A DNA stretch of 64,000 nucleotides, taken from assembly GCF_035825295.1 (NCBI RefSeq), contig NZ_JAYMGI010000002.1:5008501-5072500 (forward strand), in the 5' to 3' direction. A program made the translations under genes and the position numbers. The DNA comes from Actinacidiphila sp. DG2A-62 (GTDB taxonomy: Bacteria; Actinomycetota; Actinomycetes; Streptomycetales; Streptomycetaceae). The notes under the pieces were generated by a model. The model did not search any database, was not told the origin of the DNA, and saw nothing but the letters and a program-made list of their open reading frames with translations. Numbering within the stretch: the first letter of the stretch is position 1; every line of letters starts with the position of its first letter. Shown here piece after piece: positions 1 to 64,000 of this stretch.

Positions 1-2058
1 GTCGTTGGTGTAATAGCCGATCGAAGCGCCGGTGGCCTGGGTGGTGGTGCGGCCGAAGGCGTCGTAGACGATGCCGCCGGTGCCGCCGACGGTCTGGAGG
101 CGGTCGGCGCTGTCGTAGGTGGAGGCGGTGCTGACCGGGGTCCCGGGGGTGCCGTCGGGGTTGTCGACGGTGGTGGTCAGGCCGGTGCGGTTGGTGTTGT
201 CGTCGAAGGTGTAGGTGCGGTGGGTGGTGGTGTCGGCCTGGGTGTCGTCGGTGTGGGTGAGGCGGCCGGCCGGGTCGTAGGTGTACGCCTGGTCGCCGGT
301 GTCGGAGGCGTGGGTGGCCTGCTGGCCCTGGACGGTTTCGGAGGCGGAGTCCTCGGCGACGGTCATGCCGTCGCTGTCACGGGTGTAGGTGCGTGAGGTG
401 TCCGCGCCGGTCTCGTCCTGGCCGAGGGTGAGGGTGTAGCCGCCGGGCAGGGCCTCGGTGGCCAGGTCGCCGTCGGCGTCGTAGGCGGCGGTGAAGGTTC
501 CCGCCACGGAATCGGTGCGGGAGGTCTCCAGGCCGCGCGGGTCCTTGGTGGTGTCGTAGGTGTAGGTGGTCGTCGACGGCGCGGAGTCGGTGGTTTTGGT
601 GGGCCGGTCCAGCTGGTCGTACCAGGTGGTGGCGGTGTTGCCGGCGCCGTCGGTGTACGAGATCTGCCTGCCCAGCGCGTCGTAGCTGTTGCTGATGGTC
701 TGGGTGCCGTTGCTCGTGGTGGCGACCTTGCCGGTGGCCTGGTCGTAGGTGGTGGAGATGTCGGGCACCGCGGTGCCGGCCCCGCCGGTCACCACGACCT
801 TGATGGTCCGCCCGGCACCGTCGTAGGTCGTGGTGGTGGTGCGGGTGACGCCGCCCGCGGTGTCGGCCTCGGTGGCGGTGCTGCCCCACCGGTCGTACGT
901 GGTGGTCGTGGTCGGCAGCTGGGACGGGTTGGTGCCGCCGCCGGTGATGGCGCCGGCCGGGCCGACCGAGCAGACCAGGTCGGCCCATTCGGGGCGGCCC
1001 TGGCACGTGCCGGTGCCGGTCGCGGACCAGTAGGTGGTGACGGTGGCGCCGGCGTCGGTGCCGTTGGACTTGGGCAGGGTGGTCTTGATGACGCGGCCCT
1101 GTGAGTCGTAACTGGTGGTCTTGACCAGGTTCAGGCCGCCGGGGTCGGTGACCGTCTGGGTCACCAGGCCCTTGGCCCAGTCGTACGCGGTCGTGTTGGT
1201 GCGCTTGTCGGCGTCGGTCGAGTATCCGGGCACGGATGCGCCGACGGTGACGGTGGTGGGCTGGTTGGCGGCGGTCGCGGTGCCGTCGGTCGGCCGGCCC
1301 TGGTCGTAGGTCGTGACGGTGTGCTGCCGGGCCGGAACGACGCTCCCCGCGGGCAGGTCGGTGCCTCCGGCCGGTGCGCTCAGCGTCGAGGCGAGCGTGA
1401 CCAGGTGCAGCGGCCCGTACTCCTCCAGCTCACGCTGCCCCACGGTGGCAGGGTCGGTGTCCTTGTCGGTGCCGGCGTCCGAGCTGACGCTGCTGGTGTT
1501 GTACACCGACGTCGTCGACAGCTGCTGCGCGCGGTCGGCGGTGGACAGCTCCTCGATGCCGAGTTGCTGCAGCTCGCCGTAGCCGGCGGATGCCGCGCCG
1601 GCCAAGGCGAGTTCGCGGTTGCCCGCGGTCAGCTCCCGCACCGTGTTGCCGTATGGGTCGTACTCGGTGGTGGTGATGTGCCCGCCGGGCGAGGCCGTGT
1701 TGACCTCGTTCCCCGAGGCGTCGGTGTAGGTGATCGTGGCCCGGCCGTAGTCACCGGCGCCGAGGGCGGTGCCGTCGTGGGTGGAAGGGACCTGGTCGGC
1801 GGGGAAGACCGCGGTGGCATCCGAAGGAGTGTCGCTCTGTCCCCACGCGGCGACGTCCGTGCCGCCCATCGCGTAGGGAGCCGAGCTCCCGCTCAGCGGC
1901 ACGTCGTAGACGACGCTGGTGGTCGCGGTGCCGTTGGTCTGCGTGGCGCTGCCCGGGGTCAGGGTCGCGCGGCTTGCGGAGACGAGCATGCCGTCCCCGG
2001 CGACCAGGGAGGTGCCGACCTTGGCGTAGACGAGGGTCCACGGCAGCTCGCCGGCCGG
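1..2058 (-). CDS. RHS/YD-repeat region, downstream reading frame (partial)
   Basis: This is the continuation, in a shifted frame, of the secreted RHS protein that starts at 5414. Read on the minus strand with codons ending at position 1, it stays open to the window edge. It encodes repeated YD-type units such as TTTYDRWGSTATE, TTTYDGAGRTIK, SNSYDALGRQIS and IVYDAFGRTTT, the hallmark of RHS/wall-associated repeat proteins that build a beta-cage around a C-terminal toxin or effector. The C-terminal core and any toxin tip lie left of the window. No start codon of its own is expected, because the frame joins the upstream part near 2053-2060, where one base seems to be missing. It could be a broken gene, or one gene with a sequencing error; I favour one gene. 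Confidence 0.72.
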
Positions 2059-5000
2059 GTCAGTGTGGTGATCCGCCCCGAACTGTCGTAGTCGTAGGCG
2101 GTGATCAGCTTGGGGCTGATCCGTGGGTCCCACTCCTGCCGCAGTCGGCCGGAGGTGTCGTACGCGTACTGCGCCACCGCGGTCGCGGTCGCCGCCGACG
2201 CGCCGGGGTTGGTCGCCCACAGGCGGATCTGCTGAACCTGCCCGGCGTAGTCGCCGAACACCGACGACGTGGCCGTGGTGGTGGTGGCGTAGACGTATTC
2301 CAGGACGCGGCAGCCCTTGGTCGACGGAGTGGCCGCGCAGGTGGCCTGCGTGACCGCGGTGGTCGGCGCGATCACGTACTTCGGCCGCGCCAGCACACTG
2401 CTGCCGACGGTGACCTTCTCCGAGACCACCTGCGTGGTGGAGTTGTCGGTGGGCAGGAACGTGGAGGTCACCTGCCAGGTCGTCGCGGCCGGGTCGACCT
2501 TCGCGAACGTCGTGGTCGTCCCGTCGGTGTCCTTGAGCGTGAACGTCCCGGTCAGCGAGCCGGTCAACGTGAGGTCCTCGGCGCCGGGTTCTGGTTTCCA
2601 GCCGCCGCTCTTGGCGGTGAACCCCGTCGGATCGCCGTCCACGTCGACCAGCGCGACCGAGGTGGCGGACGTCTTGCGGATGTAGGACCAGTCCGAGTCG
2701 GTGATCTCCGCGGTGGTGCCCGCGCTCCACTGCGGGCCGAAGATCGCCGCCTGGCCCTCCTGCGACGAGCCCAGGCCAGGACGACGCGAGGAGGCCGTGC
2801 GGGTGACGGTCAGGTCGAAGCCCGACGCGTCGGTGGCGCTCAGCGTGGCGTCACCGGTCAGCGAGTTCACGGATACCGGCCCGACGTCCACAGCGGGTGC
2901 GGTGCCGGCGTTGCGGTCGACGGTGACGGTGTGCGGCAGGCTGGCCACGGTGGTGGTGCCGTCGGTGAACAGTGCCCGGATGTCGACGGGGCCGTCCTCT
3001 GTGAGGCTGTCGGTGACGTTCCACGTCAGCGCGGCCGGCGCACCGCCGGTCAGCGGCACCGGCCACGCCGACAGCGCGCTGCCGCCCGCCGTGGTGACAT
3101 CAGCGGCGGGAACGGCCTGCCAGGTGTCGGTCTCGCCCCGGCGGTACTGGTAGGTCACGCCGGTGTAGCCCTTGGCGGTGTCCGAGGTCGCCGCCAGTGC
3201 GATCCGGCGGGCCGGACGATCGCCGTCGCCGGGCTTGGCCAGCGCCGCACCCGCCCCGGCGTAGAAGGTGTACGTGGCGGCCGCGGAGACGTTGCCCGCA
3301 GCGTCGCGGGTGTGCGCGACCAGGGTGTGCTTGCCCTCGCCCTTCAGCGTCAGCGACTTGGTGACCGCGCCGCCGGCGGTGGCGACCGTCGTCCACGTGC
3401 CGCCGTCGACCTGGTACTGGAAGTCCTTCACGTCGCTGCTGGGCGAGGTGAACGTGAAGGCGCCGGTGAAGGCGCCGCTCGCGTCCGGCGTGCCCGCCCA
3501 GGTACCGGACGGGAAGTCCGTCGAGGCGACGCTCGTGGCCGCGGGCGCGGTGGTGTCCACGGTGAACGTCCGCCAGGACGTGAAACCGCCCGACGCCGAC
3601 CACCAGTTGGCCCCGTCGTAGGAGGACGCGTGCCACTTGTACGAGCCCTGCGCCAGCGGCGTGCCCGGCGACCAGGTCGCGGTCGCACCAGAGGCCACGT
3701 ACGGCGAGTACCCGCTGGCCACCAGCGTGGTGCCGGCCGCGTTCCAGATCTCGTAGAGCGTCTTGACCGTGTTGCCGTCCGCGTCGGTGGACTTCGACTG
3801 CAGCGCCGGCGTCGTGTCGTTGGTGGCCGCGCCGTTCACCGGCGCGACCAGAGTCGGCAGCGACGGGCGGGAGTTGTACGTCACCGTGATGTTCGGGTTC
3901 AGCGACGTCGCGTTGCCGGAGTAGAAGTTCTTCCACCCGTACGGGTCGGACTCGTCCGTCGCGCGCAGACCCAGGTTGTTGGTGCCGTTGCCGTTGCCCG
4001 ACCACGCCTGCACCAGCGACGTCACATCCGTGCTGGTCCAACCCGCAGCGCACGCCGAGGAGTAGCCTTTGGTCGCGGTGCTGGAGGCGTACTCGCTGCC
4101 CCACGTCGGCTGGTTCGTCCACGTCGTGGAGGTGTCCGCGTGCGTGGTCGACCAGATCTCCCAGCTCTTGGCCGTGCACGACCAGGAGTGGAACTCGTAC
4201 AGGTTCAGCGTCGCCGACGAGACCACCTTGCCCGCGATACTCGTCATCGGGAACGACAGGAACGAACGGGCGATCTGACCGGAGCCGTTGTTGCCCAGCT
4301 TCAGCTCCGTCGACGTCGACTCGTCGGTGTTGTACCCCTGCTCCACGAACGTGTCGAAACTGCTCGCCACGTTCACCGTGGGGTCCACCGTCACCGGGAA
4401 CACGGTCGCCGGATCGGCCAGGAACGCCGCATCCGGCGTCAGCGTCACATCGACATCGTCACCGCTCTGCGCGACCTTCACCCCGACCTGCGCGGTGTGC
4501 GTGTGCTCACCGGAATTCGGATCAGTGGTCGCGTCCCACATCGTCGGCGCCGGCAGAACCGCCTGCACCTTGCCCGAGGCGGCATCGGTGAACGCCACCG
4601 AACCGTCGCCCTGTGCCGCCGCCCTCAGCCCCGGAGCCGACAGCGTCAACGTCACCGAACCGTTCGCGTCCACCGCGTCCCGGCCCTTGAGCCGCAGAAA
4701 CTGCTCGAACCCCGTCCGCGTCGTGTCGACCAGCAGATCGGTGTCGGTCAGCGCGTCCGCGTAGGTGGCCTGCGTCCCGGCAACGCTCGGCGCCGCCAGC
4801 ACACCACGCCAGGAGACCGTCAACGGCTTCCCGTCCGCACCGTCCAGCGTCACCAACGGCACCGCAGGAGTCGCCGGATCACCCGGCGGCGTCCCCGCCG
4901 CCTCGATCTTCGCCGCGTCCGCGGCCGACGTCGCCCCCGCCAGCGTCAGCCCCAGCGGATGCGACTTCGCCGCCACCGTCCCGTCCGCCTGCGTCACCAG

Positions 5001-5414
5001 ATCCGGATCGATCGTCCGCCACGTGCCGGAGGCGTCCTTGAAACGCTGCGGCCCCGCATACGCCTGCTCGGTCACCGACCCGTCCGGGTCCACCCACACC
5101 GTCGCATACGCCGTCCGCGCCGACAGATCCTCGATCCGCCGCCCCTGCAACCGCGCCATCAACAACGCCGACGCCCGATCCGACGCCTCCGCCGGCCCTG
5201 AAACCGACGCCGACCGCGGCTGGGACTGGACCTGCACCGGCGCCGCTGCCGGCGCCGCCGCGACCGCGATCCCCGAATCCCCCGCCAGCGTCGCCGCCTC
5301 GACGGCCAACGCCATCACCACAGCAACCGACACCCGCCGCAACCACCGCGACGACGACACCCTCAATCGAGCGCCCGGCCAACGGCGCCGGACACCCCCC
5401 CACCCTCTGACCAC
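1959..5414 (-). CDS. Secreted DNRLRE-domain / RHS-repeat protein, N-terminal part
   Basis: GTG start at 5414, with GAGGAG about seven bases upstream. Residues 1-55 form an Arg-rich then hydrophobic signal peptide (VSVAVVMALAVEAATLAG, followed by Ala-rich cleavage sites). A proline/alanine linker follows, then a DNRLRE-type beta-sandwich around residues 345-510 (FVEQGYNTDESTSTELKLG, then SFLSFPMTSIAGKVVSSATL, then VTSLVQAWSGN), then Ig-like segments, then the first RHS units ending in YDYDSSGRITTLT near residue 1118. After that the frame loses RHS character and stops at 1959. RHS proteins normally read LTPPGE at this joint; here the DNA reads one base short, and the true continuation is the other frame to position 1. 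The role is probably cell-surface or polymorphic-toxin delivery; the cargo is not visible. Confidence 0.8.
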   Translation of the reverse strand: MVRGWGGVRRRWPGARLRVSSSRWLRRVSVAVVMALAVEAATLAGDSGIAVAAAPAAAPVQVQSQPRSASVSGPAEASDRASALLMARLQGRRIEDLSARTAYATVWVDPDGSVTEQAYAGPQRFKDASGTWRTIDPDLVTQADGTVAAKSHPLGLTLAGATSAADAAKIEAAGTPPGDPATPAVPLVTLDGADGKPLTVSWRGVLAAPSVAGTQATYADALTDTDLLVDTTRTGFEQFLRLKGRDAVDANGSVTLTLSAPGLRAAAQGDGSVAFTDAASGKVQAVLPAPTMWDATTDPNSGEHTHTAQVGVKVAQSGDDVDVTLTPDAAFLADPATVFPVTVDPTVNVASSFDTFVEQGYNTDESTSTELKLGNNGSGQIARSFLSFPMTSIAGKVVSSATLNLYEFHSWSCTAKSWEIWSTTHADTSTTWTNQPTWGSEYASSTATKGYSSACAAGWTSTDVTSLVQAWSGNGNGTNNLGLRATDESDPYGWKNFYSGNATSLNPNITVTYNSRPSLPTLVAPVNGAATNDTTPALQSKSTDADGNTVKTLYEIWNAAGTTLVASGYSPYVASGATATWSPGTPLAQGSYKWHASSYDGANWWSASGGFTSWRTFTVDTTAPAATSVASTDFPSGTWAGTPDASGAFTGAFTFTSPSSDVKDFQYQVDGGTWTTVATAGGAVTKSLTLKGEGKHTLVAHTRDAAGNVSAAATYTFYAGAGAALAKPGDGDRPARRIALAATSDTAKGYTGVTYQYRRGETDTWQAVPAADVTTAGGSALSAWPVPLTGGAPAALTWNVTDSLTEDGPVDIRALFTDGTTTVASLPHTVTVDRNAGTAPAVDVGPVSVNSLTGDATLSATDASGFDLTVTRTASSRRPGLGSSQEGQAAIFGPQWSAGTTAEITDSDWSYIRKTSATSVALVDVDGDPTGFTAKSGGWKPEPGAEDLTLTGSLTGTFTLKDTDGTTTTFAKVDPAATTWQVTSTFLPTDNSTTQVVSEKVTVGSSVLARPKYVIAPTTAVTQATCAATPSTKGCRVLEYVYATTTTATSSVFGDYAGQVQQIRLWATNPGASAATATAVAQYAYDTSGRLRQEWDPRISPKLITAYDYDSSGRITTLTRPASCRGPSSTPRSAPPWSPGTACSSPQAARP

Positions 5415-5533
5415 GCAAACTCCTCAACAGACAGGCCCGACGGGCCCGAGTTGAGGAATCTTCACATAAACCGCACAACCAGGGAAGTGATCAACTAAAC
5501 CAACTCGCCACAAACCATGGAGTCGCAATGAAT

Positions 5534-6130
5534 TCACCAAGAAGTGCTATGGGGCGTCGACGTTGGGCGAGACGAGAAATCCTCTCTGATCATGCCGAAT
5601 CCGGCAGCGGGATCGCCTGACGCCGATTCAAACGCCGACTCCCTGTGGCCAAGGACACAGAACCTCGCTGCATCCAGTCCAATTTGGTGCCTCGTCGAAC
5701 GCCGATAGGAGTCGCGCTGGTCGATCCACCAGCCGGCTCGGGTGACGGTGCGCGCCTTGTCCTCGATCGCTTCCCACTCGGTGTCGGTAGTGCCACCTTC
5801 GATGACGAGGGTGGTGTAGGCGGTGGTCAGGAGTTGGTGGCGGCAGCGGATGGCCCAGACGACGGCGCGTTCGGCGCCGTCCAGGGGCGGCATGCGGTAC
5901 TGGGCTGACCAGGCTTCGGACTCCGCTTGCTCCTCAGCGCGCTTGGCTTGGAGCCATTCGCGGGTGCTCGTGGCGTCCGCTTGGTGGGTCTGCTTCCAGC
6001 ACTCGGTGCGGGGGCGCTCGCTCAGCCATCGGGCGAGGCCGGCGCGTTCGTCGGCGCGCCGGGTGCCGAGGTCGTGCTCAGCTATGTGTCCGCACGGGTG
6101 CGTGATCTGGAAAGTCGTCTTCACGGCCAT
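5534..6130 (-). CDS. Uncharacterised protein with HPCGH motif
   Basis: 198 residues, ATG at 6130 with AAGGAG eight bases upstream. The N-terminus reads TTFQITHPCGHIAEHDLG, a Cys/His pattern that could hold a metal, followed by a charged helical stretch (REWLQAKRAEEQAESEAW) and a C-terminal region with ARTVTRAGWWIDQRDS. I recognise no named domain. It is the last gene of the minus-strand block that runs down from the conjugation genes, 26 bp after the preceding gene, so it is probably co-transcribed with them. Its last 20 residues (after about 178) look less conserved in character, and the stop could shift in relatives. Function unknown. Confidence 0.6.
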   Translation of the reverse strand: MAVKTTFQITHPCGHIAEHDLGTRRADERAGLARWLSERPRTECWKQTHQADATSTREWLQAKRAEEQAESEAWSAQYRMPPLDGAERAVVWAIRCRHQLLTTAYTTLVIEGGTTDTEWEAIEDKARTVTRAGWWIDQRDSYRRSTRHQIGLDAARFCVLGHRESAFESASGDPAAGFGMIREDFSSRPTSTPHSTSW

Positions 6131-6156
6131 GAGGGCTGCTCCTTGGGCGGGTTGGG

Positions 6157-6963
6157 TCAGCGGGCTCGGGAGGGGGCCGTGCGTGGGTCTGTCGGGCGGA
6201 CGGGGGTGGCGACGGGGACGGGCGCGGGCTTGGTACGGGGCAGGCCCGTGCGGGTGGGGCTGGCGGTGAGTGCGGCTGCGTTCAGGGAGGGGAATGTGCC
6301 GGACACCGTGTCCCGGCTCTCGCGGTGCGCTGGGTCGGTCGGTGCCGGGGCGCTGCGGGTGGTGATCTGGGCTGCGCGGGCGGGTTGAACGGCGACCTCA
6401 AGGCCCGCTCGGCTCATCGCCGGCGCGGTCCGGGCGACGATGCGGAGGGTGTCCTCGCGGCCGAGGTCGTGGGGCAGGTCGTAGACGTCCCAGGCGGCCC
6501 GGTAGCGGAAGCCGTGCTCGTCCAGGATCTGTTCTGCGCGTTCGGCTGACGGGGCGTCGTCGGTCGTGGCGGCGACGACACCGAGGAGGGGGTGGTCGGC
6601 GAAGGCGACGTCGGGGGCGCGGTCGGCCGGTCGCCGGGGCAAGTCAGGTGGGGCTGCGGTGGCGCGGGAGCTGGGGGCGGGGAGGCTGATGTCGGGGTCG
6701 AGGACGAGGTCGGCGTGGACGTGGTAACCGGCGCGACGGAGCAGGTCGACGGCGCGGGTGGCGCGGGCGTTGGGCTCGTGATGCTGGTTGGCCAGCACGA
6801 ACATGCCTTGGTGGTTAGAGACGGGGTGGAAGTCGAAGCCGTCGAGCATCCAGGCGGTGGCGGCGAACGGGCCGGAGGTGACGGCGACGATCCCGTACTG
6901 GGGGTGGCGGCCGATCGTGAGGTCCAAGTCGGGTATGGCGGGTTCGGGGGTGTGGGCGGGCAT
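6157..6963 (-). CDS. Uncharacterised protein with duplicated ~75-residue domain
   Basis: 268 residues, ATG at 6963 with GAAGGA upstream. An upstream extension of the frame is Arg/Pro-rich and non-coding in character. The protein contains the same pattern twice: residues ~13-90 (GRHPQYGIVAVTSGPF, AAWMLDGFDFHP-like, then ARATRAVDLLRRAGYHVHADL) and residues ~120-200 (ADHPLLGVVAATTDD, AEQILDEHGFRYRAAWDVY, then LRIVARTAPAMSRAGLEVAV). Both copies combine HP-x2-G-(I/V)-VA, an aromatic-rich turn and a helix ending in an RAG-type sequence. This suggests a tandem alpha/beta fold of unknown function. The C-terminus is a Pro/Arg-rich tail. It sits within the accessory block beside the type IV secretion genes. 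Confidence 0.65.
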   Translation of the reverse strand: MPAHTPEPAIPDLDLTIGRHPQYGIVAVTSGPFAATAWMLDGFDFHPVSNHQGMFVLANQHHEPNARATRAVDLLRRAGYHVHADLVLDPDISLPAPSSRATAAPPDLPRRPADRAPDVAFADHPLLGVVAATTDDAPSAERAEQILDEHGFRYRAAWDVYDLPHDLGREDTLRIVARTAPAMSRAGLEVAVQPARAAQITTRSAPAPTDPAHRESRDTVSGTFPSLNAAALTASPTRTGLPRTKPAPVPVATPVRPTDPRTAPSRAR

Positions 6964-7073
6964 GGCGGATTCCTTCGCGGGCGCTGGTCGGGATGGGGCG
7001 GCGGGCGAGGGGCGTTCTGCGGATGCCGGGCATGCGGGGTTCCTTCCGGTGCTGGTGCCGGTGCGGGGTGGGG

Positions 7074-8249
7074 TCAGCGGGTGCGGGTGGGGTCGGTGCC
7101 GGCCGGGCTCGGGGAAGCGGATGGTGTGGGCTCGGCACCGGGCGACGGGGGCGGCTGGTCGCGTCGGCTGGTCGCGGCCGGGGAGACCGCCCGGGCTGCG
7201 GCTCGGCGTTGTTCGCCAGCGACGACGGGGTGTTGGGGGTGGGTGGTGTGGCGGTCGGCCAGGGTGTTGCGGAGTTGGCGGATGTCCAGGGAGCAGGAGA
7301 TGAGGTGGCCCGCCATGCGGTGGAGTTGGGCGGCGTAGAGGGGATCGAAGGGGCCGTCGAGGCCGTGCCACCATTCGGCGGCGGCTTCCAGTACGTCGCC
7401 GATGTGGTGCAGCGCGCCGTCGCCGGGCGCGGTCAGTTCGCTCAGCGCCGCGATGACCTGGCCGCTGTGCGTGGCCCCTTGGACGGTCTCGGTCAGCTGG
7501 GCGAGCCGGTCGTTGAGGCCGACCGCGGTGTCGGGAGGCCGGCCGGGCGGCTGGCCGGTGTCGAGGAGGCCGGCGGGGGCGGCGTAGGCGATGCAGTGGT
7601 GCTTGAGGATGTCGACGGCGGCGGTGACGGCGCGGCGCTGTTCGGCGGGGTCGGTCATGCCGACCGGTAGGCGGTGGTGGTGGTCGCCGGTGCGGTCGAT
7701 GACCGGGATGAACCCGGCCCGGTGCAGGACGGCCTCGACGGCCGGCACGCTGCCCGGGGCGACCGGTCCGCGCAGCAGCGGTATGCCGAGCTGTTCCAGG
7801 CGAGTGTCGATGGCGGCGAACAGTGGGCCTGGCGCGGCGCCGTGCTCCTCGTCCGGGCCGCCGGGTTCGGAGTCGTAGACGACTTCGTGCAGTGCAGGAT
7901 CGCCGGGGTGGCCGCGGGTGACCAGCCACGCCGGAGGAAGGCCGGGCGGGTGCCGCGCGGGCGGCTCCTGGGACGGAGAGATGAGCAGCGCGCTGCCGTC
8001 AGGGAGAGCGACATGAACGGTGAAGTCGCTGAGGCCGAACACGACGGCGCAGTCGAGGCCACGCCGACGCAACAGACCGGTGAGGTGCTCGTACGGGTAG
8101 TCGCTGTGCGCCGACCGGCGGGCCGAGGCATCGGCGGACGGTCCGCTGGGACCGAGGATGCGGGCGGTGACCCGCGATCCTTGCGCGCTGAAGTGCACGG
8201 CGACGTCCGCATCGGTGTCGGGTTCCTGCTGGTGACGGGAGTTGTTCAT
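7074..8249 (-). CDS. Uncharacterised conjugation-block protein (391 aa)
   Basis: ATG at 8249 (MNNSRHQQEPD). The longer open frame upstream of it is compositionally a shadow. Residues 1-90 include a compact segment (VAVHFSAQGSRVTARILG, then YEHLTGLLRRRGLDCAVVFG, then FTVHVALPDGSALLIS). The middle carries RLEQLGIPLLRGPVAPGS and a DHHHRLPVGM stretch. Residues ~250-350 form a helical bundle (LNDRLAQLTETVQGATHSGQ, then MAGHLISCSLDIRQLRNTLA). The tail is disordered and Ser/Pro/Thr-rich. No catalytic motif is recognisable. It lies between two other orphan proteins, with 37-bp spacing to its upstream neighbour, suggesting one transcript. Function unknown; possibly a cytosolic partner of the neighbouring transfer apparatus. 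Confidence 0.62.
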   Translation of the reverse strand: MNNSRHQQEPDTDADVAVHFSAQGSRVTARILGPSGPSADASARRSAHSDYPYEHLTGLLRRRGLDCAVVFGLSDFTVHVALPDGSALLISPSQEPPARHPPGLPPAWLVTRGHPGDPALHEVVYDSEPGGPDEEHGAAPGPLFAAIDTRLEQLGIPLLRGPVAPGSVPAVEAVLHRAGFIPVIDRTGDHHHRLPVGMTDPAEQRRAVTAAVDILKHHCIAYAAPAGLLDTGQPPGRPPDTAVGLNDRLAQLTETVQGATHSGQVIAALSELTAPGDGALHHIGDVLEAAAEWWHGLDGPFDPLYAAQLHRMAGHLISCSLDIRQLRNTLADRHTTHPQHPVVAGEQRRAAARAVSPAATSRRDQPPPSPGAEPTPSASPSPAGTDPTRTR

Positions 8250-8286
8250 CAGAGCTGGCCTTGGAGCGAGAGGCGGGGGCGGCCAG

Positions 8287-9393
8287 TCAGCGCCGGGGGC
8301 CGGGGCGGGCCGCAGCGCTGGGCGGCGGGGTCGGTACGGGATCGGTCCGGCTCGTCGCGGCTGCGGCCGCATGGGTGCGCAGGGCGGCGGCCCCGTCGAC
8401 CCCGAAAGGTCCGCGCTGCGGAGGCGGTGGCGGGCTTTCGGGAGCCGGATCGGGTATCTGCTGGTGTTGGGGGTGGGGTGGGCGGCCGACGCGGTGGGTG
8501 AGGTGATCGGCGGCGCGGGCCAGCGCGACGGCGCCGTACGCGAGTTGCTCGGCGATCGGCCAGAGGTCTGCGGCGTGTAGGTGTTCGGTCGGCTGCCGGT
8601 GCTGGTCGTGTCCGGCCGGGGTGTGGGCGGTGTCCGCAGTGGACGTGGTGTCCGCGGTGGTGGTCGCCCAGGTGGTGATGGTCTGTCGTGCTCGGGCGAG
8701 TGCGGCGTCGATGCCCTGGGCTCGGTGCAGGTCCGGTCCGGTGACGGGATCGTGGTAGTCCTCGGGACGGGCCGTGCGGCGCACGGCGTCCAGGAGCTGC
8801 GGGGCGTGGGCGAGCAGGACGTCGACGTAGCGGTGGGCGGCGGCGTTGCGGGCAGCGGTGATCGCGGCTTCGCCCGACGCGTTCGGGGCGTCCCGCGCGG
8901 TGAGGCGCGCCTTCGCCTGCTGGTCGGCGTTGCGGATGCCTGCGGCTGCATCGGAGACGATCTTGGTGCGCAGCGTCCAGACGGCGTGTTCGTAGCGGGG
9001 CAGCAGGCGTGCGGTGATCCGGTGGGCGGCGCGGGCGGGCTGGGTGGCGGGTAGGTGGATGGCGTGGGGGATGTCGGGGCCGGTGCTCAGGTCGTACATC
9101 TGCTGGGTGCCGGGCAGGGCGAGCGCGCCGGTGATGATCGTGTCGGTGCGTGTGGGGTGGTCGACCATGATCAGCCGGAGGGGGCCGGAGGAGAGGATCG
9201 CGGCGCGGGGCAGGGGGTGTTCCCAGCTGGCCCACGACACCGATCCGCCGTCCCACAGGTTGTCGTTGGCCTGGGTGCGCAGGCGGGGTGACGCCGTCCA
9301 GTCCTGGTCGGTGACGGTCCAGGTGCCGGGGAGACGGCCGGCGACGGCGTGGGCGAGGCGGGAGAGGTCGGCGCGGCGGGTGTTCGGCGGCAT
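8287..9393 (-). CDS. Uncharacterised protein, paralogue of the 9955-10965 product
   Basis: 368 residues, ATG at 9393 (MPPNTRRADLSRL), preceded by a GAGGAAG-type ribosome site. Residues ~8-95 match the gene two places upstream: both read ARLPG(S/T)W, LWD-x-G-x-V-x-WA, R-AA(I/L)L-x-x-GP, and a hydrophobic strand ending in ALA-x-PG or PLA-x-PG. After that domain this copy has a long charged helical section (TARLLPRYEHAVWTLRTKI) and an Ala/Thr/His-rich tail with LWPIAEQLAYGAVALARAAD. The shared N-terminal module is therefore a repeated building block of this gene block. Function unknown. Confidence 0.65.
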   Translation of the reverse strand: MPPNTRRADLSRLAHAVAGRLPGTWTVTDQDWTASPRLRTQANDNLWDGGSVSWASWEHPLPRAAILSSGPLRLIMVDHPTRTDTIITGALALPGTQQMYDLSTGPDIPHAIHLPATQPARAAHRITARLLPRYEHAVWTLRTKIVSDAAAGIRNADQQAKARLTARDAPNASGEAAITAARNAAAHRYVDVLLAHAPQLLDAVRRTARPEDYHDPVTGPDLHRAQGIDAALARARQTITTWATTTADTTSTADTAHTPAGHDQHRQPTEHLHAADLWPIAEQLAYGAVALARAADHLTHRVGRPPHPQHQQIPDPAPESPPPPPQRGPFGVDGAAALRTHAAAAATSRTDPVPTPPPSAAARPGPRR

Positions 9394-9436
9394 GACGGCT
9401 TCCTCAGATGGTCGGAGCGGCGGCGGGCCGACGGGG

Positions 9437-9928
9437 TCAGCGCGGGTGCCGGCCGGCGGGGGCGGTCGACGGCGGCGGGCCCGGGGCGGGTGTGCGGACG
9501 GGCGCGGGGTGCGGTGGGGTGAGGAGCGCGAGGTCGATGCCGAGGTCGACGTGGTGGAGCCGGCCGCCGCGGACGGCCGAGCGGCGCAGCGCCTCGGCCA
9601 GGACCGGGCCGAGACGTGTCCCGGGCACATCGCGGAAAGCGTGGGTGTGTGTCAACTCCACTGCCCACTCGGCGTGCTCGGGCGAGGCGAGCGTGGCCAT
9701 GCGCATGATGCGGACCAGCGCGAAGCGTGCCTGGTCCCATCCGCCCGCGCGGACACGGGAGTTGGCGGACGTGGAGGCCAGGACGGTGATGTCCCCGACG
9801 GCAATGCCGGGCAGCGGCTGGACGGTTGGGTTGGGCGGGCTCCAGCGCAGGGTCGGACGCAGTGCGGCGAACTCTTCGTGAAGCTCGGTGGCTCCGCGCG
9901 GGACGTAGAGGGTGAACAGGCGGGTCAT
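9437..9928 (-). CDS. Small uncharacterised protein
   Basis: 163 residues, ATG at 9928. It begins MTRLFTLYVPRGATELHEEF and contains GIAVGDITVLASTSANSRV, then RFALVRIMRMATLASPEHAE, then ELTHTHAFRDVPGTRLGPVL, ending in a Pro-rich tail. It is predicted soluble, with no signal peptide or membrane segment. It sits between the two paralogues of this block, with 26 bp to the upstream gene and 43 bp to the downstream one, so it is very likely in the same operon. I recognise no family. Confidence 0.6.
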   Translation of the reverse strand: MTRLFTLYVPRGATELHEEFAALRPTLRWSPPNPTVQPLPGIAVGDITVLASTSANSRVRAGGWDQARFALVRIMRMATLASPEHAEWAVELTHTHAFRDVPGTRLGPVLAEALRRSAVRGGRLHHVDLGIDLALLTPPHPAPVRTPAPGPPPSTAPAGRHPR

Positions 9929-9954
9929 GGACGCTCCTGGGTCGAATCCGGTGA

Positions 9955-10965
9955 TCAGCGGTGGCGCCGCGGCTCGGCGCGCGGCGCGGACACCGGTTCG
10001 GGCCTGGGCGCGGGGGAGTCGCGCGGTTCGCCGGCTGGGCCGGTTCGACCTGCTGTCGGGGAGCGGCAGTTGGCTGCGGCGACGCGGGAGGTGTCGCCGG
10101 CGGCCTCGGCGCCGGAGGTGTGGTGCGGCCGGCTGAGCAAGCCGGCGACCGGACTGCCGGGTGCGGGGGTGGTGCCGCGGTCGACGGGGGGGATGATGTC
10201 GGTGGCGTCGACCGTGCCGTAGGTGATGTGGGTCAGCTGTACTCCGTCGCCCAGGGCGACCTCGACAGCGGCTTGTGTGGATTCGAGGTCGGAGATGCGC
10301 GCGTAGGCATCGTCGAGGTTCCGGGCCGGCACGGTGAAGTGCAGCGTGCCGTCCTGAACGACGACGAAGAGGCCAGCCGCGTCAGGGGAGGACTGGGCGG
10401 GGGTGCGCGGGTCCGGGTCTTTTGTGGACGCGGGCGTGGCGGTGAATCCCACGGTCTGGCGCAGGGGCTGGTCGGCGGCCGAGCGCTGCTCCGGAACGGT
10501 GCCGGGGGTGGCGAGTACGACGGGTTGAGCAAGGTCGCTCACCGCCGTCGGCCCGTCCGGACCGTTCAGCAGCAGACGCTGCTGGACGGCTGCGGCGGCG
10601 CGTGCCGGGTCCGCAGGCACCGCGATGCCCGCCGGGGCGAAGGCATGACGCCCCGACGCAGCGGCCCCGGGCGGCGCGAGGGGCGCGATCAGGAACTGTC
10701 CCGGGCGCAGCGGGCGCCGCACAGCAAGGAGGATCGTTTCACCGGGGCCGGCCAGCAGCGCCGCGCGCTCGTGGACGAAGTCGCCCACCGCCCACGCGAC
10801 ATGTCCGTCGTCCCACAGCCGGCCGAGGACGTCCTTTCGCAGCGGGTGGTCGTGGAAGTCCTCCACGACCACGGCGTTCCACGAGCCGGGCAGCCGGGCG
10901 GCGAGGCCGTTGCTGAACTCCCGCAGGTCCGCTCGTAGCGCCGGACTGGAGGTGCGTGCGGGCAT
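9955..10965 (-). CDS. Uncharacterised protein, paralogue of the 8287-9393 product
   Basis: 336 residues, ATG at 10965 (MPARTSSPALRADL), 17 bp after the VirB4-like ATPase gene ends. The N-terminal ~95 residues share the module described for the 8287-9393 product: GLAARLPGSWNAV, then LGRLWDDGHVAWAVGDFV, then ERAALLAGPGETILLAV. The middle holds VVVQDGTLHFTVPARNLDDA and YARISDLESTQAAVEVALGD, a small alpha/beta segment. The C-terminus is disordered. Its position directly behind the ATPase gene ties this orphan family to the secretion apparatus. Function unknown. Confidence 0.65.
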   Translation of the reverse strand: MPARTSSPALRADLREFSNGLAARLPGSWNAVVVEDFHDHPLRKDVLGRLWDDGHVAWAVGDFVHERAALLAGPGETILLAVRRPLRPGQFLIAPLAPPGAAASGRHAFAPAGIAVPADPARAAAAVQQRLLLNGPDGPTAVSDLAQPVVLATPGTVPEQRSAADQPLRQTVGFTATPASTKDPDPRTPAQSSPDAAGLFVVVQDGTLHFTVPARNLDDAYARISDLESTQAAVEVALGDGVQLTHITYGTVDATDIIPPVDRGTTPAPGSPVAGLLSRPHHTSGAEAAGDTSRVAAANCRSPTAGRTGPAGEPRDSPAPRPEPVSAPRAEPRRHR

Positions 10966-10982
10966 GACGAACTCCCTTGCCG

Positions 10983-12488
10983 TCAGGCGGACATGCGGGC
11001 GTCGGTGTCGAACAGGGCGCGTTCGGCGGGGTGGAGGATGTGCTGGGTGATGAAGGAGCGGCCGGCGACTTTCCACAGGCCGCGGCCCTTGGTCAGGGCG
11101 GCCACTGCTTGGGTTTCGACGCCGGTCAGGCCGAGCAGGGAGGCCGCGGCGGCGAGTTGGTCCGGCTCCTGGCGGTAGACGATGCGGGTGGAGCAGTCGG
11201 CGAGCAGGCCCTCGGCGAGTACCCGGCCGCGTGATCCGGCGTCGCCGGCGGACAGCAGGTCGGACAGGCGGTGGATGATCATCAGGTTGGCGATGCCGAG
11301 GCCGCGACTCAGTTTCCACTGGGACTGCACGCGCTCCAGCAGGCCGATATGCCGCAGGAGTCGCCAGGCTTCGTCGTAGATCACCCAGCGTCGGCCGCCG
11401 CCGGGATCGGCGAGCGCTGCCTCCATCCATGCCGAGGCGCAGGTCATGGCGAGGACGAGGGCGGTGTCGTCGCCGGCGGTGCCCAGGCGGGACAGGTCGA
11501 TGGTCAGCATCGGCGCCGCCGGGTCGAAGGCGACGGTGGAGGGGGCGTCGAACATCCCGGACAGGTCGCCGTGCACGAGGCGGCGCAGGGCGTGCGCGAG
11601 GTCCTGGGCGGCGGCGGCCAGGTGGCCGGCCTGGTCGGGGAGGGCCGCGTCGAGGTGTGCGGGTGAGCTAAGGGCGTAGGCGACCTGGCCGAGCAGCGGT
11701 ACCGTCCCTTGTTCTTCGGCGTGGGCGACGACCAGGTCGAGTGCGACGTCGAGGGCGGTGTGTTCCATCGGTTTGAGGTCGCGGCGCAGCACGGTGCGGG
11801 CGAGTGAGCCGAGCAGGGCCAGGCGGCGCTTGCGGACTTCGCCGGTCCAGTCCGCTTCGGTCACGGAGGCGGGCCTGGGCGGGGCGTCCAGCGGGTTGAC
11901 GCGGCCGGGCAGCCCGGGGCCGAGGGCGATGGTGTGTCCGCCGAGCGCCGTGGCGACCGCGGTCCACTCGCCCTTTGGGTCCGAGGGGACGTAGATCCGG
12001 TAGCCGTGGGCGACGGCGCGGGTGGCGATGGACTTGGCCAGTGCGCTCTTGCCCATGCCGATGATCCCGGCGAGCACCGCGTTGGGGTTGGTGAAGCCCT
12101 CGATCCGGCCGCTGGAGTACAGCGTGAACGGGTCGTAGCAGAAGGCCGCTTCGGCGTGGACGTCGCGGCCGATGAAGATGCCCTGGGCACCGAGGCCGCC
12201 CTCGGCCAGGAACGGATACGCGCCGGAGACGGTCGCGGTGGTCATGCGGTGCGCGGGCAGGCGGAGCTTCCCGCCTCGGGCCGAGGCGGGCCCGGGACGT
12301 CCGGCGGGCGGGTAGGTCGGTCGCAGGTCCGGGTCGAGGGCGGCCTCGCGCTGCCGGCCGGGTGGGGTTTGGGCACGGCGGGCCTGCCGGCGGGCTTCGG
12401 CGAATCCGGCGCGGGCGGCGCGCTGCTGGGTGCGGGTGGCCTTGCTGGGCACGAACAGGTGGGAGGCGCTGGCGCGGGTGCGGGGCAT
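10983..12488 (-). CDS. VirB4/TraC-like conjugation ATPase
   Basis: 501 residues, ATG at 12488. A basic N-terminus (~1-80) is followed by the ATPase core. Walker A is IIGMGKSALAKS around residues 142-153. A nucleotide-domain strand, YRIYVPSDPKGEW, lies near 163. Walker B is RRWVIYDEAWRLL around residues 366-378. A motif rich in RGLGIANLMIIHRLSDLL lies close behind. These features fit the C-terminal ATPase of VirB4/TraC proteins, which power type IV secretion from the cytoplasmic face. Typical full-length VirB4 proteins are longer; the N-terminal part may be supplied by the separate SCO6880-type gene upstream. It lies in the transfer operon, with 36 bp to the upstream gene. Confidence 0.82.
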   Translation of the reverse strand: MPRTRASASHLFVPSKATRTQQRAARAGFAEARRQARRAQTPPGRQREAALDPDLRPTYPPAGRPGPASARGGKLRLPAHRMTTATVSGAYPFLAEGGLGAQGIFIGRDVHAEAAFCYDPFTLYSSGRIEGFTNPNAVLAGIIGMGKSALAKSIATRAVAHGYRIYVPSDPKGEWTAVATALGGHTIALGPGLPGRVNPLDAPPRPASVTEADWTGEVRKRRLALLGSLARTVLRRDLKPMEHTALDVALDLVVAHAEEQGTVPLLGQVAYALSSPAHLDAALPDQAGHLAAAAQDLAHALRRLVHGDLSGMFDAPSTVAFDPAAPMLTIDLSRLGTAGDDTALVLAMTCASAWMEAALADPGGGRRWVIYDEAWRLLRHIGLLERVQSQWKLSRGLGIANLMIIHRLSDLLSAGDAGSRGRVLAEGLLADCSTRIVYRQEPDQLAAAASLLGLTGVETQAVAALTKGRGLWKVAGRSFITQHILHPAERALFDTDARMSA

Positions 12489-12524
12489 GAACGGTTCTCC
12501 AGACGGGGGGGCGGGCGGCGGGCG

Positions 12525-12980
12525 TCAGTGGCGGACGAGGCCGGTGAACGGGCCGTGCAGGTCGGCGGGGGTGTTGCGGCGGCGCACCAGGCGGGCGGTG
12601 ATCTGGTGGCGGCGGCAGATCGTCAGCTCTGGTGCGCCTTCGGGCAGCCCCGCCCGGCACGCCTCGTGTGTCGGCGTCCGGCCGGCCCGGGGCCGGGGAA
12701 CGGCGTGGTAGGCGGCGTGCACGTGGTCGGCGGCCTGCCAGATCCGGGTACGCGCCGCGCGCAGGCTGTCACCCGCGGCCGGCATGAGCGCGCCGGTCCG
12801 TAGGGCGTGCGCGTCGAGCAGTTCGTACACCGCGACCAGGTGCTCGTGCAGCGCGTCGAGTTCCGCCCTGGAGGTGACGAGCGGCCCCGTGGGGACGTTG
12901 AGGGCGCGGTGGAAGTCGAGTGCGGCGGTGGCGAAGGGCACGAAGTCCTGCGCGGTCGGCGTGCTGGCGGGGCGGGACAT
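12525..12980 (-). CDS. Small conserved conjugation-block protein (possibly DUF6238-like)
   Basis: 151 residues, ATG at 12980. It is predicted all-helical: ATAALDFHRALNVPTGPLVT, then AELDALHEHLVAVYELLDAH, then RAARTRIWQAADHVHAAYHA, then a Cys-containing stretch ELTICRRHQITARLVRRRN. From memory, proteins of this size and helical pattern next to SCO6880-type genes are annotated as DUF6238, but I cannot verify that here. It is sandwiched between the VirB4-like ATPase and the SCO6880-family gene with 36-37 bp gaps, so it should be co-expressed. It could be a small adaptor of the transfer complex; that is inference. Confidence 0.6.
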   Translation of the reverse strand: MSRPASTPTAQDFVPFATAALDFHRALNVPTGPLVTSRAELDALHEHLVAVYELLDAHALRTGALMPAAGDSLRAARTRIWQAADHVHAAYHAVPRPRAGRTPTHEACRAGLPEGAPELTICRRHQITARLVRRRNTPADLHGPFTGLVRH

Positions 12981-13017
12981 GGGGTGCTCTTTCAGCAGGG
13001 GAGAGGGAGGGCCGGCA

Positions 13018-14490
13018 TCACACGGCGAGCGCGAGCGGCAGGGCGCCGGCGGTGAACGCCTCGGCCTGCTGCCAGCTCAGCAAACGCAGGTCGAGCTGGG
13101 CGCCGACCGCCGCGGTCTCCACGACCGCGCGCGCCGCGCGCAGCTCGTCCTCGGTGTCCGCGCTTACGGTCAGCAGCCCGGTCAGCGCGACATCGGCATG
13201 CCCGGCGATGAGCTGGCGTTCGCGGGCCTTGATGTCGGCGTACTCGATCGCGTCGGCCTCGGAGTCGACCTGGCCGCGCCGGGCGCGCTCGGCGGAGTCC
13301 GCGATCACGCCGGCCTTCCTGCGCTGGACGTCGCGCAGCGCGGCGTCCAGGCCCTTCGGCTGGTACGACAACGACAGGGTGCGGCGCACCCCGGCGGTGA
13401 ACAGCAGCTGGTGCAGGAAGCCGGCGCTGGTCTCGGTCCGGGGCCAGTTCTCCACCCAGTAGGTGGTGTGGACGGCGGAGTCGGTGGCGATGTGGTCGGC
13501 CTTCTCCACCACCACGACCGGCCCTGCGGCAGCCGGGTCGGCGGCCGGGCGGCCGGCGGGCGACCAGCGGTCCAGCGCGGCCAGGGCCTTGGGGTCGTAC
13601 GCGGTGCGCACCACGGCGGCGATCTCGTTCGCCGACAGCCAGCCCGACGGGTTGAGTCCGGCGGTACGCGCCGCCTGGTCGAACGTCGAGGTCAACTGGC
13701 CCAGCACGGAGAAGGCACCGGTCAGGCCGCCGCCGGCCTGGTTGATCAGCCGCCGCGCCGCCTTGGCGTCCAAGGACACCGCGACGTACGCCTCGTGCGG
13801 GGCCGCGGCCGGACCCGCGCTCGCGATGAGTTCGCCGTAGACCTGCCCGGATACGGGGGCGTCGGGGCTGCCGTGCTGCTGCCAGTACCGGCGCAGCGCG
13901 TCACCGGAATCGGGCACGGTGCGCTCCAGGACCTGGACGCGGGCGACCTGGCCGGTGCGGGCGAGCGCGGCCAGGGCACGGCCCCAGCCGGCGACGTTCG
14001 CGTTCTGCGTGCCCGGGTCGAGGAGCGCGTACGCCCGGGCGGAGACCTTGACGACGGCGGTCAGCGTGCCGGTGCCGGGGTGGTGGACGGCCCCGTACCG
14101 CCGGTCGGGGGCGGTGACCACCCGCAACGAGGCCGCGGTGCCGGGCAGATGAAGCAGTCCCTCGCGGACCGGCCGGTCCGAAGGGCGGGCCAGCCAGAGC
14201 AGCTGGCCCCGTGCGCGGCGCAGGGCGTAGCGGGTGACGACCGGTGTCCAGTCGGCCAGGCTCCGGCCCCGGGCCCGTACGAAGGTGAGCGCGGCGAACG
14301 CGGCCCACAGGGGGATGAGTTCGAGGGCGCCGACCACACCGCGGGTGAGGATGACGGCCAGGAGCAGCAGGCCGCTGGCGGTCGCCCCGAGGAGCTGGGG
14401 TGCGGTGAGGCCGAGCAGGATGCCGCGGCGGCTGCGGTGCGGGAACTTCACGGCGGCCGTGGCGCCTTCGGTGGCGCGGTTGTCAGGCAT
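13018..14490 (-). CDS. SCO6880-family type IV secretion protein
   Basis: 490 residues, ATG at 14490 (MPDNRATEGATAAVKFPHRS). The frame extends upstream but without coding character. Two adjacent transmembrane helices lie at about 23-42 and 48-66, following a basic RRGILLGLT segment. This PrgI/VirB3-like arrangement is characteristic of the SCO6880 family. The remaining ~420 residues are soluble (SLRVVTAPDRRYGAVHHPGT, YVAVSLDAKAARRLINQAGG, SLSYQPKGLDAALRDVQRRK, SADTEDELRAARAVVETAA) and resemble in outline the N-terminal domain of VirB4 proteins. I infer a VirB3-VirB4N-like fusion that partners the separate ATPase two genes downstream. Confidence 0.8.
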   Translation of the reverse strand: MPDNRATEGATAAVKFPHRSRRGILLGLTAPQLLGATASGLLLLAVILTRGVVGALELIPLWAAFAALTFVRARGRSLADWTPVVTRYALRRARGQLLWLARPSDRPVREGLLHLPGTAASLRVVTAPDRRYGAVHHPGTGTLTAVVKVSARAYALLDPGTQNANVAGWGRALAALARTGQVARVQVLERTVPDSGDALRRYWQQHGSPDAPVSGQVYGELIASAGPAAAPHEAYVAVSLDAKAARRLINQAGGGLTGAFSVLGQLTSTFDQAARTAGLNPSGWLSANEIAAVVRTAYDPKALAALDRWSPAGRPAADPAAAGPVVVVEKADHIATDSAVHTTYWVENWPRTETSAGFLHQLLFTAGVRRTLSLSYQPKGLDAALRDVQRRKAGVIADSAERARRGQVDSEADAIEYADIKARERQLIAGHADVALTGLLTVSADTEDELRAARAVVETAAVGAQLDLRLLSWQQAEAFTAGALPLALAV

Positions 14491-14621
14491 GGCGGTTCCA
14501 GAAGGTAGAAACGGCGGGGCGGGGGCGTGTCCGGATCTGATGACCGGACGCCTCGGCGGGCGGGGAGAAAGGGGCGGACAGCGCACCAGGGGTTGCTGCC
14601 CGCCCCGAACGGATGGCCCGG

Positions 14622-15917
14622 TCACGATTCGGAAGACGGCCTCATCGCTCCTGGCTCGGAGCGGCTGACCGGCGCGACCGCCGGGCTCGAAGTGCCGTCG
14701 TCGGAGACCCCGGTGTCGGTTGTGGCGGGCCGGGTGATCAGCGGCGGGATGCCGGGGCGCTGGATGAGTGCGCGGCCCCGGTCACCTGGGGTGTCGCCGG
14801 GGGCGTCGTCCTCGTTGTAGCGGAAGGTGGTCTTGGGTGGCGGTGTGCCGTCGATGCCTTCCTTGCTGAGGTGAGACCCGGCCGGGTTGATGCCGGTGGC
14901 GACGCCGTCCGTGTCGGCGCCGGGCACCTGGCTGGGCCCCTGGGGCGCGGGGGCGCCGGTGCCGGCCTGCACGGCGAGCGTGCCGGCGGTCTTGGCCGCG
15001 CCCGCGGCGACCGCGATGCCGGCGATGCCGGTGCGGTGCAGGTCGTCGTGCCCGCCGCCGTCGCTCGCCCAGTGCACGAACTTGTACGTGGCGTAGGGGC
15101 AGACCAGGACCAGGACCATGACGACGAGTCCGGCCATCGCGTCGGACAGCGCGGACAGTCCGTCCGCGGAGTCGCTCTGGCCCATCGCGGACACGCCGAT
15201 CAGGAAGACCACGGTCATCAGCAGCTTGGAGACGACGAGGGTGGCGGTGGCCTCGATCCAGCCGCGCCGCCAGCGTTTGGCCACGTCCCAGCCGCCTGCG
15301 GCGCCGGCGAACACCGCCAGCGCCACCAGGACCAGGACGCCGACCTTGCGGGCGACCATGACGCCCCAGTACATGAACGCCCCGATCGCCATGCCCAGGG
15401 CGACCAGCGAGGGGACGCCCCAGCCGAGCCCGTACATCGGCCCCAGCTCACCGACCTTGATCACCCGGCGTACCGCGTCGTCCACGTTGGTGTCCGCGGC
15501 TTGGAACAACCCGTCGGACAGCGCGTCGACGACCGTGATGGCCACCGTGGTGAACGCGACGGCGCAGAAGCTGAACAGGACGCCGAGCATCGTGCCGATC
15601 GCGGCCTGCGCGAGGGCGCGTTCGTCGCGGCGCCAGGCGGCGAACATCAGCTGCAGGCAGAACGTGCCGACCGTCAGGGCCAGGCCGATCGGGAGCAGCA
15701 GCTCGTAGTTGCTGCGGAACCAGGGCGCGTCGAGGTCGATCGCGGTGGTCTCGTTGACGGCCTTGGCCGCGAGGTCGGCGGCGCTGGCGGCGAGATCGCC
15801 GGCGGACTTCGCCAGCCAGGCGCCGATGCCGTCGGTGACGGCGGTGCCGGTGCTGGAGACGACGCCGCCGACGGCGTCGCACACCTTGTCCATCAGGGGG
15901 AGGTCGCAGGCTCCCAT
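14622..15917 (-). CDS. Polytopic conjugation membrane protein (VirB6/TrbL-like, SCO6881 type)
   Basis: 431 residues, ATG at 15917 with GGAGG six bases upstream. The N-terminus (MGACDLPLMDKVCDAVGG) leads to an amphipathic region and then at least six hydrophobic helices between ~75 and 290 (YELLLPIGLALTVGTFCLQL, IGTMLGVLFSFCAVAFTTVA, VGVLVLVALAVFAGAAGG, LLMTVVFLIGVSAM, DAMAGLVVMVLVLVCPYATY). The C-terminal ~130 residues are hydrophilic. Size and topology match VirB6/TrbL inner-membrane channel proteins. The preceding gene overlaps its start by about 25 bp as the sequence stands. It belongs to the same operon as the SCO6880-family and ATPase genes. Confidence 0.78.
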   Translation of the reverse strand: MGACDLPLMDKVCDAVGGVVSSTGTAVTDGIGAWLAKSAGDLAASAADLAAKAVNETTAIDLDAPWFRSNYELLLPIGLALTVGTFCLQLMFAAWRRDERALAQAAIGTMLGVLFSFCAVAFTTVAITVVDALSDGLFQAADTNVDDAVRRVIKVGELGPMYGLGWGVPSLVALGMAIGAFMYWGVMVARKVGVLVLVALAVFAGAAGGWDVAKRWRRGWIEATATLVVSKLLMTVVFLIGVSAMGQSDSADGLSALSDAMAGLVVMVLVLVCPYATYKFVHWASDGGGHDDLHRTGIAGIAVAAGAAKTAGTLAVQAGTGAPAPQGPSQVPGADTDGVATGINPAGSHLSKEGIDGTPPPKTTFRYNEDDAPGDTPGDRGRALIQRPGIPPLITRPATTDTGVSDDGTSSPAVAPVSRSEPGAMRPSSES

Positions 15918-16645
15918 GGCGGAACCTCCTTCCAAGTGTGGGTGGTTGAGGGGGTCAGGGCGCGACGTCGGGCAGGACGCCGGCGAGGGCGCAGGACCGG
16001 TCGGGCCTGGCACTGGACGGCGAGGGTGACCGCGCGGGCCTCGGCGCCGCCGCGGGGGGATCCGGTCCAGGCGATCTGCTGGTGGCCGGTGACGGTGACC
16101 GCGTAGATGTACGCGGTCGCGAACGCCGCCGGGTCGGCCTGCATCGCCTGCGTGAACGAGGCGGGGATGTGCGCCTCGGCGACGGTCGCGGTGGCGAACT
16201 GGGCGTTGTCGGCCATCCGTTCCCACAGCACCGGGGACGGGACCTGGGCGTCGACCGAGGCGGGGTCGACGTACCTGGTCTCGGTGGTCATCCACCCGCG
16301 GAGGGCGGTCAGCAGCTCGGGCTGGGAGTACGCGCGGGTGTCGTACGACCACAGCGCGAGGGCTGCGGCCTTCGCAAAGGCGACCGGGTCATGGGTGTCC
16401 GGCGGCGCGGGCAGCGTGGTGGTCACGCCGTGCGGCGGCGGTGTCGTTGCCGGCCCGGGGGAGCCCGGCGCGGAGGAAGCCGAAGTCGCCGGCTGCATCG
16501 TTGTCTTGGCAGAGGAGCGGCCGTCGCGGGTGAGGTAGGCGACGAGCCCGGCGACGGCGACGAGCACCACCAGGGCCGAGACGCCGAGCAGCATGCGGCG
16601 GCGCGCCTGACTCAGGCGGCTGAGCTTCGCGGAGCCGGCGGGCAT
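15893..16645 (-). CDS. VirB8-like conjugal transfer protein, C-terminus probably frameshifted
   Basis: 250 residues as read, ATG at 16645 overlapping the upstream stop (ATGA). A cytoplasmic basic start (KLSRLSQARRRM) is followed by one transmembrane helix at ~18-37 (LLGVSALVVLVAVAGLVAYL), a Thr/Pro linker, and a periplasmic-type domain (DPVAFAKAAALALWSYDTRA, ATATVAEAHIPASFTQAMQ, TAYIYAVTVTGHQQIAWTG) consistent with a VirB8/NTF2-like fold. From about residue 231 the codons lose GC-rich third positions. The +1 frame reads SCALAGVLPDVAP then stops at 15955-15957, leaving a clean gap before the next ribosome site. That alternative end is probably the true one. Confidence 0.7.
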   Translation of the reverse strand: MPAGSAKLSRLSQARRRMLLGVSALVVLVAVAGLVAYLTRDGRSSAKTTMQPATSASSAPGSPGPATTPPPHGVTTTLPAPPDTHDPVAFAKAAALALWSYDTRAYSQPELLTALRGWMTTETRYVDPASVDAQVPSPVLWERMADNAQFATATVAEAHIPASFTQAMQADPAAFATAYIYAVTVTGHQQIAWTGSPRGGAEARAVTLAVQCQARPVLRPRRRPARRRALTPSTTHTWKEVPPWEPATSP

Positions 16646-16953
16646 CAGTGGACCTGCGATCCGAGGTTGCTGAAGAACGCCACGATGCCGTTGGCGGCGC
16701 CGAGCAGGAGGGCCGCGCCCGCGGAGACCAGGACGCCCTTCTTGCCGTTGGCCTCGGCCTGGTGGCCGCCGGAGTGGTGGCCCCAGGCCCACACCCCGGC
16801 GCTGACCGCCATCGCCCCGACCACCGCGATGATCCCGAACAGGTTGATCGAACCCATCACCTGCTTGAGCACGGACAGGCCCGGCAGCCCGCCCTCGTTC
16901 GGCTTGATCCCGGGGTCGTAGGCGAGCGGTGTCACCTTGTCGGCGAGAAACAT
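16645..16953 (-). CDS. Small two-helix membrane protein of the transfer operon (DUF6112-like)
   Basis: 102 residues, ATG at 16953 (MFLADKVTPLAYDPGIKP). Two hydrophobic helices are separated by a His/Gly-rich turn: LFGIIAVVGAMAVSAGVWAW (~41-60) and GVLVSAGAALLLGAANGIVA (~77-96). The stop overlaps the next ATG (ATGA), implying translational coupling to the VirB8-like gene. Small double-helix proteins at this place are the pilin or VirB2/TrbC position in many type IV systems; the DUF6112 label is from memory. Whether it polymerises is unknown. The longer upstream frame is not supported. Confidence 0.72.
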   Translation of the reverse strand: MFLADKVTPLAYDPGIKPNEGGLPGLSVLKQVMGSINLFGIIAVVGAMAVSAGVWAWGHHSGGHQAEANGKKGVLVSAGAALLLGAANGIVAFFSNLGSQVH

Positions 16954-17061
16954 GGGGAAACTCCAGTTCGATTCAGGGCGGGTGGCAGCCCGCCGGGGGC
17001 GCAGTTGCGGCGGCAAAGGCGAAAACAAGGGGGAGGGGGGAGGGCGGCGAGGCGTGGCTGG

Positions 17062-18213
17062 TCAGACGACGCGGCGGGCAGCGAGGATCTGCGGCTTCCA
17101 CTCGGCGAGGGTGTTGATGTCGACGACGGCGCCCGTGTGCGGGGCGTTGATGATCAGCCCGGAGCCGATGTACATCCCGACGTGCTCGGGGGCGGCAGCG
17201 GTGCCCTCGGTGAAGACGAGATCACCGGGCTGAAGAGCGTTCGCCGACACCGGCCTGCCCTCGTGGACCTGGGTGTACGTCGTCCGCGAGAGGGCGATCC
17301 CGGCGGCCTTGTACGACTGCTGCATCAGCGACGAGCAGTCGCAGCGCTGCATCGGGTCCGGGCCGTGCGCATCGGTGCACGACCCGCCCCACTGGTACGG
17401 CGTGCCGAGCTGGCCGAGCGCCCAGCGGATCGCGGTCTGCACCTTCACCGGAGCGCTCGCGGGGATCGTGTATCCGGCCGGCACCGAGCCCGGCGGCATG
17501 ACCCCGAAGCCCGTACCGTCCCCGCCCGGCCCGCAGCCCCCGCCAATACCCGCGTGCACCGGGCTGGTCGTGGTGTCCGAGGAGACGGGAGTTGGCGTTG
17601 CGGAGCCGGTTGGTGCCAGCAGCGGTTCGAGCGCCTTGTGCAGCGCGGTGGCCAACGGCTCCCACGTCGCGTACGCATCGGGGAAGCCCGACTTCTGCAC
17701 CGCCTGGGCAGCCTGTGCGACCGACAGCGACTGCCAGCCCGGCACCTGCTCCAGCACCTGGTAGAACATGGTCGAGGCGTGGACCGGGTCGAGGATCTCG
17801 CTCGCAGTACCCCAGCCCTCGGAGGGCCGCTGCTGGAACAAGCCCAGGCTGTCGCGGTCGCCGTAGGCGAGGTTGCGCAGACCGCTCTCCTGCAGCGCCG
17901 TCGCCAGCGCCACGACCTGCCCGCGGGCCGGAATGCCCATGGCCAGGCCCGTAGCGGCGATGGTCTTGGCGTTGGGCACCTGCTCGGCCGGATCGTCCAG
18001 CCCCGCAACCCTGACGGTGCCGGCACTGCTGCCGTCCAGAATCGCCCGGACCTGAGCGGCAACCGCCGCCGTATCCACAGCCTGCGCGCCCCCGGTGGAA
18101 CACGAGGCCGCCGCGCTGCCGGCCGTGATGCCCAGCAACGGAACGGCCAGCAGCAGCGGACCGGCGGCGGCCAGACCGACGACGACTCCGGCGGTCTTCT
18201 TCACCGCCGCCAC
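17062..18213 (-). CDS. Secreted NlpC/P60 hydrolase with lytic-transglycosylase-like domain (VirB1 role)
   Basis: 383 residues from GTG 18213; a second GTG at 18204 (MKKTAGVVVGLAAAG) gives a more typical signal peptide and has GGTGGCGG just upstream. After the signal peptide, residues ~80-200 hold a goose-type or lytic transglycosylase-like segment (LATALQESGLRNLAYGDRDS, then LGLFQQRP) with Glu109 as candidate acid. A Thr/Ser linker follows. The C-terminal ~130 residues are an NlpC/P60 peptidase with Cys293 (RCDCSSLMQQSYKAAG) and His344 (PEHVGMYIGSG). The combination cleaves both glycan and peptide of peptidoglycan, as expected for the wall-opening subunit of a Gram-positive transfer system. 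It is the first gene of the block. Confidence 0.85.
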   Translation of the reverse strand: MAAVKKTAGVVVGLAAAGPLLLAVPLLGITAGSAAASCSTGGAQAVDTAAVAAQVRAILDGSSAGTVRVAGLDDPAEQVPNAKTIAATGLAMGIPARGQVVALATALQESGLRNLAYGDRDSLGLFQQRPSEGWGTASEILDPVHASTMFYQVLEQVPGWQSLSVAQAAQAVQKSGFPDAYATWEPLATALHKALEPLLAPTGSATPTPVSSDTTTSPVHAGIGGGCGPGGDGTGFGVMPPGSVPAGYTIPASAPVKVQTAIRWALGQLGTPYQWGGSCTDAHGPDPMQRCDCSSLMQQSYKAAGIALSRTTYTQVHEGRPVSANALQPGDLVFTEGTAAAPEHVGMYIGSGLIINAPHTGAVVDINTLAEWKPQILAARRVV

Positions 18214-18785
18214 CGCTGGCGGCGGTCAACGGCGTAAGGGAGAAGGAGAGTTGGGTCGGGGCCTGGGCGTATCAGGGCGTGCTGCATCGCAGCGGCTCCT
18301 CGGAATCGGTAGGAGGCGCGGTGCCGGCTTCTCGTGCACGGCCGCCGGCACCGCGCCGGTGTGAATTCCCGCTTCTGGGCGGGCCTGGGCCAAGGGAGTT
18401 GGTGGCTCCCGGACACGGGTCACTGGTTATGCGCGGCAGCCGGCCGCGCTTGTAATCTCAGGTGATACACAACAGACCCCCTGACGAGGGTGGAAAGCCG
18501 GCTCGATGAGTGAACGTGCCTTTCCGGTGACGTAATTGGACACGCGAACACGGATCAGCACAGGTCAACCGGGGTGAAGCGGTGCTCCGCTCCGGTGACG
18601 TGGCGAGACAGTAGACCGGAAATCCGGACGCGCCAAATGACCCCGGATCGGTCCGTGGAGCGGGCCCGGTCTCGTTAGGACGGTCCGGAATTCACGGCTA
18701 CCCTCCGGCGCAACCCCCACTCCGAACAGCCGCCTTGGCATTCCCCGGAGCGGGCAGCTCGCTCGCGCCCCGAAAGGCCCCGCGC
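18214..18785. other. Divergent intergenic region between transfer operon and methyltransferase
   Basis: No credible gene is seen. It must contain the promoter for the minus-strand transfer operon and the one for the methyltransferase. The 11-base sequence TCCGGTGACGT occurs twice in the same orientation (18523-18533 and 18591-18601), 68 bp apart, and could be an operator. The stretch around 18450-18540 is less GC-rich than its surroundings (GTAATCTCAGGTGATACAC, GACGTAATTGGACACG), as promoters in this genome would be. Short open frames on both strands are Pro/Arg-rich and not convincing. Confidence 0.4.
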
Positions 18786-19532
18786 ATGACCTACACGCTG
18801 CACCGAGGCGACGCCCTCACCGTACTCAAGACCCTTCCCGACCAGTCCGTGCACGCCGTCATCACCGACCCGCCGTACAACAGCGGCGGGCGCACCAGCT
18901 CCGATCGCACCGGCCGTACCGCCCGCGCCAAGTACGTCACCGCGGGAAGCGCGCACGACCTCGCCGACTTCCCCGGTGAGAACCGCGACCAGCGCTCGTA
19001 CCGCTCCTGGCTGACGGAACTGCTCACCGAGTCCTACCGCGCCGCGGTCGAGCACGCGGTCGCCGCGGTCTTCTCCGACTGGCGCCAGGAACCCACCACA
19101 AGCGACGCCCTGCAGATGGCCGGCTGGACATGGTCCGGCACCATTCCCTGGATCAAGCCGGCGAGCCGCCCCCGCAGGGGCGGCTTCAAGCAGGCCGCGG
19201 AGTTCGTCACCTGGGGCGTCAAAGGCACCCTCGACCACAGCCGCAACCTCTACCTGCCCGGCCACTTCATCGCCTCCCAGCCCCGCAAGGACCGGGTCCA
19301 CATCACCCAGAAGCCGATCGAGGTCATGCGGCAGCTCGTCCGCATCTGCCCCGAAGGCGGCACCGTCCTCGACCCGTTCACCGGCAGCGGCACCACCGGA
19401 GTCGCCGCCCTGCGCGAAGGCCGCCACTTCGTCGGCATCGAACTGTCCGACCACTACGCCGCCATCGCCGAACGCAGGCTCCAAGCCGAGCTGACCCAGG
19501 ACGACTTCATCCTGGCCGGACCGGAAGAGTGA
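18786..19532 (+). CDS. DNA adenine/cytosine-N4 methyltransferase (beta-class order)
   Basis: 248 residues, ATG at 18786 (MTYTLHRGDALTVLK) after a weak GAAAGG. Catalytic motif IV, DPPYNSGG, is at residues 28-35. The SAM-binding motif, DPFTGSGTTGVAALREG, is at 196-212, followed by GIELSDHYAAIAERRL. Motif IV before motif I with a central target-recognition stretch is the beta-class arrangement; DPPY is most often N6-adenine. No cognate restriction gene of classical type is adjacent. The convergent gene 100 bp downstream encodes a PD-(D/E)XK-like protein. It may protect the mobile region or mark epigenetic state. Confidence 0.88.
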   Translation: MTYTLHRGDALTVLKTLPDQSVHAVITDPPYNSGGRTSSDRTGRTARAKYVTAGSAHDLADFPGENRDQRSYRSWLTELLTESYRAAVEHAVAAVFSDWRQEPTTSDALQMAGWTWSGTIPWIKPASRPRRGGFKQAAEFVTWGVKGTLDHSRNLYLPGHFIASQPRKDRVHITQKPIEVMRQLVRICPEGGTVLDPFTGSGTTGVAALREGRHFVGIELSDHYAAIAERRLQAELTQDDFILAGPEE

Positions 19533-19632
19533 GCATGAGAGCCACAAGGCCTCGGCGCACGGACCCGCGGGTACGAGAAACGGGCGGCTGCGCAGTGGAG
19601 GTTCGGTGCACCAGTCGTCCCGTCTCTTGCGC

Positions 19633-20565
19633 TCACGTCGCCTCGAACGCCCGCCGGACCAGCGGGCCCGCTTTCTCCAGGTCGGCCGCCGACGCTATCC
19701 GGACTTCCAGGTCCCCGGTCCCGAGGTGCCCGATGCCGCGCATGTCGCGGGTGAAGCCCTCCTCCAGCGCGACGGTGCCCGGGTCGAGTCTGAGGTAGAC
19801 GAGGATCGCCTCGTGCTTAGGGCGGAAGAGGACCGATGCGACGTTCACAAGCCGGCGGTAGGCGATGTAGTGCCGGAGAGGGACGACGTCGACGTCCCCC
19901 CGGGCAGTGAGCGTGTCGTCCAGCTCGGCGTACAGGTCCCGCAAGCTCTCCGGGACAAGGCCGCCGCCTGCCCGCGTGGCGCCGGGCGCCGTCGGCACAT
20001 CGACGGTCGCCGCCTTTCGCTCCAGGGCGCGCCGGGACGAGGCAGCCTTCACTGAGCCTGGCGAGGAGTCCACGAGCAGCAGGCTCAACAGCCCGCCCTC
20101 GAAGAGGCGGTAGCGCACCAGGTCGATCCGCTCGGGCAGCCGCTGCACGGCGACGCGGTCGTGGTGGGAGAAGCCGGCGGCGATGCATACCATTCGAGGC
20201 TGACGCCAGTCGATGGTCTCGGCGGCCTCCGCGCCGAGCACCTTCCGGACGAGCGCCTCAATCTCGTGATGCGCGGACTCCAGCCAGGACAGGTAGGAGA
20301 CGGCCTGAGACAGCACTCCGTTGTCGGAGCCCCTTTTGTACTCGATGACCACCGGGGTGCCGTTCTCGTCCAGACCGAGGGTGTCGATCCGTCCTCGGTG
20401 CCACGGCCCCGTCGGGTACTCCGACGCCAGGAACCGAATGCCGAGCATGGCCTCAAGACCGGCCTCGACCCGACGCTGCAAGTCCACTTCCAGCGCCACC
20501 GTCGATCCGGACAGCTCGACGTCCCGCCCGTCCGCGTCCCGCCGGAACAACATCAACTCGGCCAC
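19633..20565 (-). CDS. PD-(D/E)XK-like nuclease with C-terminal DUF5655 domain
   Basis: 310 residues, ATG at 20565. The N-terminal part contains a restriction-like core: RGRIDTLGLDENG followed by VVIEYKRGSDNGV, giving Asp61, Glu75 and Lys77 as the D...ExK triad, with an upstream helix (DLQRRVEAGLEAMLGIRFL). The C-terminal ~120 residues (LYAELDDTLTARGD, IAYRRLVNVASVLFRPKHEA, ILVYLRLDPG) match a DUF5655-type domain in pattern. Such proteins are often annotated as endonuclease-like and occur in defence loci; no experimental role is assumed. It is divergent from CRISPR array 1, whose leader shares its upstream region, and convergent with the methyltransferase. Confidence 0.72.
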   Translation of the reverse strand: MAELMLFRRDADGRDVELSGSTVALEVDLQRRVEAGLEAMLGIRFLASEYPTGPWHRGRIDTLGLDENGTPVVIEYKRGSDNGVLSQAVSYLSWLESAHHEIEALVRKVLGAEAAETIDWRQPRMVCIAAGFSHHDRVAVQRLPERIDLVRYRLFEGGLLSLLLVDSSPGSVKAASSRRALERKAATVDVPTAPGATRAGGGLVPESLRDLYAELDDTLTARGDVDVVPLRHYIAYRRLVNVASVLFRPKHEAILVYLRLDPGTVALEEGFTRDMRGIGHLGTGDLEVRIASAADLEKAGPLVRRAFEAT

Positions 20566-20725
20566 CAGCGTCCCCCGTGTCTTCGTACATCTTGGCTCCG
20601 GGAGAGCGAATCACCTGCACGAGCTGGCTATTCCGCCCTCCTCGCCTCGCAGTCCCCACTTGACGGCAGCACGCCATGTCGTGATCTTCACCGAGTATCT
20701 GGCAGCATAGGGTGCCAACGTAGGT

Positions 20726-20782
20726 CCTTCACAACAGAACCAAGAAGTCGCAAAGCCGCTGAAGCGCCGCAGGTCACGAAGT
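20726..20782 (+). promoter_or_regulatory. Leader of CRISPR array 1
   Basis: A comparatively AT-rich stretch ends at the first repeat. It contains CCTTCACA (20726-20733), GCAAAGCCGC (20750-20759, beginning 33 bp before the first repeat) and AGGTC (20771-20775, 12 bp before it). The last two are found at exactly the same distances in front of array 2, and the first at 53 instead of 57 bp. This marks the left side as the leader end, consistent with decayed repeats at the right end. Confidence 0.65.
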
Positions 20783-21419
20783 GTCTTCCCCGCGCGTCCG
20801 GGGATGCTCCGACCCTCGGGGCGACCGTGGGCCCGCTGCTGGTGTCTTCCCCGCGCGTCCGGGGATGCTCCGTCGGCGTGCGTGATGCGGTAGTCACAGT
20901 CGCGGTCTTCCCCGCGCGTCCGGGGATGCTCCGGCGCACGAGCTGGGCGTCAGGGTCGTCACCGAGTCTTCCCCGCGCGTCCGGGGATGCTCCCTGCGCG
21001 TCCGGCGTGACCGGCGCCGATCGCGTGTCTTCCCCGCGCGTCCGGGGATGCTCCCAGGTCGGCGCGGCGGCCGGCGTCATCCCGGGCGTCTTCCCCGCGC
21101 GTCCGGGGATGCTCCGGTGCGTTGCTTGGTCGTAGGCGAAAAGCGGGAGTCTTCCCCGCGCGTTCGGGGATGCTCCGGCCGCTGAGGATCTTCACCAGGC
21201 CGGCGGGCAGTCTTCCCTGCGCGTCTGGGGATGCTCCGGACTTCACCGCCGCAGTCGGCAAGGCTTTGGGTCTTCCCCGTGCGTCCGGGGATGCTCCCGT
21301 GATCGGGATCACCCCGGCGTACGCGATCCCGTCTTCCCCGCGTGTCCGGGGATGCTCTGCGCGGGATAGGTCGGCATTGCATGGACGGACCGCCTTTCCC
21401 CGTGTCTTCGGGCACGAGC
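20783..21419 (+). CRISPR. Type I-E CRISPR array 1: ten clear repeats plus one decayed repeat
   Basis: 28-nt repeats start at 20783, 20844, 20905, 20966, 21027, 21088, 21149, 21210, 21270 and 21331. Spacers are 33 nt, except one of 32 nt (21238-21269). The consensus begins GTCTTCCCCGCGCG, continues TCC, and ends GGGGATGCTCC, with a short CCCCG/CGGGG stem. Repeats 1-6 are identical, repeat 7 has one change, repeats 8-10 have one or two, and an eleventh heavily decayed copy sits on the same 61-nt period at 21392. The leader is therefore on the left and the oldest spacers on the right. The array lies directly upstream of the cas genes in the same direction. Spacer targets could not be searched. 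Confidence 0.95.
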
Positions 21420-21575
21420 GGTCAGTGTGGTCGGCGGCTCGCGTCCTCCTCGTGGTCGTGGCGTCAGCGTTCCTGCGGTGTCGGGCCGGTTGGGTTGAAG
21501 CCTGTTGAGGGGGATGCCGCCGCTGACCTGGTGTGGGGTCGCGTTGTCAGTGGGTGGCTCTATGTTCGCAGCGTG

Positions 21576-22442
21576 ATGGAGAACGGTGCGGAGTCCGGGC
21601 GTTGCGGCTTATGTGCGCTGGACTTGGGGTTGTGGGGGAAGTCTGACGGTTTGCCGCCGGGGGTGGTGTACCCGCTGATCTGGCATCTGCTGGATACGGC
21701 GGCGGTGGCGTGGTGCGTGTGGGACGTGTACATGAGTGGGCCCCAGCGGGAGTCGTTCGCGCGGGGGCTGGATCTTGATCCGGACAGGCCGGAGGATCTG
21801 GAGCGGGCTCGGCGTCTGCTGGCGTGCTGGGCGGGGTGGCACGATCTGGGGAAGATCACGGATCTTTTCCAGCGCAAGGACTCCCTGGCGTTTTCGCGGT
21901 TGTCGGGCTACCCGCGGCGGAGCCCGGATGACCCGCGTGCTTCGCATGGGTGGGCAACTCATCTGGCGCTGGCCGGTGTTCTGCCTGGGCGCGGGTACGA
22001 CGCCGAGGGCAGGGACCTCGGGCTTGTGTCGGCGGCGCATCGGGTCGCTCAGGTGTTGGGTGGTCATCACGGGCGGTTCTTCGAGCAGCCCAGGCGTCGT
22101 GAGGTGCGGCATCCGGCCATCCGGGGGCGGTGGCTGGGTGCGGGCAGGTGGGAGGAGCAGCGGCTCGCGCATCTGGCGGCGGTCGCCTCGGTGACCGGTG
22201 ATCCGGTGCCGCCGACGCGGGTGCGCGTCACAGCGGCGGTGCTCGCGGCGCAAGTGGTGGTGCTGGCGGACTGGCTGGCGTCCCAGGACGACTTCGTGGT
22301 GGGGCAGTTGGAGGCGTCCCGCCCGCAGGCGGGGGAGCCGGACATCGCGGGGCACTGGGCTCGGACGCTCACCGCGGTGCCGGGCCTGCTTATGGGCGCG
22401 GGGCTCGGGCTGCCGCAGTGGGAGGCGACTCCGCTGTCATGA
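21576..22442 (+). CDS. cas3'': Cas3'' HD nuclease (separate subunit)
   Basis: 288 residues, ATG at 21576 (MENGAESGRCGLCALDLGLW). It carries the full HD set of Cas3 nucleases: His in WHLLDTAAVAWCVW, the HD pair in WAGWHDLGKITDLFQ, His in SHGWATHLALAGVL, the HH pair in LGGHHGRFFEQ, and Asp in VVVLADWLASQDDF. In most type I-E systems this domain is fused to the helicase; here it ends with a stop whose last bases overlap the helicase ATG (ATGA). It would nick and degrade the displaced target strand. It is the first gene of the cas operon, about 155 bp after the end of array 1. Confidence 0.88.
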   Translation: MENGAESGRCGLCALDLGLWGKSDGLPPGVVYPLIWHLLDTAAVAWCVWDVYMSGPQRESFARGLDLDPDRPEDLERARRLLACWAGWHDLGKITDLFQRKDSLAFSRLSGYPRRSPDDPRASHGWATHLALAGVLPGRGYDAEGRDLGLVSAAHRVAQVLGGHHGRFFEQPRRREVRHPAIRGRWLGAGRWEEQRLAHLAAVASVTGDPVPPTRVRVTAAVLAAQVVVLADWLASQDDFVVGQLEASRPQAGEPDIAGHWARTLTAVPGLLMGAGLGLPQWEATPLS

Positions 22443-24340
22443 CGTTCAAGGACTGGTTCGGTTTCGACCCGAACTCGTTGCAGGCTTCGTTGCTCGACGG
22501 GTTGCCCGGATGCGCGTCCCCGGGTGCGCCCGGACTGCTGATCGTGATGTCCGATACGGGAAGCGGCAAGACGGAGGGCGGGCTGTGGGCGTCCCGCTGG
22601 CTGGGCGGTCCGCGAGCCGGTGTCCATCTGGCGTTGCCGACGATGGCGACGACGGACGCCGCCCACCGGCGGGTGGAGCGGTGGGCGAGGAAGGCTCTCG
22701 CGGCATCCTCGCCGGTGACGCTGGCTCACGGCCAGGCCGGCTGGAACCGGACACCGTCGCGGGTTCTCGCGCACGCGGGCGAGATCGACACCGCCCCGGC
22801 GGGATGGTTGTTCGGGCACGGCCGGCCGGTGCTGGCCGGGGTGACCGTTTCGACGATCGACCAGGTGCTGATGGCGGTGCTGCGGGTAAGGCACAACGTG
22901 CTGCGACTCGGGGGACTGACCCGCAAGGTGCTGGTGGTGGACGAGTGCCACGCCTACGACCCGTACATGCAGACGCAGTTGCGCCGGGCGCTGGCCTGGT
23001 GGGGCGCATTGCGTGTGCCCGTGGTGTTGATGTCCGCGACGCTGCCGGCCGCGGTGGCGACGTCCCTGGCTGCTGCTTACCTCTCGGGTTCGGCGCCGCG
23101 CCTTCCGGCGCCCGAGGTGCGTCCGGCGTATCCGGGCTGGCTGTACATCGACGGGGACACGGGTGCGGCGACGGTCTCGAAGCAGATCGCCTCCGACCGC
23201 CCCAGGACACTGCAGATGCGCCTGCTGCCGATGCGAGGTTCGTCGCGGGCCGGGCGGCCAGGTCAGGTACCGCCTGCTGACCGGGCGCGCGCAGGCGTGA
23301 TCACCGGACTGTTCGAGGAGTCCCCGGGCGCGCTGCGCGTACTCACCGTCTGCAATACGGTTGCCTCCGCGCAGCACACCGCCCGGGCGCTGGCGGATCT
23401 GCTGGACGACGACGTGGAGATCTTCTTGATCCACGCCCGCTACCGGGTGCGTGACCGCCGTGACCGGACCGGCAGCGTGGAGGCGGTCTTCGGGAAGGAC
23501 GGCGCACGACGACCCGAGCGCGCGGTGCTGGTCACCACTCAGGTGTGCGAGGCGTCCTTGGACCTGTCCCTGGACCACGTCGTCACCGACCTGGCGCCCA
23601 TGCCCCAGATCGTCCAGCGCGCCGGGCGGGGTCGGCGCCATGAGACAGGGGCGGACGTGCGGGTGCCGGTGACCGTGCTGATCCCGCAGGACAGTGAAGG
23701 CGACTGGGACGACGGGCGGTGGCGCAGGATCTACAGTCCGGCGCTCATCCGCTCCACTCGCCAACTGCTCGCCACGCACGGCGACATCAGCGTGCCTGAC
23801 GACGTGCAGGACCTGGTGGACACGGTGTGCGCGGGGTGGGATGCCGACACTCCCGAGCCGGATGTGGCCGCGCACCTGCGGGGCGAACAGACCAAGGCCG
23901 ACGCTGCCGTTCCGGTGGTCATCCCGCATCCGGACGAACTGACCGACCTGTTCGACCTCACCGACCTTCCGATCCCCGACATCGAGGCGGCGACCCGCTA
24001 CAACCTCGACAGCGTGACCGTGCTGCCGGTGTGGCGCACCGAGGACGGATCGCTCGCCCTGGAACCGGATGCAAGCCTCATGCTGCCCGAACAGGTGCCC
24101 GCAGACCTGCGTCCGGTCCACGAGCGGCTGTTGTCGATCCCGCGCGCCGCATGGCAGGACGCCCTGGAATCCGAAGACGCGCTGCCCGATGCGTGGCAGG
24201 AGGACGGCCGTCTCGGACGTGTGCTCCTGCTGGTCCACCCGGCCGGCGGTCAGGCACCTGCACCGGCCGGTTGGACGGTCTTCTACGACGACAACCTCGG
24301 CCTGGTCACCTGGCCGCCTGCCCCACGGGAGCGCTCGTGA
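22439..24340 (+). CDS. cas3': Cas3' superfamily-2 helicase (separate subunit)
   Basis: 633 residues, ATG at 22439 overlapping the nuclease stop. Motifs in order: Walker A SDTGSGKTEGG (~36-46), DEAD-box variant VVDECHAYD (~165-173), SAT motif LMSATLPAAV (~197-206), motif V TTQVCEASLDLSLDHVVTD, and the arginine finger QRAGRGRRH. The C-terminal ~150 residues form the accessory domain seen in Cas3 proteins. It is the ATP-driven 3'-5' motor recruited by Cascade, working with the upstream HD subunit. Together the two subunits add up to about 921 residues, the usual length of a fused Cas3. Confidence 0.92.
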   Translation: MTFKDWFGFDPNSLQASLLDGLPGCASPGAPGLLIVMSDTGSGKTEGGLWASRWLGGPRAGVHLALPTMATTDAAHRRVERWARKALAASSPVTLAHGQAGWNRTPSRVLAHAGEIDTAPAGWLFGHGRPVLAGVTVSTIDQVLMAVLRVRHNVLRLGGLTRKVLVVDECHAYDPYMQTQLRRALAWWGALRVPVVLMSATLPAAVATSLAAAYLSGSAPRLPAPEVRPAYPGWLYIDGDTGAATVSKQIASDRPRTLQMRLLPMRGSSRAGRPGQVPPADRARAGVITGLFEESPGALRVLTVCNTVASAQHTARALADLLDDDVEIFLIHARYRVRDRRDRTGSVEAVFGKDGARRPERAVLVTTQVCEASLDLSLDHVVTDLAPMPQIVQRAGRGRRHETGADVRVPVTVLIPQDSEGDWDDGRWRRIYSPALIRSTRQLLATHGDISVPDDVQDLVDTVCAGWDADTPEPDVAAHLRGEQTKADAAVPVVIPHPDELTDLFDLTDLPIPDIEAATRYNLDSVTVLPVWRTEDGSLALEPDASLMLPEQVPADLRPVHERLLSIPRAAWQDALESEDALPDAWQEDGRLGRVLLLVHPAGGQAPAPAGWTVFYDDNLGLVTWPPAPRERS

Positions 24341-25899
24341 CGCGCCGACCTTCGTTCGACCTGGCCACCGAGCCCTGGATCAGCGTCCTTGACCACGACG
24401 GGGCACAGCTGCAGGTCGGACTGCGCCAAGCCCTGCGGGACGCGCACCTGATCGCCGATCTGGCACTGCCGTATCCGGCGGCGTACGGCGCTTTGTACCG
24501 AGTCCTTGCGGCCCTGGTCTTCCGGATCACGGGCCTGGACCAGCCACCCTTCGGCGAGGACTGGTACCGGCGCCGCAACAAGCTGTTCGCCACGCCGTTC
24601 AGCCCGGGCGCCATCGAGTCCTACTTCACCGCACACGCCGAAGGCTTCGACTTGTACGGCGACCGCGGGTTCTTCCAGGACCCGAGGCTGAGGACGGACT
24701 GCAAGAAGACGTCGGGCATCAACAAACTCGCCTTCGGCAGGGCAGCGGGCAGCGCGCGGCCGTGGTTCGCGGACAAGCACGGTGACGACGGGCAGAAGCC
24801 CCTGGCGTCTGCCGAGGCCGCTGTCCATCTGCTGATGCAGGCCTACTACGGGGCGGGGGGCACGGTCACGACCCGCCGGCACGGCAACCTCAACACCCAG
24901 GCCGGCTGCCCGGCCGCACCCTTGCGAGGGACCGTCGGGTTCCACCCCTTGGGGCCCGACCTGCGCACGACACTGCTGGCTCATCTGACCGCACCGACCG
25001 CTTACGCGCACGGCCGCCCCGATCGCGCCCCTTGGGAGCACGCCGAACACACGGACCCCACACTTCCGGTGCCTGCTCCTTCCGGACCGGTGTCGCTGCT
25101 GGTCGGTCGTATGCGCCACGCCATCCTGCTCGTCCCCGGCCCCGACGCCTCCACCGCCGAGGACGCCACCATCAGCTGGGGCGCCCGCACCCCGGCCGAC
25201 AAGCCCAAGCCGGGCTACTTCGTCGAGCCGTTCCCCGACCCCTACCTGTCCTACGGATACTCCAAGACCGGCATGCCCTCCACTCCCGTCGACGCCGACG
25301 GGGGCCGTCACCTGTTCCGCGACCTGGACGTGCTGCTCAACGCCCCCGAGTCCCGCGGCCCCGCAGCCGGACCGCACCCCCGAACCCGGCCCGCGGTTCT
25401 TCACGCCTGCGACCACCTGCCCGACGCGGTCATCGACACCCTGCGACTACGGGTCGTGGGAGTGGACCAGGACCGTAGCCAGACCGTGGACCGCCAGTGG
25501 TGGACCAGCACCACGCCGCCGCTGCTCGTCCACAGCGCGCAGCGCGACCCGCAGGCCGCGGAACTCATCGAACAGGCCGTACGCGAGGCGGATGCCAGCG
25601 CGTGGAAGCTCAACAAGGCCCTGGCCGCCGCGTTCGCCGACCGACCCAAGGACAAGACGGCCCCCAAACGACGCGAAGCGCGGGTCGCACGCCACTACTG
25701 GCCCAGGGCCGACACCGCCTTCTGGCGCCTGTTCGACGGCGACGACCTTTCCCAAGCGCAGGCTGCCATGCGCCGCGCCGCGCTGGACGCCTTCGACGAC
25801 ATCACCGCCGGGATGGCACGCAGCCTGTCCGCCTGCCGCCGCGTGGCCGAAGCGCGTGCCCTGCTCCCCCTGCCCAGAAAGAACACTGACGATGCCTGA
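24337..25899 (+). CDS. casA (cse1): Cas8e / Cse1, Cascade large subunit
   Basis: 520 residues from GTG 24337, overlapping the helicase stop (GTGA). Family-typical start: MTRRPSFDLATEPWISVLD, then VGLRQALRDAHLIADLAL and PYPAAYGALYRVLAALVF. Further hallmarks are FFQDPRLRTDCKKTSGIN, AVHLLMQAYYGAGG and VSLLVGRMRHAILLVPG. It recognises the PAM and recruits Cas3 in type I-E interference. The C-terminal helical bundle (AELIEQAVREADASAWKLN, SLSACRRVAEARALLPLP) is present, so the protein looks intact. It overlaps the next gene by 8 bp. Confidence 0.9.
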   Translation: MTRRPSFDLATEPWISVLDHDGAQLQVGLRQALRDAHLIADLALPYPAAYGALYRVLAALVFRITGLDQPPFGEDWYRRRNKLFATPFSPGAIESYFTAHAEGFDLYGDRGFFQDPRLRTDCKKTSGINKLAFGRAAGSARPWFADKHGDDGQKPLASAEAAVHLLMQAYYGAGGTVTTRRHGNLNTQAGCPAAPLRGTVGFHPLGPDLRTTLLAHLTAPTAYAHGRPDRAPWEHAEHTDPTLPVPAPSGPVSLLVGRMRHAILLVPGPDASTAEDATISWGARTPADKPKPGYFVEPFPDPYLSYGYSKTGMPSTPVDADGGRHLFRDLDVLLNAPESRGPAAGPHPRTRPAVLHACDHLPDAVIDTLRLRVVGVDQDRSQTVDRQWWTSTTPPLLVHSAQRDPQAAELIEQAVREADASAWKLNKALAAAFADRPKDKTAPKRREARVARHYWPRADTAFWRLFDGDDLSQAQAAMRRAALDAFDDITAGMARSLSACRRVAEARALLPLPRKNTDDA

Positions 25900-26434
25900 C
25901 ACCGACCCCGCCCAGCCCACCCGAGCCGCAAAGTTCGTCGACCACATCACGGCGCACCTGGCGCGGGGCGGACCCGCCCGACGCGCGCTGCAGACCGGCT
26001 TGCGCCCCTGGCCCGACCGGGAGCCGCCAGGCCCCATGCACCTCTACGTCGCCACCTGGCTGCCCGAAGGCCTCCACCCGGAGCGCCAGCGGGCCTACTA
26101 CACCGTCGCCGCGCTGATGACCACCGCCACCAACCGAGCCGGCACCGGCAGCGGCGTCAGCCTCGGGAAGGCGCTCGGCCTCGCGTCGAGGAGGATCTCT
26201 GCCACCACGACGGAGCTTTCCGTCAAACGCCTCGTCAGGCACAGCCCCGCCGGACCGTACCCGCACCTGCGCGGCGCGATCCGCCTCGTCTCCGCCGCAG
26301 CGGCGCCCCTGGACTGGGCCCGTCTGCTGGACGAACTCGACACCTGGCACTTCCGCGGCGCACGCACCTGCACCCAATGGCAGCAGGACTACTACCGGGC
26401 GACAGGATCGCCCCAGCCCTCCGACAGCGAGTGA
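25892..26434 (+). CDS. casB (cse2): Cas11e / Cse2, Cascade small subunit
   Basis: 180 residues, ATG at 25892 inside the end of cas8e. An all-helical protein with Cse2-like features: AAKFVDHITAHLARGGPAR, RALQTGLRPWPDREPPGPM, YYTVAALMTTATN, SLGKALGLASRRI, VKRLVRHSPAGP, and WARLLDELDTWHFRGART. Length is normal for Cse2 (~160-200). Two copies are expected per Cascade to stabilise the crRNA-target R-loop. Translational coupling on both sides keeps stoichiometry. Confidence 0.88.
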   Translation: MPDTDPAQPTRAAKFVDHITAHLARGGPARRALQTGLRPWPDREPPGPMHLYVATWLPEGLHPERQRAYYTVAALMTTATNRAGTGSGVSLGKALGLASRRISATTTELSVKRLVRHSPAGPYPHLRGAIRLVSAAAAPLDWARLLDELDTWHFRGARTCTQWQQDYYRATGSPQPSDSE

Positions 26435-26439
26435 TCACC

Positions 26440-27678
26440 ATGACCAAGACCAGCATCCCCGGCGTGCACATCGACGTGCACATCATTCAGACCCTGCCGC
26501 TGTCGGGACTCAACCTCGACGCCGACGGCAATCCCAAGTCCGTCGTCATCGGTGGCGTCCAGCGGGCCCGGCTCAGCCCCCAAGCGCAGAAGCGGGCCGC
26601 GCGCCTGCACCTCGAAAACGTGCTGCCCGAGGAGGCCGCCGTCCGCACCAGGCGCCTGATCCACACCGTCAGCGATCTGCTGATCGCACAGAAGTGGCCC
26701 AAAGCCGTCGCCGAGCATGCCGCCGTCGACGTCTTCGTCGCCGCCTCCGCCGGCACCATGGCCCTCGGCAGCACAAGCGACAGTGAAGACGAGGAGAGCA
26801 ACTCCAAAGACCCGCTGGCCACGGCCGCCCTGATCTACACCCCCGCGACAACCGCCGGAAAGCTGGCCGCCGTTGCTGCGACACACCGCGACGCCTACGA
26901 GGCCGCCGTCGCAGCCGGAAAGAGCCTGCCCAAGCCCAAGGCCAAGGGCGGCAAGAGCAAGGGAAAGGCCGCGAAGCCCGAGGACGCCACGATCGCCGAC
27001 CCGAAGGAACTGGCCGGGCTTCTCGCCTCCGCCAACGGCAGCATCGCTCTGCTGGGAAGGACCCTGATGGAGATCGGCGGCGCCGAACGCGACTCCTCCG
27101 TGCAGGTCGCCTCCGCCTTCACCACCCACGAAGCAGTCGTCGAAGTCGACTTCTTCGTCGCCGTCGACGACTACGCCGCCGCCAGCGAAGGCGTGCCCGA
27201 TGTCGGACAGATGGGCGACAGTCAGCAGACCGCCGGCACCTTCTACCGCTACACGACCATCAACCTGCCCAGCCTGCTGCAGGACATCGACAACGACACC
27301 GACCTCGCCCGCCGGCTGTGCGAGGCCTTCATCGACGGGTTCATCCACACCTTGCCCGCCACCGGACAGACCAACTCCGCCGCCTGGACCCTGCCCGACC
27401 TCGTCCACATCACCGTACGCAGCGACCGCCCCGTCAACCTGTCCACGGCCTTCGACAAGCCCATCCGCACCCAATACGACGGCCACGTTGGCCCGTCGAT
27501 CGCCGCCCTGGCCACCTACGCCCACAGCATCGAGAAGATCACCGCCAACCGCGGAGTCGTCCACGCCGTCCACGCCCACACCGCCACCGACGAACTCCGC
27601 GGCCTGGGCAAGCGCATCGACAACTACACCGACCTGGTGCGTAAAGCCCTCGACGCCGCCTTCGGGACCACCGCGTGA
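26440..27678 (+). CDS. cas7e (casC): Cas7e / CasC, Cascade backbone subunit
   Basis: 412 residues from ATG 26440; a GTG at 26431 overlapping the cas11 stop is possible. Start VHIDVHIIQTLPLSGLNLD, followed by KSVVIGGVQRARLSPQAQKR, is the classical Cas7e RRM opening. Later hallmarks include ALLGRTLMEIGGAERDSSVQ-like text, VASAFTTHEAVVEVDFF, FYRYTTINLPSLLQDI and a C-terminal DNYTDLVRKALDAAFG. The protein is somewhat long because of an acidic Ser/Asp/Glu patch (~111-124) and a Lys/Gly-rich loop (~161-180, KSLPKPKAKGGKSKGKAAKP) that interrupt the fold, probably surface loops. Six copies normally coat the crRNA. Confidence 0.92.
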   Translation: MTKTSIPGVHIDVHIIQTLPLSGLNLDADGNPKSVVIGGVQRARLSPQAQKRAARLHLENVLPEEAAVRTRRLIHTVSDLLIAQKWPKAVAEHAAVDVFVAASAGTMALGSTSDSEDEESNSKDPLATAALIYTPATTAGKLAAVAATHRDAYEAAVAAGKSLPKPKAKGGKSKGKAAKPEDATIADPKELAGLLASANGSIALLGRTLMEIGGAERDSSVQVASAFTTHEAVVEVDFFVAVDDYAAASEGVPDVGQMGDSQQTAGTFYRYTTINLPSLLQDIDNDTDLARRLCEAFIDGFIHTLPATGQTNSAAWTLPDLVHITVRSDRPVNLSTAFDKPIRTQYDGHVGPSIAALATYAHSIEKITANRGVVHAVHAHTATDELRGLGKRIDNYTDLVRKALDAAFGTTA

Positions 27679-28412
27679 CCACCGACCAGGCCCTCGTCCT
27701 GCTGTTCGCCGGCCCCCTGCAGGCATGGGGCGTGCGCGGCGGCTTCAACGACTACCGCGACACCCTGGACCACCCCACCCGCTCCGGGGTCCTCGGTTTC
27801 TGCGCCTGCGCTCTGGGCCGCCCACGCGGTTCAGCTCCAGGCGACCTGGCCGAACTGGACCTGGCCGTCCGCATCGACCGACCGGGAACCCTCATGGAGG
27901 ACTTCCACACCATCGGCGGCCAATCCGATGAGGAGGTGGTCCCTTCGGCCGACGGCAGCCGACGCCGCGGCGCCTTCCTCACCCGTCGCGCCTACCGCGC
28001 CGACGCCGCGTTCACCGTCGCCCTCACCGGCCCCGATCCCGTCCTGCGCACCCTCCAAGGAGCCCTGGACCACCCCGTCTACACCCCCTACCTCGGCCGG
28101 AAAAGCTGCCCACCCGCCACGCCCTACAACCTGGGCATCCACCACGGCACCGTCGAGGACATCCTCGCCACCGCCCCCGTGGACCGGGCAAAACCCGCGC
28201 GTGCGGACACCGTCACCGCCGAGGTCATCACCACCGTCCCCCACAACCACACCGCCGGCACCCACGCCGTCCACGACGATCCACGGGGCGGTCGCGCCTT
28301 CGGCCAGAGGTTCCTGGCCCGCACCACCATCAGCCTGCCGGCCGACCTGTGCGTCGGCAACGACGCGCCCGCGCGGTACGAACGCCTGCACCACTACCGA
28401 TACACCACCTGA
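27675..28412 (+). CDS. cas5e (casD): Cas5e / CasD, crRNA 5'-handle binding subunit
   Basis: 245 residues from GTG 27675, overlapping the cas7 stop (GTGA). Begins with the Cas5e signature ALVLLFAGPLQAWGV, followed by TLDHPTRSGVLGFCACALG. It also shows TLMEDFHTIGGQSDEEVV, FLTRRAYRADAAFTVALTG and HPVYTPYLGRKSCPPATPYN, all conserved features of I-E Cas5. It caps the 5' end of the crRNA in Cascade. It is followed by 51 bp and then cas6e. Confidence 0.92.
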   Translation: MTTDQALVLLFAGPLQAWGVRGGFNDYRDTLDHPTRSGVLGFCACALGRPRGSAPGDLAELDLAVRIDRPGTLMEDFHTIGGQSDEEVVPSADGSRRRGAFLTRRAYRADAAFTVALTGPDPVLRTLQGALDHPVYTPYLGRKSCPPATPYNLGIHHGTVEDILATAPVDRAKPARADTVTAEVITTVPHNHTAGTHAVHDDPRGGRAFGQRFLARTTISLPADLCVGNDAPARYERLHHYRYTT

Positions 28413-28463
28413 CCCGACTGCTATCCCCGCCCGGCCGGGGACGCCCCCGAAGGACCGATCACG

Positions 28464-29099
28464 ATGGCTCTCGCCTACCTCACCGAGATCCGCCTCAACA
28501 CACGCGCACGCGAAGTACGCGCCGACCTGAAAAACGGCGGACGCGGCTTCCACCACCGCACCGCCCGCCTGGCACCCCCCGAAACGGCCACCGCCGACGC
28601 CCGCCTCCTCTGGCGCCTCGACACCTTCCGCAACGGCCTGCGCCTCCTGGTCCAAACCCCCCAGGAACCCGACCTGTCCACACTCCCCGACACCTACGGC
28701 ACCGCCCGCACCCACCCCCTCGATCGGCACCTCGAACGACTCACCCAAGGCCAGAGGGTCCGCTACCGCCTCGCCGCCAACCCCGTACGCACCGGCACCG
28801 ACGAGATCACCGGCATGCCGCTGAAGAACCGCATCCCCTGCAAAGGAGAAGAGATCACCCGCTGGTTCAACCACCGCACCGAGACCCTCGGCCTCGCTCC
28901 CGAGACCCTCGCCACCTACCAGCTCGCCCCCGTCACCGGCACACGAGACCACAAACCCGGACTACGCCTCACCCTCACCCGCTACGACGGCATCGCCACC
29001 ATCACCGACCCCGCAGCCCTGCGCACCGCTATCCTCACCGGCATCGGCCGCGGCCGCGCCTTCGGCGCCGGCCTCCTCACCGTCGCAGCCATCGCCTGA
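28464..29099 (+). CDS. cas6e (casE): Cas6e / CasE, pre-crRNA endonuclease
   Basis: 211 residues, ATG at 28464 (MALAYLTEIRLNTRAREVRA), a few bases after a GAAGGA-type site. The N-terminal RAMP fold includes GGRGFHHRTARLAP, with a His pair in the catalytic region, LWRLDTFRNGLRLLVQTPQ, and a basic strand VRYRLAANPVRTGTD. The C-terminus carries the glycine-rich GIGRGRAFGAGLLTVA loop that defines Cas6 proteins. It cuts the repeat stem to release mature crRNAs. It is the last cas gene; array 2 begins 77 bp later and no cas1 or cas2 follows. Confidence 0.92.
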   Translation: MALAYLTEIRLNTRAREVRADLKNGGRGFHHRTARLAPPETATADARLLWRLDTFRNGLRLLVQTPQEPDLSTLPDTYGTARTHPLDRHLERLTQGQRVRYRLAANPVRTGTDEITGMPLKNRIPCKGEEITRWFNHRTETLGLAPETLATYQLAPVTGTRDHKPGLRLTLTRYDGIATITDPAALRTAILTGIGRGRAFGAGLLTVAAIA

Positions 29100-29123
29100 C
29101 CAGCCTGTGTCGGCAGAGCCGCT

Positions 29124-29176
29124 CCTTGACAGCTAAAGAACAAGCAAAGCCGCCACGACGACCCAGGTCGAAAAGA
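29124..29176 (+). promoter_or_regulatory. Leader of CRISPR array 2
   Basis: A short AT-richer stretch between cas6e and array 2. CCTTGACA (29124-29131) contains a perfect TTGACA -35-like hexamer. GCAAAGCCGC (29144-29153) starts 33 bp before the first repeat and AGGTC (29165-29169) 12 bp before it, exactly as in the array 1 leader. A transcription start shortly before the array would give array 2 its own promoter besides read-through from the cas operon. Confidence 0.62.
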
Positions 29177-29509
29177 GTCTTCCCCGCGCGCTCGGGGATG
29201 CTCCGCTCTCAAGAGCTGATGATCATCCATCGCACTGGTCTTCCCCGCGCGCTCGGGGATGCTCCGCAGCGCGTCCCGTTCTGGGGGACCGCGCTGCGGT
29301 CTTCCCCGCGCGCTCGGGGATGCTCCGCGGCCGAAGGGCGCGGCCGGGTCCGGCTCCGTGTCTTCCCCGCGCGCTCGGGGATGCTCCGTGCGGTACGCCC
29401 AGCCCGAGGCCCGCGGCGTCGTCCTCCTTGCGCGCTCGGGGATGCTTCGTTGTCCTTGCCGCCGAGCGCGGCGTTCCAGACGTCTTCCCCGCGCGTTCGG
29501 GGACGCTCT
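29177..29509 (+). CRISPR. Type I-E CRISPR array 2: six repeats, five spacers
   Basis: 28-nt repeats start at 29177, 29238, 29299, 29360, 29421 and 29482 on a strict 61-nt period with 33-nt spacers. Repeats 1-4 are identical; they match array 1 except that the two bases after GTCTTCCCCGCGCG are CT instead of TC. Repeat 5 has three differences and repeat 6 (ending GGACGCTCT) another few, so decay again lies on the right, away from the leader. Orientation is the same as the cas genes and array 1. No further repeat is visible at the next expected position (29543). Confidence 0.95.
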
Positions 29510-29834
29510 CGAACAGCTGGCGTGTGGGTCTTGGCTCGCTCATTTGTTCGTGTTGGTCAGGCGGCCGGTGCCTCCATGTCGGGCTTGAGAAGGATTGTTG
29601 AGTCTCGACAAGCTCGTGCTGGGGACTCTCATGTCTAGAGGCAGACGGGTGGGCTGGGTGGCCGATCGCATCGCGGGCTGAGAAAAGCGGCTGCGCCGGT
29701 GGACAGACGGTGGACAGACGCCTGTGTACTGTGCAGCACGGGGTGGCACGGCTCAGCAGCGTCCATAAGTGCTGATCAGGCGAAACGTCATGAGGCGGCA
29801 CTCTGCGGCACCGGGCGACATGATCGCTCTCGGG

Positions 29835-29876
29835 CTTGTAAAGCGTAGGTCGTCGGTTCGAACCCGACAGGGGGCT
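29835..29876 (+). mobile_element. tRNA-Thr(TGU) 3'-half: probable att site of an integrated element
   Basis: The sequence folds only as the 3' half of a tRNA: anticodon loop CTTGTAA with anticodon TGT (29837-29839), 3' anticodon arm AGCGT, variable loop AGGTC, perfect T-stem GTCGG/CCGAC around TTCGAAC, acceptor arm AGGGGGC and discriminator T at 29876. The bases just upstream (GATCGCTCTCGGG) cannot pair with AGCGT and do not form a D-arm, so the 5' half is absent. Tyrosine integrases that target tRNA genes leave precisely such a duplicated 3' half at the far end of their element. With the tRNA on the plus strand, the element should lie to the left and the intact gene beyond it. No integrase is visible beside this end. 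Confidence 0.72.
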
Positions 29877-29928
29877 CTTCGCTTGCCCGGCGGTGCGCCG
29901 GTCGTTGGCCTGGCCCGGGGCGCAGGGA

Positions 29929-30351
29929 TCAGGCGCTGGGTGCCGCGTAGGTCTCGATGGCGCAGTGGGTCGCCCCGCTGCGTGCGATTCTGGCGTCGCT
30001 CGTGACGAGCGGTACGCCGAGGCTCTCGGCGAGGGCCACGTAGTGTGCGTCGTAGGCGGAGAGGTTGTGCGAGAGGTCGCGTACCCGCTGCCACAGGACC
30101 AGCGTCGGGTGCAGGTCGAGTGCCAGGGCCTGGTAGTCGGTGATCGCCTTGGCGGCTTCCTTCTCCGTGATCTTCGGCTTGCCCCCGCGTCGCCCGCGCG
30201 CCAGGCCGAGGACGGCTGAGGTGATCTCGTAGTCCAGCAGGCCCGGTGCTGCGAGAGCATCCGCGCGACCCACGCGCTCGCGGATCGCGGTCCCGGTGGC
30301 GCCGTGGTCGAGGAGGAAGTGCACGAGGCTGGAGCAGTCGATGACGATCAA
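29929..30351 (-). CDS. vapC: VapC-type PIN-domain toxin
   Basis: 140 residues from TTG 30351 (MIVIDCSSLVHFLLDHGA), which overlaps the antitoxin stop by four bases. PIN-domain acids are visible: Asp5 in VIDCSSLV, Glu in LLDYEITSAVLGLARG, Asp in LSAYDAHYVALAESLGVPL, and Asp in VTSDARIARSGA. Such proteins are Mg-dependent ribonucleases, often cutting tRNA or rRNA, that inhibit growth unless held by their antitoxin. The gene pair lies only about 50 bp from the tRNA-Thr fragment, on the presumed chromosomal side of the junction. Confidence 0.88.
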   Translation of the reverse strand: MIVIDCSSLVHFLLDHGATGTAIRERVGRADALAAPGLLDYEITSAVLGLARGRRGGKPKITEKEAAKAITDYQALALDLHPTLVLWQRVRDLSHNLSAYDAHYVALAESLGVPLVTSDARIARSGATHCAIETYAAPSA

Positions 30352-30578
30352 CGCCGTTCACGTCCGTCCTCGATGGCGTCGAGGATGTCGGTCGTGCTGA
30401 GCGCTGTGCGGGTTTCCCGTTCGAGGCGTGCCGCCATCTCCGCGAGAGTGGGCTTGGCGGCCTCCCGGGAAAGGAGTTCCAGGGCGTACGCCTGGAGGGA
30501 CTTGCCCGCCTGTGCGGCGCGCACCTTCAAGGCGTTGACGGTGTCGTCGGGAACGTCCCGAATGGTGATGGCGGTCAT
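30348..30578 (-). CDS. vapB: VapB/FitA-type ribbon-helix-helix antitoxin
   Basis: 76 residues, ATG at 30578. The N-terminus TAITIRDVPDDTVNALKVRA is a ribbon-helix-helix DNA-binding start of FitA/VapB type, and the C-terminal part (AARLERETRTALSTTDILDA, then IEDGRERR) supplies the toxin-binding tail. It precedes and is coupled to the toxin gene, so the pair should be autoregulated. A TAAAAT hexamer only about ten bases before the ATG suggests a short or nearly leaderless transcript. Confidence 0.86.
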   Translation of the reverse strand: MTAITIRDVPDDTVNALKVRAAQAGKSLQAYALELLSREAAKPTLAEMAARLERETRTALSTTDILDAIEDGRERR

Positions 30579-30731
30579 GCATTCATTTTAGCAGCAATGC
30601 AGGCAATGTGCAGGCGTTCGGTGTCCAGTGCAGGCTGCCGAAAGGGCTACGCGGCCGCCATCGGTGGGTACGCCCAACCTGTCGGCGCGGCGTTGCGGGT
30701 GTGGTGGGGTCTGCGGGTGGGTGCTGAGGTG

Positions 30732-31508
30732 ATGTGGGGGGACGGGCGGCGGGTCGGTGTGCGTGCGGTGGAGCGGGGGTTCGTCGTGCGGCGGGGGGCC
30801 GCGGTGGTGCCCGGGACCGTGTGGACGCCGGTGGGTCGGTCGGGGGCGGTTCCCATGGTTCTGCTGGGGCACGGCGGCAGCGGGCACCGGCTCAGCGAGC
30901 GGATCGTGTCGCTGGCCGCCCGGTTCACCTCGGCCGGCTGCGCCGCGGTGGCGATCGACGGGCCGTACCACGGGGAACGCGTGCGGTCGCCGCTCACGCC
31001 GGGGGAGTACCAGGCGCTGATCGTCGCCGAGGGCGTCGGCGCGGTGCTCGACCGGATCGCCGGCGACTGGATCGCCACGAGCAGCCTTCTCGCAGAGGCC
31101 GGCATCGCCGACGGCACGCGGCTGGCGTACGTCGGGCTGTCGATGGGCACCCGCTTCGGGCTGCCCACCGCGGCGGCCCTCGGACCGGCGCTGCGGTGTG
31201 CCGTGTTCGGGAAGTTCGGCCTCCGGCAGGCCGCGGCCCTCGACCCCGCGCTCCACGCCCCGGAACGCGCCCTGCGCGACGCCTCCCGCATCACCGCGCC
31301 GGTCCTCTTCCATCTGCAGTGGGACGACGAGACCTTCCCGCGCGCCGGACAACTCGCCCTCTTCGACGCCTTCGCCGGCGCCGAGAAGGAACTCCACGCC
31401 TTCACGGGCCGCCACGGCCACACCCCCCGCCACGCGCCCGACCTCTGGACGGCGTTCGTCACCCGCCACGTGGCCGCGCCCGGCAGTGGCGAACCGCCGA
31501 GTACCTGA
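30732..31508 (+). CDS. Alpha/beta-hydrolase (dienelactone-hydrolase-like)
   Basis: 258 residues, ATG at 30732 with GAGGTG immediately upstream; the frame is open further back but without coding character. The oxyanion region is VLLGHGGSGHRLSERIVSLA, the nucleophile elbow VGLSMGTRFGLP (Ser in GLSMG), a candidate Asp lies in HLQWDDETFPRAGQ, and the catalytic His is in TGRHGHTPRHA. No signal peptide is present. The catalytic triad looks complete, giving a cytosolic esterase or hydrolase of unknown substrate. It stands alone and converges on the sortase gene 17 bp downstream. Confidence 0.78.
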   Translation: MWGDGRRVGVRAVERGFVVRRGAAVVPGTVWTPVGRSGAVPMVLLGHGGSGHRLSERIVSLAARFTSAGCAAVAIDGPYHGERVRSPLTPGEYQALIVAEGVGAVLDRIAGDWIATSSLLAEAGIADGTRLAYVGLSMGTRFGLPTAAALGPALRCAVFGKFGLRQAAALDPALHAPERALRDASRITAPVLFHLQWDDETFPRAGQLALFDAFAGAEKELHAFTGRHGHTPRHAPDLWTAFVTRHVAAPGSGEPPST

Positions 31509-31525
31509 AGGCGGCGGCGCCGGGC

Positions 31526-32284
31526 TCAGGTCTGCGTGGCGTAGACGATGAGGTTGTCCACCGGGTGGCCGGCGGCGTCGAACGCGCCGTCGCAGGTGAT
31601 CAGGCGCAGGGCGTGGGCGCTGGTCGGGCCGTAGACCTTCTGGGTCGGGAAGGACTTCTTGCTGACGCTGTCCACGGCCGTGACGGTGAAGTGCGTCGCC
31701 TGGCCGCGGGCGTTGGTGACGGTGATGTCCGCGCCCGTGGCGATGTCCTTCAGGCGGTAGAAGACCGCCTTGCCGTATCGCGTGGAGTTGTGGCCGATGA
31801 TGACCGCGGCTCCGGCCTCGCCCGGCACCGCGCCGCCGGTGTACCAGCCCGCGGTCGCCCGCTGGTCGGGCGGCGGGACCTGGACGGTTCCGTCGGCCTG
31901 GAGGCCCAGCGTCATCAGCGGGGCGGAGATCCCGAGCGAGGGGATGGCGACCTCGGTCGGGGCCGCGGGCCGCGGGCGCGCGGCGGCGGCCACGGGGCGG
32001 CTCGCGCCGGCGGGGGTGGTGGTCGTGGCGGTTGTGGTGGCGGCGGGCGGTGGCGTCGCCGACCGCGGCGCGTCCGTCCCGGCGGCGGACGAGCAGCCGG
32101 TGAGTACGGCGAGGGCCGCGGTCGCGACGAGGACCGCGGACAGGGCGGGGATCGCGCGGACGGCGGAGACGGCGGGGACGGCGGGGACGGCGCGGATCGC
32201 CGGGACGAGGCGTGCGGCGGCCGGCCGGGTGCGGGTGCGAGTGCGGGTGCGGGGGCGCCGCGCCGGAGGCTGGGCGAAGGACAC
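31526..32284 (-). CDS. Class F sortase, lipoprotein-like N-terminus
   Basis: 252 residues from GTG 32284. After an Arg-rich start there is a hydrophobic segment ending in a lipobox-like LTGC (Cys64), then a Thr/Pro linker and the sortase domain: PSLGISAPLMTLGLQADGT, catalytic His165 in VIIGHNSTRYGKAVF, and Cys231 in LRLITCDGAFD. This is the class E/F pattern common in actinomycetes. The downstream Arg usually expected after the Cys is not obvious (HPVDNLIVYATQT). The gene following the repeat-rich gap upstream encodes a secreted protein with a C-terminal hydrophobic anchor, a plausible partner. Confidence 0.85.
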   Translation of the reverse strand: MSFAQPPARRPRTRTRTRTRPAAARLVPAIRAVPAVPAVSAVRAIPALSAVLVATAALAVLTGCSSAAGTDAPRSATPPPAATTTATTTTPAGASRPVAAAARPRPAAPTEVAIPSLGISAPLMTLGLQADGTVQVPPPDQRATAGWYTGGAVPGEAGAAVIIGHNSTRYGKAVFYRLKDIATGADITVTNARGQATHFTVTAVDSVSKKSFPTQKVYGPTSAHALRLITCDGAFDAAGHPVDNLIVYATQT

Positions 32285-32623
32285 AACGGGCTCCAGAGCA
32301 GGACGGGTTGCGGACGCGGTGCCGCCGCGGCGGGCGGGTGCCTCGGCAGGGGGCGGGGGCTTCCCATGGGCGGCACCCGGTGACGCGCGGGGGCGCCCGG
32401 TGGCCGGCGGCTCCCGGCGGGTGGCGGCGCCTCCGGGGCGTGCCGCGGCCGGGGCGGCTTCCGATGGCGGGCCGTTCCGGCAGCGGGTGGGTCCCGGCGG
32501 CGGGCCGTTCCGGCGACGCGCGGCGGCTCCCCCGTGGCCGGCGGCTCCCGGTGGCCGGCGGCGCCCCGGCGGGACGTGCCGCGGCCGGTGGCGGCACCGC
32601 GTCCGCGGTTTGCGGTGGCGGGG
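32285..32623. other. GC-rich repetitive spacer without a gene
   Basis: The stretch between the secreted-protein gene and the sortase consists largely of repeated variants of GGCGGCTCCCGGTGGCCGG and related words. Long open frames cross it on both strands but are Pro/Arg/Gly shadows. The sortase ribosome site should be at its left end. I see no terminator with confidence. Confidence 0.35.
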
Positions 32624-33064
32624 TCAGCCGTTGTGCCGGGCCGCGGCGCGGCGGCGCAGGACGACGGTGCCGCCGCCGGCGAGCAGGAGGGCGGCGGCCG
32701 CGGAGCCGGCGAGGACGCCGGGGCCGTTGCCGCTGCCGCCGTTCGCGGTGGGCTCCTCGCCCGCGGCGACGGCGCCGCGCGGGATCACCTTCTTGGCCTC
32801 GACGACCTTGCCGGCCTTGTCCCTCGCGGCCTTCGCGGCCGCGGCGGCCTTGTCCTTGGCCGCCTTGCCGCCGTCGTCGGTCTTGGCGGCCTCGGCCTTC
32901 TGCTCCGCGGCCTTGCGGGCCGCTTCCTTCTGGTCGGCGGACTTCGTGGACGCCGAGGTGCTCGGCGTCGTGTCGGAGGCGACGGCTGCGGTCGCCGGGA
33001 GGAGCACCGTGCCGGCCGCGACGGCGGTCAGGACGGCGAGGCGCAGGCGGTGGTGGCGGGACAT
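32624..33064 (-). CDS. Secreted Ala/Lys-rich protein with C-terminal membrane anchor
   Basis: 146 residues, ATG at 33064 (MSRHHRLRLAVLTAVAAG). A signal peptide ends near TAAVASD (~30). Residues ~45-95 are a charged, probably coiled helix (QKEAARKAAEQKAEAAKTDD, KAAKDKAAAAAKAARDKAGK). After a Gly/Ser linker comes a hydrophobic helix (VLAGSAAAALLLAGGGTVVL) and a basic tail RRRAAARHNG. This is the layout of cell-wall-sorted proteins, but no clear LPXTG-like motif precedes the anchor. It lies upstream of, and in line with, the class F sortase gene. Confidence 0.7.
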   Translation of the reverse strand: MSRHHRLRLAVLTAVAAGTVLLPATAAVASDTTPSTSASTKSADQKEAARKAAEQKAEAAKTDDGGKAAKDKAAAAAKAARDKAGKVVEAKKVIPRGAVAAGEEPTANGGSGNGPGVLAGSAAAALLLAGGGTVVLRRRAAARHNG

Positions 33065-33190
33065 GTACGACTCCAGTTCCGGGCCCGGCAGGTGGTATCC
33101 GGGTGCCGGGCGGCACCGGACGTCCGGGCGTGGCCCCACCCTGGCAATCGCGTATGAGGAAGTTGTCAGGAAGTCATGGTGATCTGATCA

Positions 33191-33318
33191 TCGCCGGGTC
33201 GCCGGGTCGCCGGGTCGCCGGGTCGCGGGGTCGCGGGGTCGCGGGGGCGCGGGGGCGCCGGGTCGCCGGGTCGCCGGGTCGCGGGGTCGCGAGGTCGCGA
33301 GGTCGCGGGGTCGTCGGG
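33191..33318. repeat. Sixteen tandem copies of an 8-bp unit
   Basis: The unit TCGCCGGG or TCGCGGGG is repeated sixteen times without interruption, with a few single-base variants (TCGCGAGG, GCGCGGGG, TCGTCGGG). It lies between the histidine kinase stop (33365) and the secreted-protein start (33064), so it is transcribed from neither coding region. Such arrays expand and contract by slipped-strand pairing. Confidence 0.85.
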
Positions 33319-33364
33319 TCGCATCGCCGCGTCCGCGGCCCCGTTCACGGCCGGATCAGGCCCC

Positions 33365-35599
33365 TCACGGCCGGCTCGGCGGCTCCTCATCCTCCCGCGG
33401 CCCGCCGGCCACCGGCACCCGTACGGTGAACACCGAGCCCTCGCCCACCACGCTCTCCACGCTCGCCGTGCCGCCGTGGGCCTCGGCGAGCTTGAGCACG
33501 ATCGCCAGGCCCAGGCCGCTGCCGCCGGTGCTCCGGTTGCGCGACTTCTCCGCCCGCCAGAAGCGGTCGAACACGTGCGGAAGGTGCTCCGCGGGGATGC
33601 CGCTGCCGGTGTCGGCCACCTCGACGGCCACCGACGCGCCCGCGCCCCCGCCCGCCGTACGTGCGCCGCCCCCGTCCGCCGCTCGCGCGTCCCCCGCGCC
33701 CCCGTCCGCGCCTGCACCCGCGTCCCCGTCCGCCGTCCGCGCGTCTCCCGCGCCCGCGCCCGCACCCCCGCCCCCGCCCCCGCCCCCGTCCTCCGACCCC
33801 GTGGCGTACGCCCGCAGCGTCACCGCTCCGCCGGGCGGTGTGTGGCGCACGGCGTTGGAGACCAGATTGCTCACCGCCTGGCGCAGCCGGACCGGATCGG
33901 CGTCGACCAGCGGCGGCCGGGGGTCGCCGGGCGCCGGCCGCAGCACCGTGAGCGTGACGCCCGCGGCCTCGGCCCGCGCCTGGTGCGCCGCAGCGACCTG
34001 GCCGAGGAGTTCGCCGATGCGCACCGGCTCGCGGTGCAGCCGCAGCGCGCCCGCGTCGGCCGCCGCGAGGTCCTGCAGGTCGTCGATGATGTGCTGCAGC
34101 TGCACCGCCTCCTCCAGCAGCGACGCGACGAACGCCGGGTCCGGCTCGGCCAGGCCGTCCTGGGCCGCCTCCAGCCAGCCGCGGATGTTGCTCAGCGGCG
34201 TGCGCAGCTCGTGGGCGACGTCGCTGACCATCACCTTGCGCTGCTCCTCCAGGCGGGAGCGGTGCAGCGCCATGTCGTTGAAGGTCGCGGTCAGACGTCC
34301 GATCTCGTTGTCGGCGCCGACCGGTACGGGCTCGGAGTCCAGGCCGTCCCGCATCCGCTGGGCGGCGCCGGTGAGGGCCCGCAGCGGGCGGACGAGCCGG
34401 ACCCCGGCGATCACCGAGGCGCCGACGGTGAGCAGCAGGACGAGCGCGGTGACGCCGGCGATGCGGGCGGTGTTGGACGGCGAGAGGTCGAATCCGGGCA
34501 CGCTGACCGCGGCGGGGGAGTCGATGAACAGCAGCGCGGGCGCCGCGACGTAGGCGGTGAGCTGTTCGCGGCGGGCGCTGTCGACGCACGACGCGATGGC
34601 CCGGTCGTCCCCGCTGCTGCGGACCTCGGGCACGGAGTCGGTGATCGGCCCGACCTCCGCGCCCGCCTTCTCCTTGGCCGACCTGGCGTCCGCCGCGCTC
34701 TGCGCCGCCGCCCGCTTCTTGGCCTCGGCCCACTTGTCGGCGGTGGCCTCGGTCCACTTGCCGGCCTTGACCTCGGCCTCGGCCAGGGCGGTCGACGCGG
34801 GGTCGTCGGCCGCCTGCCCGTGTCCGCGGTCCCAGGACAGGTCTGGGTTGAGCTTGAGTCTCACGCCGGTACGGCCCTGGCGTTTCAGGCAGGCGTCGGC
34901 CAGTTGGTCGAGGGCGGCCAGGGCCCGCCGCTCGGTCGCGGTGGGGGCGTCCGTCTCAGGAGTCCGGCACTTGTCCTCCATGGAGCTGTCGGCGGGGTCG
35001 CCGACGAACTGGACCCGGGGCCTGCCGCTGGCGCTCTGCACGATGTTCGCCGCGATGCCCAGTGCGCCCAGGCACTTCACGCTCCGGTCGGCGGCCCGGC
35101 GCAGCTCGGCGCGTTCGCCGGCCGGGAGCAGGAACGGGCCGACGGCGCGTGGATCGACGCGGTCGGCTCCGGCCGAGGCGGCGTCGGGCACCAGCGCGGT
35201 GTCGACGGACAGCGGGTCGACGACGGCGGAGGACTGTGCGGGCAACGGGTTCGCGGCCGGGCCGGTCGACCGGTCGGCGGCCGAGTCGAAGAGGGTACGG
35301 CGGTCCTCGGTGGTCAGCGCGATCCGGCGGCCGGAGTGCTGGGCGAGCTTGCGTACGGTGTCGTCGACGCCGCTCCAGTCGGGGTGGGTGGCGGCGTACT
35401 GCATGAGGACGTTGTAGATCTCGGCGTCGGCGCTGAGGTTCTGGCCCTGTTCCTGGCGGATCGCGCCGGAGGTCGTCTGCACCGCGAGCCAGGCGGTGGC
35501 GGCGACCGAGCACGAGGCCACCAGCGCCGAGACGGTCAGCAGCCGGCCGAGCAGGCTCTTGCGCAGCGGCGGCCGGGCCCGCGGGTCACGCCGGCGCAT
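33365..35599 (-). CDS. OmpR-partner sensor histidine kinase with large extracytoplasmic domain
   Basis: 744 residues, ATG at 35599. Transmembrane helix one is at ~19-40 (LLTVSALVASCSVAATAWLA). A ~325-residue outer domain follows, with charged coiled stretches. The second helix is near 380 (IAGVTALVLLLTVGASVIAG), then HAMP. H-box VSDVAHELRTPLSNIRGW, N-box VSNLVSNAVRHTPPGG, and G1/G2 boxes ADTGSGIPAEHLPHVFDRFW and GSGLGLAIVLKLAEAHGG are intact. Between N-box and G1 lies an unusual Gly/Ala/Asp-rich insertion (~600-655). The gene overlaps the response regulator stop by 14 bp, forming a standard two-component operon. Confidence 0.92.
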   Translation of the reverse strand: MRRRDPRARPPLRKSLLGRLLTVSALVASCSVAATAWLAVQTTSGAIRQEQGQNLSADAEIYNVLMQYAATHPDWSGVDDTVRKLAQHSGRRIALTTEDRRTLFDSAADRSTGPAANPLPAQSSAVVDPLSVDTALVPDAASAGADRVDPRAVGPFLLPAGERAELRRAADRSVKCLGALGIAANIVQSASGRPRVQFVGDPADSSMEDKCRTPETDAPTATERRALAALDQLADACLKRQGRTGVRLKLNPDLSWDRGHGQAADDPASTALAEAEVKAGKWTEATADKWAEAKKRAAAQSAADARSAKEKAGAEVGPITDSVPEVRSSGDDRAIASCVDSARREQLTAYVAAPALLFIDSPAAVSVPGFDLSPSNTARIAGVTALVLLLTVGASVIAGVRLVRPLRALTGAAQRMRDGLDSEPVPVGADNEIGRLTATFNDMALHRSRLEEQRKVMVSDVAHELRTPLSNIRGWLEAAQDGLAEPDPAFVASLLEEAVQLQHIIDDLQDLAAADAGALRLHREPVRIGELLGQVAAAHQARAEAAGVTLTVLRPAPGDPRPPLVDADPVRLRQAVSNLVSNAVRHTPPGGAVTLRAYATGSEDGGGGGGGGAGAGAGDARTADGDAGAGADGGAGDARAADGGGARTAGGGAGASVAVEVADTGSGIPAEHLPHVFDRFWRAEKSRNRSTGGSGLGLAIVLKLAEAHGGTASVESVVGEGSVFTVRVPVAGGPREDEEPPSRP

Positions 35600-36332
35600 G
35601 GGGGGCGTTCCTGGCGGGGTCGGTCAGTTTGTAGCCGACGCCGAACACGGTGAGCAGCCGGACCGGCCGCCGCGGCGTGGGCTCGATCTTCTTGCGCAGG
35701 TGCATGATGTGCACGTCCACGCTGCGGTCGCTGATGTACTTCTCGAAGCCGTGCAGCTCCTCCAGCAGGCGCTGCCGGGTGAAGACCCGGTCGGGCTCGG
35801 CCGCCATGGCGGCCAGGATGCGGAACTCGCCCGGGGTGCAGTCGACCGGCGTCCCGTCCACCGAGACCTCGTGCCGGACCGGGTCGACCCTCAGCGCGCC
35901 CACCGACAGCGCCTCGTCCCGCACGGCCGCGGCTCCGGCTCCGGGGCCCGCGCCGCCGGCCGGACCGCGGCGGCGGCGCAGCAGCGTACGGACCCTGGCC
36001 ATCAGCTCGCGCGGACTGAACGGCTTGGTGACGTAGTCGTCGGCGCCGAGGTCGAGGCCGAGCAGCAGGTCGTCCTCGGTGCTGCGGGCGGTGAGGATCA
36101 GCACCGGGACCTCGCGGTGCTCGGCGCGCAGGATGCGCACGACGTCGAGCCCGTTGGCCCTGGGCATCATCACATCGAGCAGCAGCAGGTCGGGCTCCCG
36201 GCGGCGTACCGCGTCGAGAGCGGCGCGGCCGTCCGCGACGACGGTGACCGCGTGCCCCTCGTTCTCCAGGTACCGGCGCACGAGTTCGGCCTGCTTCGTG
36301 TCGTCCTCGGCCACCATGATGTCTGCGCACAC
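35586..36332 (-). CDS. OmpR/PhoB-family response regulator
   Basis: 248 residues from GTG 36332, or 243 from ATG 36317 (MVAEDDTKQAELVRRYLE); neither has a strong ribosome site. Receiver domain: acidic pocket in MVAEDD, phospho-acceptor Asp in DLLLLDVMMPRANGLD, Thr in LILTARSTEDD, and Lys in DDYVTKPFSPREL. After a Gly/Ala linker comes the winged-helix effector (VDCTPGEFRILAAMAAEPD, YISDRSVDVHIMHLRKKIE, RLLTVFGVGYKL). It is first in the operon with the kinase; regulated genes are not evident, though the adjacent MFS remnant is upstream in the same direction. Confidence 0.92.
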   Translation of the reverse strand: MCADIMVAEDDTKQAELVRRYLENEGHAVTVVADGRAALDAVRRREPDLLLLDVMMPRANGLDVVRILRAEHREVPVLILTARSTEDDLLLGLDLGADDYVTKPFSPRELMARVRTLLRRRRGPAGGAGPGAGAAAVRDEALSVGALRVDPVRHEVSVDGTPVDCTPGEFRILAAMAAEPDRVFTRQRLLEELHGFEKYISDRSVDVHIMHLRKKIEPTPRRPVRLLTVFGVGYKLTDPARNAPHAPA

Positions 36333-36367
36333 GCCGACGAGCGTAGCCGCAGGCGGCTGAGGAGCCG

Positions 36368-36896
36368 TCAGACTCCTGTGAGAGCAGGGGACTTGCGGAC
36401 GGCCGGGCTGGCCGTCGCGACCAGGGCGACCAGGAGGGTCAGGGCGGTCAGGGCGGCCACCGCGGCGGCCGGGGCGAAGGCGCCCAGGAGGCCGCCGGCC
36501 AGCAGCGAGCCGAACGGGATCGCCCCCCAACTGACCAGGAGCACCACGCTCTTGACCCGCGCAAGCAGGTGGCCGGGGATCACCTTGTACTGGTGGCCGA
36601 CGACCACGACCGACGACGCGGACGGCCTCGCACCACAGCATCACCCGCCGCCGGTCCCAGCGGTCGAGCAGTGCGCCGGCCGGCAGGTAGAACAGCAGGT
36701 AGGGCAGCGTGGCGGCGAACCCCGCGACGCCCGCCTTCCCGGCGGAGCCCGTCGTGGCCAGCACGACCAGCGGCACCGCGACCGACGACATCCGCGTGCC
36801 CAGCGTCGACAGGACCTGGCCGGACCACAGCAGGACGAAGTCCCGTCTGCGCCACAGGGATTCGGGTCCGCCGCTTCCAGGGGGCCGCTGCGTCAC
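36368..36896 (-). pseudogene. MFS transporter remnant with internal deletion
   Basis: The first ~93 codons from 36896 are a normal MFS beginning: WRRRDFVLLWSGQVLSTLG, then AGFAATLPYLLFYLPAGALL, then DRWDRRRVMLWCEAVR (motif A region). The reading then shifts frame, and 36607-36368 encodes a typical transporter C-terminus (GHLLARVKSVVLLVSWGAIP, then SLLAGGLLGAFAPAAAVAAL). About two hundred central residues are missing. The joint is near 36600-36620. A functional transporter cannot result. It sits 36 bp upstream of the response regulator start, in the same direction. Confidence 0.75.
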
Positions 36897-36950
36897 GCTG
36901 TTCCCGCCTTCCCGTTCTCCGCCTCGCGCGGGGATGAACGCCCCTCGCGT

Positions 36951-37325
36951 CTAGCTCTGTTGACGCTCCTGCGCGGACGCGGGCTCGGCCGCCGGGTCCG
37001 CGGGTGTCTGCGTCGCGGTCGCGACGATCTCCTGGAGGGCCGCGACGTGGGACGCGAAGGCGGTGCGGCCGGTGGGGGTGAGGCGGGCGCGGAGCTTTCT
37101 GCGGGCGCCGGCGAGGCGGCGTTCGGTGGTGATGTAGCCCGCGTCCTCCAGGGTGGTGAGCTGCTTGGACAGGGCGGAGTCGGACAGGCCGAGGCGTTCC
37201 TTGAGGTACCCGAACTCGGCCCAGTCCGCCGCCGCGAGCGTGGCGACCAGGGTCAGCCGGGTGCTGGGGTGGATCAGCTCGTCGAACCGCGGCGCGGGCG
37301 CCACGGGCGGCGTCGGCGGCGTCAT
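36951..37325 (-). CDS. Winged-helix transcriptional regulator (HTH_34/MarR-like)
   Basis: 124 residues, ATG at 37325 overlapping the stop of the upstream membrane-protein gene (ATGA). The DNA-binding core reads FDELIHPSTRLTLVATLAAA, FGYLKERLGLSDSALSKQLT and TLEDAGYITTERRLAGARRK. This is the pattern of small PF13601-type regulators, which commonly control their own operon. Two identical-arm palindromes upstream of the operon are the obvious candidate operators. The C-terminal tail is Ala/Pro-rich. Confidence 0.85.
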   Translation of the reverse strand: MTPPTPPVAPAPRFDELIHPSTRLTLVATLAAADWAEFGYLKERLGLSDSALSKQLTTLEDAGYITTERRLAGARRKLRARLTPTGRTAFASHVAALQEIVATATQTPADPAAEPASAQERQQS

Positions 37326-37786
37326 GCGTGCGCCCAGCGGCGCAGCACGCGCAGCATCTCGGGGCCGCCGAACCCGACGACCGCCGCGACCAGCGCCGCC
37401 GCCCAGAGCGAGGCGTGGTCGGCGCCGTCCGCGTCGAGGCCGAGGGCGGCGAGGACGGTGAGGCCGATCAGCGCGAGCAGCATGCCGACCACGACCAGCG
37501 GGACGCGCGCGCCGGCGACCGCCCTGCTGACCCGCAGTCCGCGGGTGCGGCGGCGGCCGTCGAGCAACCGTGAGGCGGCCACGCCGTGCCCCGCGCCGAA
37601 GACCGCGGTCGCGGTCCCGGCCAGCCAGGCGGGCGCGACGCTGCCGAGCACCCCGAGCAGCAGCCAGCCGGCCGCCATGGCCCACCAGTACCCCCGCGGC
37701 AGCCCGACCTCCTCCGCCACCTGCCGCCGCGCCCGCTCCACCGCGGCGAGCGCGCCGCGCGCCTCCTCCTGGGCGATGTGCTCCAT
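37322..37786 (-). CDS. Small integral membrane protein paired with the regulator
   Basis: 154 residues, ATG at 37786 (MEHIAQEEARGALAAVERAR). A cytoplasmic helical start is followed by four hydrophobic segments (YWWAMAAGWLLLGVLGSVA, LAGTATAVFGAGHGVAASRL, VPLVVVGMLLALIGLTVLAA, ASLWAAALVAAVVGFGG). It is the first gene of a two-gene operon with the winged-helix regulator, which overlaps it by four bases. Membrane partners in this position are common beside PF13601-type regulators; function unknown. Confidence 0.8.
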   Translation of the reverse strand: MEHIAQEEARGALAAVERARRQVAEEVGLPRGYWWAMAAGWLLLGVLGSVAPAWLAGTATAVFGAGHGVAASRLLDGRRRTRGLRVSRAVAGARVPLVVVGMLLALIGLTVLAALGLDADGADHASLWAAALVAAVVGFGGPEMLRVLRRWAHA

Positions 37787-37796
37787 GGTTCCCCCT

Positions 37797-37843
37797 ACTT
37801 TCCTCATCGGAAAGTGAGCGTCCCACTTTCCCTCCAGGAAAGT
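37797..37843. promoter_or_regulatory. Two palindromic operators, ACTTTCC-N5-GGAAAGT
   Basis: ACTTTCCTCATCGGAAAGT at 37797-37815 and ACTTTCCCTCCAGGAAAGT at 37825-37843. Both have perfect 7-bp inverted arms around a 5-bp centre and are spaced 28 bp centre to centre, placing them on nearly the same DNA face at under three turns. They begin 11 bp before the membrane-protein ATG (37786) on the minus strand and lie 85 bp from the Uma2 gene on the plus strand. They are the likely binding sites of the regulator encoded downstream. Confidence 0.78.
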
Positions 37844-37927
37844 CAAGAGTCCCGGGTCCTGCCCCGGAAGCCGACACCCGAGGCGCGGGTATCGTGGAGG
37901 GAAAGGCTCACCGGAAGGCGCAGCAGC

Positions 37928-38476
37928 ATGGACCCGGAGCACTTCGCCCTCCTGGAGGAGGCTCGCAAAGCCCTCCCGGAGGGGTTCAAGGCCGAGATCT
38001 CCGGCGACGCCATCGTGATGATGGTCAGCCCCTCCGGCATCCACCAGCGGAATCTCCTGGTGGTCCGGCGCCAGTTCGACGCCCACGCCCCCGGCGATCT
38101 GCTGCCGAGCGAGAACACCGATCTCGTCTCACCCGGGGTCGGCAAGAGCCGAAACCCCGACCTGACCTACCTCCCGGCCGCCGTCCTGGAAACCACCGAC
38201 AACCAGGTGCCGGCCGAAGTGGCAGCCATCGCCGTCGAGTTGGTCTCACCCTCCAACCCGGAGAACGACTGGGTCGGCAAGGTCAGGGACTACCCCGTGA
38301 TGCGCATCCCGCTGTACCTCGTGGTCGACGCCCGGCTCAAGACGGTCACCCTCTTCAGCCGTCCGGACGGCAGCAGGTACCACCGCAGGGAGGATGCCGA
38401 CTTCGGCGAAGTCCTGCGCATCCCCGAGCCCTTCGACTTCGATCTGGACTCGGCGCCGCTGCTCCCGTACGCCTGA
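37928..38476 (+). CDS. Uma2-family (DUF820) PD-(D/E)XK nuclease-like protein
   Basis: 182 residues, ATG at 37928 (MDPEHFALLEEARKALPEG). It contains the Uma2 pattern: FKAEISGDAIVMMVSPSGIH, SRNPDLTYLP with the Asp, AAIAVELVSPSNPENDW with the Glu, and VMRIPLYLVVDARLKTVTLF. This is a restriction-like fold greatly expanded in actinomycetes and cyanobacteria; cellular role unknown. It is divergent from the regulator operon and shares its control region. A stand-alone gene. Confidence 0.85.
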   Translation: MDPEHFALLEEARKALPEGFKAEISGDAIVMMVSPSGIHQRNLLVVRRQFDAHAPGDLLPSENTDLVSPGVGKSRNPDLTYLPAAVLETTDNQVPAEVAAIAVELVSPSNPENDWVGKVRDYPVMRIPLYLVVDARLKTVTLFSRPDGSRYHRREDADFGEVLRIPEPFDFDLDSAPLLPYA

Positions 38477-38551
38477 CCGCGCGCCGGGCGCGCCGGGGCT
38501 CGCCGGGGCGTCTCGCGCGTGTCGGGGCGGTACGTCCGACCGGGCGGCGCG

Positions 38552-39802
38552 TCAGCCGACCAGGTCGGCGAGGCGGGCCGGTGGGGCCGGGGGGCTGGGG
38601 GTGGTGCGGCGGGGGAGGAGGAGAGGGGTGGCCAGGAGGAGGACTCCGGCCGCCGCGATCGCCGTGCGGGGGGTGGTGAGCGCGGCCAGTACGCCCCACG
38701 CGGCCGTCATCGCCGCGATCGCCGTGCTGGTGCTGACCGACCACGCCGACAGCATCCGCGCGACCCGGCCGGGGTCGGTGTGGTCGAGCCTGCAGGTCGC
38801 CAGCACCGGGTTGTAGATCCCGGAGAACAGCACCAGCGCGAACTGCAGCACGATGATCAGCGCCATCCCCGGCACGCCCCGCCCGACGAACGCCAACCCG
38901 ACCGGCCAGCACGCCCGCAGCGCGCCCACCGCGCGCAGCACCCGATCGCGGCCGTGGCGTTCGACCAGCCCACGGGCCATCCGCGAGCCGATCAGGCCGC
39001 CGACGCAGGGCGCGGCGAACACCAGGCCGTACTGCCAGGGCGCGAAGCCCAGCCGGCCGAGCAGCAGGACGGCGAGCAGCGGCTGGGACGCCATGATCAG
39101 GCCGTTGACCACGAGGGCGTTGAGGAACAGCGGACGCAGCACCGGGTGGCCGAGGATGTGCCGCCAGCCTTCGAGCAGGTCGCGGGCGCGCGACCGCGCC
39201 GCCCCGGTCCGCTCCGGCCGCGGCTCGCCGCCGCCGATCGCGCCGATGCCCAGCGCCGACAGCAGATAGCTGACCGCGTCCGCGACCACCGTCGTCACCG
39301 GCCCGAACAGCGCGATCGCCGCCCCGCCCAGCGGCGGCCCGACCACCGAGGACGTCCATGTCGTCGACTCGAAGCGGGCGTTGGCGACCAGCAGGTCCTC
39401 CCGCGGCAGCAGCGTCTTCAGATACGCGCCGCTCGCGGACCGGAACGCGATGTCCGCCGCGGCGGTGATCACGGACACGGCGAGGAGTTGGGCGTAGGAC
39501 AGGGCGCCGCATCCGTACGCGACCGGCACGCTGGCCAGCGCGGCACAACGGACCAGGTCCGTCGCCACCATGACCGGCCGCTTGCGCCGGAACTCCACCC
39601 ACGGGCCCAGCGGCACCGCGAGCACCGCGCCCGCCAGCCGCCCGGCCGCCGCCAGCGCCGCCACCCGCGTCGGCCCGCAGTGCAGCACCGTGATCGCGAT
39701 CAGCGGGAACGCGCCGAACCCCAGCCAGGTGCCGTACGAGCTGACCGCGAAGGCCCCCCACAGCCACCCGAACCGCCGCCCCAGCGCCCGCCTGCCCGCC
39801 AT
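38552..39802 (-). CDS. MFS transporter (macrolide-efflux-like)
   Basis: 416 residues from ATG 39802 (MAGRRALGRRFGWLWGAFAV), with GAGGGG nine bases upstream; the open frame extends back with Arg/Gly-rich text. Around eleven to twelve hydrophobic segments are visible, with motif A-like GPWVEFRRKRPVMVATDLVR and GGLIGSRMARGLVERHGRDR. The pattern fits the MFS subfamily of Enterobactin/MefA-type exporters. The substrate is unknown. A stem-loop lies between its start and the upstream lysozyme stop, so it is probably its own transcript. Confidence 0.82.
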   Translation of the reverse strand: MAGRRALGRRFGWLWGAFAVSSYGTWLGFGAFPLIAITVLHCGPTRVAALAAAGRLAGAVLAVPLGPWVEFRRKRPVMVATDLVRCAALASVPVAYGCGALSYAQLLAVSVITAAADIAFRSASGAYLKTLLPREDLLVANARFESTTWTSSVVGPPLGGAAIALFGPVTTVVADAVSYLLSALGIGAIGGGEPRPERTGAARSRARDLLEGWRHILGHPVLRPLFLNALVVNGLIMASQPLLAVLLLGRLGFAPWQYGLVFAAPCVGGLIGSRMARGLVERHGRDRVLRAVGALRACWPVGLAFVGRGVPGMALIIVLQFALVLFSGIYNPVLATCRLDHTDPGRVARMLSAWSVSTSTAIAAMTAAWGVLAALTTPRTAIAAAGVLLLATPLLLPRRTTPSPPAPPARLADLVG

Positions 39803-40046
39803 CTCCACGCGCCCCTCGCCGTCCCGCACCGCCGACCCGCCCGGCCGATCCCGACCCGCCCGGCCGATCCCGGCCGGTCCGACCAGCGCCGAGCCGGTCC
39901 GACCAGTATCCAAGCGAGAGGCCGCCGCCCGGGGCAAACAACCGGACGGCCGGCGGCGCACAACCGCCCGTTGTACGGACCCGGGCCCGCCCACGCCGTG
40001 CCGCGGCGACCGCCGTACCGACCGACCCGGGCCCGGGCACGCCGTA

Positions 40047-40076
40047 CCGCCCGCGGGCGCGAAGGCCCGCGGGCGG
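40047..40076 (-). terminator. Strong hairpin after the GH25 gene
   Basis: CCGCCCGCGGGC and GCCCGCGGGCGG form a perfect 12-bp stem with the six-base loop GCGAAG. It begins 32 bp past the GH25 stop codon (40109) and lies before the MFS start. GC-rich stem without a U-run, as is usual for actinomycete terminators. The rest of the 39803-40108 gap holds short repeats of CCCGCCCGGCCGATC type and no gene. Confidence 0.6.
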
Positions 40077-40108
40077 CGATGTGACGGGACGCGCGGTCGA
40101 CTCCCGCG

Positions 40109-41065
40109 TCAGGGCGTGTTGTTGGCCAGCGCCAGCAGCCGGTCCGTGCCGCCGCTGAAGCGGTCGCGGTCCACCGCGCCCGAAATGCCGCTCACCGAAC
40201 CGGAGTCGGTGTACTGCCAGAACGTCCAGAACGGGAAGCCGCTCGGGATGGTCGGGCTCGCCGCGGTGGTCCAGTGCGCGACGAACAGCGGGCTGCGCGT
40301 GGACATGCCGCCCCAGCCGCCGGTGCAGGAGTTCCACCAGCTCGCGCTGGTGTAGATCACGACGTCGCGGCTGGTCTTCGCCTTGTAGGTGGTGTAGAAG
40401 TCCAGGATCCACGACTGCATCGCCGAGGCCGACTTGCCGTAGCAGCCGCCTTCGAGGTCCAGCATGCCGGGCAGCGTCAGGTTGTCCGCCGACCAGGCGC
40501 CGCCGCTGCTCGCGAAGTACGTGGCCTGCGCCGCGCCGCTGGACAGGTCCGGGCGGCCGAAGTGGTAGGCGCCGCGGATCACCCTGGCGTTGTACGCGTT
40601 GAGGTAGTTCGCGTTGAAGTTCGGGTCCTTGTACGTGGTGCCCTCGGTGGCCTTGATGTACGCGAACTGGATGCCCGCGGACTTCACCGACGACCAGTTG
40701 ATCGAGCCCTGGTAGTGGGAGACGTCGATGCCGGCCGGGTAGGTCGCGTCGGGCGAGACGATGCCGGGGGCGTCCAGCCGGAGCTGCCGGGTGTCCGGCG
40801 CGAAGCTCTTGCTGTCCTGGAGATAGCCGGCGCCCATGTAGCCGTCGCCGAACGGGATCGGGCTGTTCGCGCCCTTCACGGCGGACGCCGTCGACGCGGA
40901 CGAGGCGGCGGACGCGGCGGCGGACGCGGCAGCCGGCGACGCGGCGGAGGCCGTGCCGGCCGACAGCGCCGCGGCCAGCGCCGTGCTCAGGCCGATCACG
41001 GCGGCGGCCGCGGTGAGCCTGCGGCGCGCGGTGCGGGGGCGGGAGGTGCGGTCGGGGGTGAACAA
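40109..41065 (-). CDS. Secreted GH25 muramidase (lysozyme)
   Basis: 318 residues from TTG 41065. AGGAGG stands seven bases before this TTG, and an upstream GTG at 41083 would swallow that ribosome site, so TTG is preferred. A signal peptide (TAAAAVIGLSTALAAALSAG, then TASAAS) is followed by a Ser/Ala linker and the GH25 domain: AGIDVSHYQGSINWSSV with the catalytic Asp, FAYIKATEGTTYKDPNF, LPGMLDLEGGCYG with the acid/base pair, and TSRDVVIYTSASWWNSC. It cleaves beta-1,4 bonds in peptidoglycan, in remodelling or competition. Confidence 0.9.
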   Translation of the reverse strand: MFTPDRTSRPRTARRRLTAAAAVIGLSTALAAALSAGTASAASPAAASAAASAASSASTASAVKGANSPIPFGDGYMGAGYLQDSKSFAPDTRQLRLDAPGIVSPDATYPAGIDVSHYQGSINWSSVKSAGIQFAYIKATEGTTYKDPNFNANYLNAYNARVIRGAYHFGRPDLSSGAAQATYFASSGGAWSADNLTLPGMLDLEGGCYGKSASAMQSWILDFYTTYKAKTSRDVVIYTSASWWNSCTGGWGGMSTRSPLFVAHWTTAASPTIPSGFPFWTFWQYTDSGSVSGISGAVDRDRFSGGTDRLLALANNTP

Positions 41066-41331
41066 GGCTTTTCCTCCTGGCACATCGGTGGGTGGGGGTG
41101 GTCAGGGGGTGCCGAACCGGGTGGTGCTCTTCGACCGGCGCTTCTACTCGCGTAGACTCTGCGTGCGCGCGGCGCTGTGCAAGACCATCAGGTTGTTGTG
41201 TACGTGTCATGAGTGACGCATGAACCGCACCTGTCCGTAAAGGGGTTGCGGCCCTCCTCATTGGTCCAGTCCACTGAGGAGGGCGCGGAGCTGCCGCTAC
41301 GGATGCGATCCGGCGCGAACTTTCATGCGGA

Positions 41332-42225
41332 TCAGCTGAGTTGGCCGGTGGGCATCAGCGTCAGCTGCTGGACGTTGGCCCGCGGCGGCAGCGTCGCGAG
41401 GAAGCCGACCGCGCGCGCCACGTCCTGCGGGTCCAGCCACTCGATGGCCGCGCGGGAGCCGTCGAGCCAGTCGCGCGCGCCCTGGTCGGTCACGTGGCCC
41501 TGCAACTCCGTGCCCACGATGCCCGGTTCGATCGCCGCGACCCGGACGTTCCGCGGGCCAAGCTCGGCGCGCAGGTGCCGCGAGAGGTGTGTGACGTACG
41601 CCTTCGTGCCCGCGTAGACCGCGAAGTTCGGGTAGAGGTTCTGTGCGGCGATGGACGAGGTGTTGACCAGGTCGGCGACGCCGGTCGCGGCGGCCCGTGC
41701 CACCAGTTGCGGGGTGAAGGCGGCGACGGCGTTCATCAGGCCGCCGATGTTCAGGTCGATCTGGTGCTGCCACTGGTCGGTGCGCAGCTCCTCGACCGGC
41801 GCGGGCAGCATGACGCCCGCGTTGTTGAACAGCAGGTCGGCCGGGCCGAGTTCGCGGGCGATCCGGTCGGCCGCGGCGGTCATGGCGGCGGCTTCGGTGA
41901 CGTCGGCCGTGACGGCGAGCGCGGTGCCGCCCTCGGCGGTGACCCGCGCGACCAGCTCGGCGAGCCGGTCGGTGCGGCGGGCGAGCACCGCGACCGAGGC
42001 GCCGAGGCCGGCCAGGTGCGCGGCGGTCGCCGCGCCGATGCCGCTGGACGCGCCGGTGATCACGGCGACGCGGCCGCGCAGCGGGCGGTCGCCGCCGGCG
42101 GGGGCGGGGGAGGCGCCGACAGACGCGGGCGCGGCCGGCGCGGCGGCGGTCGAGCCAGGAGTCGGCGCGGGGCCCTGCGCCTCGCGGTCGCCAGGAGTGC
42201 TGGGGAGGTTGCTGTGCGTGGTCAT
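41332..42225 (-). CDS. Short-chain dehydrogenase/reductase
   Basis: 297 residues, ATG at 42225. After an Ala/Pro-rich ~50-residue extension the Rossmann domain starts: cofactor motif VAVITGASSGIGAATAAHL, NNAG motif DLLFNNAGVMLP, catalytic Ser in LVNTSSIAAQN, and the Tyr-x3-Lys pair in FAVYAGTKAYVTHL. An Arg pair after the first strand (VLARRTDRL) suggests NADP preference. It belongs to the classical SDR group; substrate unknown. It is divergent from the XRE regulator gene, an arrangement frequent in Streptomyces, so that regulator probably controls it. Confidence 0.88.
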   Translation of the reverse strand: MTTHSNLPSTPGDREAQGPAPTPGSTAAAPAAPASVGASPAPAGGDRPLRGRVAVITGASSGIGAATAAHLAGLGASVAVLARRTDRLAELVARVTAEGGTALAVTADVTEAAAMTAAADRIARELGPADLLFNNAGVMLPAPVEELRTDQWQHQIDLNIGGLMNAVAAFTPQLVARAAATGVADLVNTSSIAAQNLYPNFAVYAGTKAYVTHLSRHLRAELGPRNVRVAAIEPGIVGTELQGHVTDQGARDWLDGSRAAIEWLDPQDVARAVGFLATLPPRANVQQLTLMPTGQLS

Positions 42226-42520
42226 GCGGGAGTGCGCCTTTCACGGGTCGTACGGATGGGGTTTGCGATGTGGCCCCGGGGCACGGGGTCCTGGGTCCGG
42301 GCACGGGCCGACGCCCGAACCCGGGCGGAGGCCCGCCCCCGGCCCGGGGCGGGCCGGGACCGGGGCGGGAGCGGGGCGGCGCCGTGGCCGCCGCGCCCCT
42401 GCAACCAGCACACCACCGCGCCCGCCGCCGCGGGACGCCCGAGCTGACCCTGCCGAAGCAGGTACCGGCAGGACCAGGCAGCGCCCACCGCACCGCGCCG
42501 GCCCGCGCCAGACTGGAGGC

Positions 42521-43729
42521 ATGGACGGCATGGACAGCAGGGACGTCACGCGGCAGGAGGACGGCACGGGCCGCGGGGCAGGCGCGGATCGCGGGGCCGG
42601 TGCGGACCGCGGGGTCGGCGCGGACCACGGGGCCGGCGCGGATCGCGCGCGCCCGGCGACGCCTCCGGCAGGCGGTCCGGTGGGTGGTCCGGCAAGCGGT
42701 CGGGTGGGTGGTGCCGCAGGTGGTCCGGCAGGCGGTCCGGTGGATGGTGCCGCAGGCGGCCCGGCAAACGGTCCGGCAAGCGGTCCGGTGGATGGTGCCG
42801 CAGGCGGTACAGCAAGCGGTCCGGCAGCCGGTTCCGCAGGCGGTGCGGACGGTCGCCCCGCCGACCCGGCTGCCGCCCGCGCGCGGGAGATTTCCGGCTT
42901 CCTGCGCGGCAGGCGCGCGCGGATCACCCCGGACCAGGCGGGGCTGCCCGGCGACGGGCGGGCGCGGCGGGTGCCGGGGCTGCGGCGCGAGGAGGCCGCG
43001 CGGCTGGCCGGCGTCAGCACCGAGTACTACACGCGGCTGGAGCAGGGCCGGGCGGGGAACCCGTCGCCCGAGGTGGTCGAGGCGCTCGCCCGGGCGCTAC
43101 GGCTGGACGCCGCCGAGCGCGAGCACCTCGCCGACCTGCTGGCCAGGCCCGGGGCCACGCGCAGGACCGGCCCGGTCGCCCCGCAGCGGGTACGCCCCGG
43201 GCTCTACCGGCTGCTGCGGACGCTGGACCACGTGCCGGCGTTCGTCATCGGCCGCCGCACCGACGTGCTGGCGGCCAACCGGCTGGCCCGCGCCGTCCTC
43301 ACCGACTTCGATGCGCTGCCCGCCACCCGGCGCAACCTCGCCCGCTACTACCTCCTCGACCCGGAGGCGCAGGAGCGCACCGGCGACTGGGAGCAGATCG
43401 CGGCGGAGACCGTCGCGATGCTGCGGCTGGACGCCGGGCGCTTCCCCGACGATCCGCGGCTGGCCGATCTGGTCGGCGAACTCACCTTGCGCTGCCCGCG
43501 GTTCACCGAGTGGTGGAACGACCACCGGGTGCTGCGCCGCACCCACGGCGCGAAGACGTACCACCATCCGCTCGTCGGCGAGCTGCACTTCGCGTACGAG
43601 TCGCTGCAACTGCCCGGCGACGCCGACCAGTCGCTGTGCGTCTACACCGTCGAGCCGGGCTCGCCCAGCGAACGCGCCCTGGAACTGCTGGGGAGTTGGA
43701 CGGCACCCGCGACCGAGCCGGCGCGCTGA
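42521..43729 (+). CDS. XRE-family regulator with MmyB-like ligand-binding domain
   Basis: 402 residues from ATG 42521; ATG 42530 is equally possible because GGAGG is only two bases before the first. Residues ~20-115 are a repetitive Gly/Ala/Pro/Val linker encoded by imperfect tandem repeats. The helix-turn-helix follows (FLRGRRARITPDQAGLPG, LRREEAARLAGVSTEYYTRL, EQGRAGNPSPEVVEALARAL), then the MmyB-like domain (RLLRTLDHVPAFVIGRRTDV, LAANRLARAVLTDFDALPA, WWNDHRVLRRTHGAKTYHHP, GELHFAYESLQLPGDADQSL). It is divergent from the SDR gene and likely represses or activates it. Confidence 0.88.
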   Translation: MDGMDSRDVTRQEDGTGRGAGADRGAGADRGVGADHGAGADRARPATPPAGGPVGGPASGRVGGAAGGPAGGPVDGAAGGPANGPASGPVDGAAGGTASGPAAGSAGGADGRPADPAAARAREISGFLRGRRARITPDQAGLPGDGRARRVPGLRREEAARLAGVSTEYYTRLEQGRAGNPSPEVVEALARALRLDAAEREHLADLLARPGATRRTGPVAPQRVRPGLYRLLRTLDHVPAFVIGRRTDVLAANRLARAVLTDFDALPATRRNLARYYLLDPEAQERTGDWEQIAAETVAMLRLDAGRFPDDPRLADLVGELTLRCPRFTEWWNDHRVLRRTHGAKTYHHPLVGELHFAYESLQLPGDADQSLCVYTVEPGSPSERALELLGSWTAPATEPAR

Positions 43730-43926
43730 GCGATCGGTCGCGCTGGCCGAGCGGTCCTGCTGACCGAGGCGGCGCGCTGACCGAGCCGGCGCGCGGAACG
43801 GACGACGTGCCGACCGGCCCGCGCGGTGGACACGCGGGCCGGCCGGTGCGCCGCCGGACGCACGGGAGGGGGCGACGCGGCGATCCCCCTGCCGCGCCGC
43901 CCCCGTTCACGGGAGCCGAACCAGGT

Positions 43927-45717
<1,791 letters not shown>

Positions 45718-45880
45718 TCAGAGAAAACTGCCCGGCGACGGCCGGTCGCCTTCCCTGCCACCGGCTGCTGGGGCGTTCCCGCAGGACAGCGCCGCGCGAG
45801 GGAGGCCGTGCGGCCCGCGGGACGGCTGTGACGGCAGGTCCGTACCAGCGGTCGGGGCACTCACCGCAGGGTCAAATGCC

Positions 45881-45945
45881 TTGACGCAGCGCAATCCTGG
45901 GCCTACGGTTTCCCGAAACATTCGTAAAGGTGTCGAAAAATTTCG
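45881..45945 (+). promoter_or_regulatory. Promoter and CGAAA/TTTCG operators of the esterase gene
   Basis: TTGACG (45881-45886) and TACGGT (45904-45909) with 17-bp spacing form a housekeeping-type promoter. Immediately downstream are CGAAACATTCG (45914-45924) and CGAAAAATTTCG (45934-45945). CGAAA-N-TTTCG-type palindromes are known targets of the XlnR/BxlR-type regulators of xylanolytic genes in Streptomyces; here one copy has a mismatch and the other a two-base centre. They would block transcription when bound. The rest of the 45514-46055 divergent region shows no gene. Confidence 0.65.
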
Positions 45946-46055
45946 ATCGGCCGTGCGGGCCGGTCGGCCCGCACATCCCCCCACATCTGACCGCTCCGGG
46001 CCGGGAGGGGAGTCCCGGCCCGGGACGGCGGAACCGCGGAAAGGACACCACCGCC

Positions 46056-47501
46056 ATGACCGCACCCAGCGGCCGGCACGGCCCCCGAGGACTGCGGCGG
46101 CTGCTCGTCGCCCTGCTCACCGGGATCGCGCCGCTGCTCGCCGCGCTCCTCGTCGCGGCCGGCTCGGCCGGCACCGCGCACGCCGCCTCGCTCACCGAGG
46201 TCACCGGCTTCGGCGCCAACCCCAGCAACCTGCGCATGTACGTGTACGTGCCGAACAGCGCGCCGGCCCACCCGGCGATCCTGGTGGCCGTCCACTACTG
46301 CACCGGCTCGGGCCCGGCCTTCTACTCCGGCACCGAGTTCGCCTCGCTCGCCGACCAGTACGGCTTCATCGTCGTCTATCCCTCGGCGACCCGCGACGGC
46401 AGCTGCTTCGACGTCTCCTCGCCGCAGGCGCTCAAGCGCGGCGGCGGCAGCGACCCGGTCGGCATCATGTCGATGGTCACATACACCGAGCAGCACTACG
46501 GCGGCGACCCCGACCGGGTCTACGTCACCGGCGCGTCGTCCGGCGGCATGATGACGAACGTCCTGCTCGGCGACTACCCCGACGTCTTCAAGGCCGGCGC
46601 GGCGTTCATGGGCGTGCCGTTCGGCTGCTTCGCCACCACCGACGGGTCCTCGTGGAACACCGCCTGCGCCAACGGCCAGATCAGCAAGACCCCGCAGCAG
46701 TGGGGCGACCTGGTCCGCGGCGCCGACCCCGGCTACACCGGCCCGCGCCCGCGCATGCAGCTGTGGCACGGCACCGCGGACACCACGCTCAACTACGCCA
46801 ACTTCGGCGAGGAGATCAAGCAGTGGACCGACGTGCTGGGCGTCAGCCAGACGCCGGTCCTCACCGACCACCCGCAGTCGACCTGGACCCGCACGCGCTA
46901 CGGCTCCGCGGACGTGCACGCCCCGGTCGAGGGCATCAGCATCCAGGGCGTCGGCCACGCGCTGCCCACCAGCGGCATGGCCGCGCAGGCCATCGCCTTC
47001 TTCGGCCTCAACGGCTCCTCGGGCGGGACGAACGGCGGCACGTCGTCGGGGACGACCTCGGGCACGTCGAGTGGTACGTCGTCGGGTACGTCCAGTGGTA
47101 CGTCGAGCGGGACGACCTCGGGTACGACTTCGGGGACGTCGAGTGGTACGAGCTCGGGTTCGTCGGCGGGGTCGACGTCGGGTGGGACGTCGGGTGCGGC
47201 GTGCACGGCGTCGTATCGGTTGGTGAGTGCGTGGTCGGGTGGTTATCAGGCCGAGGTGTCGGTGACGGACTCGGGTTCGGTGCCGTTGTCGGCGTGGACG
47301 GTGGCGTGGTCGCAGCCGTCGGGCCAGACGATCGTGAACCTGTGGAACGGTGTGCAGGGTTCGTCCGGCAGCCAGACCACCGCGCACAACGCCCCGTACA
47401 ACGGGCAGGTGGGAGTGGGCGCCTCGACCACCTTCGGGTACGTCGTCAACGGCTCGGGCAGCGCCCCGACCAGCCTCGACCTGACCTGCCAACCCAGCTG
47501 A
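46056..47501 (+). CDS. Secreted CE1-like (acetylxylan/feruloyl) esterase with CBM2
   Basis: 481 residues, ATG at 46056 with AAAGGA upstream. The signal peptide (LLVALLTGIAPLLAALLVAA, then GTAHAAS) precedes an esterase domain of the PHB-depolymerase/CE1 type: YVYVPNSAPAHPAILVAVHY, FIVVYPSATRDGSCFDVSS, nucleophile Ser in YVTGASSGGMMTNVLLG, LWHGTADTTLNYANF with the Asp, and His in SIQGVGHALPTSG. Then a GTSSG linker and a CBM2 identical to that of the xylanase. It probably removes acetyl or feruloyl groups from xylan. It is divergent from the xylanase and followed 43 bp later by the CE4 gene. Confidence 0.88.
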   Translation: MTAPSGRHGPRGLRRLLVALLTGIAPLLAALLVAAGSAGTAHAASLTEVTGFGANPSNLRMYVYVPNSAPAHPAILVAVHYCTGSGPAFYSGTEFASLADQYGFIVVYPSATRDGSCFDVSSPQALKRGGGSDPVGIMSMVTYTEQHYGGDPDRVYVTGASSGGMMTNVLLGDYPDVFKAGAAFMGVPFGCFATTDGSSWNTACANGQISKTPQQWGDLVRGADPGYTGPRPRMQLWHGTADTTLNYANFGEEIKQWTDVLGVSQTPVLTDHPQSTWTRTRYGSADVHAPVEGISIQGVGHALPTSGMAAQAIAFFGLNGSSGGTNGGTSSGTTSGTSSGTSSGTSSGTSSGTTSGTTSGTSSGTSSGSSAGSTSGGTSGAACTASYRLVSAWSGGYQAEVSVTDSGSVPLSAWTVAWSQPSGQTIVNLWNGVQGSSGSQTTAHNAPYNGQVGVGASTTFGYVVNGSGSAPTSLDLTCQPS

Positions 47502-47507
47502 ACCCAC
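47145..47507 (+). repeat. Right copy of 363-bp perfect inverted repeat (CBM2 end)
   Basis: Exact reverse complement of 43927-44289; it includes the final linker codons, the CBM2, the stop codon of the esterase and six bases of trailing sequence. Identity breaks at both ends within one or two bases. The two copies flank a 2855-bp segment containing most of both enzyme genes. Confidence 0.9.
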
Positions 47508-47544
47508 GCTGAACCGATGCCGAACGGATGAGGAGAACACCGTC

Positions 47545-48180
47545 GTGACCGCACCCGCAGGGATACCGGCCGTGCCACGGCCGCGCCGGCACGTCCCCGT
47601 CGTCGACTCCACCCGCCTGGTCGGCTCGTACGCGGCGCTGACCTTCGACGACGGCCCGCACCCGGTGCACACGCCGCGGCTGCTGTCGGTGCTGCGCAAG
47701 CACCGGGTCACGGCGGTGTTCTGCCTGTGGGGCGCGCACGCGCTCGCCCATCCGCAGATCGTCCGCGCGATCGTCGAGGACGGCCATCTGCTGGGCAACC
47801 ACGGGATGCACCACGACGACATGACCGACTGGACGGCGGCACGCGTCCGCGCCGACCTGGAGGAGACGTCCGCCGCCGTACGCGCCGCCGCGCCGGGCGT
47901 GCCCATTCCCTACTTCCGCGCGCCGTACGGGAATTGGGGCCACACGCCGCAGGTCGCGGCGGACCTCGGCATGGTCCCGCTCGGCTGGCGGCTCGCCGTG
48001 CGGGACTGGGAGCCGCCGGGCACGGGGGAGTTGCTGCGCCGCCTCACCGAGGGGATCGCGCCCGGCGCGGTGGTGCTGCTGCACGACGGCGGCGGCGACC
48101 GGAGCCAGACCGTGGACGCGGTGGACGCCATGGTGCCGCAACTGAAGGCGCGCGGCTGGCGGTTCACCACCCCGGCGTGA
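47545..48180 (+). CDS. CE4 polysaccharide deacetylase
   Basis: 211 residues from GTG 47545 with AGGAG upstream. NodB motifs: motif 1 ALTFDDGPHPVHTPR (Asp pair), motif 2 GNHGMHHDDMTDW (metal His residues), motif 3 YFRAPYGNWGHTP, and motif 5 VVLLHDGGGDRS. No signal peptide is visible, which is odd for a xylan or peptidoglycan deacetylase and may mean cytosolic action, non-classical export, or a misjudged start. Its place 43 bp after the esterase suggests joint transcription and an acetylxylan role, but chitooligosaccharide or peptidoglycan substrates are also possible. Confidence 0.86.
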   Translation: MTAPAGIPAVPRPRRHVPVVDSTRLVGSYAALTFDDGPHPVHTPRLLSVLRKHRVTAVFCLWGAHALAHPQIVRAIVEDGHLLGNHGMHHDDMTDWTAARVRADLEETSAAVRAAAPGVPIPYFRAPYGNWGHTPQVAADLGMVPLGWRLAVRDWEPPGTGELLRRLTEGIAPGAVVLLHDGGGDRSQTVDAVDAMVPQLKARGWRFTTPA

Positions 48181-48691
48181 GGCGGGGGCCGCGGGGCGCC
48201 GTCCGGCAGTAAGCGCTCTCCCGGGCGACAAGCGGCGAGCTGTCCACATTGGTACGTGTCGCTTTTTGGACACCATGCCGCCCGGTAGCCGAAAATCGCA
48301 GGTCGGATACGTATTCGAGGGGTCGAGAGGGAATTCGGCGCGCTGTGACCGGCTAGGCACGCAGTGCCTCCATCGGGTACCTATGCAGAAGCGGCCCCTC
48401 ACGGCGAACTCCCCGCCTTCCGAGAGCGCCGCGGCACCGCGAGGTGCTCCCGGCCGCGGCTCCCCCGAGTCGCCGCGTCCGGGGCCGGACGGCGCATCGA
48501 CGGGCACGCTCGCCCGGTCGACCCGGGGGGACGCGTCGTTCGGCACGGTGGGGGCCGGCAAGGCCCGCCTGCCCCCACCATCGGTGCCGTTCGTTCCCGG
48601 GCTGAGGGGGGACGGGAACGAGCGGCGCCCACTGCTCCGAGACCGGCGCGCGGTCACCGCCCGGCGCGTGCGCCGCCGCCGGCCGGGTGCG
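48181..48691. other. Convergent intergenic region without a clear gene
   Basis: It lies between the convergent CE4 and LuxR-type genes. Around 48240-48360 it is less GC-rich than usual (GGTACGTGTCGCTTTTTGG, CGGATACGTATTCGAGG). GTGTC and GACAC around a T-rich loop (48256-48273) could be a weak terminator. Open frames on either strand from 48380 onward are Pro/Arg-rich and not convincing. Nothing else is seen. Confidence 0.35.
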
Positions 48692-49729
48692 TCACTGCCG
48701 GCCGCTCGTCAGCGCGCCGGGCGATCGCGGTCCGCGCAGCGCCGCCGCGTACGCCGGGTCCTGCGCCAGCTTCAGGCCCGCCTCGAAGCGGCTGGAGGCG
48801 TGCAGGCGCTCCATCAGCTTGGCCACCGCGCGCTGCACCGTGCGCCGGTGCACGCCCATCTTGCGGGCGATCTGGTCGTCGCTGAGCCCGCCGGCCAGCA
48901 GCCGGACCACCGTCCGCTCCTGCATGGTCAGCTGCGCCGCCACCGAGGCGCCGTCCTGCGTGTGCGCCTGCTCGTACGGGACCGCGCGCAGCCACAGGTC
49001 CTCGTAGAAGCCGACCAGCACGCGGATCAGGGCCGAGCCGCGGACCAGCAGCATCGGGCCGCCGGGGCTGCCCGGGTCGCTGGGCACGCAGGCCGCCTCG
49101 CCGTCGTGGATCACCAGGTCGCAGGGGGCGTGGTCGAGCAGCCGCACCTCGGCGCCGAGGTCGGACAGCCGCTCCAGGTAGCCGACGTGGCGGGGGCTCT
49201 GCAGCAGCGACAGCGGGTAGATCGAGCGCAGCCGCACCCGCCTCTCCCGCATCTGGGCGTCCCGCCGCAGCGAGTCCTCCAGGACCGGCGGCGACGGCAT
49301 CGGGCCGGGGTGCATGGAGTCCACCCGGTGGCGCGAGGTGCCGGCCAGCTCGGTCATCGTCCGGTCCTTGTGCCGCCGGTCGGTGAGGTACGCCACCTCG
49401 ACCTGCGCGGCCTCGGCGGCGACCGCCGGGCGGTAGACCGACATCAGCGACTCGGTGAGCTGCTGGAGCGCGGCGGCCGTGCTGGCCTGCTGGGCCGCGC
49501 TGGTCTGGTACGCGGTCATGGTGCGCAGCAGCGCGGTCTCCGGGTCGACCGGCTCCAGCAGGCCGTCGCCCTGCTGGAGCAGGCCGAGGTCCTCCAGCCG
49601 GAGCCGGCCGCGGCGGGCCTCCTCGGCGCCGACGCCCGCGGCCCGGCCCAGCTCCGCCTCGGACGCGAAGGAGCCGTGGGCGCGCAGCGCCTGGTAGACC
49701 GTCAGCGCCAACTCGTCGTCGCCCGGCAT
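48692..49729 (-). CDS. TrmB/LuxR-type transcriptional regulator
   Basis: 345 residues, ATG at 49729 (MPGDDELALTVYQALRAHGS). An N-terminal winged-helix/TrmB-like segment (EAELGRAAGVGAEEARRGRL, LEDLGLLQQGDGLLEPVD) is followed by a phospholipase-D-like sensory middle (IYPLSLLQSPRHVGYLERLS, DHAPCDLVIHDGEAACVPS). The C-terminal LuxR helix-turn-helix is LTMQERTVVRLLAGGLSDDQ then IARKMGVHRRTVQRAVAKLM. This architecture is abundant in Streptomyces, where such regulators often govern development or secondary metabolism. Target genes are unknown. Confidence 0.85.
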   Translation of the reverse strand: MPGDDELALTVYQALRAHGSFASEAELGRAAGVGAEEARRGRLRLEDLGLLQQGDGLLEPVDPETALLRTMTAYQTSAAQQASTAAALQQLTESLMSVYRPAVAAEAAQVEVAYLTDRRHKDRTMTELAGTSRHRVDSMHPGPMPSPPVLEDSLRRDAQMRERRVRLRSIYPLSLLQSPRHVGYLERLSDLGAEVRLLDHAPCDLVIHDGEAACVPSDPGSPGGPMLLVRGSALIRVLVGFYEDLWLRAVPYEQAHTQDGASVAAQLTMQERTVVRLLAGGLSDDQIARKMGVHRRTVQRAVAKLMERLHASSRFEAGLKLAQDPAYAAALRGPRSPGALTSGRQ

Positions 49730-49825
49730 GCGGCCCTCCGAACCTCACCGGCCCGCGGGCCCCCGTCCCCCGCGCGCTCGTACGCTCCCGCTCGCTTCAG
49801 TGCGGTGCGGCCGGGGTGCGTGCGC

Positions 49826-50281
49826 TCACAGGTCGAACTCCGCGGGGTTCAGCCCCACCGCGAAGCACGCCTCGCGCACCACGGCCTGCTCGGACTTGTC
49901 GAAGACGCCGTCCGCACCGCCGATGACGATACCGATCTGGATGACCGCACGCGCCTCGGTGGGCTTCTTCTGCACCTTGGCGATCTCCTGGAGGATGGCG
50001 ACCTTGCCGAAGTCGAAGTCCGAGGTGAGCTTGGTGAGGTAGTCGTCGAAACGGCGCTGGAGGTCGGTCGCCGGGAAGTTCTGCAGCACGTCGTTGCTCG
50101 CGATGAGGGAGGCCACGCGCTGCCGCTCGGACGGGTCGACCGAGCCGTCGGCGGCGGAGACCAGCGCGCACATGGCCATGCTGGCGTCCCGGAAGGCCCC
50201 GCTCTTCAGGTCGTTCTTCTTCGCGGTCAGCTGGGTCTGCATGCTCTGGGCGGACTCCTTGAAGCGGTCCCACAGCGCCAT
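49826..50281 (-). CDS. terB: TerB-family tellurite-resistance protein
   Basis: 151 residues, ATG at 50281 (MALWDRFKESAQSMQTQLT) with GAGGAG eight bases upstream. Two internal acidic helices typical of TerB are visible: MCALVSAADGSVDPSERQRV and IVIGGADGVFDKSEQAVVRE, which probably bind metal. TerB works with TerD-like proteins in a membrane-associated stress complex; resistance to tellurite, phage and other stresses is known for the family. A TerD gene lies two genes away in the same direction. Confidence 0.88.
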   Translation of the reverse strand: MALWDRFKESAQSMQTQLTAKKNDLKSGAFRDASMAMCALVSAADGSVDPSERQRVASLIASNDVLQNFPATDLQRRFDDYLTKLTSDFDFGKVAILQEIAKVQKKPTEARAVIQIGIVIGGADGVFDKSEQAVVREACFAVGLNPAEFDL

Positions 50282-50303
50282 GTCGGTCTCTCCTCGGGCC
50301 ATG

Positions 50304-50370
50304 CGTACGGTCGGTACGGGGTCGGTACGGGTTCGGTACGGGGTGCCGGTACCGGGGGTCGGTACGGGTC
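50304..50370. repeat. Short tandem GGTACGGGGTC-type repeats
   Basis: About five copies of a 10-11-bp unit (GGTACGGGGTC, GGTACGGGTTC, GGTACGGGGTG, GGTACGGGTC) lie upstream of terB. Together they could act as binding sites in the terB promoter region or merely be an unstable simple repeat. Confidence 0.65.
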
Positions 50371-50485
50371 GTGTCCGGTCGTTTAACTCGTGACGCGAGT
50401 AAAGCAGTTCCCAAATCCGGAGACCGGCCGGGTTCTGTGTTCGCCCAGAGCGAACAGGCGGCGGGCGGCCCCGCGCCGTCCGCGC

Positions 50486-50974
50486 TCACAGCCGGGGGTA
50501 GCGGGCCAGCAGCCCCCACACCGCCGGGTTGTCGGCCAGGTCCTCGTGCAGGTCGGCCAGGTCGGCGACCAGGTCGTGCAGGAAGTCGCGGGCCTCGCGG
50601 CGCAGCCCGGCATGGCTCAGCACCAGCGGGGGCTCGTCCGGCGTCCAGTCCGCGGTCACCTCGACGTGGCCGAAGCGGCGGACGAAGCGCAGCCGGTCGG
50701 TGGACTCGGTGAAGTCGAACTCCGCGCGCTGCGGCCGCGCGGCCCGGCCGCCCGCGGGGTCGCGGTCGAGGTCCTCGACGATCGCGCACAGCGCCCAGGC
50801 GAAGTCCAGCACCGGCACCCAGCCCCACGCGGTGGACAGTTCGCGCTCGCCCTCGGCGAGGTAGACGTCGCCGCAGAACAGGTCGCGCCGCAGTGCCGCG
50901 ACGTCCGCGGTCCGGTAGTCGGTCTGCGGCGGGTCGGGGAAGCGGCGGGACAGGGCGTATCCGAGGTCGATCAC
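50486..50974 (-). CDS. Uncharacterised protein between terB and terD
   Basis: 162 residues from GTG 50974 (VIDLGYALSRRFPDPPQTDY). It contains GDVYLAEGERELSTAWGWVP, VLDFAWALCAIVEDLDRD, RLRFVRRFGHVEVTADWTPD, and LVLSHAGLRREARDFLHDLV, a mixed alpha/beta protein rich in acidic residues and Trp. No known motif. The longer upstream frame is a compositional shadow. Its position between two tellurite-resistance genes on the same strand hints at a link with that system, but spacing is wide on both sides. Confidence 0.6.
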   Translation of the reverse strand: MIDLGYALSRRFPDPPQTDYRTADVAALRRDLFCGDVYLAEGERELSTAWGWVPVLDFAWALCAIVEDLDRDPAGGRAARPQRAEFDFTESTDRLRFVRRFGHVEVTADWTPDEPPLVLSHAGLRREARDFLHDLVADLADLHEDLADNPAVWGLLARYPRL

Positions 50975-51132
50975 CCGGCCGATGGTGTCAGAGGGCCGGC
51001 GCGGCCGCCGTACCCCCCGGCTTGTGCGCGCGGGGGCACGGCGGCCGCGGTGCGGACCGGCGTACCGGCCGGCCGGCGTACCGACCGGCCGGCGTACCGG
51101 CCTGCCGGCGGCGGGCCGGCGTGCCGGGAGTC

Positions 51133-51708
51133 TCAGAGGTTGACGCCGAAGTCGGTGGCGATGCCGACCAGGCCGGAGGCGTAGCCCTGGCCGACCGCGC
51201 GGAACTTCCACTCCGCGCCGTTGCGGTACAGCTCGCCGAAGACCATCGCGGTCTCGGTCGCCGCGTCCTCGCTCAGGTCGTAGCGGGCGATCTCGGCGCC
51301 GCCGGCCTGGTTGATGATGCGGATGTACGCGTTGCGCACCTGGCCGAAGTTCTGGCTGCGGGCCTCGGCGTCGTAGATCGAGACGGGGAAGACGATCTTG
51401 TCCACGTCGGCGGGCAGGGCGGCGAGGTTGACGTTGATCTGCTCGTCGTCGCCCTCGCCCTCGCCGGTGCGGTTGTCGCCGGTGTGGACGATGGTCTGGT
51501 CGGGGCTCTGCTTGTTGTTGAAGAAGACGAAGTGGCCGTCCGAGTAGACCTTGCCCGTCGCGTTGACCGCGATGGCGCTCGCGTCGAGGTCGAAGTCCGT
51601 ACCGGTGGTGGTGCGGACGTCCCAGCCCAGGCCGACGGTCACGGCCGTCAGGCCGGGCGCCTCCTTGCTCAGCGAGACGTTGCCGCCCTTGGTCAGGCTT
51701 ACCGCCAT
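51133..51708 (-). CDS. terD: TerD-family stress protein
   Basis: 191 residues, ATG at 51708 ([20 protein letters not shown]), exactly the usual TerD length. It shows [20 protein letters not shown] with the Ca-binding acidic cluster, [40 protein letters not shown], and [20 protein letters not shown]. TerD proteins bind calcium and form a stress-response module with TerB and TerC. Likely cytosolic. Confidence 0.93.
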
Positions 51709-51846
51709 GGGAAGTCCCCTTTTGTGGTCGTAGGTGTCGCCGACGAAACTACCGTCATCCGTCCATACGCGGAGGGCCCCCGTCATGGTTCCTCCACGGG
51801 ACGAAATCCCCGTGACGTACGCATGTGCGGGCGGGATCATGGGGGC

Positions 51847-52272
51847 ATGTCCGGAGCACTCCCCATCCGCGGCTCGGTCTCCCTGCCGGAGACCGAGCTG
51901 GTGTGGCGTTTCTCGCGGTCCTCCGGGCCCGGCGGACAGCACGTCAACACCAGCGACAGCCAGGTGGAGCTGCGGTTCGACCTGGCGGCCACGCGGGCGC
52001 TGCCGCCGGTGTGGAAGGAGCGCGCGCTGGAGCGGCTGGCCGGCCGGCTGCACGACGGCGTGCTGACCGTACGGTCCTCCGAGCACCGCTCGCAGTGGCG
52101 CAACCGCGAGACCGCGGCGGCCCGGCTGGCCTCGCTGCTCGCGCAGGCGACCGCGCCGCCGCCCAAGGCCCGCCGCCCCACCCGCATACCCCGCGGCGTC
52201 AACGAGCGCCGCCTGCAGGCCAAGAAGCGCCGCGGCGACGTCAAGCGCGGCCGCGCGACGGGCTGGGACTGA
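51847..52272 (+). CDS. arfB: ArfB/YaeJ-type ribosome-rescue peptidyl-tRNA hydrolase
   Basis: 141 residues, ATG at 51847 ([20 protein letters not shown]). The release-factor GGQ motif lies in [20 protein letters not shown], followed by [19 protein letters not shown]. The C-terminal tail is strongly basic ([20 protein letters not shown]), as needed to enter the empty mRNA channel of stalled ribosomes. Length is normal for ArfB. It is divergent from terD with a gap of about 140 bp. Confidence 0.9.
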
Positions 52273-52318
52273 GCCGCGGGCCGAGAGGGCCGGGGAAGCC
52301 GGGTGCCGGCCCCGGGGA

Positions 52319-52831
52319 TCAGCTCAGGTACCGGTACCGGCCGCGGAAGTAGCTCAGCGGGCCGCCGTCCGCGCTGGGCGTGCGCGCGGCCAGCACCCGG
52401 CCGATCACGAGGGTGTGGTCGCCGGCCGGGACCCGCTGGTCGGTCTCGCACTCGAGTATGGACAGCGCCCCGCCGAGCACCGGCGCGCCGGAGTGATGGC
52501 CGCGGTAGTAGGCGATGTCCTCGAACAGCAGCCGGTCGCTGATCCGCCCGCGCATCGCGAAGCGCCCGGCGATGTGCCGCTGGCTCTCGCTGAGCACGGA
52601 CACCGCCCAGCGCGGCTGCCGCTCCAGCAGTTCGTCCATCCGCGACCCGACGCGGACCGACGCCAGCACCAGCGGCGGTTCCAGGGAGACCGACATGAAG
52701 GCGGTGGCGGTCATGCCGACGTCCTCCCCGCGCGGTCCGTCGTCGGGGTCGTGCGCGGTCACCAGGACCACCCCCGCGGCGAGGCGGGACATGGCGGCGC
52801 GGAAGTCATCGATGTCGACGGTCTGGCCCAT
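52319..52831 (-). CDS. Flavin reductase domain protein
   Basis: 170 residues from ATG 52831 ([20 protein letters not shown]); a further ATG at 52870 is possible. FMN-binding flavin-reductase fold: [74 protein letters not shown], and a His in [19 protein letters not shown]. It probably supplies reduced flavin to a two-component monooxygenase; no partner is adjacent. It is convergent with arfB and divergent from the GGDEF gene. Confidence 0.85.
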
Positions 52832-52985
52832 GATGGTCCCAGGATGCCGTCCCGGCGGAGTGTGAGGCACGGTTCCACGTTACGGCCCGGTAGGAAGCGG
52901 GGCATCGGGCCCCGGTCGCAACCGCGTGGGGACCGGGTCCTAGGTCGCGGGGACCACGGTCCGTGCCCAACTGCTCACCTGGCGG

Positions 52986-53001
52986 TGTGACTTGAGTCAC
53001 A
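52986..53001. promoter_or_regulatory. CRP-type palindrome TGTGA-N6-TCACA
   Basis: TGTGACTTGAGTCACA has perfect six-base arms (TGTGAC/GTCACA) and matches the classical CRP consensus TGTGA-N6-TCACA in every defined position. It lies 148 bp upstream of the diguanylate cyclase ATG and 155 bp upstream of the flavin reductase ATG, in their shared divergent region. A TTGACC hexamer follows at about 53018. The region 52832-53148 holds no other feature I can support. Confidence 0.7.
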
Positions 53002-53148
53002 AGGGCCAGGAATTGTTGACCCTGTGTACCGATCGCACAGCACCCTGTGATTCAGTGGCGTGTAAATGGAAGAGTGTGAATTACGAAGCGTTCGAAGCGT
53101 CGAACGCCGGAACACGAGGAGTCCGCAGTCGAGGGCGTGGAGAGGGCC

Positions 53149-54804
53149 ATGGACACCGAGTCGGAGCCGTACGTCCGCCTCGCGACCCTGCGTCAACTGC
53201 ACCAGGTCGTGGCGGACCTCAACAGCGCGCGCAGCCTGGCCGACACCCTCCAGGCCGTCGCCGACGGAGTGGTGCGCGGCCTGAGCTACGAGCTGGCCGC
53301 GGTCAACCTGGTGCGCCCGGACGGCGACCTGGTGGTGGCCGCGTTCGCCGGCAGCGCCGCGGGCGAGGCGCTGCTCGCCGGGCGGGTCGGCTCCCGCGCG
53401 TCCTGGGAGCGCCGGCTGTCCATGGGCGAGCGCTGGGGCCAGCTGCGGTTCATCCCGCACACCGAGGGCTGGGTGCTCATCGACGACGACGTGCCGCAGT
53501 GGCACACCGAGGGCCCGCTGCCGCGGTTCCCCGACGAGTGGCACCCCGGCGACCGCCTCTACGCGCCCATGTACTCCTCGCAGACCGTCGGCAGCGAGCT
53601 GATCGGCGTCATATCCGTGGACCGGCCGACCAGCGGCCGGCACCCCGGCCCGTGGGGCTGCGAGGCGCTGCAGATGTACGCCTTCCAGGCCGGCATCGCG
53701 ATCAGCAACGCCCGGATGCGCGCCAACATGCAGCGCGCCCTGGTCCGCCTGGAACGCGACCAGCAGGCGCTGCGCGCCAGCGAGGAGAGCTTCCGGCAGG
53801 CCTTCGAGTACGCGCCCAGCGGCATGGCCATCGCCGAGATGGGCGGCGACCAGCACGGCAAGCTGCTGCGCGCCAACGACGCGCTGTGCCGGCTGCTCGG
53901 CCGCTCGGCCTCCACGATGCGCCGCTACTCCTTCTCCGACCTGGTCCACCCCGAGGACGTCGGCCTGCTGCTGCGCACCTCCGCCGAGGGCGGCCGCGCG
54001 GAACTGCGGCTGGCCCGCCGCGACGGCTCCTACCTGTGGGTGTCGCTGCGCAACTCGGTGGTCGCCGACACCGCGGACGGCCCGCGCTTCCTGCTCACCC
54101 ACGTCGAGGACATCGAGGAGCGCAAGAGCCGTGAGCTGCAGCTCGCCCACCGCGCCAGCCACGACTCGCTGACCGGCCTGCCCAACAGCGCCGAGCTGCG
54201 CTCCCGACTGTCCTCGCGGCTGTGTTCGCGCCCGCAGGACAAGGACGCCGAGGACGCGGCGGCGCTGGTCGCCGACCCCGGCCCCGACGAGTTCGCCTTC
54301 AGCTACGGCTACGGGCCGGAGGAGCTGGCCGCGCCGCTCGGCGCGCTCGACGGCCACGTGCACACGGTCGCGCCGGACGAGAACGACGAGGAGTCGTCGA
54401 CCAAGGGGCTCGCGGTGCTCTTCTGCGACCTCGACGGGTTCAAGTCGATCAACGACCGGTTCGGCCACCACACCGGTGACGCCGTGCTCATAGAGGTGGC
54501 CCGCAGGCTCACCGGCGCGGTGCGCGACGGCGACACGGTGGCCCGGCTCGGCGGCGACGAGTTCGTGGTCCTCGCGGACGGCCTCGCGCCGGCCGACGCG
54601 GCGGACCTGGCGGTGCGGCTGCGCAACGCGATCATCCCGCCGATCCGGGTGGACGGGCGCGCGGTACGGGTCGGCGCGAGCTTCGGCATCGGCTGGGCCG
54701 GCTGCGGGATGACCGCGGAGGAGGTCCTGCACAGCGCGGACCAGCGGATGTACGTGGAGAAGCGCAGCCGCTCCGCCCGCCCCAACCACCGCCGCGCCGG
54801 CTGA
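53149..54804 (+). CDS. cdgB: GAF-PAS-GGDEF diguanylate cyclase (CdgB-like)
   Basis: 551 residues, ATG at 53149 with GGAGAG six bases upstream. N-terminal GAF domain (TLRQLHQVVADLNSARSLAD to SNARMRANMQRALVRLERDQ), then a PAS/PAC unit (SFRQAFEYAPSGMAIAEMGG, RYSFSDLVHPEDVGLLLRT, LTHVEDIEERKSRELQLAHR), then GGDEF. The active site is ARLGGDEFVVLADG with GGDEF at ~468-472, and a product-inhibition I-site RDGD sits five residues before it. A ~60-residue acidic insertion (DKDAEDAAALVADPGPDEFA) divides the GGDEF domain. Length and order agree with Streptomyces CdgB, which controls development through c-di-GMP. The name is by resemblance. Confidence 0.85.
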   Translation: MDTESEPYVRLATLRQLHQVVADLNSARSLADTLQAVADGVVRGLSYELAAVNLVRPDGDLVVAAFAGSAAGEALLAGRVGSRASWERRLSMGERWGQLRFIPHTEGWVLIDDDVPQWHTEGPLPRFPDEWHPGDRLYAPMYSSQTVGSELIGVISVDRPTSGRHPGPWGCEALQMYAFQAGIAISNARMRANMQRALVRLERDQQALRASEESFRQAFEYAPSGMAIAEMGGDQHGKLLRANDALCRLLGRSASTMRRYSFSDLVHPEDVGLLLRTSAEGGRAELRLARRDGSYLWVSLRNSVVADTADGPRFLLTHVEDIEERKSRELQLAHRASHDSLTGLPNSAELRSRLSSRLCSRPQDKDAEDAAALVADPGPDEFAFSYGYGPEELAAPLGALDGHVHTVAPDENDEESSTKGLAVLFCDLDGFKSINDRFGHHTGDAVLIEVARRLTGAVRDGDTVARLGGDEFVVLADGLAPADAADLAVRLRNAIIPPIRVDGRAVRVGASFGIGWAGCGMTAEEVLHSADQRMYVEKRSRSARPNHRRAG

Positions 54805-54820
54805 ACGCTGGGCGCCGCGC

Positions 54821-54899
54821 CATCAGGGGCCCGGCTTTCCGTCCGCGCTGGACGTCAGCCATCCGGGGGAGCGGGTTTCCGTCCGCGCTGGGCGCACGC
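54821..54899. repeat. Two imperfect ~39-bp direct repeats
   Basis: Copies at 54821-54859 and 54860-54899 share CATC at the start and TTTCCGTCCGCGCTGG (54836-54851 and 54876-54891). They lie just after the diguanylate cyclase stop and upstream of the aldolase-type gene. Confidence 0.6.
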
Positions 54900-55007
54900 T
54901 GGAAGTCCCTGGTGCGGGAGACTCGGGGAACGGGGGAACGGGGAAAGCGGGACGCGGCCCGAACCGGGGCGCAGCCCGGACCCCCGGCGGCCGGGAGACG
55001 GAGAGGC

Positions 55008-56177
55008 ATGGCGACGTACGACAAGGAAGCCGCGGCGGAAGCCGAGACGCGGCGCGCGCGGCGCGACGCGGCGGCGCGGGCCGCGTCGAAGGTGCTCAGC
55101 GGGCCGCCGCGCGCGACGATGCCCACCCGCCTCGCGCAGCTCGCGCACGAAGCGGAGGCGGCGTACCAGGACAGTACGCCCGACCAGTACGGAACGGGCC
55201 CCGTCCGCGACCTGGAGCGCCGCACCGCGGAGCTCCTCGGCATGGAGGACGCCGCCTTCTTCCCCACCGGCACGATGGCCCAGCAGGTGGCCCTGCGCTG
55301 CTGGGCCGGCCGCACCGGCAACCCGGTGGTGGCCCTGCACCCGCTCGCCCACCCCGAGGTGCACGAGCGCGACGCGCTGCACGCCCTCGGCGGCCTGCGC
55401 ACCGTCCACCCGACCACCGCGCCGCGGCTGCCGACCGCGGAGGAGATCGCGGACTTCGAGGAGCCGTTCGGCACGCTGATGCTCGAACTCCCGCTGCGCG
55501 ACGCCGGTTTCGTGCTGCCGAGCTGGGAGGAGCTGACCGCGGCCGTCGCCGCGGCGCGGGAGCGGGACGCGGTGGTGCACGTCGACGGCGCGCGGCTGTG
55601 GGAGTGCACGCCGCACTTCGACCGCCCGCTGCCGGAGATCGCCGGCCTCGCCGACAGCGTCTACGTCAGCTACTACAAGTCGCTGGGCGGCCTGTCCGGC
55701 GCCGCGCTGGCCGCCTCCGCCGACCTGATCGCCGAGGCCAAGGCGTGGCGGCACCGCTACGGCGGGCTGCTCTTCCAGCAGTACCCCGCGGCGCTGGCCG
55801 CGCAGGCCGGGCTGCGGGACGAACTGCCGCGGCTGGCCTCGTACGTCCTGCACGCGCGGCCGGTGGCCGAGGCGCTGCGGCGCGGGCTCCTGGACGGCGG
55901 CCTCGACCTGGTCAGGGTCCACCCGCCGACGCCGCACACCCACCAGTTCCAGCTGTGGCTGGCGCACCCCGCGCGGGTGCTGGACGAGGCGTCGGTCCGC
56001 CAGGCCGAACGCACCGGACTCAGCCTCTTCGGCCGCGGCGTCTTCACCGAACCCGGCCCTCCGGGACTGTCGATGACCGAGGTCACGGTCGGCGCGAGCG
56101 CGCTGGAGTGGACCGCGGACGAGGTCCATGAGGCCGCCGAGGCGTACGCGGCGCTCGTCGCCGAGGTGCTGGAGTAG
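55008..56177 (+). CDS. Threonine-aldolase / beta-eliminating-lyase family PLP enzyme
   Basis: 389 residues, ATG at 55008 with GGAGAGG upstream. Fold-type I PLP features: Gly/Thr loop FFPTGTMAQQVALRCW, His stacking region HPEVHERDALHALGG, Asp in VVHVDGARLWECTP, and the Schiff-base Lys in VYVSYYKSLGGLSGAALA (~224). An extra ~30-residue Ala/Arg-rich N-terminus precedes the core. Family members cleave L-threonine or allo-threonine to glycine and acetaldehyde, or act on related beta-hydroxy amino acids. It is convergent with the response regulator downstream. Confidence 0.85.
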   Translation: MATYDKEAAAEAETRRARRDAAARAASKVLSGPPRATMPTRLAQLAHEAEAAYQDSTPDQYGTGPVRDLERRTAELLGMEDAAFFPTGTMAQQVALRCWAGRTGNPVVALHPLAHPEVHERDALHALGGLRTVHPTTAPRLPTAEEIADFEEPFGTLMLELPLRDAGFVLPSWEELTAAVAAARERDAVVHVDGARLWECTPHFDRPLPEIAGLADSVYVSYYKSLGGLSGAALAASADLIAEAKAWRHRYGGLLFQQYPAALAAQAGLRDELPRLASYVLHARPVAEALRRGLLDGGLDLVRVHPPTPHTHQFQLWLAHPARVLDEASVRQAERTGLSLFGRGVFTEPGPPGLSMTEVTVGASALEWTADEVHEAAEAYAALVAEVLE

Positions 56178-56195
56178 CGCGGCGCGGCGGGGCGG

Positions 56196-56897
56196 TCAGT
56201 ACGTCCCGCCGCCGGCCCGTACCAGCCCCGACTCGTACGCCAGGACGACCGCCTGCACCCGGTCGCGCAGCTCCAGCTTGGTGAGGATGCGGCCGACGTG
56301 CGTCTTGACGGTCGCCTCGGACAGCACCAGCTTCTGGGCGATCTCGCCGTTGGACAGGCCCTGCGCGACCAGCAGCAGCACCTCGCGCTCCCGCTCGGTG
56401 AGCCGGCCGATCTCCTTGGCCTTGTGGCTCTGCTCGGCGCCGGAGCCGGGCAGCATCGGGGTGAAGCGGTCCAGCAGCCGGCGGGTGGTGGACGGCGCCA
56501 CCACCGCGTCGCCGCTGTGCACCGCGCGGATCGCGGTCAGCAGCTCGTCCGGCGGCACGTCCTTGAGCATGAAGCCGCTCGCGCCGGCCTTCAGCGCGGC
56601 GAAGGCGTACTCGTCCAGGTCGAACGTGGTCAGGATGAGCACCCGCGGCCCGCCGTCCCCGTCGCCGTCCGGGCCGCGGGAGCCGCAGATCCTGCGGGTG
56701 GCCTCCACGCCGTCCAGCCGCGGCATGCGGACGTCCATCAGCACCACGTCGACGGCGGTGGCGCGCAGCACCTCCAGCGCCTCGGCGCCGTCCCCCGCCT
56801 CGGCGACCACCTCCATGTCCGGCTGGGCGGCGAGCACCATGCGGAAGCCGGTGCGCAGCAGCACCTGGTCGTCGACGAGCATGACGCGGATCGCCAT
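56196..56897 (-). CDS. NarL/LuxR-family response regulator
   Basis: 233 residues, ATG at 56897 (MAIRVMLVDDQVLLRTGFRM) with AAAGGA upstream. Receiver: acidic pair in LVDDQ, phospho-acceptor Asp in VVLMDVRMPRLDGVEATRR, Thr in VLILTTFDLDEY, and Lys in GFMLKDVPPDELL. A short Asp/Gly insertion (GSRGPDGDGDGGPR) interrupts the receiver. The C-terminal LuxR domain is LTEREREVLLLVAQGLSNGE then ATVKTHVGRILTKL. It lies downstream of its histidine kinase gene with 139 bp between them. Confidence 0.92.
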   Translation of the reverse strand: MAIRVMLVDDQVLLRTGFRMVLAAQPDMEVVAEAGDGAEALEVLRATAVDVVLMDVRMPRLDGVEATRRICGSRGPDGDGDGGPRVLILTTFDLDEYAFAALKAGASGFMLKDVPPDELLTAIRAVHSGDAVVAPSTTRRLLDRFTPMLPGSGAEQSHKAKEIGRLTEREREVLLLVAQGLSNGEIAQKLVLSEATVKTHVGRILTKLELRDRVQAVVLAYESGLVRAGGGTY

Positions 56898-57036
56898 GAG
56901 GGGTCCTTTCCTGGGGCCGTACGGGGACGGGAGGCGGCGGGGGCGGCGGGGGCGGCGGAACAGCGGGACGGGGGGACAACGGAACAGGGGGACGGCGGGG
57001 CGGCGGGGCATCGGGCGGTCAGCGGGCGCGGCGGGG

Positions 57037-58278
57037 TCAGCGGCCGGTCTTCAACGGCAGCACCGCGCTGATCCGGAAACCGCCGCCGGGCCGCGGGCCC
57101 GCGTCCAGGGTGCCGCCGATCATGCCGATCCGCTCGCGCATGCCGATCAGGCCCTGTCCGAGGCCGTCCCGGCCGCCCTGGGCGTACTGCTCGCGGACCG
57201 CGCCGCGCCCGTCGTCCTCGATCAGCAGGTCGAGCGCGGACTCGCCGAAGCCCAGCAGCACGCTCGCGCTCGCGCCGTCGCCGCCGTGCTTGCGGACGTT
57301 GGTCAGCGCCTCCTGCACGATCCGGTACGCGGTCAGCTCCACGCCGCTGGACAGCGGCCTGGCGTCGCCCGCGACCTCGAAGCGCACCGGCAGCCCGGCG
57401 CCGCGGACCTGGTCGATGAGGTCGGCGAGCTGGTCCACACCGGGCTGCGGGACGTACTCGCCGCCGGCGTCGTCGCCGGCCCGCAGCAGGCCGAGCAGCC
57501 GGCGCATCTCGGCCAGCGCCTGGCGGCCGGTGGTGGAGATGGTGTTCAGCGCCTGCTTGGCCTGGTCGGGCGCGGCGTCCAGCACATAGGCCGCGCCGTC
57601 GGCCTGGACGACCATCACCGAGACGTTGTGCGCGACGACGTCGTGCAGCTCGCGGGCGATCCGGGCGCGTTCGGCGGCGACCGCGGCCTTCGACTGCGCC
57701 TCGCGCTCGCGGTGCAGCCGGGCCGCGCGCTCCTCCAGCTCGGCGTAGTACGCCCGCCGGGTGCGCAGCCGGTCGCCGATCACCCACGACAGGGCGAAGA
57801 TCACCGCGAGGAAGAACGTCTGCAGCGTCGTCGTCCAGATGGTGCTGTCGGCGCTCTCCGGCGGCCAGCGCAGCATCGCCAGCGGGGCGGCGGCCAGGCC
57901 CGCGGTCAGCGCGAGGCGCGAGGACCACCGGGCGCCGTTGGAGGCGCAGGTGTAGATGATCGCCAGGAACGCGAGGTTGCCGGGGTTGACCTCCACGTCG
58001 AAGGCGAGCTGGGCGAGGCCGGTGGCCACCGCGACGAGCAGCATGCGCTCGGGCGCGCGGCGGCGCAGGGCGACGACGGCGGCCAGCGCGAAGGAGATCG
58101 GGATGCCGACGAGCTTGGCCGGGTGGGAGACCCGGTCGTCGACGATCAGCCAGGCAGCGCAGGCCATCAGCAGGACGACGGCCCAGAAGGAGTCGACCCA
58201 CGTCGGGTGTCGGCGGAAGAAGTCGTAGACGCGCTGCACATCACCCAGCGTAGGCACGGGAACCCGTCGCGGGGTCAA
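57037..58278 (-). CDS. NarL-partner sensor histidine kinase (HisKA_3)
   Basis: 413 residues from TTG 58278; GTG 58257 would also work and neither has a clear ribosome site. The N-terminal half carries about five hydrophobic helices (SFWAVVLLMACAAWLIV, GIPISFALAAVVAL, LALTAGLAAAPLAML, TFFLAVIFALSWVIG). The dimerisation/phospho-acceptor box is ERARIARELHDVVAHNVSVM (His in LHDVVAHN). ATPase motifs AYRIVQEALTNVRKHGG and GQGLIGMRERIGMIGGTLDA follow. It is a membrane-bound kinase in an operon with the LuxR-type regulator; the stimulus is unknown. Confidence 0.9.
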   Translation of the reverse strand: MTPRRVPVPTLGDVQRVYDFFRRHPTWVDSFWAVVLLMACAAWLIVDDRVSHPAKLVGIPISFALAAVVALRRRAPERMLLVAVATGLAQLAFDVEVNPGNLAFLAIIYTCASNGARWSSRLALTAGLAAAPLAMLRWPPESADSTIWTTTLQTFFLAVIFALSWVIGDRLRTRRAYYAELEERAARLHREREAQSKAAVAAERARIARELHDVVAHNVSVMVVQADGAAYVLDAAPDQAKQALNTISTTGRQALAEMRRLLGLLRAGDDAGGEYVPQPGVDQLADLIDQVRGAGLPVRFEVAGDARPLSSGVELTAYRIVQEALTNVRKHGGDGASASVLLGFGESALDLLIEDDGRGAVREQYAQGGRDGLGQGLIGMRERIGMIGGTLDAGPRPGGGFRISAVLPLKTGR

Positions 58279-58448
58279 CCCCCAGAGCGATCCCCCCTAC
58301 GCCGCAGGGTGGACTTACGTCGCCCCTGCCCCCCGGGGCTGCCCCTTCCCCCGTCCCGGGACCGTCCCCCGCGGGGTGGCTGGTCGGCCTCCGAGGCTGC
58401 CCCGGCCCCGCCGTGCCCGTCTGCCCCGCCGCAGTGGTCGCCCGCGCA

Positions 58449-58511
58449 GTTCCCCGCGCCCCTGATGGCTGGCCTGCACGGCCGACGTGCACCCCCGGGG
58501 GCGCGGGGAAC
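58449..58511. repeat. Perfect 14-bp inverted repeat with 35-nt loop
   Basis: GTTCCCCGCGCCCC (58449-58462) and GGGGCGCGGGGAAC (58498-58511) pair perfectly. The loop contains further GGCC/TGCAC-type pairing. From memory, this sequence type is widespread between genes in Streptomyces. It lies in the divergent space 58279-58727 between the sensor kinase and the NAD/CoA operon; no gene is seen in that space. Confidence 0.75.
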
Positions 58512-58727
58512 GGCTCCCCCGGACTCCGTCCGGGAGGTACCCCCAGCAACCACCCAGCGGGGGAAGATCCGGCGACGGCGAAAAAGGGGCAGCCCGGACG
58601 GGCAGGGGGGACGCCGAAAGCGGGCAGGGGCCGAGCCGAAAGTGGGAGGGGTCACGTGGGGCGCTCAGGCCCGCGCCCAGCGAGTTCGCGTAGGATTGAC
58701 GAGAAGTGCGAGCCCCCAGGAGGCGCA

Positions 58728-59624
58728 GTGGTCGTGGACGAGAGGCCGGCACGGCTGGCCGTAGGCGTCGTGGGGGCTGGCCGCGTCGGCGCCGCGCTGA
58801 CCGCCGCGCTGGCCCGCGCGGGCCACCACCCCGTCGCCGCCTCCGGCGTCTCCGACGCCTCCCGCCGCCGCGCCGAGTCGCTGCTGCCCGGCGTCCCGCT
58901 GGTCGAACCCCCTGCCGTGCTCCGCGCCGCGGACCTCGTCCTGCTGACCGTGCCGGACGACGCCCTGCCCGCCCTGGTCAGCGGCCTCGCCGAGACCGGC
59001 GCGGTCCGCCCCGGCCAGCTGCTGGTGCACACCTCCGGCCGCTACGGCGCCGCCGTGCTCGACCCGGCCCTGCGCGCCGGCGCGCTGCCGCTCGCGCTGC
59101 ACCCGGTGATGACGTTCACCGGCACCGCCGTGGACGTGCAGCGGCTGAACGGCTGCACCTTCGGCGTCACCGCGCCCGAGGAGTTGCGCACCGCCGCCGA
59201 GGCGCTGGTCATCGAGATGGGCGGCGAGCCGGAGTGGATCGCCGAGGAGGCCCGCCCGCTCTACCACGCGGCGCTGGCGATCGGCGCCAACCACCTGGTC
59301 ACGCTGGTCTCGCAGGCCATGGACCTGCTCCGGCAGGCGGGCGTCGCCGAGCCCGGCCGGATGCTCGGCCCGCTGCTGGGCGCCGCGCTGGACAACGCGC
59401 TGCGCTCCGGCGACGCGGCCCTGACCGGACCGGTGGCCCGCGGCGACGCCGGGACCGTCGCCGCCCACCTGGCCGAGCTGCGCGCCCACGCGCCGCAGGA
59501 CGTCGCCTCCTACGTGGCGATGGCCCGCGCCACCGCCGACCTGGCGCTCGGCAACGGCATGCTCAAGGCGGAGTACGCGGAGGCGCTGCTCGGCGCCCTC
59601 GCCGACGGGGGGACGACCCGATGA
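58728..59624 (+). CDS. Rossmann-like / DUF2520 domain protein
   Basis: 298 residues from GTG 58728, with AGGAGG four bases upstream; GTG 58734 is possible. The N-terminal NAD(P)-binding motif is [20 protein letters not shown], followed by [17 protein letters not shown] and a DUF2520 helical domain ([40 protein letters not shown]). This gene precedes panC in many actinomycetes; a ketopantoate-reductase-like role has been suggested from context only. Its stop overlaps the panC ATG (ATGA), so it is the first gene of a coupled operon. Confidence 0.88.
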
Positions 59625-60469
59625 CCGTGACCGTGCACCGCGCCCGCGACCTCGCGCCGGCCGACGCCGTGGTGATGACGATGGGCGCCCTCCACGAGGG
59701 CCACGCCGCGCTGATCCGCGCCGCCCGCGCCCGCGCGGGCGAGGACGGCCGGGTCACCGTGACCGTCTTCGTCAACCCGCTGCAGTTCGGTCCGAACGAG
59801 GACCTGGACCGCTACCCGCGCACCCTGGACGCCGACGTGGAGCTCGCCGAGAAGGCCGGCGCCGACGTCGTCTTCGCCCCCGACGTCGCCGAGGTCTACC
59901 CCGGCGGGCAGCCCGAGGTCCGCATCTCGGCCGGGGCGATGGGGGAGCGCTACGAGGGCGCGTCCCGGCCCGGCCACTTCGACGGCATGCTCACCGTCGT
60001 CGCCAAGCTGCTGCACCTGACCCGGCCGCGGGCCGCGTTCTTCGGCGAGAAGGACGCCCAGCAGCTCGCGCTGATCCGCCGGATGGTCACCGACCTGAAC
60101 TTCGGCGTGGAGATCGTCGGCGTGCCGACCGTACGGGAGGGCGACGGCGTCGCGCTGTCCAGCCGCAACCGCTATCTGAGCGAGGCCGAGCGGGTCAGCG
60201 CCCGCGCGCTGTCCCGCGCCCTGTTCACCGGCCGCGAGGCCGCCCCGCGCGGCCCGGAGGCCGCGCTGCGCGCCGCCCGCGCCGTGCTGGACCGCGCCGC
60301 GGCCATGGAACCGCCGGTCGTGCTGGACTACGCCGCGCTGATCGACCCCGCGGACTTCACCGACGCCGGGCCCGGCCACACCGGCCGCGCGGTCCTGGCG
60401 GTCGCGGCGAAGGTCGGCACGACCCGTCTGATCGACAACATCCCCCTGGAGTTCGGAGCCCCCGAATGA
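59621..60469 (+). CDS. panC: Pantothenate synthetase
   Basis: 282 residues, ATG at 59621 overlapping the previous stop. It joins pantoate and beta-alanine with ATP to make pantothenate. HIGH-like signature [78 protein letters not shown], and KMSKS-equivalent [10 protein letters not shown] are all present. Length is normal for PanC. It is followed by nadB with ATGA overlap. Confidence 0.95.
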
Positions 60470-62445
60470 CGGCCACCGGCGATCACGCCGCCCCCGCCCG
60501 CGCAGCCACCCCGGGCGCCCCGGGCGCCCCCCGGACCCGTACGGCGTCCGCGACCGCCGCGTCCGCCGACGCCGACCCCGGCCCCGCAACCGACCCCGGC
60601 CCCGCAACCGACCCGGGCGCCGCAACCGACCTGGGCGCCGACGCCGACCCGGGCCCCGGCATACGCCTGCACGCCCCCGCGCCCGGCTGGGCGACCGACG
60701 CCGACGTGGTCGTGGTCGGCTCCGGCGTCGCCGGGCTCACCGTGGCGCTGCGCTGCGCCGCGGCCGGCGCGAAGGTCACCGTGGTGACCAAGGCGCACCT
60801 GGACGACGGCTCCACCCGCTGGGCGCAGGGCGGCATCGCCGCGGCGCTCGGCGACGGCGACACCCCGCAGCAGCACCTGGACGACACCCTGGTGGCCAGC
60901 GCCGGCCTGTGCGACGAGCCGGCCGTGCGCACCCTGGTCACCGAGGGCCCCGACGCGGTGCGCCGGCTGATCGCCACCGGCGCCCGCTTCGACACCGACG
61001 CCGCCAGCGGCGAGATCCTGCTCACCCGCGAGGGCGGCCACCACCGCAACCGGATCGCGCACGCCGGCGGCGACGCGACCGGCGCCGAGGTCTCCCGCGC
61101 GCTGATCGAGGCGGTCCGCGCGGCCGGCGCCACGCCCGACGGCGGCCGGCCCCGGATCGAGCTGGTGGAGAACGCCCTGGTGCTCGACCTGCTCACCGAC
61201 GCCGCCGGCCGCACCGCCGGCGTCACCCTGCACGTGATGGGCGAGGGCGCCCGCGACGGCGTCGGCGCGGTACGCGCCCGGGCCGTGGTGCTGGCCACCG
61301 GCGGCATGGGCCAGGTGTTCTCCGCCACCACCAACCCCGCGGTCTCCACCGGCGACGGCGTCGCGCTCGCGCTGCGGGCCGGCGCCGAGGTCAGCGACGT
61401 GGAGTTCGTGCAGTTCCACCCGACCGTGCTGTGGCTCGGCCCGGACGCCGAGGGCCAGCAGCCGCTGGTGTCCGAGGCGGTCCGCGGCGAGGGCGCGCAC
61501 CTGGTCGACGCCGACGGGACGCGCTTCATGCTCGGGCAGCACGAGCTGGCCGAGCTGGCGCCGCGCGACATCGTCGCCAAGGCGATCACCCGGCGGATGC
61601 GGGAGACCGGCGCCGCGCACATGTACCTCGACGCCCGGCACTTCGGCGCCCGGATGTGGGCCGAGCGGTTCCCGACCATCCTCGCCGCCTGCCGGGCGCA
61701 CGGCATCGACCCGGTCACCGAGCCGATCCCGGTCGCGCCCGCCGCGCACTACGCCTCCGGGGGCGTGCGCACCGACCTGCACGGGCGTACCACCGTGGCC
61801 GGTCTGTACGCCTGCGGCGAGGCCGCCTGCACCGGCGTGCACGGCGCGAACCGGCTGGCGTCCAACTCGCTGCTGGAGGGCCTGGTCTTCGCCGAGCGTA
61901 TCGCCGCCGACGTGGTGGCCCGGCTCGCCGGCGGGACCACCGGCCCGTCCGCCGACACCGACACCGCCCCCGCCGCCCCGCCCCTGCCGCAGGGCGAGCC
62001 CGGCCCGCTGCTGGCCTCCGAGGCGCGCTTCGAGGTGCAGCGGATCATGACCGCGGGCGCCGGGGTGCTGCGCAGCGCCGGCAGCCTCGCGGGCGCCGCG
62101 GGCGCGCTGGAGCGGCTGCACACCGCGGCCGTCGAGGCGTACGAGCGGGACGGCAAGACCGCGGAGCCGTGCGTGGAGACCTGGGAGGCGACCAACCTCG
62201 GTCTGGTCGCCCGGGTCCTGGTGGCCGCCGCCCGGCGGCGCGAGGAGACCCGCGGCTGCCACTGGCGCGAGGACCGCCCCGAGCGCGACGACGACCGGTG
62301 GCGGCGGCACCTGGTGGTCCGCCTCACCCCGCACGGCACCCTGGAGGTGCGCACCACCGAAGGACCGGACTTCCCCCTCACACGCCCCGCCGGATTCGGG
62401 GATGATGGGGCGACCGCCGCAGCACCCTCGAAGGAGCTTTCGTGA
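60466..62445 (+). CDS. nadB: L-aspartate oxidase
   Basis: 659 residues, ATG at 60466 overlapping the panC stop. An Ala/Pro/Asp-rich extension of ~75 residues contains repeats ([20 protein letters not shown]), then the FAD domain begins: [20 protein letters not shown]. Hallmarks include [35 protein letters not shown] text, [20 protein letters not shown] text, [20 protein letters not shown] and [20 protein letters not shown]. It oxidises aspartate to iminoaspartate, the first NAD precursor step; the partner nadA is not in the window. It is coupled to nadC by GTGA overlap. Confidence 0.94.
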
Positions 62446-63560
62446 TCCCCCCGGAACGCCCGGACCGCACCGCCCCCGCCGACCAGGCGCCCGACGACCG
62501 GGCCGCCGGGCAGCCCGCCGGCCGCCCCCAGCTGGTCGCCCTGCCGCTGCCGACGCTCGGCCCGCCCTCCCTCCAGGCCGACGTGGGCGGCTGCGGCGAC
62601 GGCTGCGCCTGCGGGGTCGGCGACGCCTACGACGAGCACGAGCACGGCGGCTACGGCCTGGACCCGCTGGAGTGCGGCCTCGACCCGGACCTGGCACAGC
62701 TGCTCGCCGACGCCGGCCTCGACCCCGTCCAGGTCGAGGACATCGCCCACATGGCGATCGAGGAGGACCTCGACCAGGGCGTGGACGTCACCACCGTCGC
62801 CACCGTGCCCGAGGACGCCTTCTCCACCGGCGACTTCACCGCGCGCGAGGCCGGCACGGTCGCGGGCCTGCGGATCGCCGAGGCGGTGCTGTCGGTGGTG
62901 TGCACCGACGAGTTCGAGGTCGAGCGGCACGTCGAGGACGGCGACCGGGTCGAGGCCGGGCAGAAGCTGCTGACCGTGCGCACCCGCACCCGTGACCTGC
63001 TGACCGCCGAGCGCAGCGCGCTCAACCTGCTGTGCCGGCTGTCCGGCGTGGCGACCGCCACCCGCGCCTGGGCCGACGTCCTGGAGGGCACCGGCGCCCA
63101 GGTCCGCGACACCCGCAAGACCACCCCGGGCCTGCGCGCCCTGGAGAAGTACGCGGTGCGCTGCGGCGGCGGCGCCAACCACCGGATGTCGCTGTCGGAC
63201 GCGGCGCTGGTCAAGGACAACCACGTGATCGCGGCCGGCGGCGTGGCGGCGGCGTTCAAGCTGGTCCGCGAGGAGTTCCCGGACGTGCCGATCGAGGTCG
63301 AGGTGGACACCCTGCACCAGGTGCGCGAGGTGCTCGACGCCGGCGCCGACCTGATCCTGCTGGACAACTTCACCCCGGCCGAGACCGCCGAGGCCGTCGC
63401 CCTCGTGGCCGGGCGGGCGCAGCTGGAGTCCTCCGGCCGGCTCACCCTGGACACCGCCCGCGCCTACGCCGAGACCGGCGTGGACTTCCTGGCCGTCGGC
63501 GCCCTCACCCACTCCTCCCCGATCCTCGACATCGGCCTGGACCTGCGGGCGGACGCGTAG
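62442..63560 (+). CDS. nadC: Nicotinate-nucleotide pyrophosphorylase (carboxylating)
   Basis: 372 residues from GTG 62442 overlapping the nadB stop. The first ~75 residues are an extension not found in the E. coli enzyme, with a Cys/His-rich patch (GGCGDGCACGVGDAYDEHEH). The quinolinate phosphoribosyltransferase core follows: IEEDLDQGVDVTTVATVPED, RTRDLLTAERSALNLLCRLS, DTRKTTPGLRALEKYAVRCG, LVKDNHVIAAGGV, and DLILLDNFTPAETAEAVALV. It converts quinolinate to nicotinate mononucleotide. coaX starts directly after the stop. Confidence 0.95.
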   Translation: MIPPERPDRTAPADQAPDDRAAGQPAGRPQLVALPLPTLGPPSLQADVGGCGDGCACGVGDAYDEHEHGGYGLDPLECGLDPDLAQLLADAGLDPVQVEDIAHMAIEEDLDQGVDVTTVATVPEDAFSTGDFTAREAGTVAGLRIAEAVLSVVCTDEFEVERHVEDGDRVEAGQKLLTVRTRTRDLLTAERSALNLLCRLSGVATATRAWADVLEGTGAQVRDTRKTTPGLRALEKYAVRCGGGANHRMSLSDAALVKDNHVIAAGGVAAAFKLVREEFPDVPIEVEVDTLHQVREVLDAGADLILLDNFTPAETAEAVALVAGRAQLESSGRLTLDTARAYAETGVDFLAVGALTHSSPILDIGLDLRADA

Positions 63561-64000
63561 ATGCTCCTGACCATCGACGTCGGCAACACGCACACCGTCC
63601 TGGGGCTGTTCGACGGCGAGGAGATCGTCGAGCACTGGCGCATCTCCACCGACGCCCGGCGCACCGCGGACGAGCTGGCGGTGCTGCTCCAGGGCCTGAT
63701 GGGCATGCACCCGCTGCTCGGCGACCTGGGCGACGGCATCGACGGCATCGCCATCTGCTCCACCGTGCCGTCGGTGCTGCACGAGCTGCGCGAGGTCACC
63801 CGGCGCTACTACGGCGACGTGCCCTCGGTGCTGGTCGAGCCCGGCATCAAGACCGGCGTGCCGATCCTGGTCGACCACCCCAAGGAGGTCGGCTCCGACC
63901 GGATCATCAACTCGCTCGCCGCGGTGCACCTGTACGGCGGCCCCTGCATCGTCGTCGACTTCGGCACCGCCACCACCTTCGACGCGGTCTCCGCGCGCGG
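63561..64000 (+). CDS. coaX: Type III pantothenate kinase (partial, runs off the window)
   Basis: ATG at 63561 directly after the nadC TAG; 146 residues are visible and the frame is open to the edge. It begins MLLTIDVGNTHTVLGLFDGE, the phosphate-binding opening of CoaX, followed by STVPSVLHELREVTRRYYGD, VEPGIKTGVPILVDHPKEVG, SDRIINSLAAVHLYGGPCIV and VDFGTATTFDAVSARG. It phosphorylates pantothenate, the committed step to CoA, so the operon combines the making (panC) and activation of pantothenate with NAD synthesis. The C-terminus is missing only because the window ends. Confidence 0.94.
   Translation, partial: MLLTIDVGNTHTVLGLFDGEEIVEHWRISTDARRTADELAVLLQGLMGMHPLLGDLGDGIDGIAICSTVPSVLHELREVTRRYYGDVPSVLVEPGIKTGVPILVDHPKEVGSDRIINSLAAVHLYGGPCIVVDFGTATTFDAVSAR

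Follow-up and report, generated by a model that had tools for sequence, protein, structure and literature searches.

A 95.4-kb integrated element of conjugative type in a tRNA-Thr gene of Actinacidiphila sp. DG2A-62, with two CRISPR-Cas loci and a spacer matching its own transfer gene

The systems closest to the element described here are of three kinds: the ICEs and IMEs that a tyrosine integrase inserts into tRNA genes in Streptomyces and other actinomycetes, the classical members of which use a TraB/FtsK-like translocase; the SCO6880/SCO6881-type conjugation backbone, as on plasmid p1 of Streptomyces angustmyceticus, treated below; and the ICEs known to carry CRISPR-Cas, such as the pKLC102-like ICEs of Pseudomonas aeruginosa with their type I-C system. 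With the first of these, the element of Actinacidiphila sp. DG2A-62 shares a tRNA-Thr target, an att core at the 3′ part of the tRNA and an integrase beside one end; it differs from them in its size of 95.4 kb, its T4SS-type backbone and its two CRISPR-Cas loci, and no match to a TraB/FtsK-like translocase was found among the element genes scanned against families (about half of our own gene calls, from which the cargo was read). Like the pKLC102-like ICEs, it is an integrated conjugative-type element with CRISPR-Cas and a spacer against a conjugative element, whereas here types I-B and I-E occur together, the host is an actinomycete, and the newest spacer matches a transfer gene of the carrier itself. 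An integrated element with CRISPR-Cas is of a known kind; the two systems and the newest spacer directed to an own transfer gene make this one an unusual variant.

Regarding its position, the window (the whole stretch of 64,000 nt from which the prediction was made) holds the right-hand 29.8 kb of the element at positions 1-29834, and the remaining 65.6 kb lies to the left of it, at G000:C2:4942918-5008500 (coordinates prefixed C2 refer to this contig; the others are those of the window). The original prediction had read an orphan 3′ half of a tRNA-Thr gene as the right end of an element that extends leftward for more than 29 kb, and both points hold. The fragment, attR, occupies 29835-29877 on the plus strand, ending one base beyond the 29876 first given, and it is an exact 43-bp copy, with 0 mismatches, of the 3′ part of tRNA-Thr(TGT). 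ARAGORN finds no tRNA in the 64,000-nt window, and an intact tRNA-Thr with anticodon TGT at C2:4942886-4942961; the attL core, C2:4942918-4942960, lies within this gene. Both cores have the same orientation, their starts (4942918 and 5038335) are 95,417 bp apart, and in a pairwise alignment the similarity of the two copies ends at both edges of the 43-bp core. A chance origin of the repeat is excluded: the runner-up match to the 43-mer on both strands of a 142.5-kb stretch reaches 25/43, and a 20-mer of the core, with up to two mismatches allowed, occurs twice in the 8.62-Mb genome.

The two flanks, joined to give the expected empty-site sequence, were compared with the genome itself and with 40 relatives. 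In G006, a genome of the same genus, they align unbroken across the junction over 1514 columns with 84% identity, and the alignment takes in the tRNA as well as the PIN/antitoxin pair on its right side. Since an intact tRNA, an exact repeat, an integrase inside attL and the empty site in G006 come together, attL and attR delimit a 95,417-bp element integrated in the tRNA-Thr(TGT) gene, with the tRNA intact at attL and its displaced 3′ part at attR. Both checks proposed with the prediction, a search to the left for an intact tRNA-Thr(TGT) with an integrase and the same repeat, and a search for a relative with an empty site, have thus led to the features sought. Integration was presumably the work of the integrase, recombining attP with the 3′ part of the tRNA.

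tRNA genes collect scars, and this tRNA-Thr is an integration hotspot, the contig that holds it having an extra core in at least 11 of the 40 relatives; the fragment might accordingly be the old scar of a lost element, and the CRISPR and conjugation genes ordinary chromosomal ones. Against this stand the exactness of the 43-bp repeat, the intact integrase at the other end, the absence of any core in between, and the site in G006, which lacks everything between the ends (a precise deletion in G006 would equally require an element). The scar-only reading was rejected on the empty site, the integrase and the exact repeat, and it is very improbable; that an integrated element with its cargo as described is present can be held with high confidence.

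Just outside attR, at 29929-30578, there is a pair of genes for a PIN-domain protein and a FitA-like antitoxin, which directly adjoins the tRNA at the G006 empty site too. No Rfam family reached its gathering score, and three sub-threshold matches were taken as chance.

As for the integrase, expected at the opposite end of the element, the gene of an intact tyrosine integrase (538 aa; C2:4944199-4945815, minus strand; PF00589 and PF14659) lies 1.24 kb inside attL, with one called gene in between; the residues R, HxxR (as HDLRH), LGHS and Y, read by eye, are present. Relatives of this integrase were found at 116 loci, 80 of which were kept, and 21 had at least 75% identity in the best segment. 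Thirteen of these 21 close loci had a tRNA-Thr in the fetched stretch (anticodon TGT in five, CGT in eight); the fetched stretches of the other eight, two of which are contigs shorter than 10 kb, had no tRNA (six) or another tRNA (two). The gene between attL and the integrase, G000:C2:4943281-4944102, encodes a 273-aa protein with no Pfam or PADLOC match; relatives with 78-86% identity occur in five integrase loci and on contig C72 of the related genome G008. A further integrase match in the genome, a 538-aa open frame at G000:C2:3617799-3618699, stands beside a tRNA-Thr-like match (84%) and is possibly a second element of the same type.

From left to right, the cargo consists of a lanthipeptide-like cluster, a type I-B CRISPR-Cas locus, a group with DnaC-like ATPase, WhiB, DUF2637, MobC-like and relaxase genes, a presumed arsenic group and the conjugation backbone; the right part continues with the RHS-like gene, the T4SS genes, the methyltransferase, the DUF5655 gene, the two-array type I-E locus and, last, attR. 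The CRISPR-Cas locus, the methyltransferase, the DUF5655 protein, the conjugation genes and the RHS-like gene, which had been predicted to travel together (the last one tentatively), are all between attL and attR. The lanthipeptide-like cluster resembles class I, with Lant_dehydr, LanC-like and PCMT proteins. The relaxase is an intact MobA/VirD2-type protein of 590 aa, with the MobC-like protein as its partner. The gene group after it is presumed to be of arsenic genes; the one member scanned is a phosphatase-family protein. A second element-like region of the genome, G000:C2:6205001-6225000, contains a coupling protein without inner stops and second copies of members of the presumed arsenic group, one of them 91% identical.

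Within the window, the genes of the conjugation backbone are on the minus strand. The RHS-like gene (1959-5414, minus strand) has an RHS repeat match below the Pfam cut-off and another long minus-strand ORF to its left; next to it are six backbone genes from our own calls (5534-10965), with homologues in related backbones and, for the three of them scanned, no family match. Then come a VirB4-like conjugation ATPase (10983-12488; NF045971 below cut-off, with a Walker A motif), a DUF6238 protein (12525-12980), an SCO6880-family conjugation protein (13018-14490; NF042935), an SCO6881-family, VirB6/TrbL-like protein (14622-15917; NF047967), a DUF6112 protein (16645-16953) and an NlpC/P60 peptidase (17062-18213; family match), the DUF6238, DUF6112 and NlpC/P60 proteins belonging to the conjugation module. 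The DNA methyltransferase gene follows on the plus strand (18786-19532), and that of the DUF5655-type protein on the minus strand (19633-20565); the latter matches the PADLOC candidate defence family PDC-S18, and the homologues of the two in p1, a plasmid of S. angustmyceticus (NZ_CP104318), are annotated as site-specific DNA-methyltransferase and DUF5655, respectively.

Apart from the RHS-like gene, this backbone shows synteny over most of its length with G008:C72 (at about 59.7-105 kb on the contig) and with p1. On the latter, the genes for DUF5655, methyltransferase, NlpC/P60, DUF6112, SCO6881, SCO6880, DUF6238 and ATPase are ordered as they are here, with 61-85% protein identity; unlike the element, p1 has NACHT and recombinase genes beside DUF5655, and its coupling-protein gene is annotated as one CDS. 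The content beyond the DUF5655 gene differs in each case: a type I-E CRISPR here, matches to mad2, mad6, mad7 and mad8 in G008, and a NACHT gene in p1. From these three cases (I-E CRISPR, Mad-type, NACHT), the region may be read as an exchangeable defence slot beside a conserved backbone. No homologues of the element's cas proteins were found on G008:C72 or in the fetched 41 kb of p1. The mad genes of G008, which belong to a methylation-associated defence system, lie at G008:C72:40001-59900, beside the DUF5655 gene of the related backbone.

The element would be a composite, a reading that we moderately favour: its left half would be of an integrase-relaxase type, with the integrase, MobC, the relaxase, the lanthipeptide-like cluster and the I-B CRISPR-Cas, and its right half would be the conserved SCO6880-type backbone, with its exchangeable defence slot filled by the type I-E CRISPR-Cas. 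Backbone-gene homologues (E 1e-15, 40% coverage) were absent from the flanks, of up to 10 kb, around the 80 related integrases, and the two halves were therefore observed together here alone. It is likewise rather probable that an integrase-MobC-relaxase element and the backbone of a conjugative plasmid have fused or lie in tandem, and that this is not one evolved element: a relaxase relative occurs in 32 of the 80 integrase loci and the SCO6880 backbone in 0 of 80 within the fetched flanks, the backbone is found on a 616-kb plasmid (p1), and a transposase gene lies to the left of the RHS-like gene. What speaks against this is that there is no internal att core, the best internal match being 25/43, so that a single att pair now encloses both halves.

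Regarding transfer, the prediction of a conjugation-type element stands as far as the gene content is concerned: a relaxase and T4SS parts are present, with the SCO6880 and SCO6881 proteins above cut-off, the VirB4-like ATPase below it, and NlpC/P60. Present self-transfer, instead, is doubtful, because the coupling protein has a frame break and the backbone relaxase is a remnant, in pieces and with part of it absent. The coupling protein of a relative (593 aa) aligns in three frames at C2:4999106-5000865. The first frame change, at residue 141/142, is common to the element, G008 and G220. A second one, at residue 419 in the numbering of the relative's protein, is found only here and is absent in G008 and G220 (three genomes compared), and an assembly or sequencing error is possible at this point (genome completeness 95.57%). 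A coupling protein without inner stops is encoded elsewhere in the genome, at C2:6223192, and is 64% identical to the relative's plasmid protein. On its own, the element has probably lost the ability to transfer itself, and could be mobilisable by way of its second relaxase if helper functions act in trans; since its coupling-protein gene reads as interrupted, it is classed with the integrated elements of conjugative type and not with the working ICEs.

The original prediction had envisaged a single CRISPR on the element. The I-E locus is confirmed, but a second CRISPR-Cas is also aboard: a type I-B locus at C2:4966.4-4976.1 kb, between two arrays and apparently complete with adaptation genes. 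Its Cas7/Cst2, Cas3 core, Cas1b and Cas2 are above cut-off; Cas5 is above the cut-off of the general model and below that of the I-B model, Cas4 is below cut-off (56.5 vs 65), Cas8b gives a weak match (PADLOC E 9e-10), and Cas6 is assumed from gene position. Cas3 keeps its HD, Walker and DExH motifs. The direction of the arrays is given by a leader block common to both, by a repeat that is degenerate at the leader-distal end, and by the position after cas2; the opposite repeat strand, on which the mismatch discussed below would fall at position 13, was rejected by the leader comparison, and the mismatch is at position 24. In I-B array 1 (G000:C2:4966843-4967008), two spacers are identical and the middle one differs by two bases, which suggests a local duplication.

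One spacer of this locus bears on what the system may be directed at. The 36-nt I-B spacer at C2:4975771-4975806 matches 35/36 bases at 13153-13188 (minus strand), inside the element's own SCO6880-like gene; among 200 single-base shuffles, the best match anywhere on the element is 26. With up to three mismatches, it matches in 394 family genomes only this genome, G008 and G220, the latter two with two mismatches and in homologues of the SCO6880-like gene, and its reversed control has no match in the same 394 genomes. Two further SCO6880-like homologues match at 29/36. All four homologues (34/36 or fewer) have a mismatch at crRNA position 3, in the seed; the single mismatch of the own gene is at crRNA position 24, and position 24 tends not to be read, as structures of type I complexes indicate. 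The own-gene difference leaves the amino acid unchanged (Val, GTC to GTA), and the other base is found in the spacer and in all four homologues. GTA accounts for 69 of 1816 Val codons in the element and 3 of 42 in the SCO6880-like gene; since it is uncommon but not exceptional there, drift accounts for it no worse than escape does. The flank of the matched sequence is GTC on the protospacer strand.

The spacer is leader-proximal, i.e., the newest in its array, so adaptation was active late in the array's history. It was probably acquired from the element's own lineage, either the element itself or a near-identical sibling, and judging from the sequences it would fit sibling exclusion or self-targeting better than an attack on unrelated elements. 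The prediction of inter-element competition finds backing in this one strong spacer match, but the target is the element's own family, and the best match is the element itself. The I-B system likely took its newest spacer from an SCO6880-like gene of its own lineage, and would then likely block incoming close relatives; escape of the resident copy from cutting could be due to a non-functional PAM, an inactive or repressed system, an inhibitor or tolerated damage. It is awkward for a working weapon that the best match of the spacer is the resident itself. The spacer might also be an accident of self-targeting, tolerated since the system is inactive and with no exclusion function, as the 35/36 match in the resident gene, with its sole mismatch at position 24, and the seed mismatch at position 3 in four of four homologues would suggest; the motifs kept in the I-B Cas3, the Cas1 and Cas7 above cut-off and a leader-proximal spacer, which implies adaptation working late, argue otherwise, and we give this accident somewhat less than an even chance.

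As for the other spacers, the 32 spacer sequences of the element (31 distinct) were compared with its own DNA and with that of the relatives gathered for the analysis, and only the one just described, out of 32, gave a strong match. Wider searches covered three of the 32 in genomes, five in phages and three in plasmids. A type I-E spacer at about 29388 matches a backbone gene of G008 at 28/33, a weak lead; with up to three mismatches, it matches itself alone in 394 genomes, as does a second I-B spacer in 355 genomes. Against phages, three of five spacers had no match and two had partial ones, the best being 26 bases at 92% (E 0.03) in a Mycobacterium phage. Against plasmids, the leader-proximal I-B spacer gave 175 weak records, one of them the homologue on NZ_CP050437 (80.6%), and of two other spacers one had five weak matches and one none. 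Partial spacer matches upstream of integrases, which are shorter than full spacers, were treated as chance and homology.

The type I-E locus is on the plus strand. Array 1 (20783-21358) is followed by the HD nuclease part of cas3 (21342-22442; HDLGK motif), the true start of which is uncertain, its open frame overlapping the end of the array, and by the helicase part (22439-24340), the start of which overlaps the HD gene stop as ATGA; the motifs are kept, and a frame-broken cas3 was rejected. Next are cas8e (Cse1/CasA; 24337-25899; TIGR02547), cse2/cas11e (26036-26434; PF09485), cas7 (Cse4/CasC; 26431-27678; TIGR01869), cas5 (27675-28412; PF09704) and cas6e (28464-29099; PADLOC Cas6/Cas6e models), and then array 2 (29177-29509), with 28-nt repeats, the last ones degenerate. 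The cas genes abut, no gap among them exceeding 136 bases, and the 736 bases from cas6e to attR contain array 2. The locus has no cas1, the genome-wide Cas1 search giving on the element the I-B one alone; as judged from spacing and not from a profile, the abutting genes seem to leave no room for cas2.

The prediction had called the CRISPR interference-only. This holds for the I-E locus itself, which lacks cas1, but two Cas1e are encoded by chromosomal I-E loci. Three Cas1 are encoded in the genome, that of the element's I-B locus and two full-length chromosomal Cas1e (TIGR03638, 350.8 and 338.8 bits) at C2:2.54 and 4.31 Mb; the reading of a single Cas1 in this genome was rejected accordingly. 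The two chromosomal type I-E loci (G000:C2:2531775-2548700 and 4309344-4324854) have Cas1e and long arrays, for which the stretches fetched show 73 and 75 repeats; counting the two of the element, the genome has at least four CRISPR-Cas loci. Their 137 I-E spacers (65 and 72) were compared with the element, with a best match of 26/33, a level also reached by shuffles (1/685).

The I-E locus of the element might, in practice, not be limited to interference, if the host Cas1e-Cas2e acquired spacers for its arrays in trans. Such adaptation is possible because chromosomal Cas1e are present, two of them and both full-length, and because the leaders are alike: those of the element's I-E arrays resemble the leaders of the 2.53-Mb locus, with GCAAAGCC and then CAGGTC near the first repeat. 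The chromosomal repeats, instead, differ from those of the element, none being within three mismatches of its 26-base I-E repeat pattern, and adaptation in trans is held here as a tentative reading, a little short of even.

In conclusion, a guess based on half a tRNA has become a defined element, with both ends, its integrase and an empty site, and the presumed defence slot beside the conserved backbone would show where such elements keep their weapons. It is a natural case of CRISPR combined with a conjugation module, in which one array appears to record the element's own family. That the I-B system serves sibling exclusion, acting against kin, while the adaptation-less I-E locus draws its spacers from the host Cas1e-Cas2e, is unlikely as a whole; if true, two CRISPR systems on one element would divide the work, one against kin and one fed by the host. 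Finally, a single spacer and a single gene make the choice between sibling exclusion and mere self-targeting a testable one.
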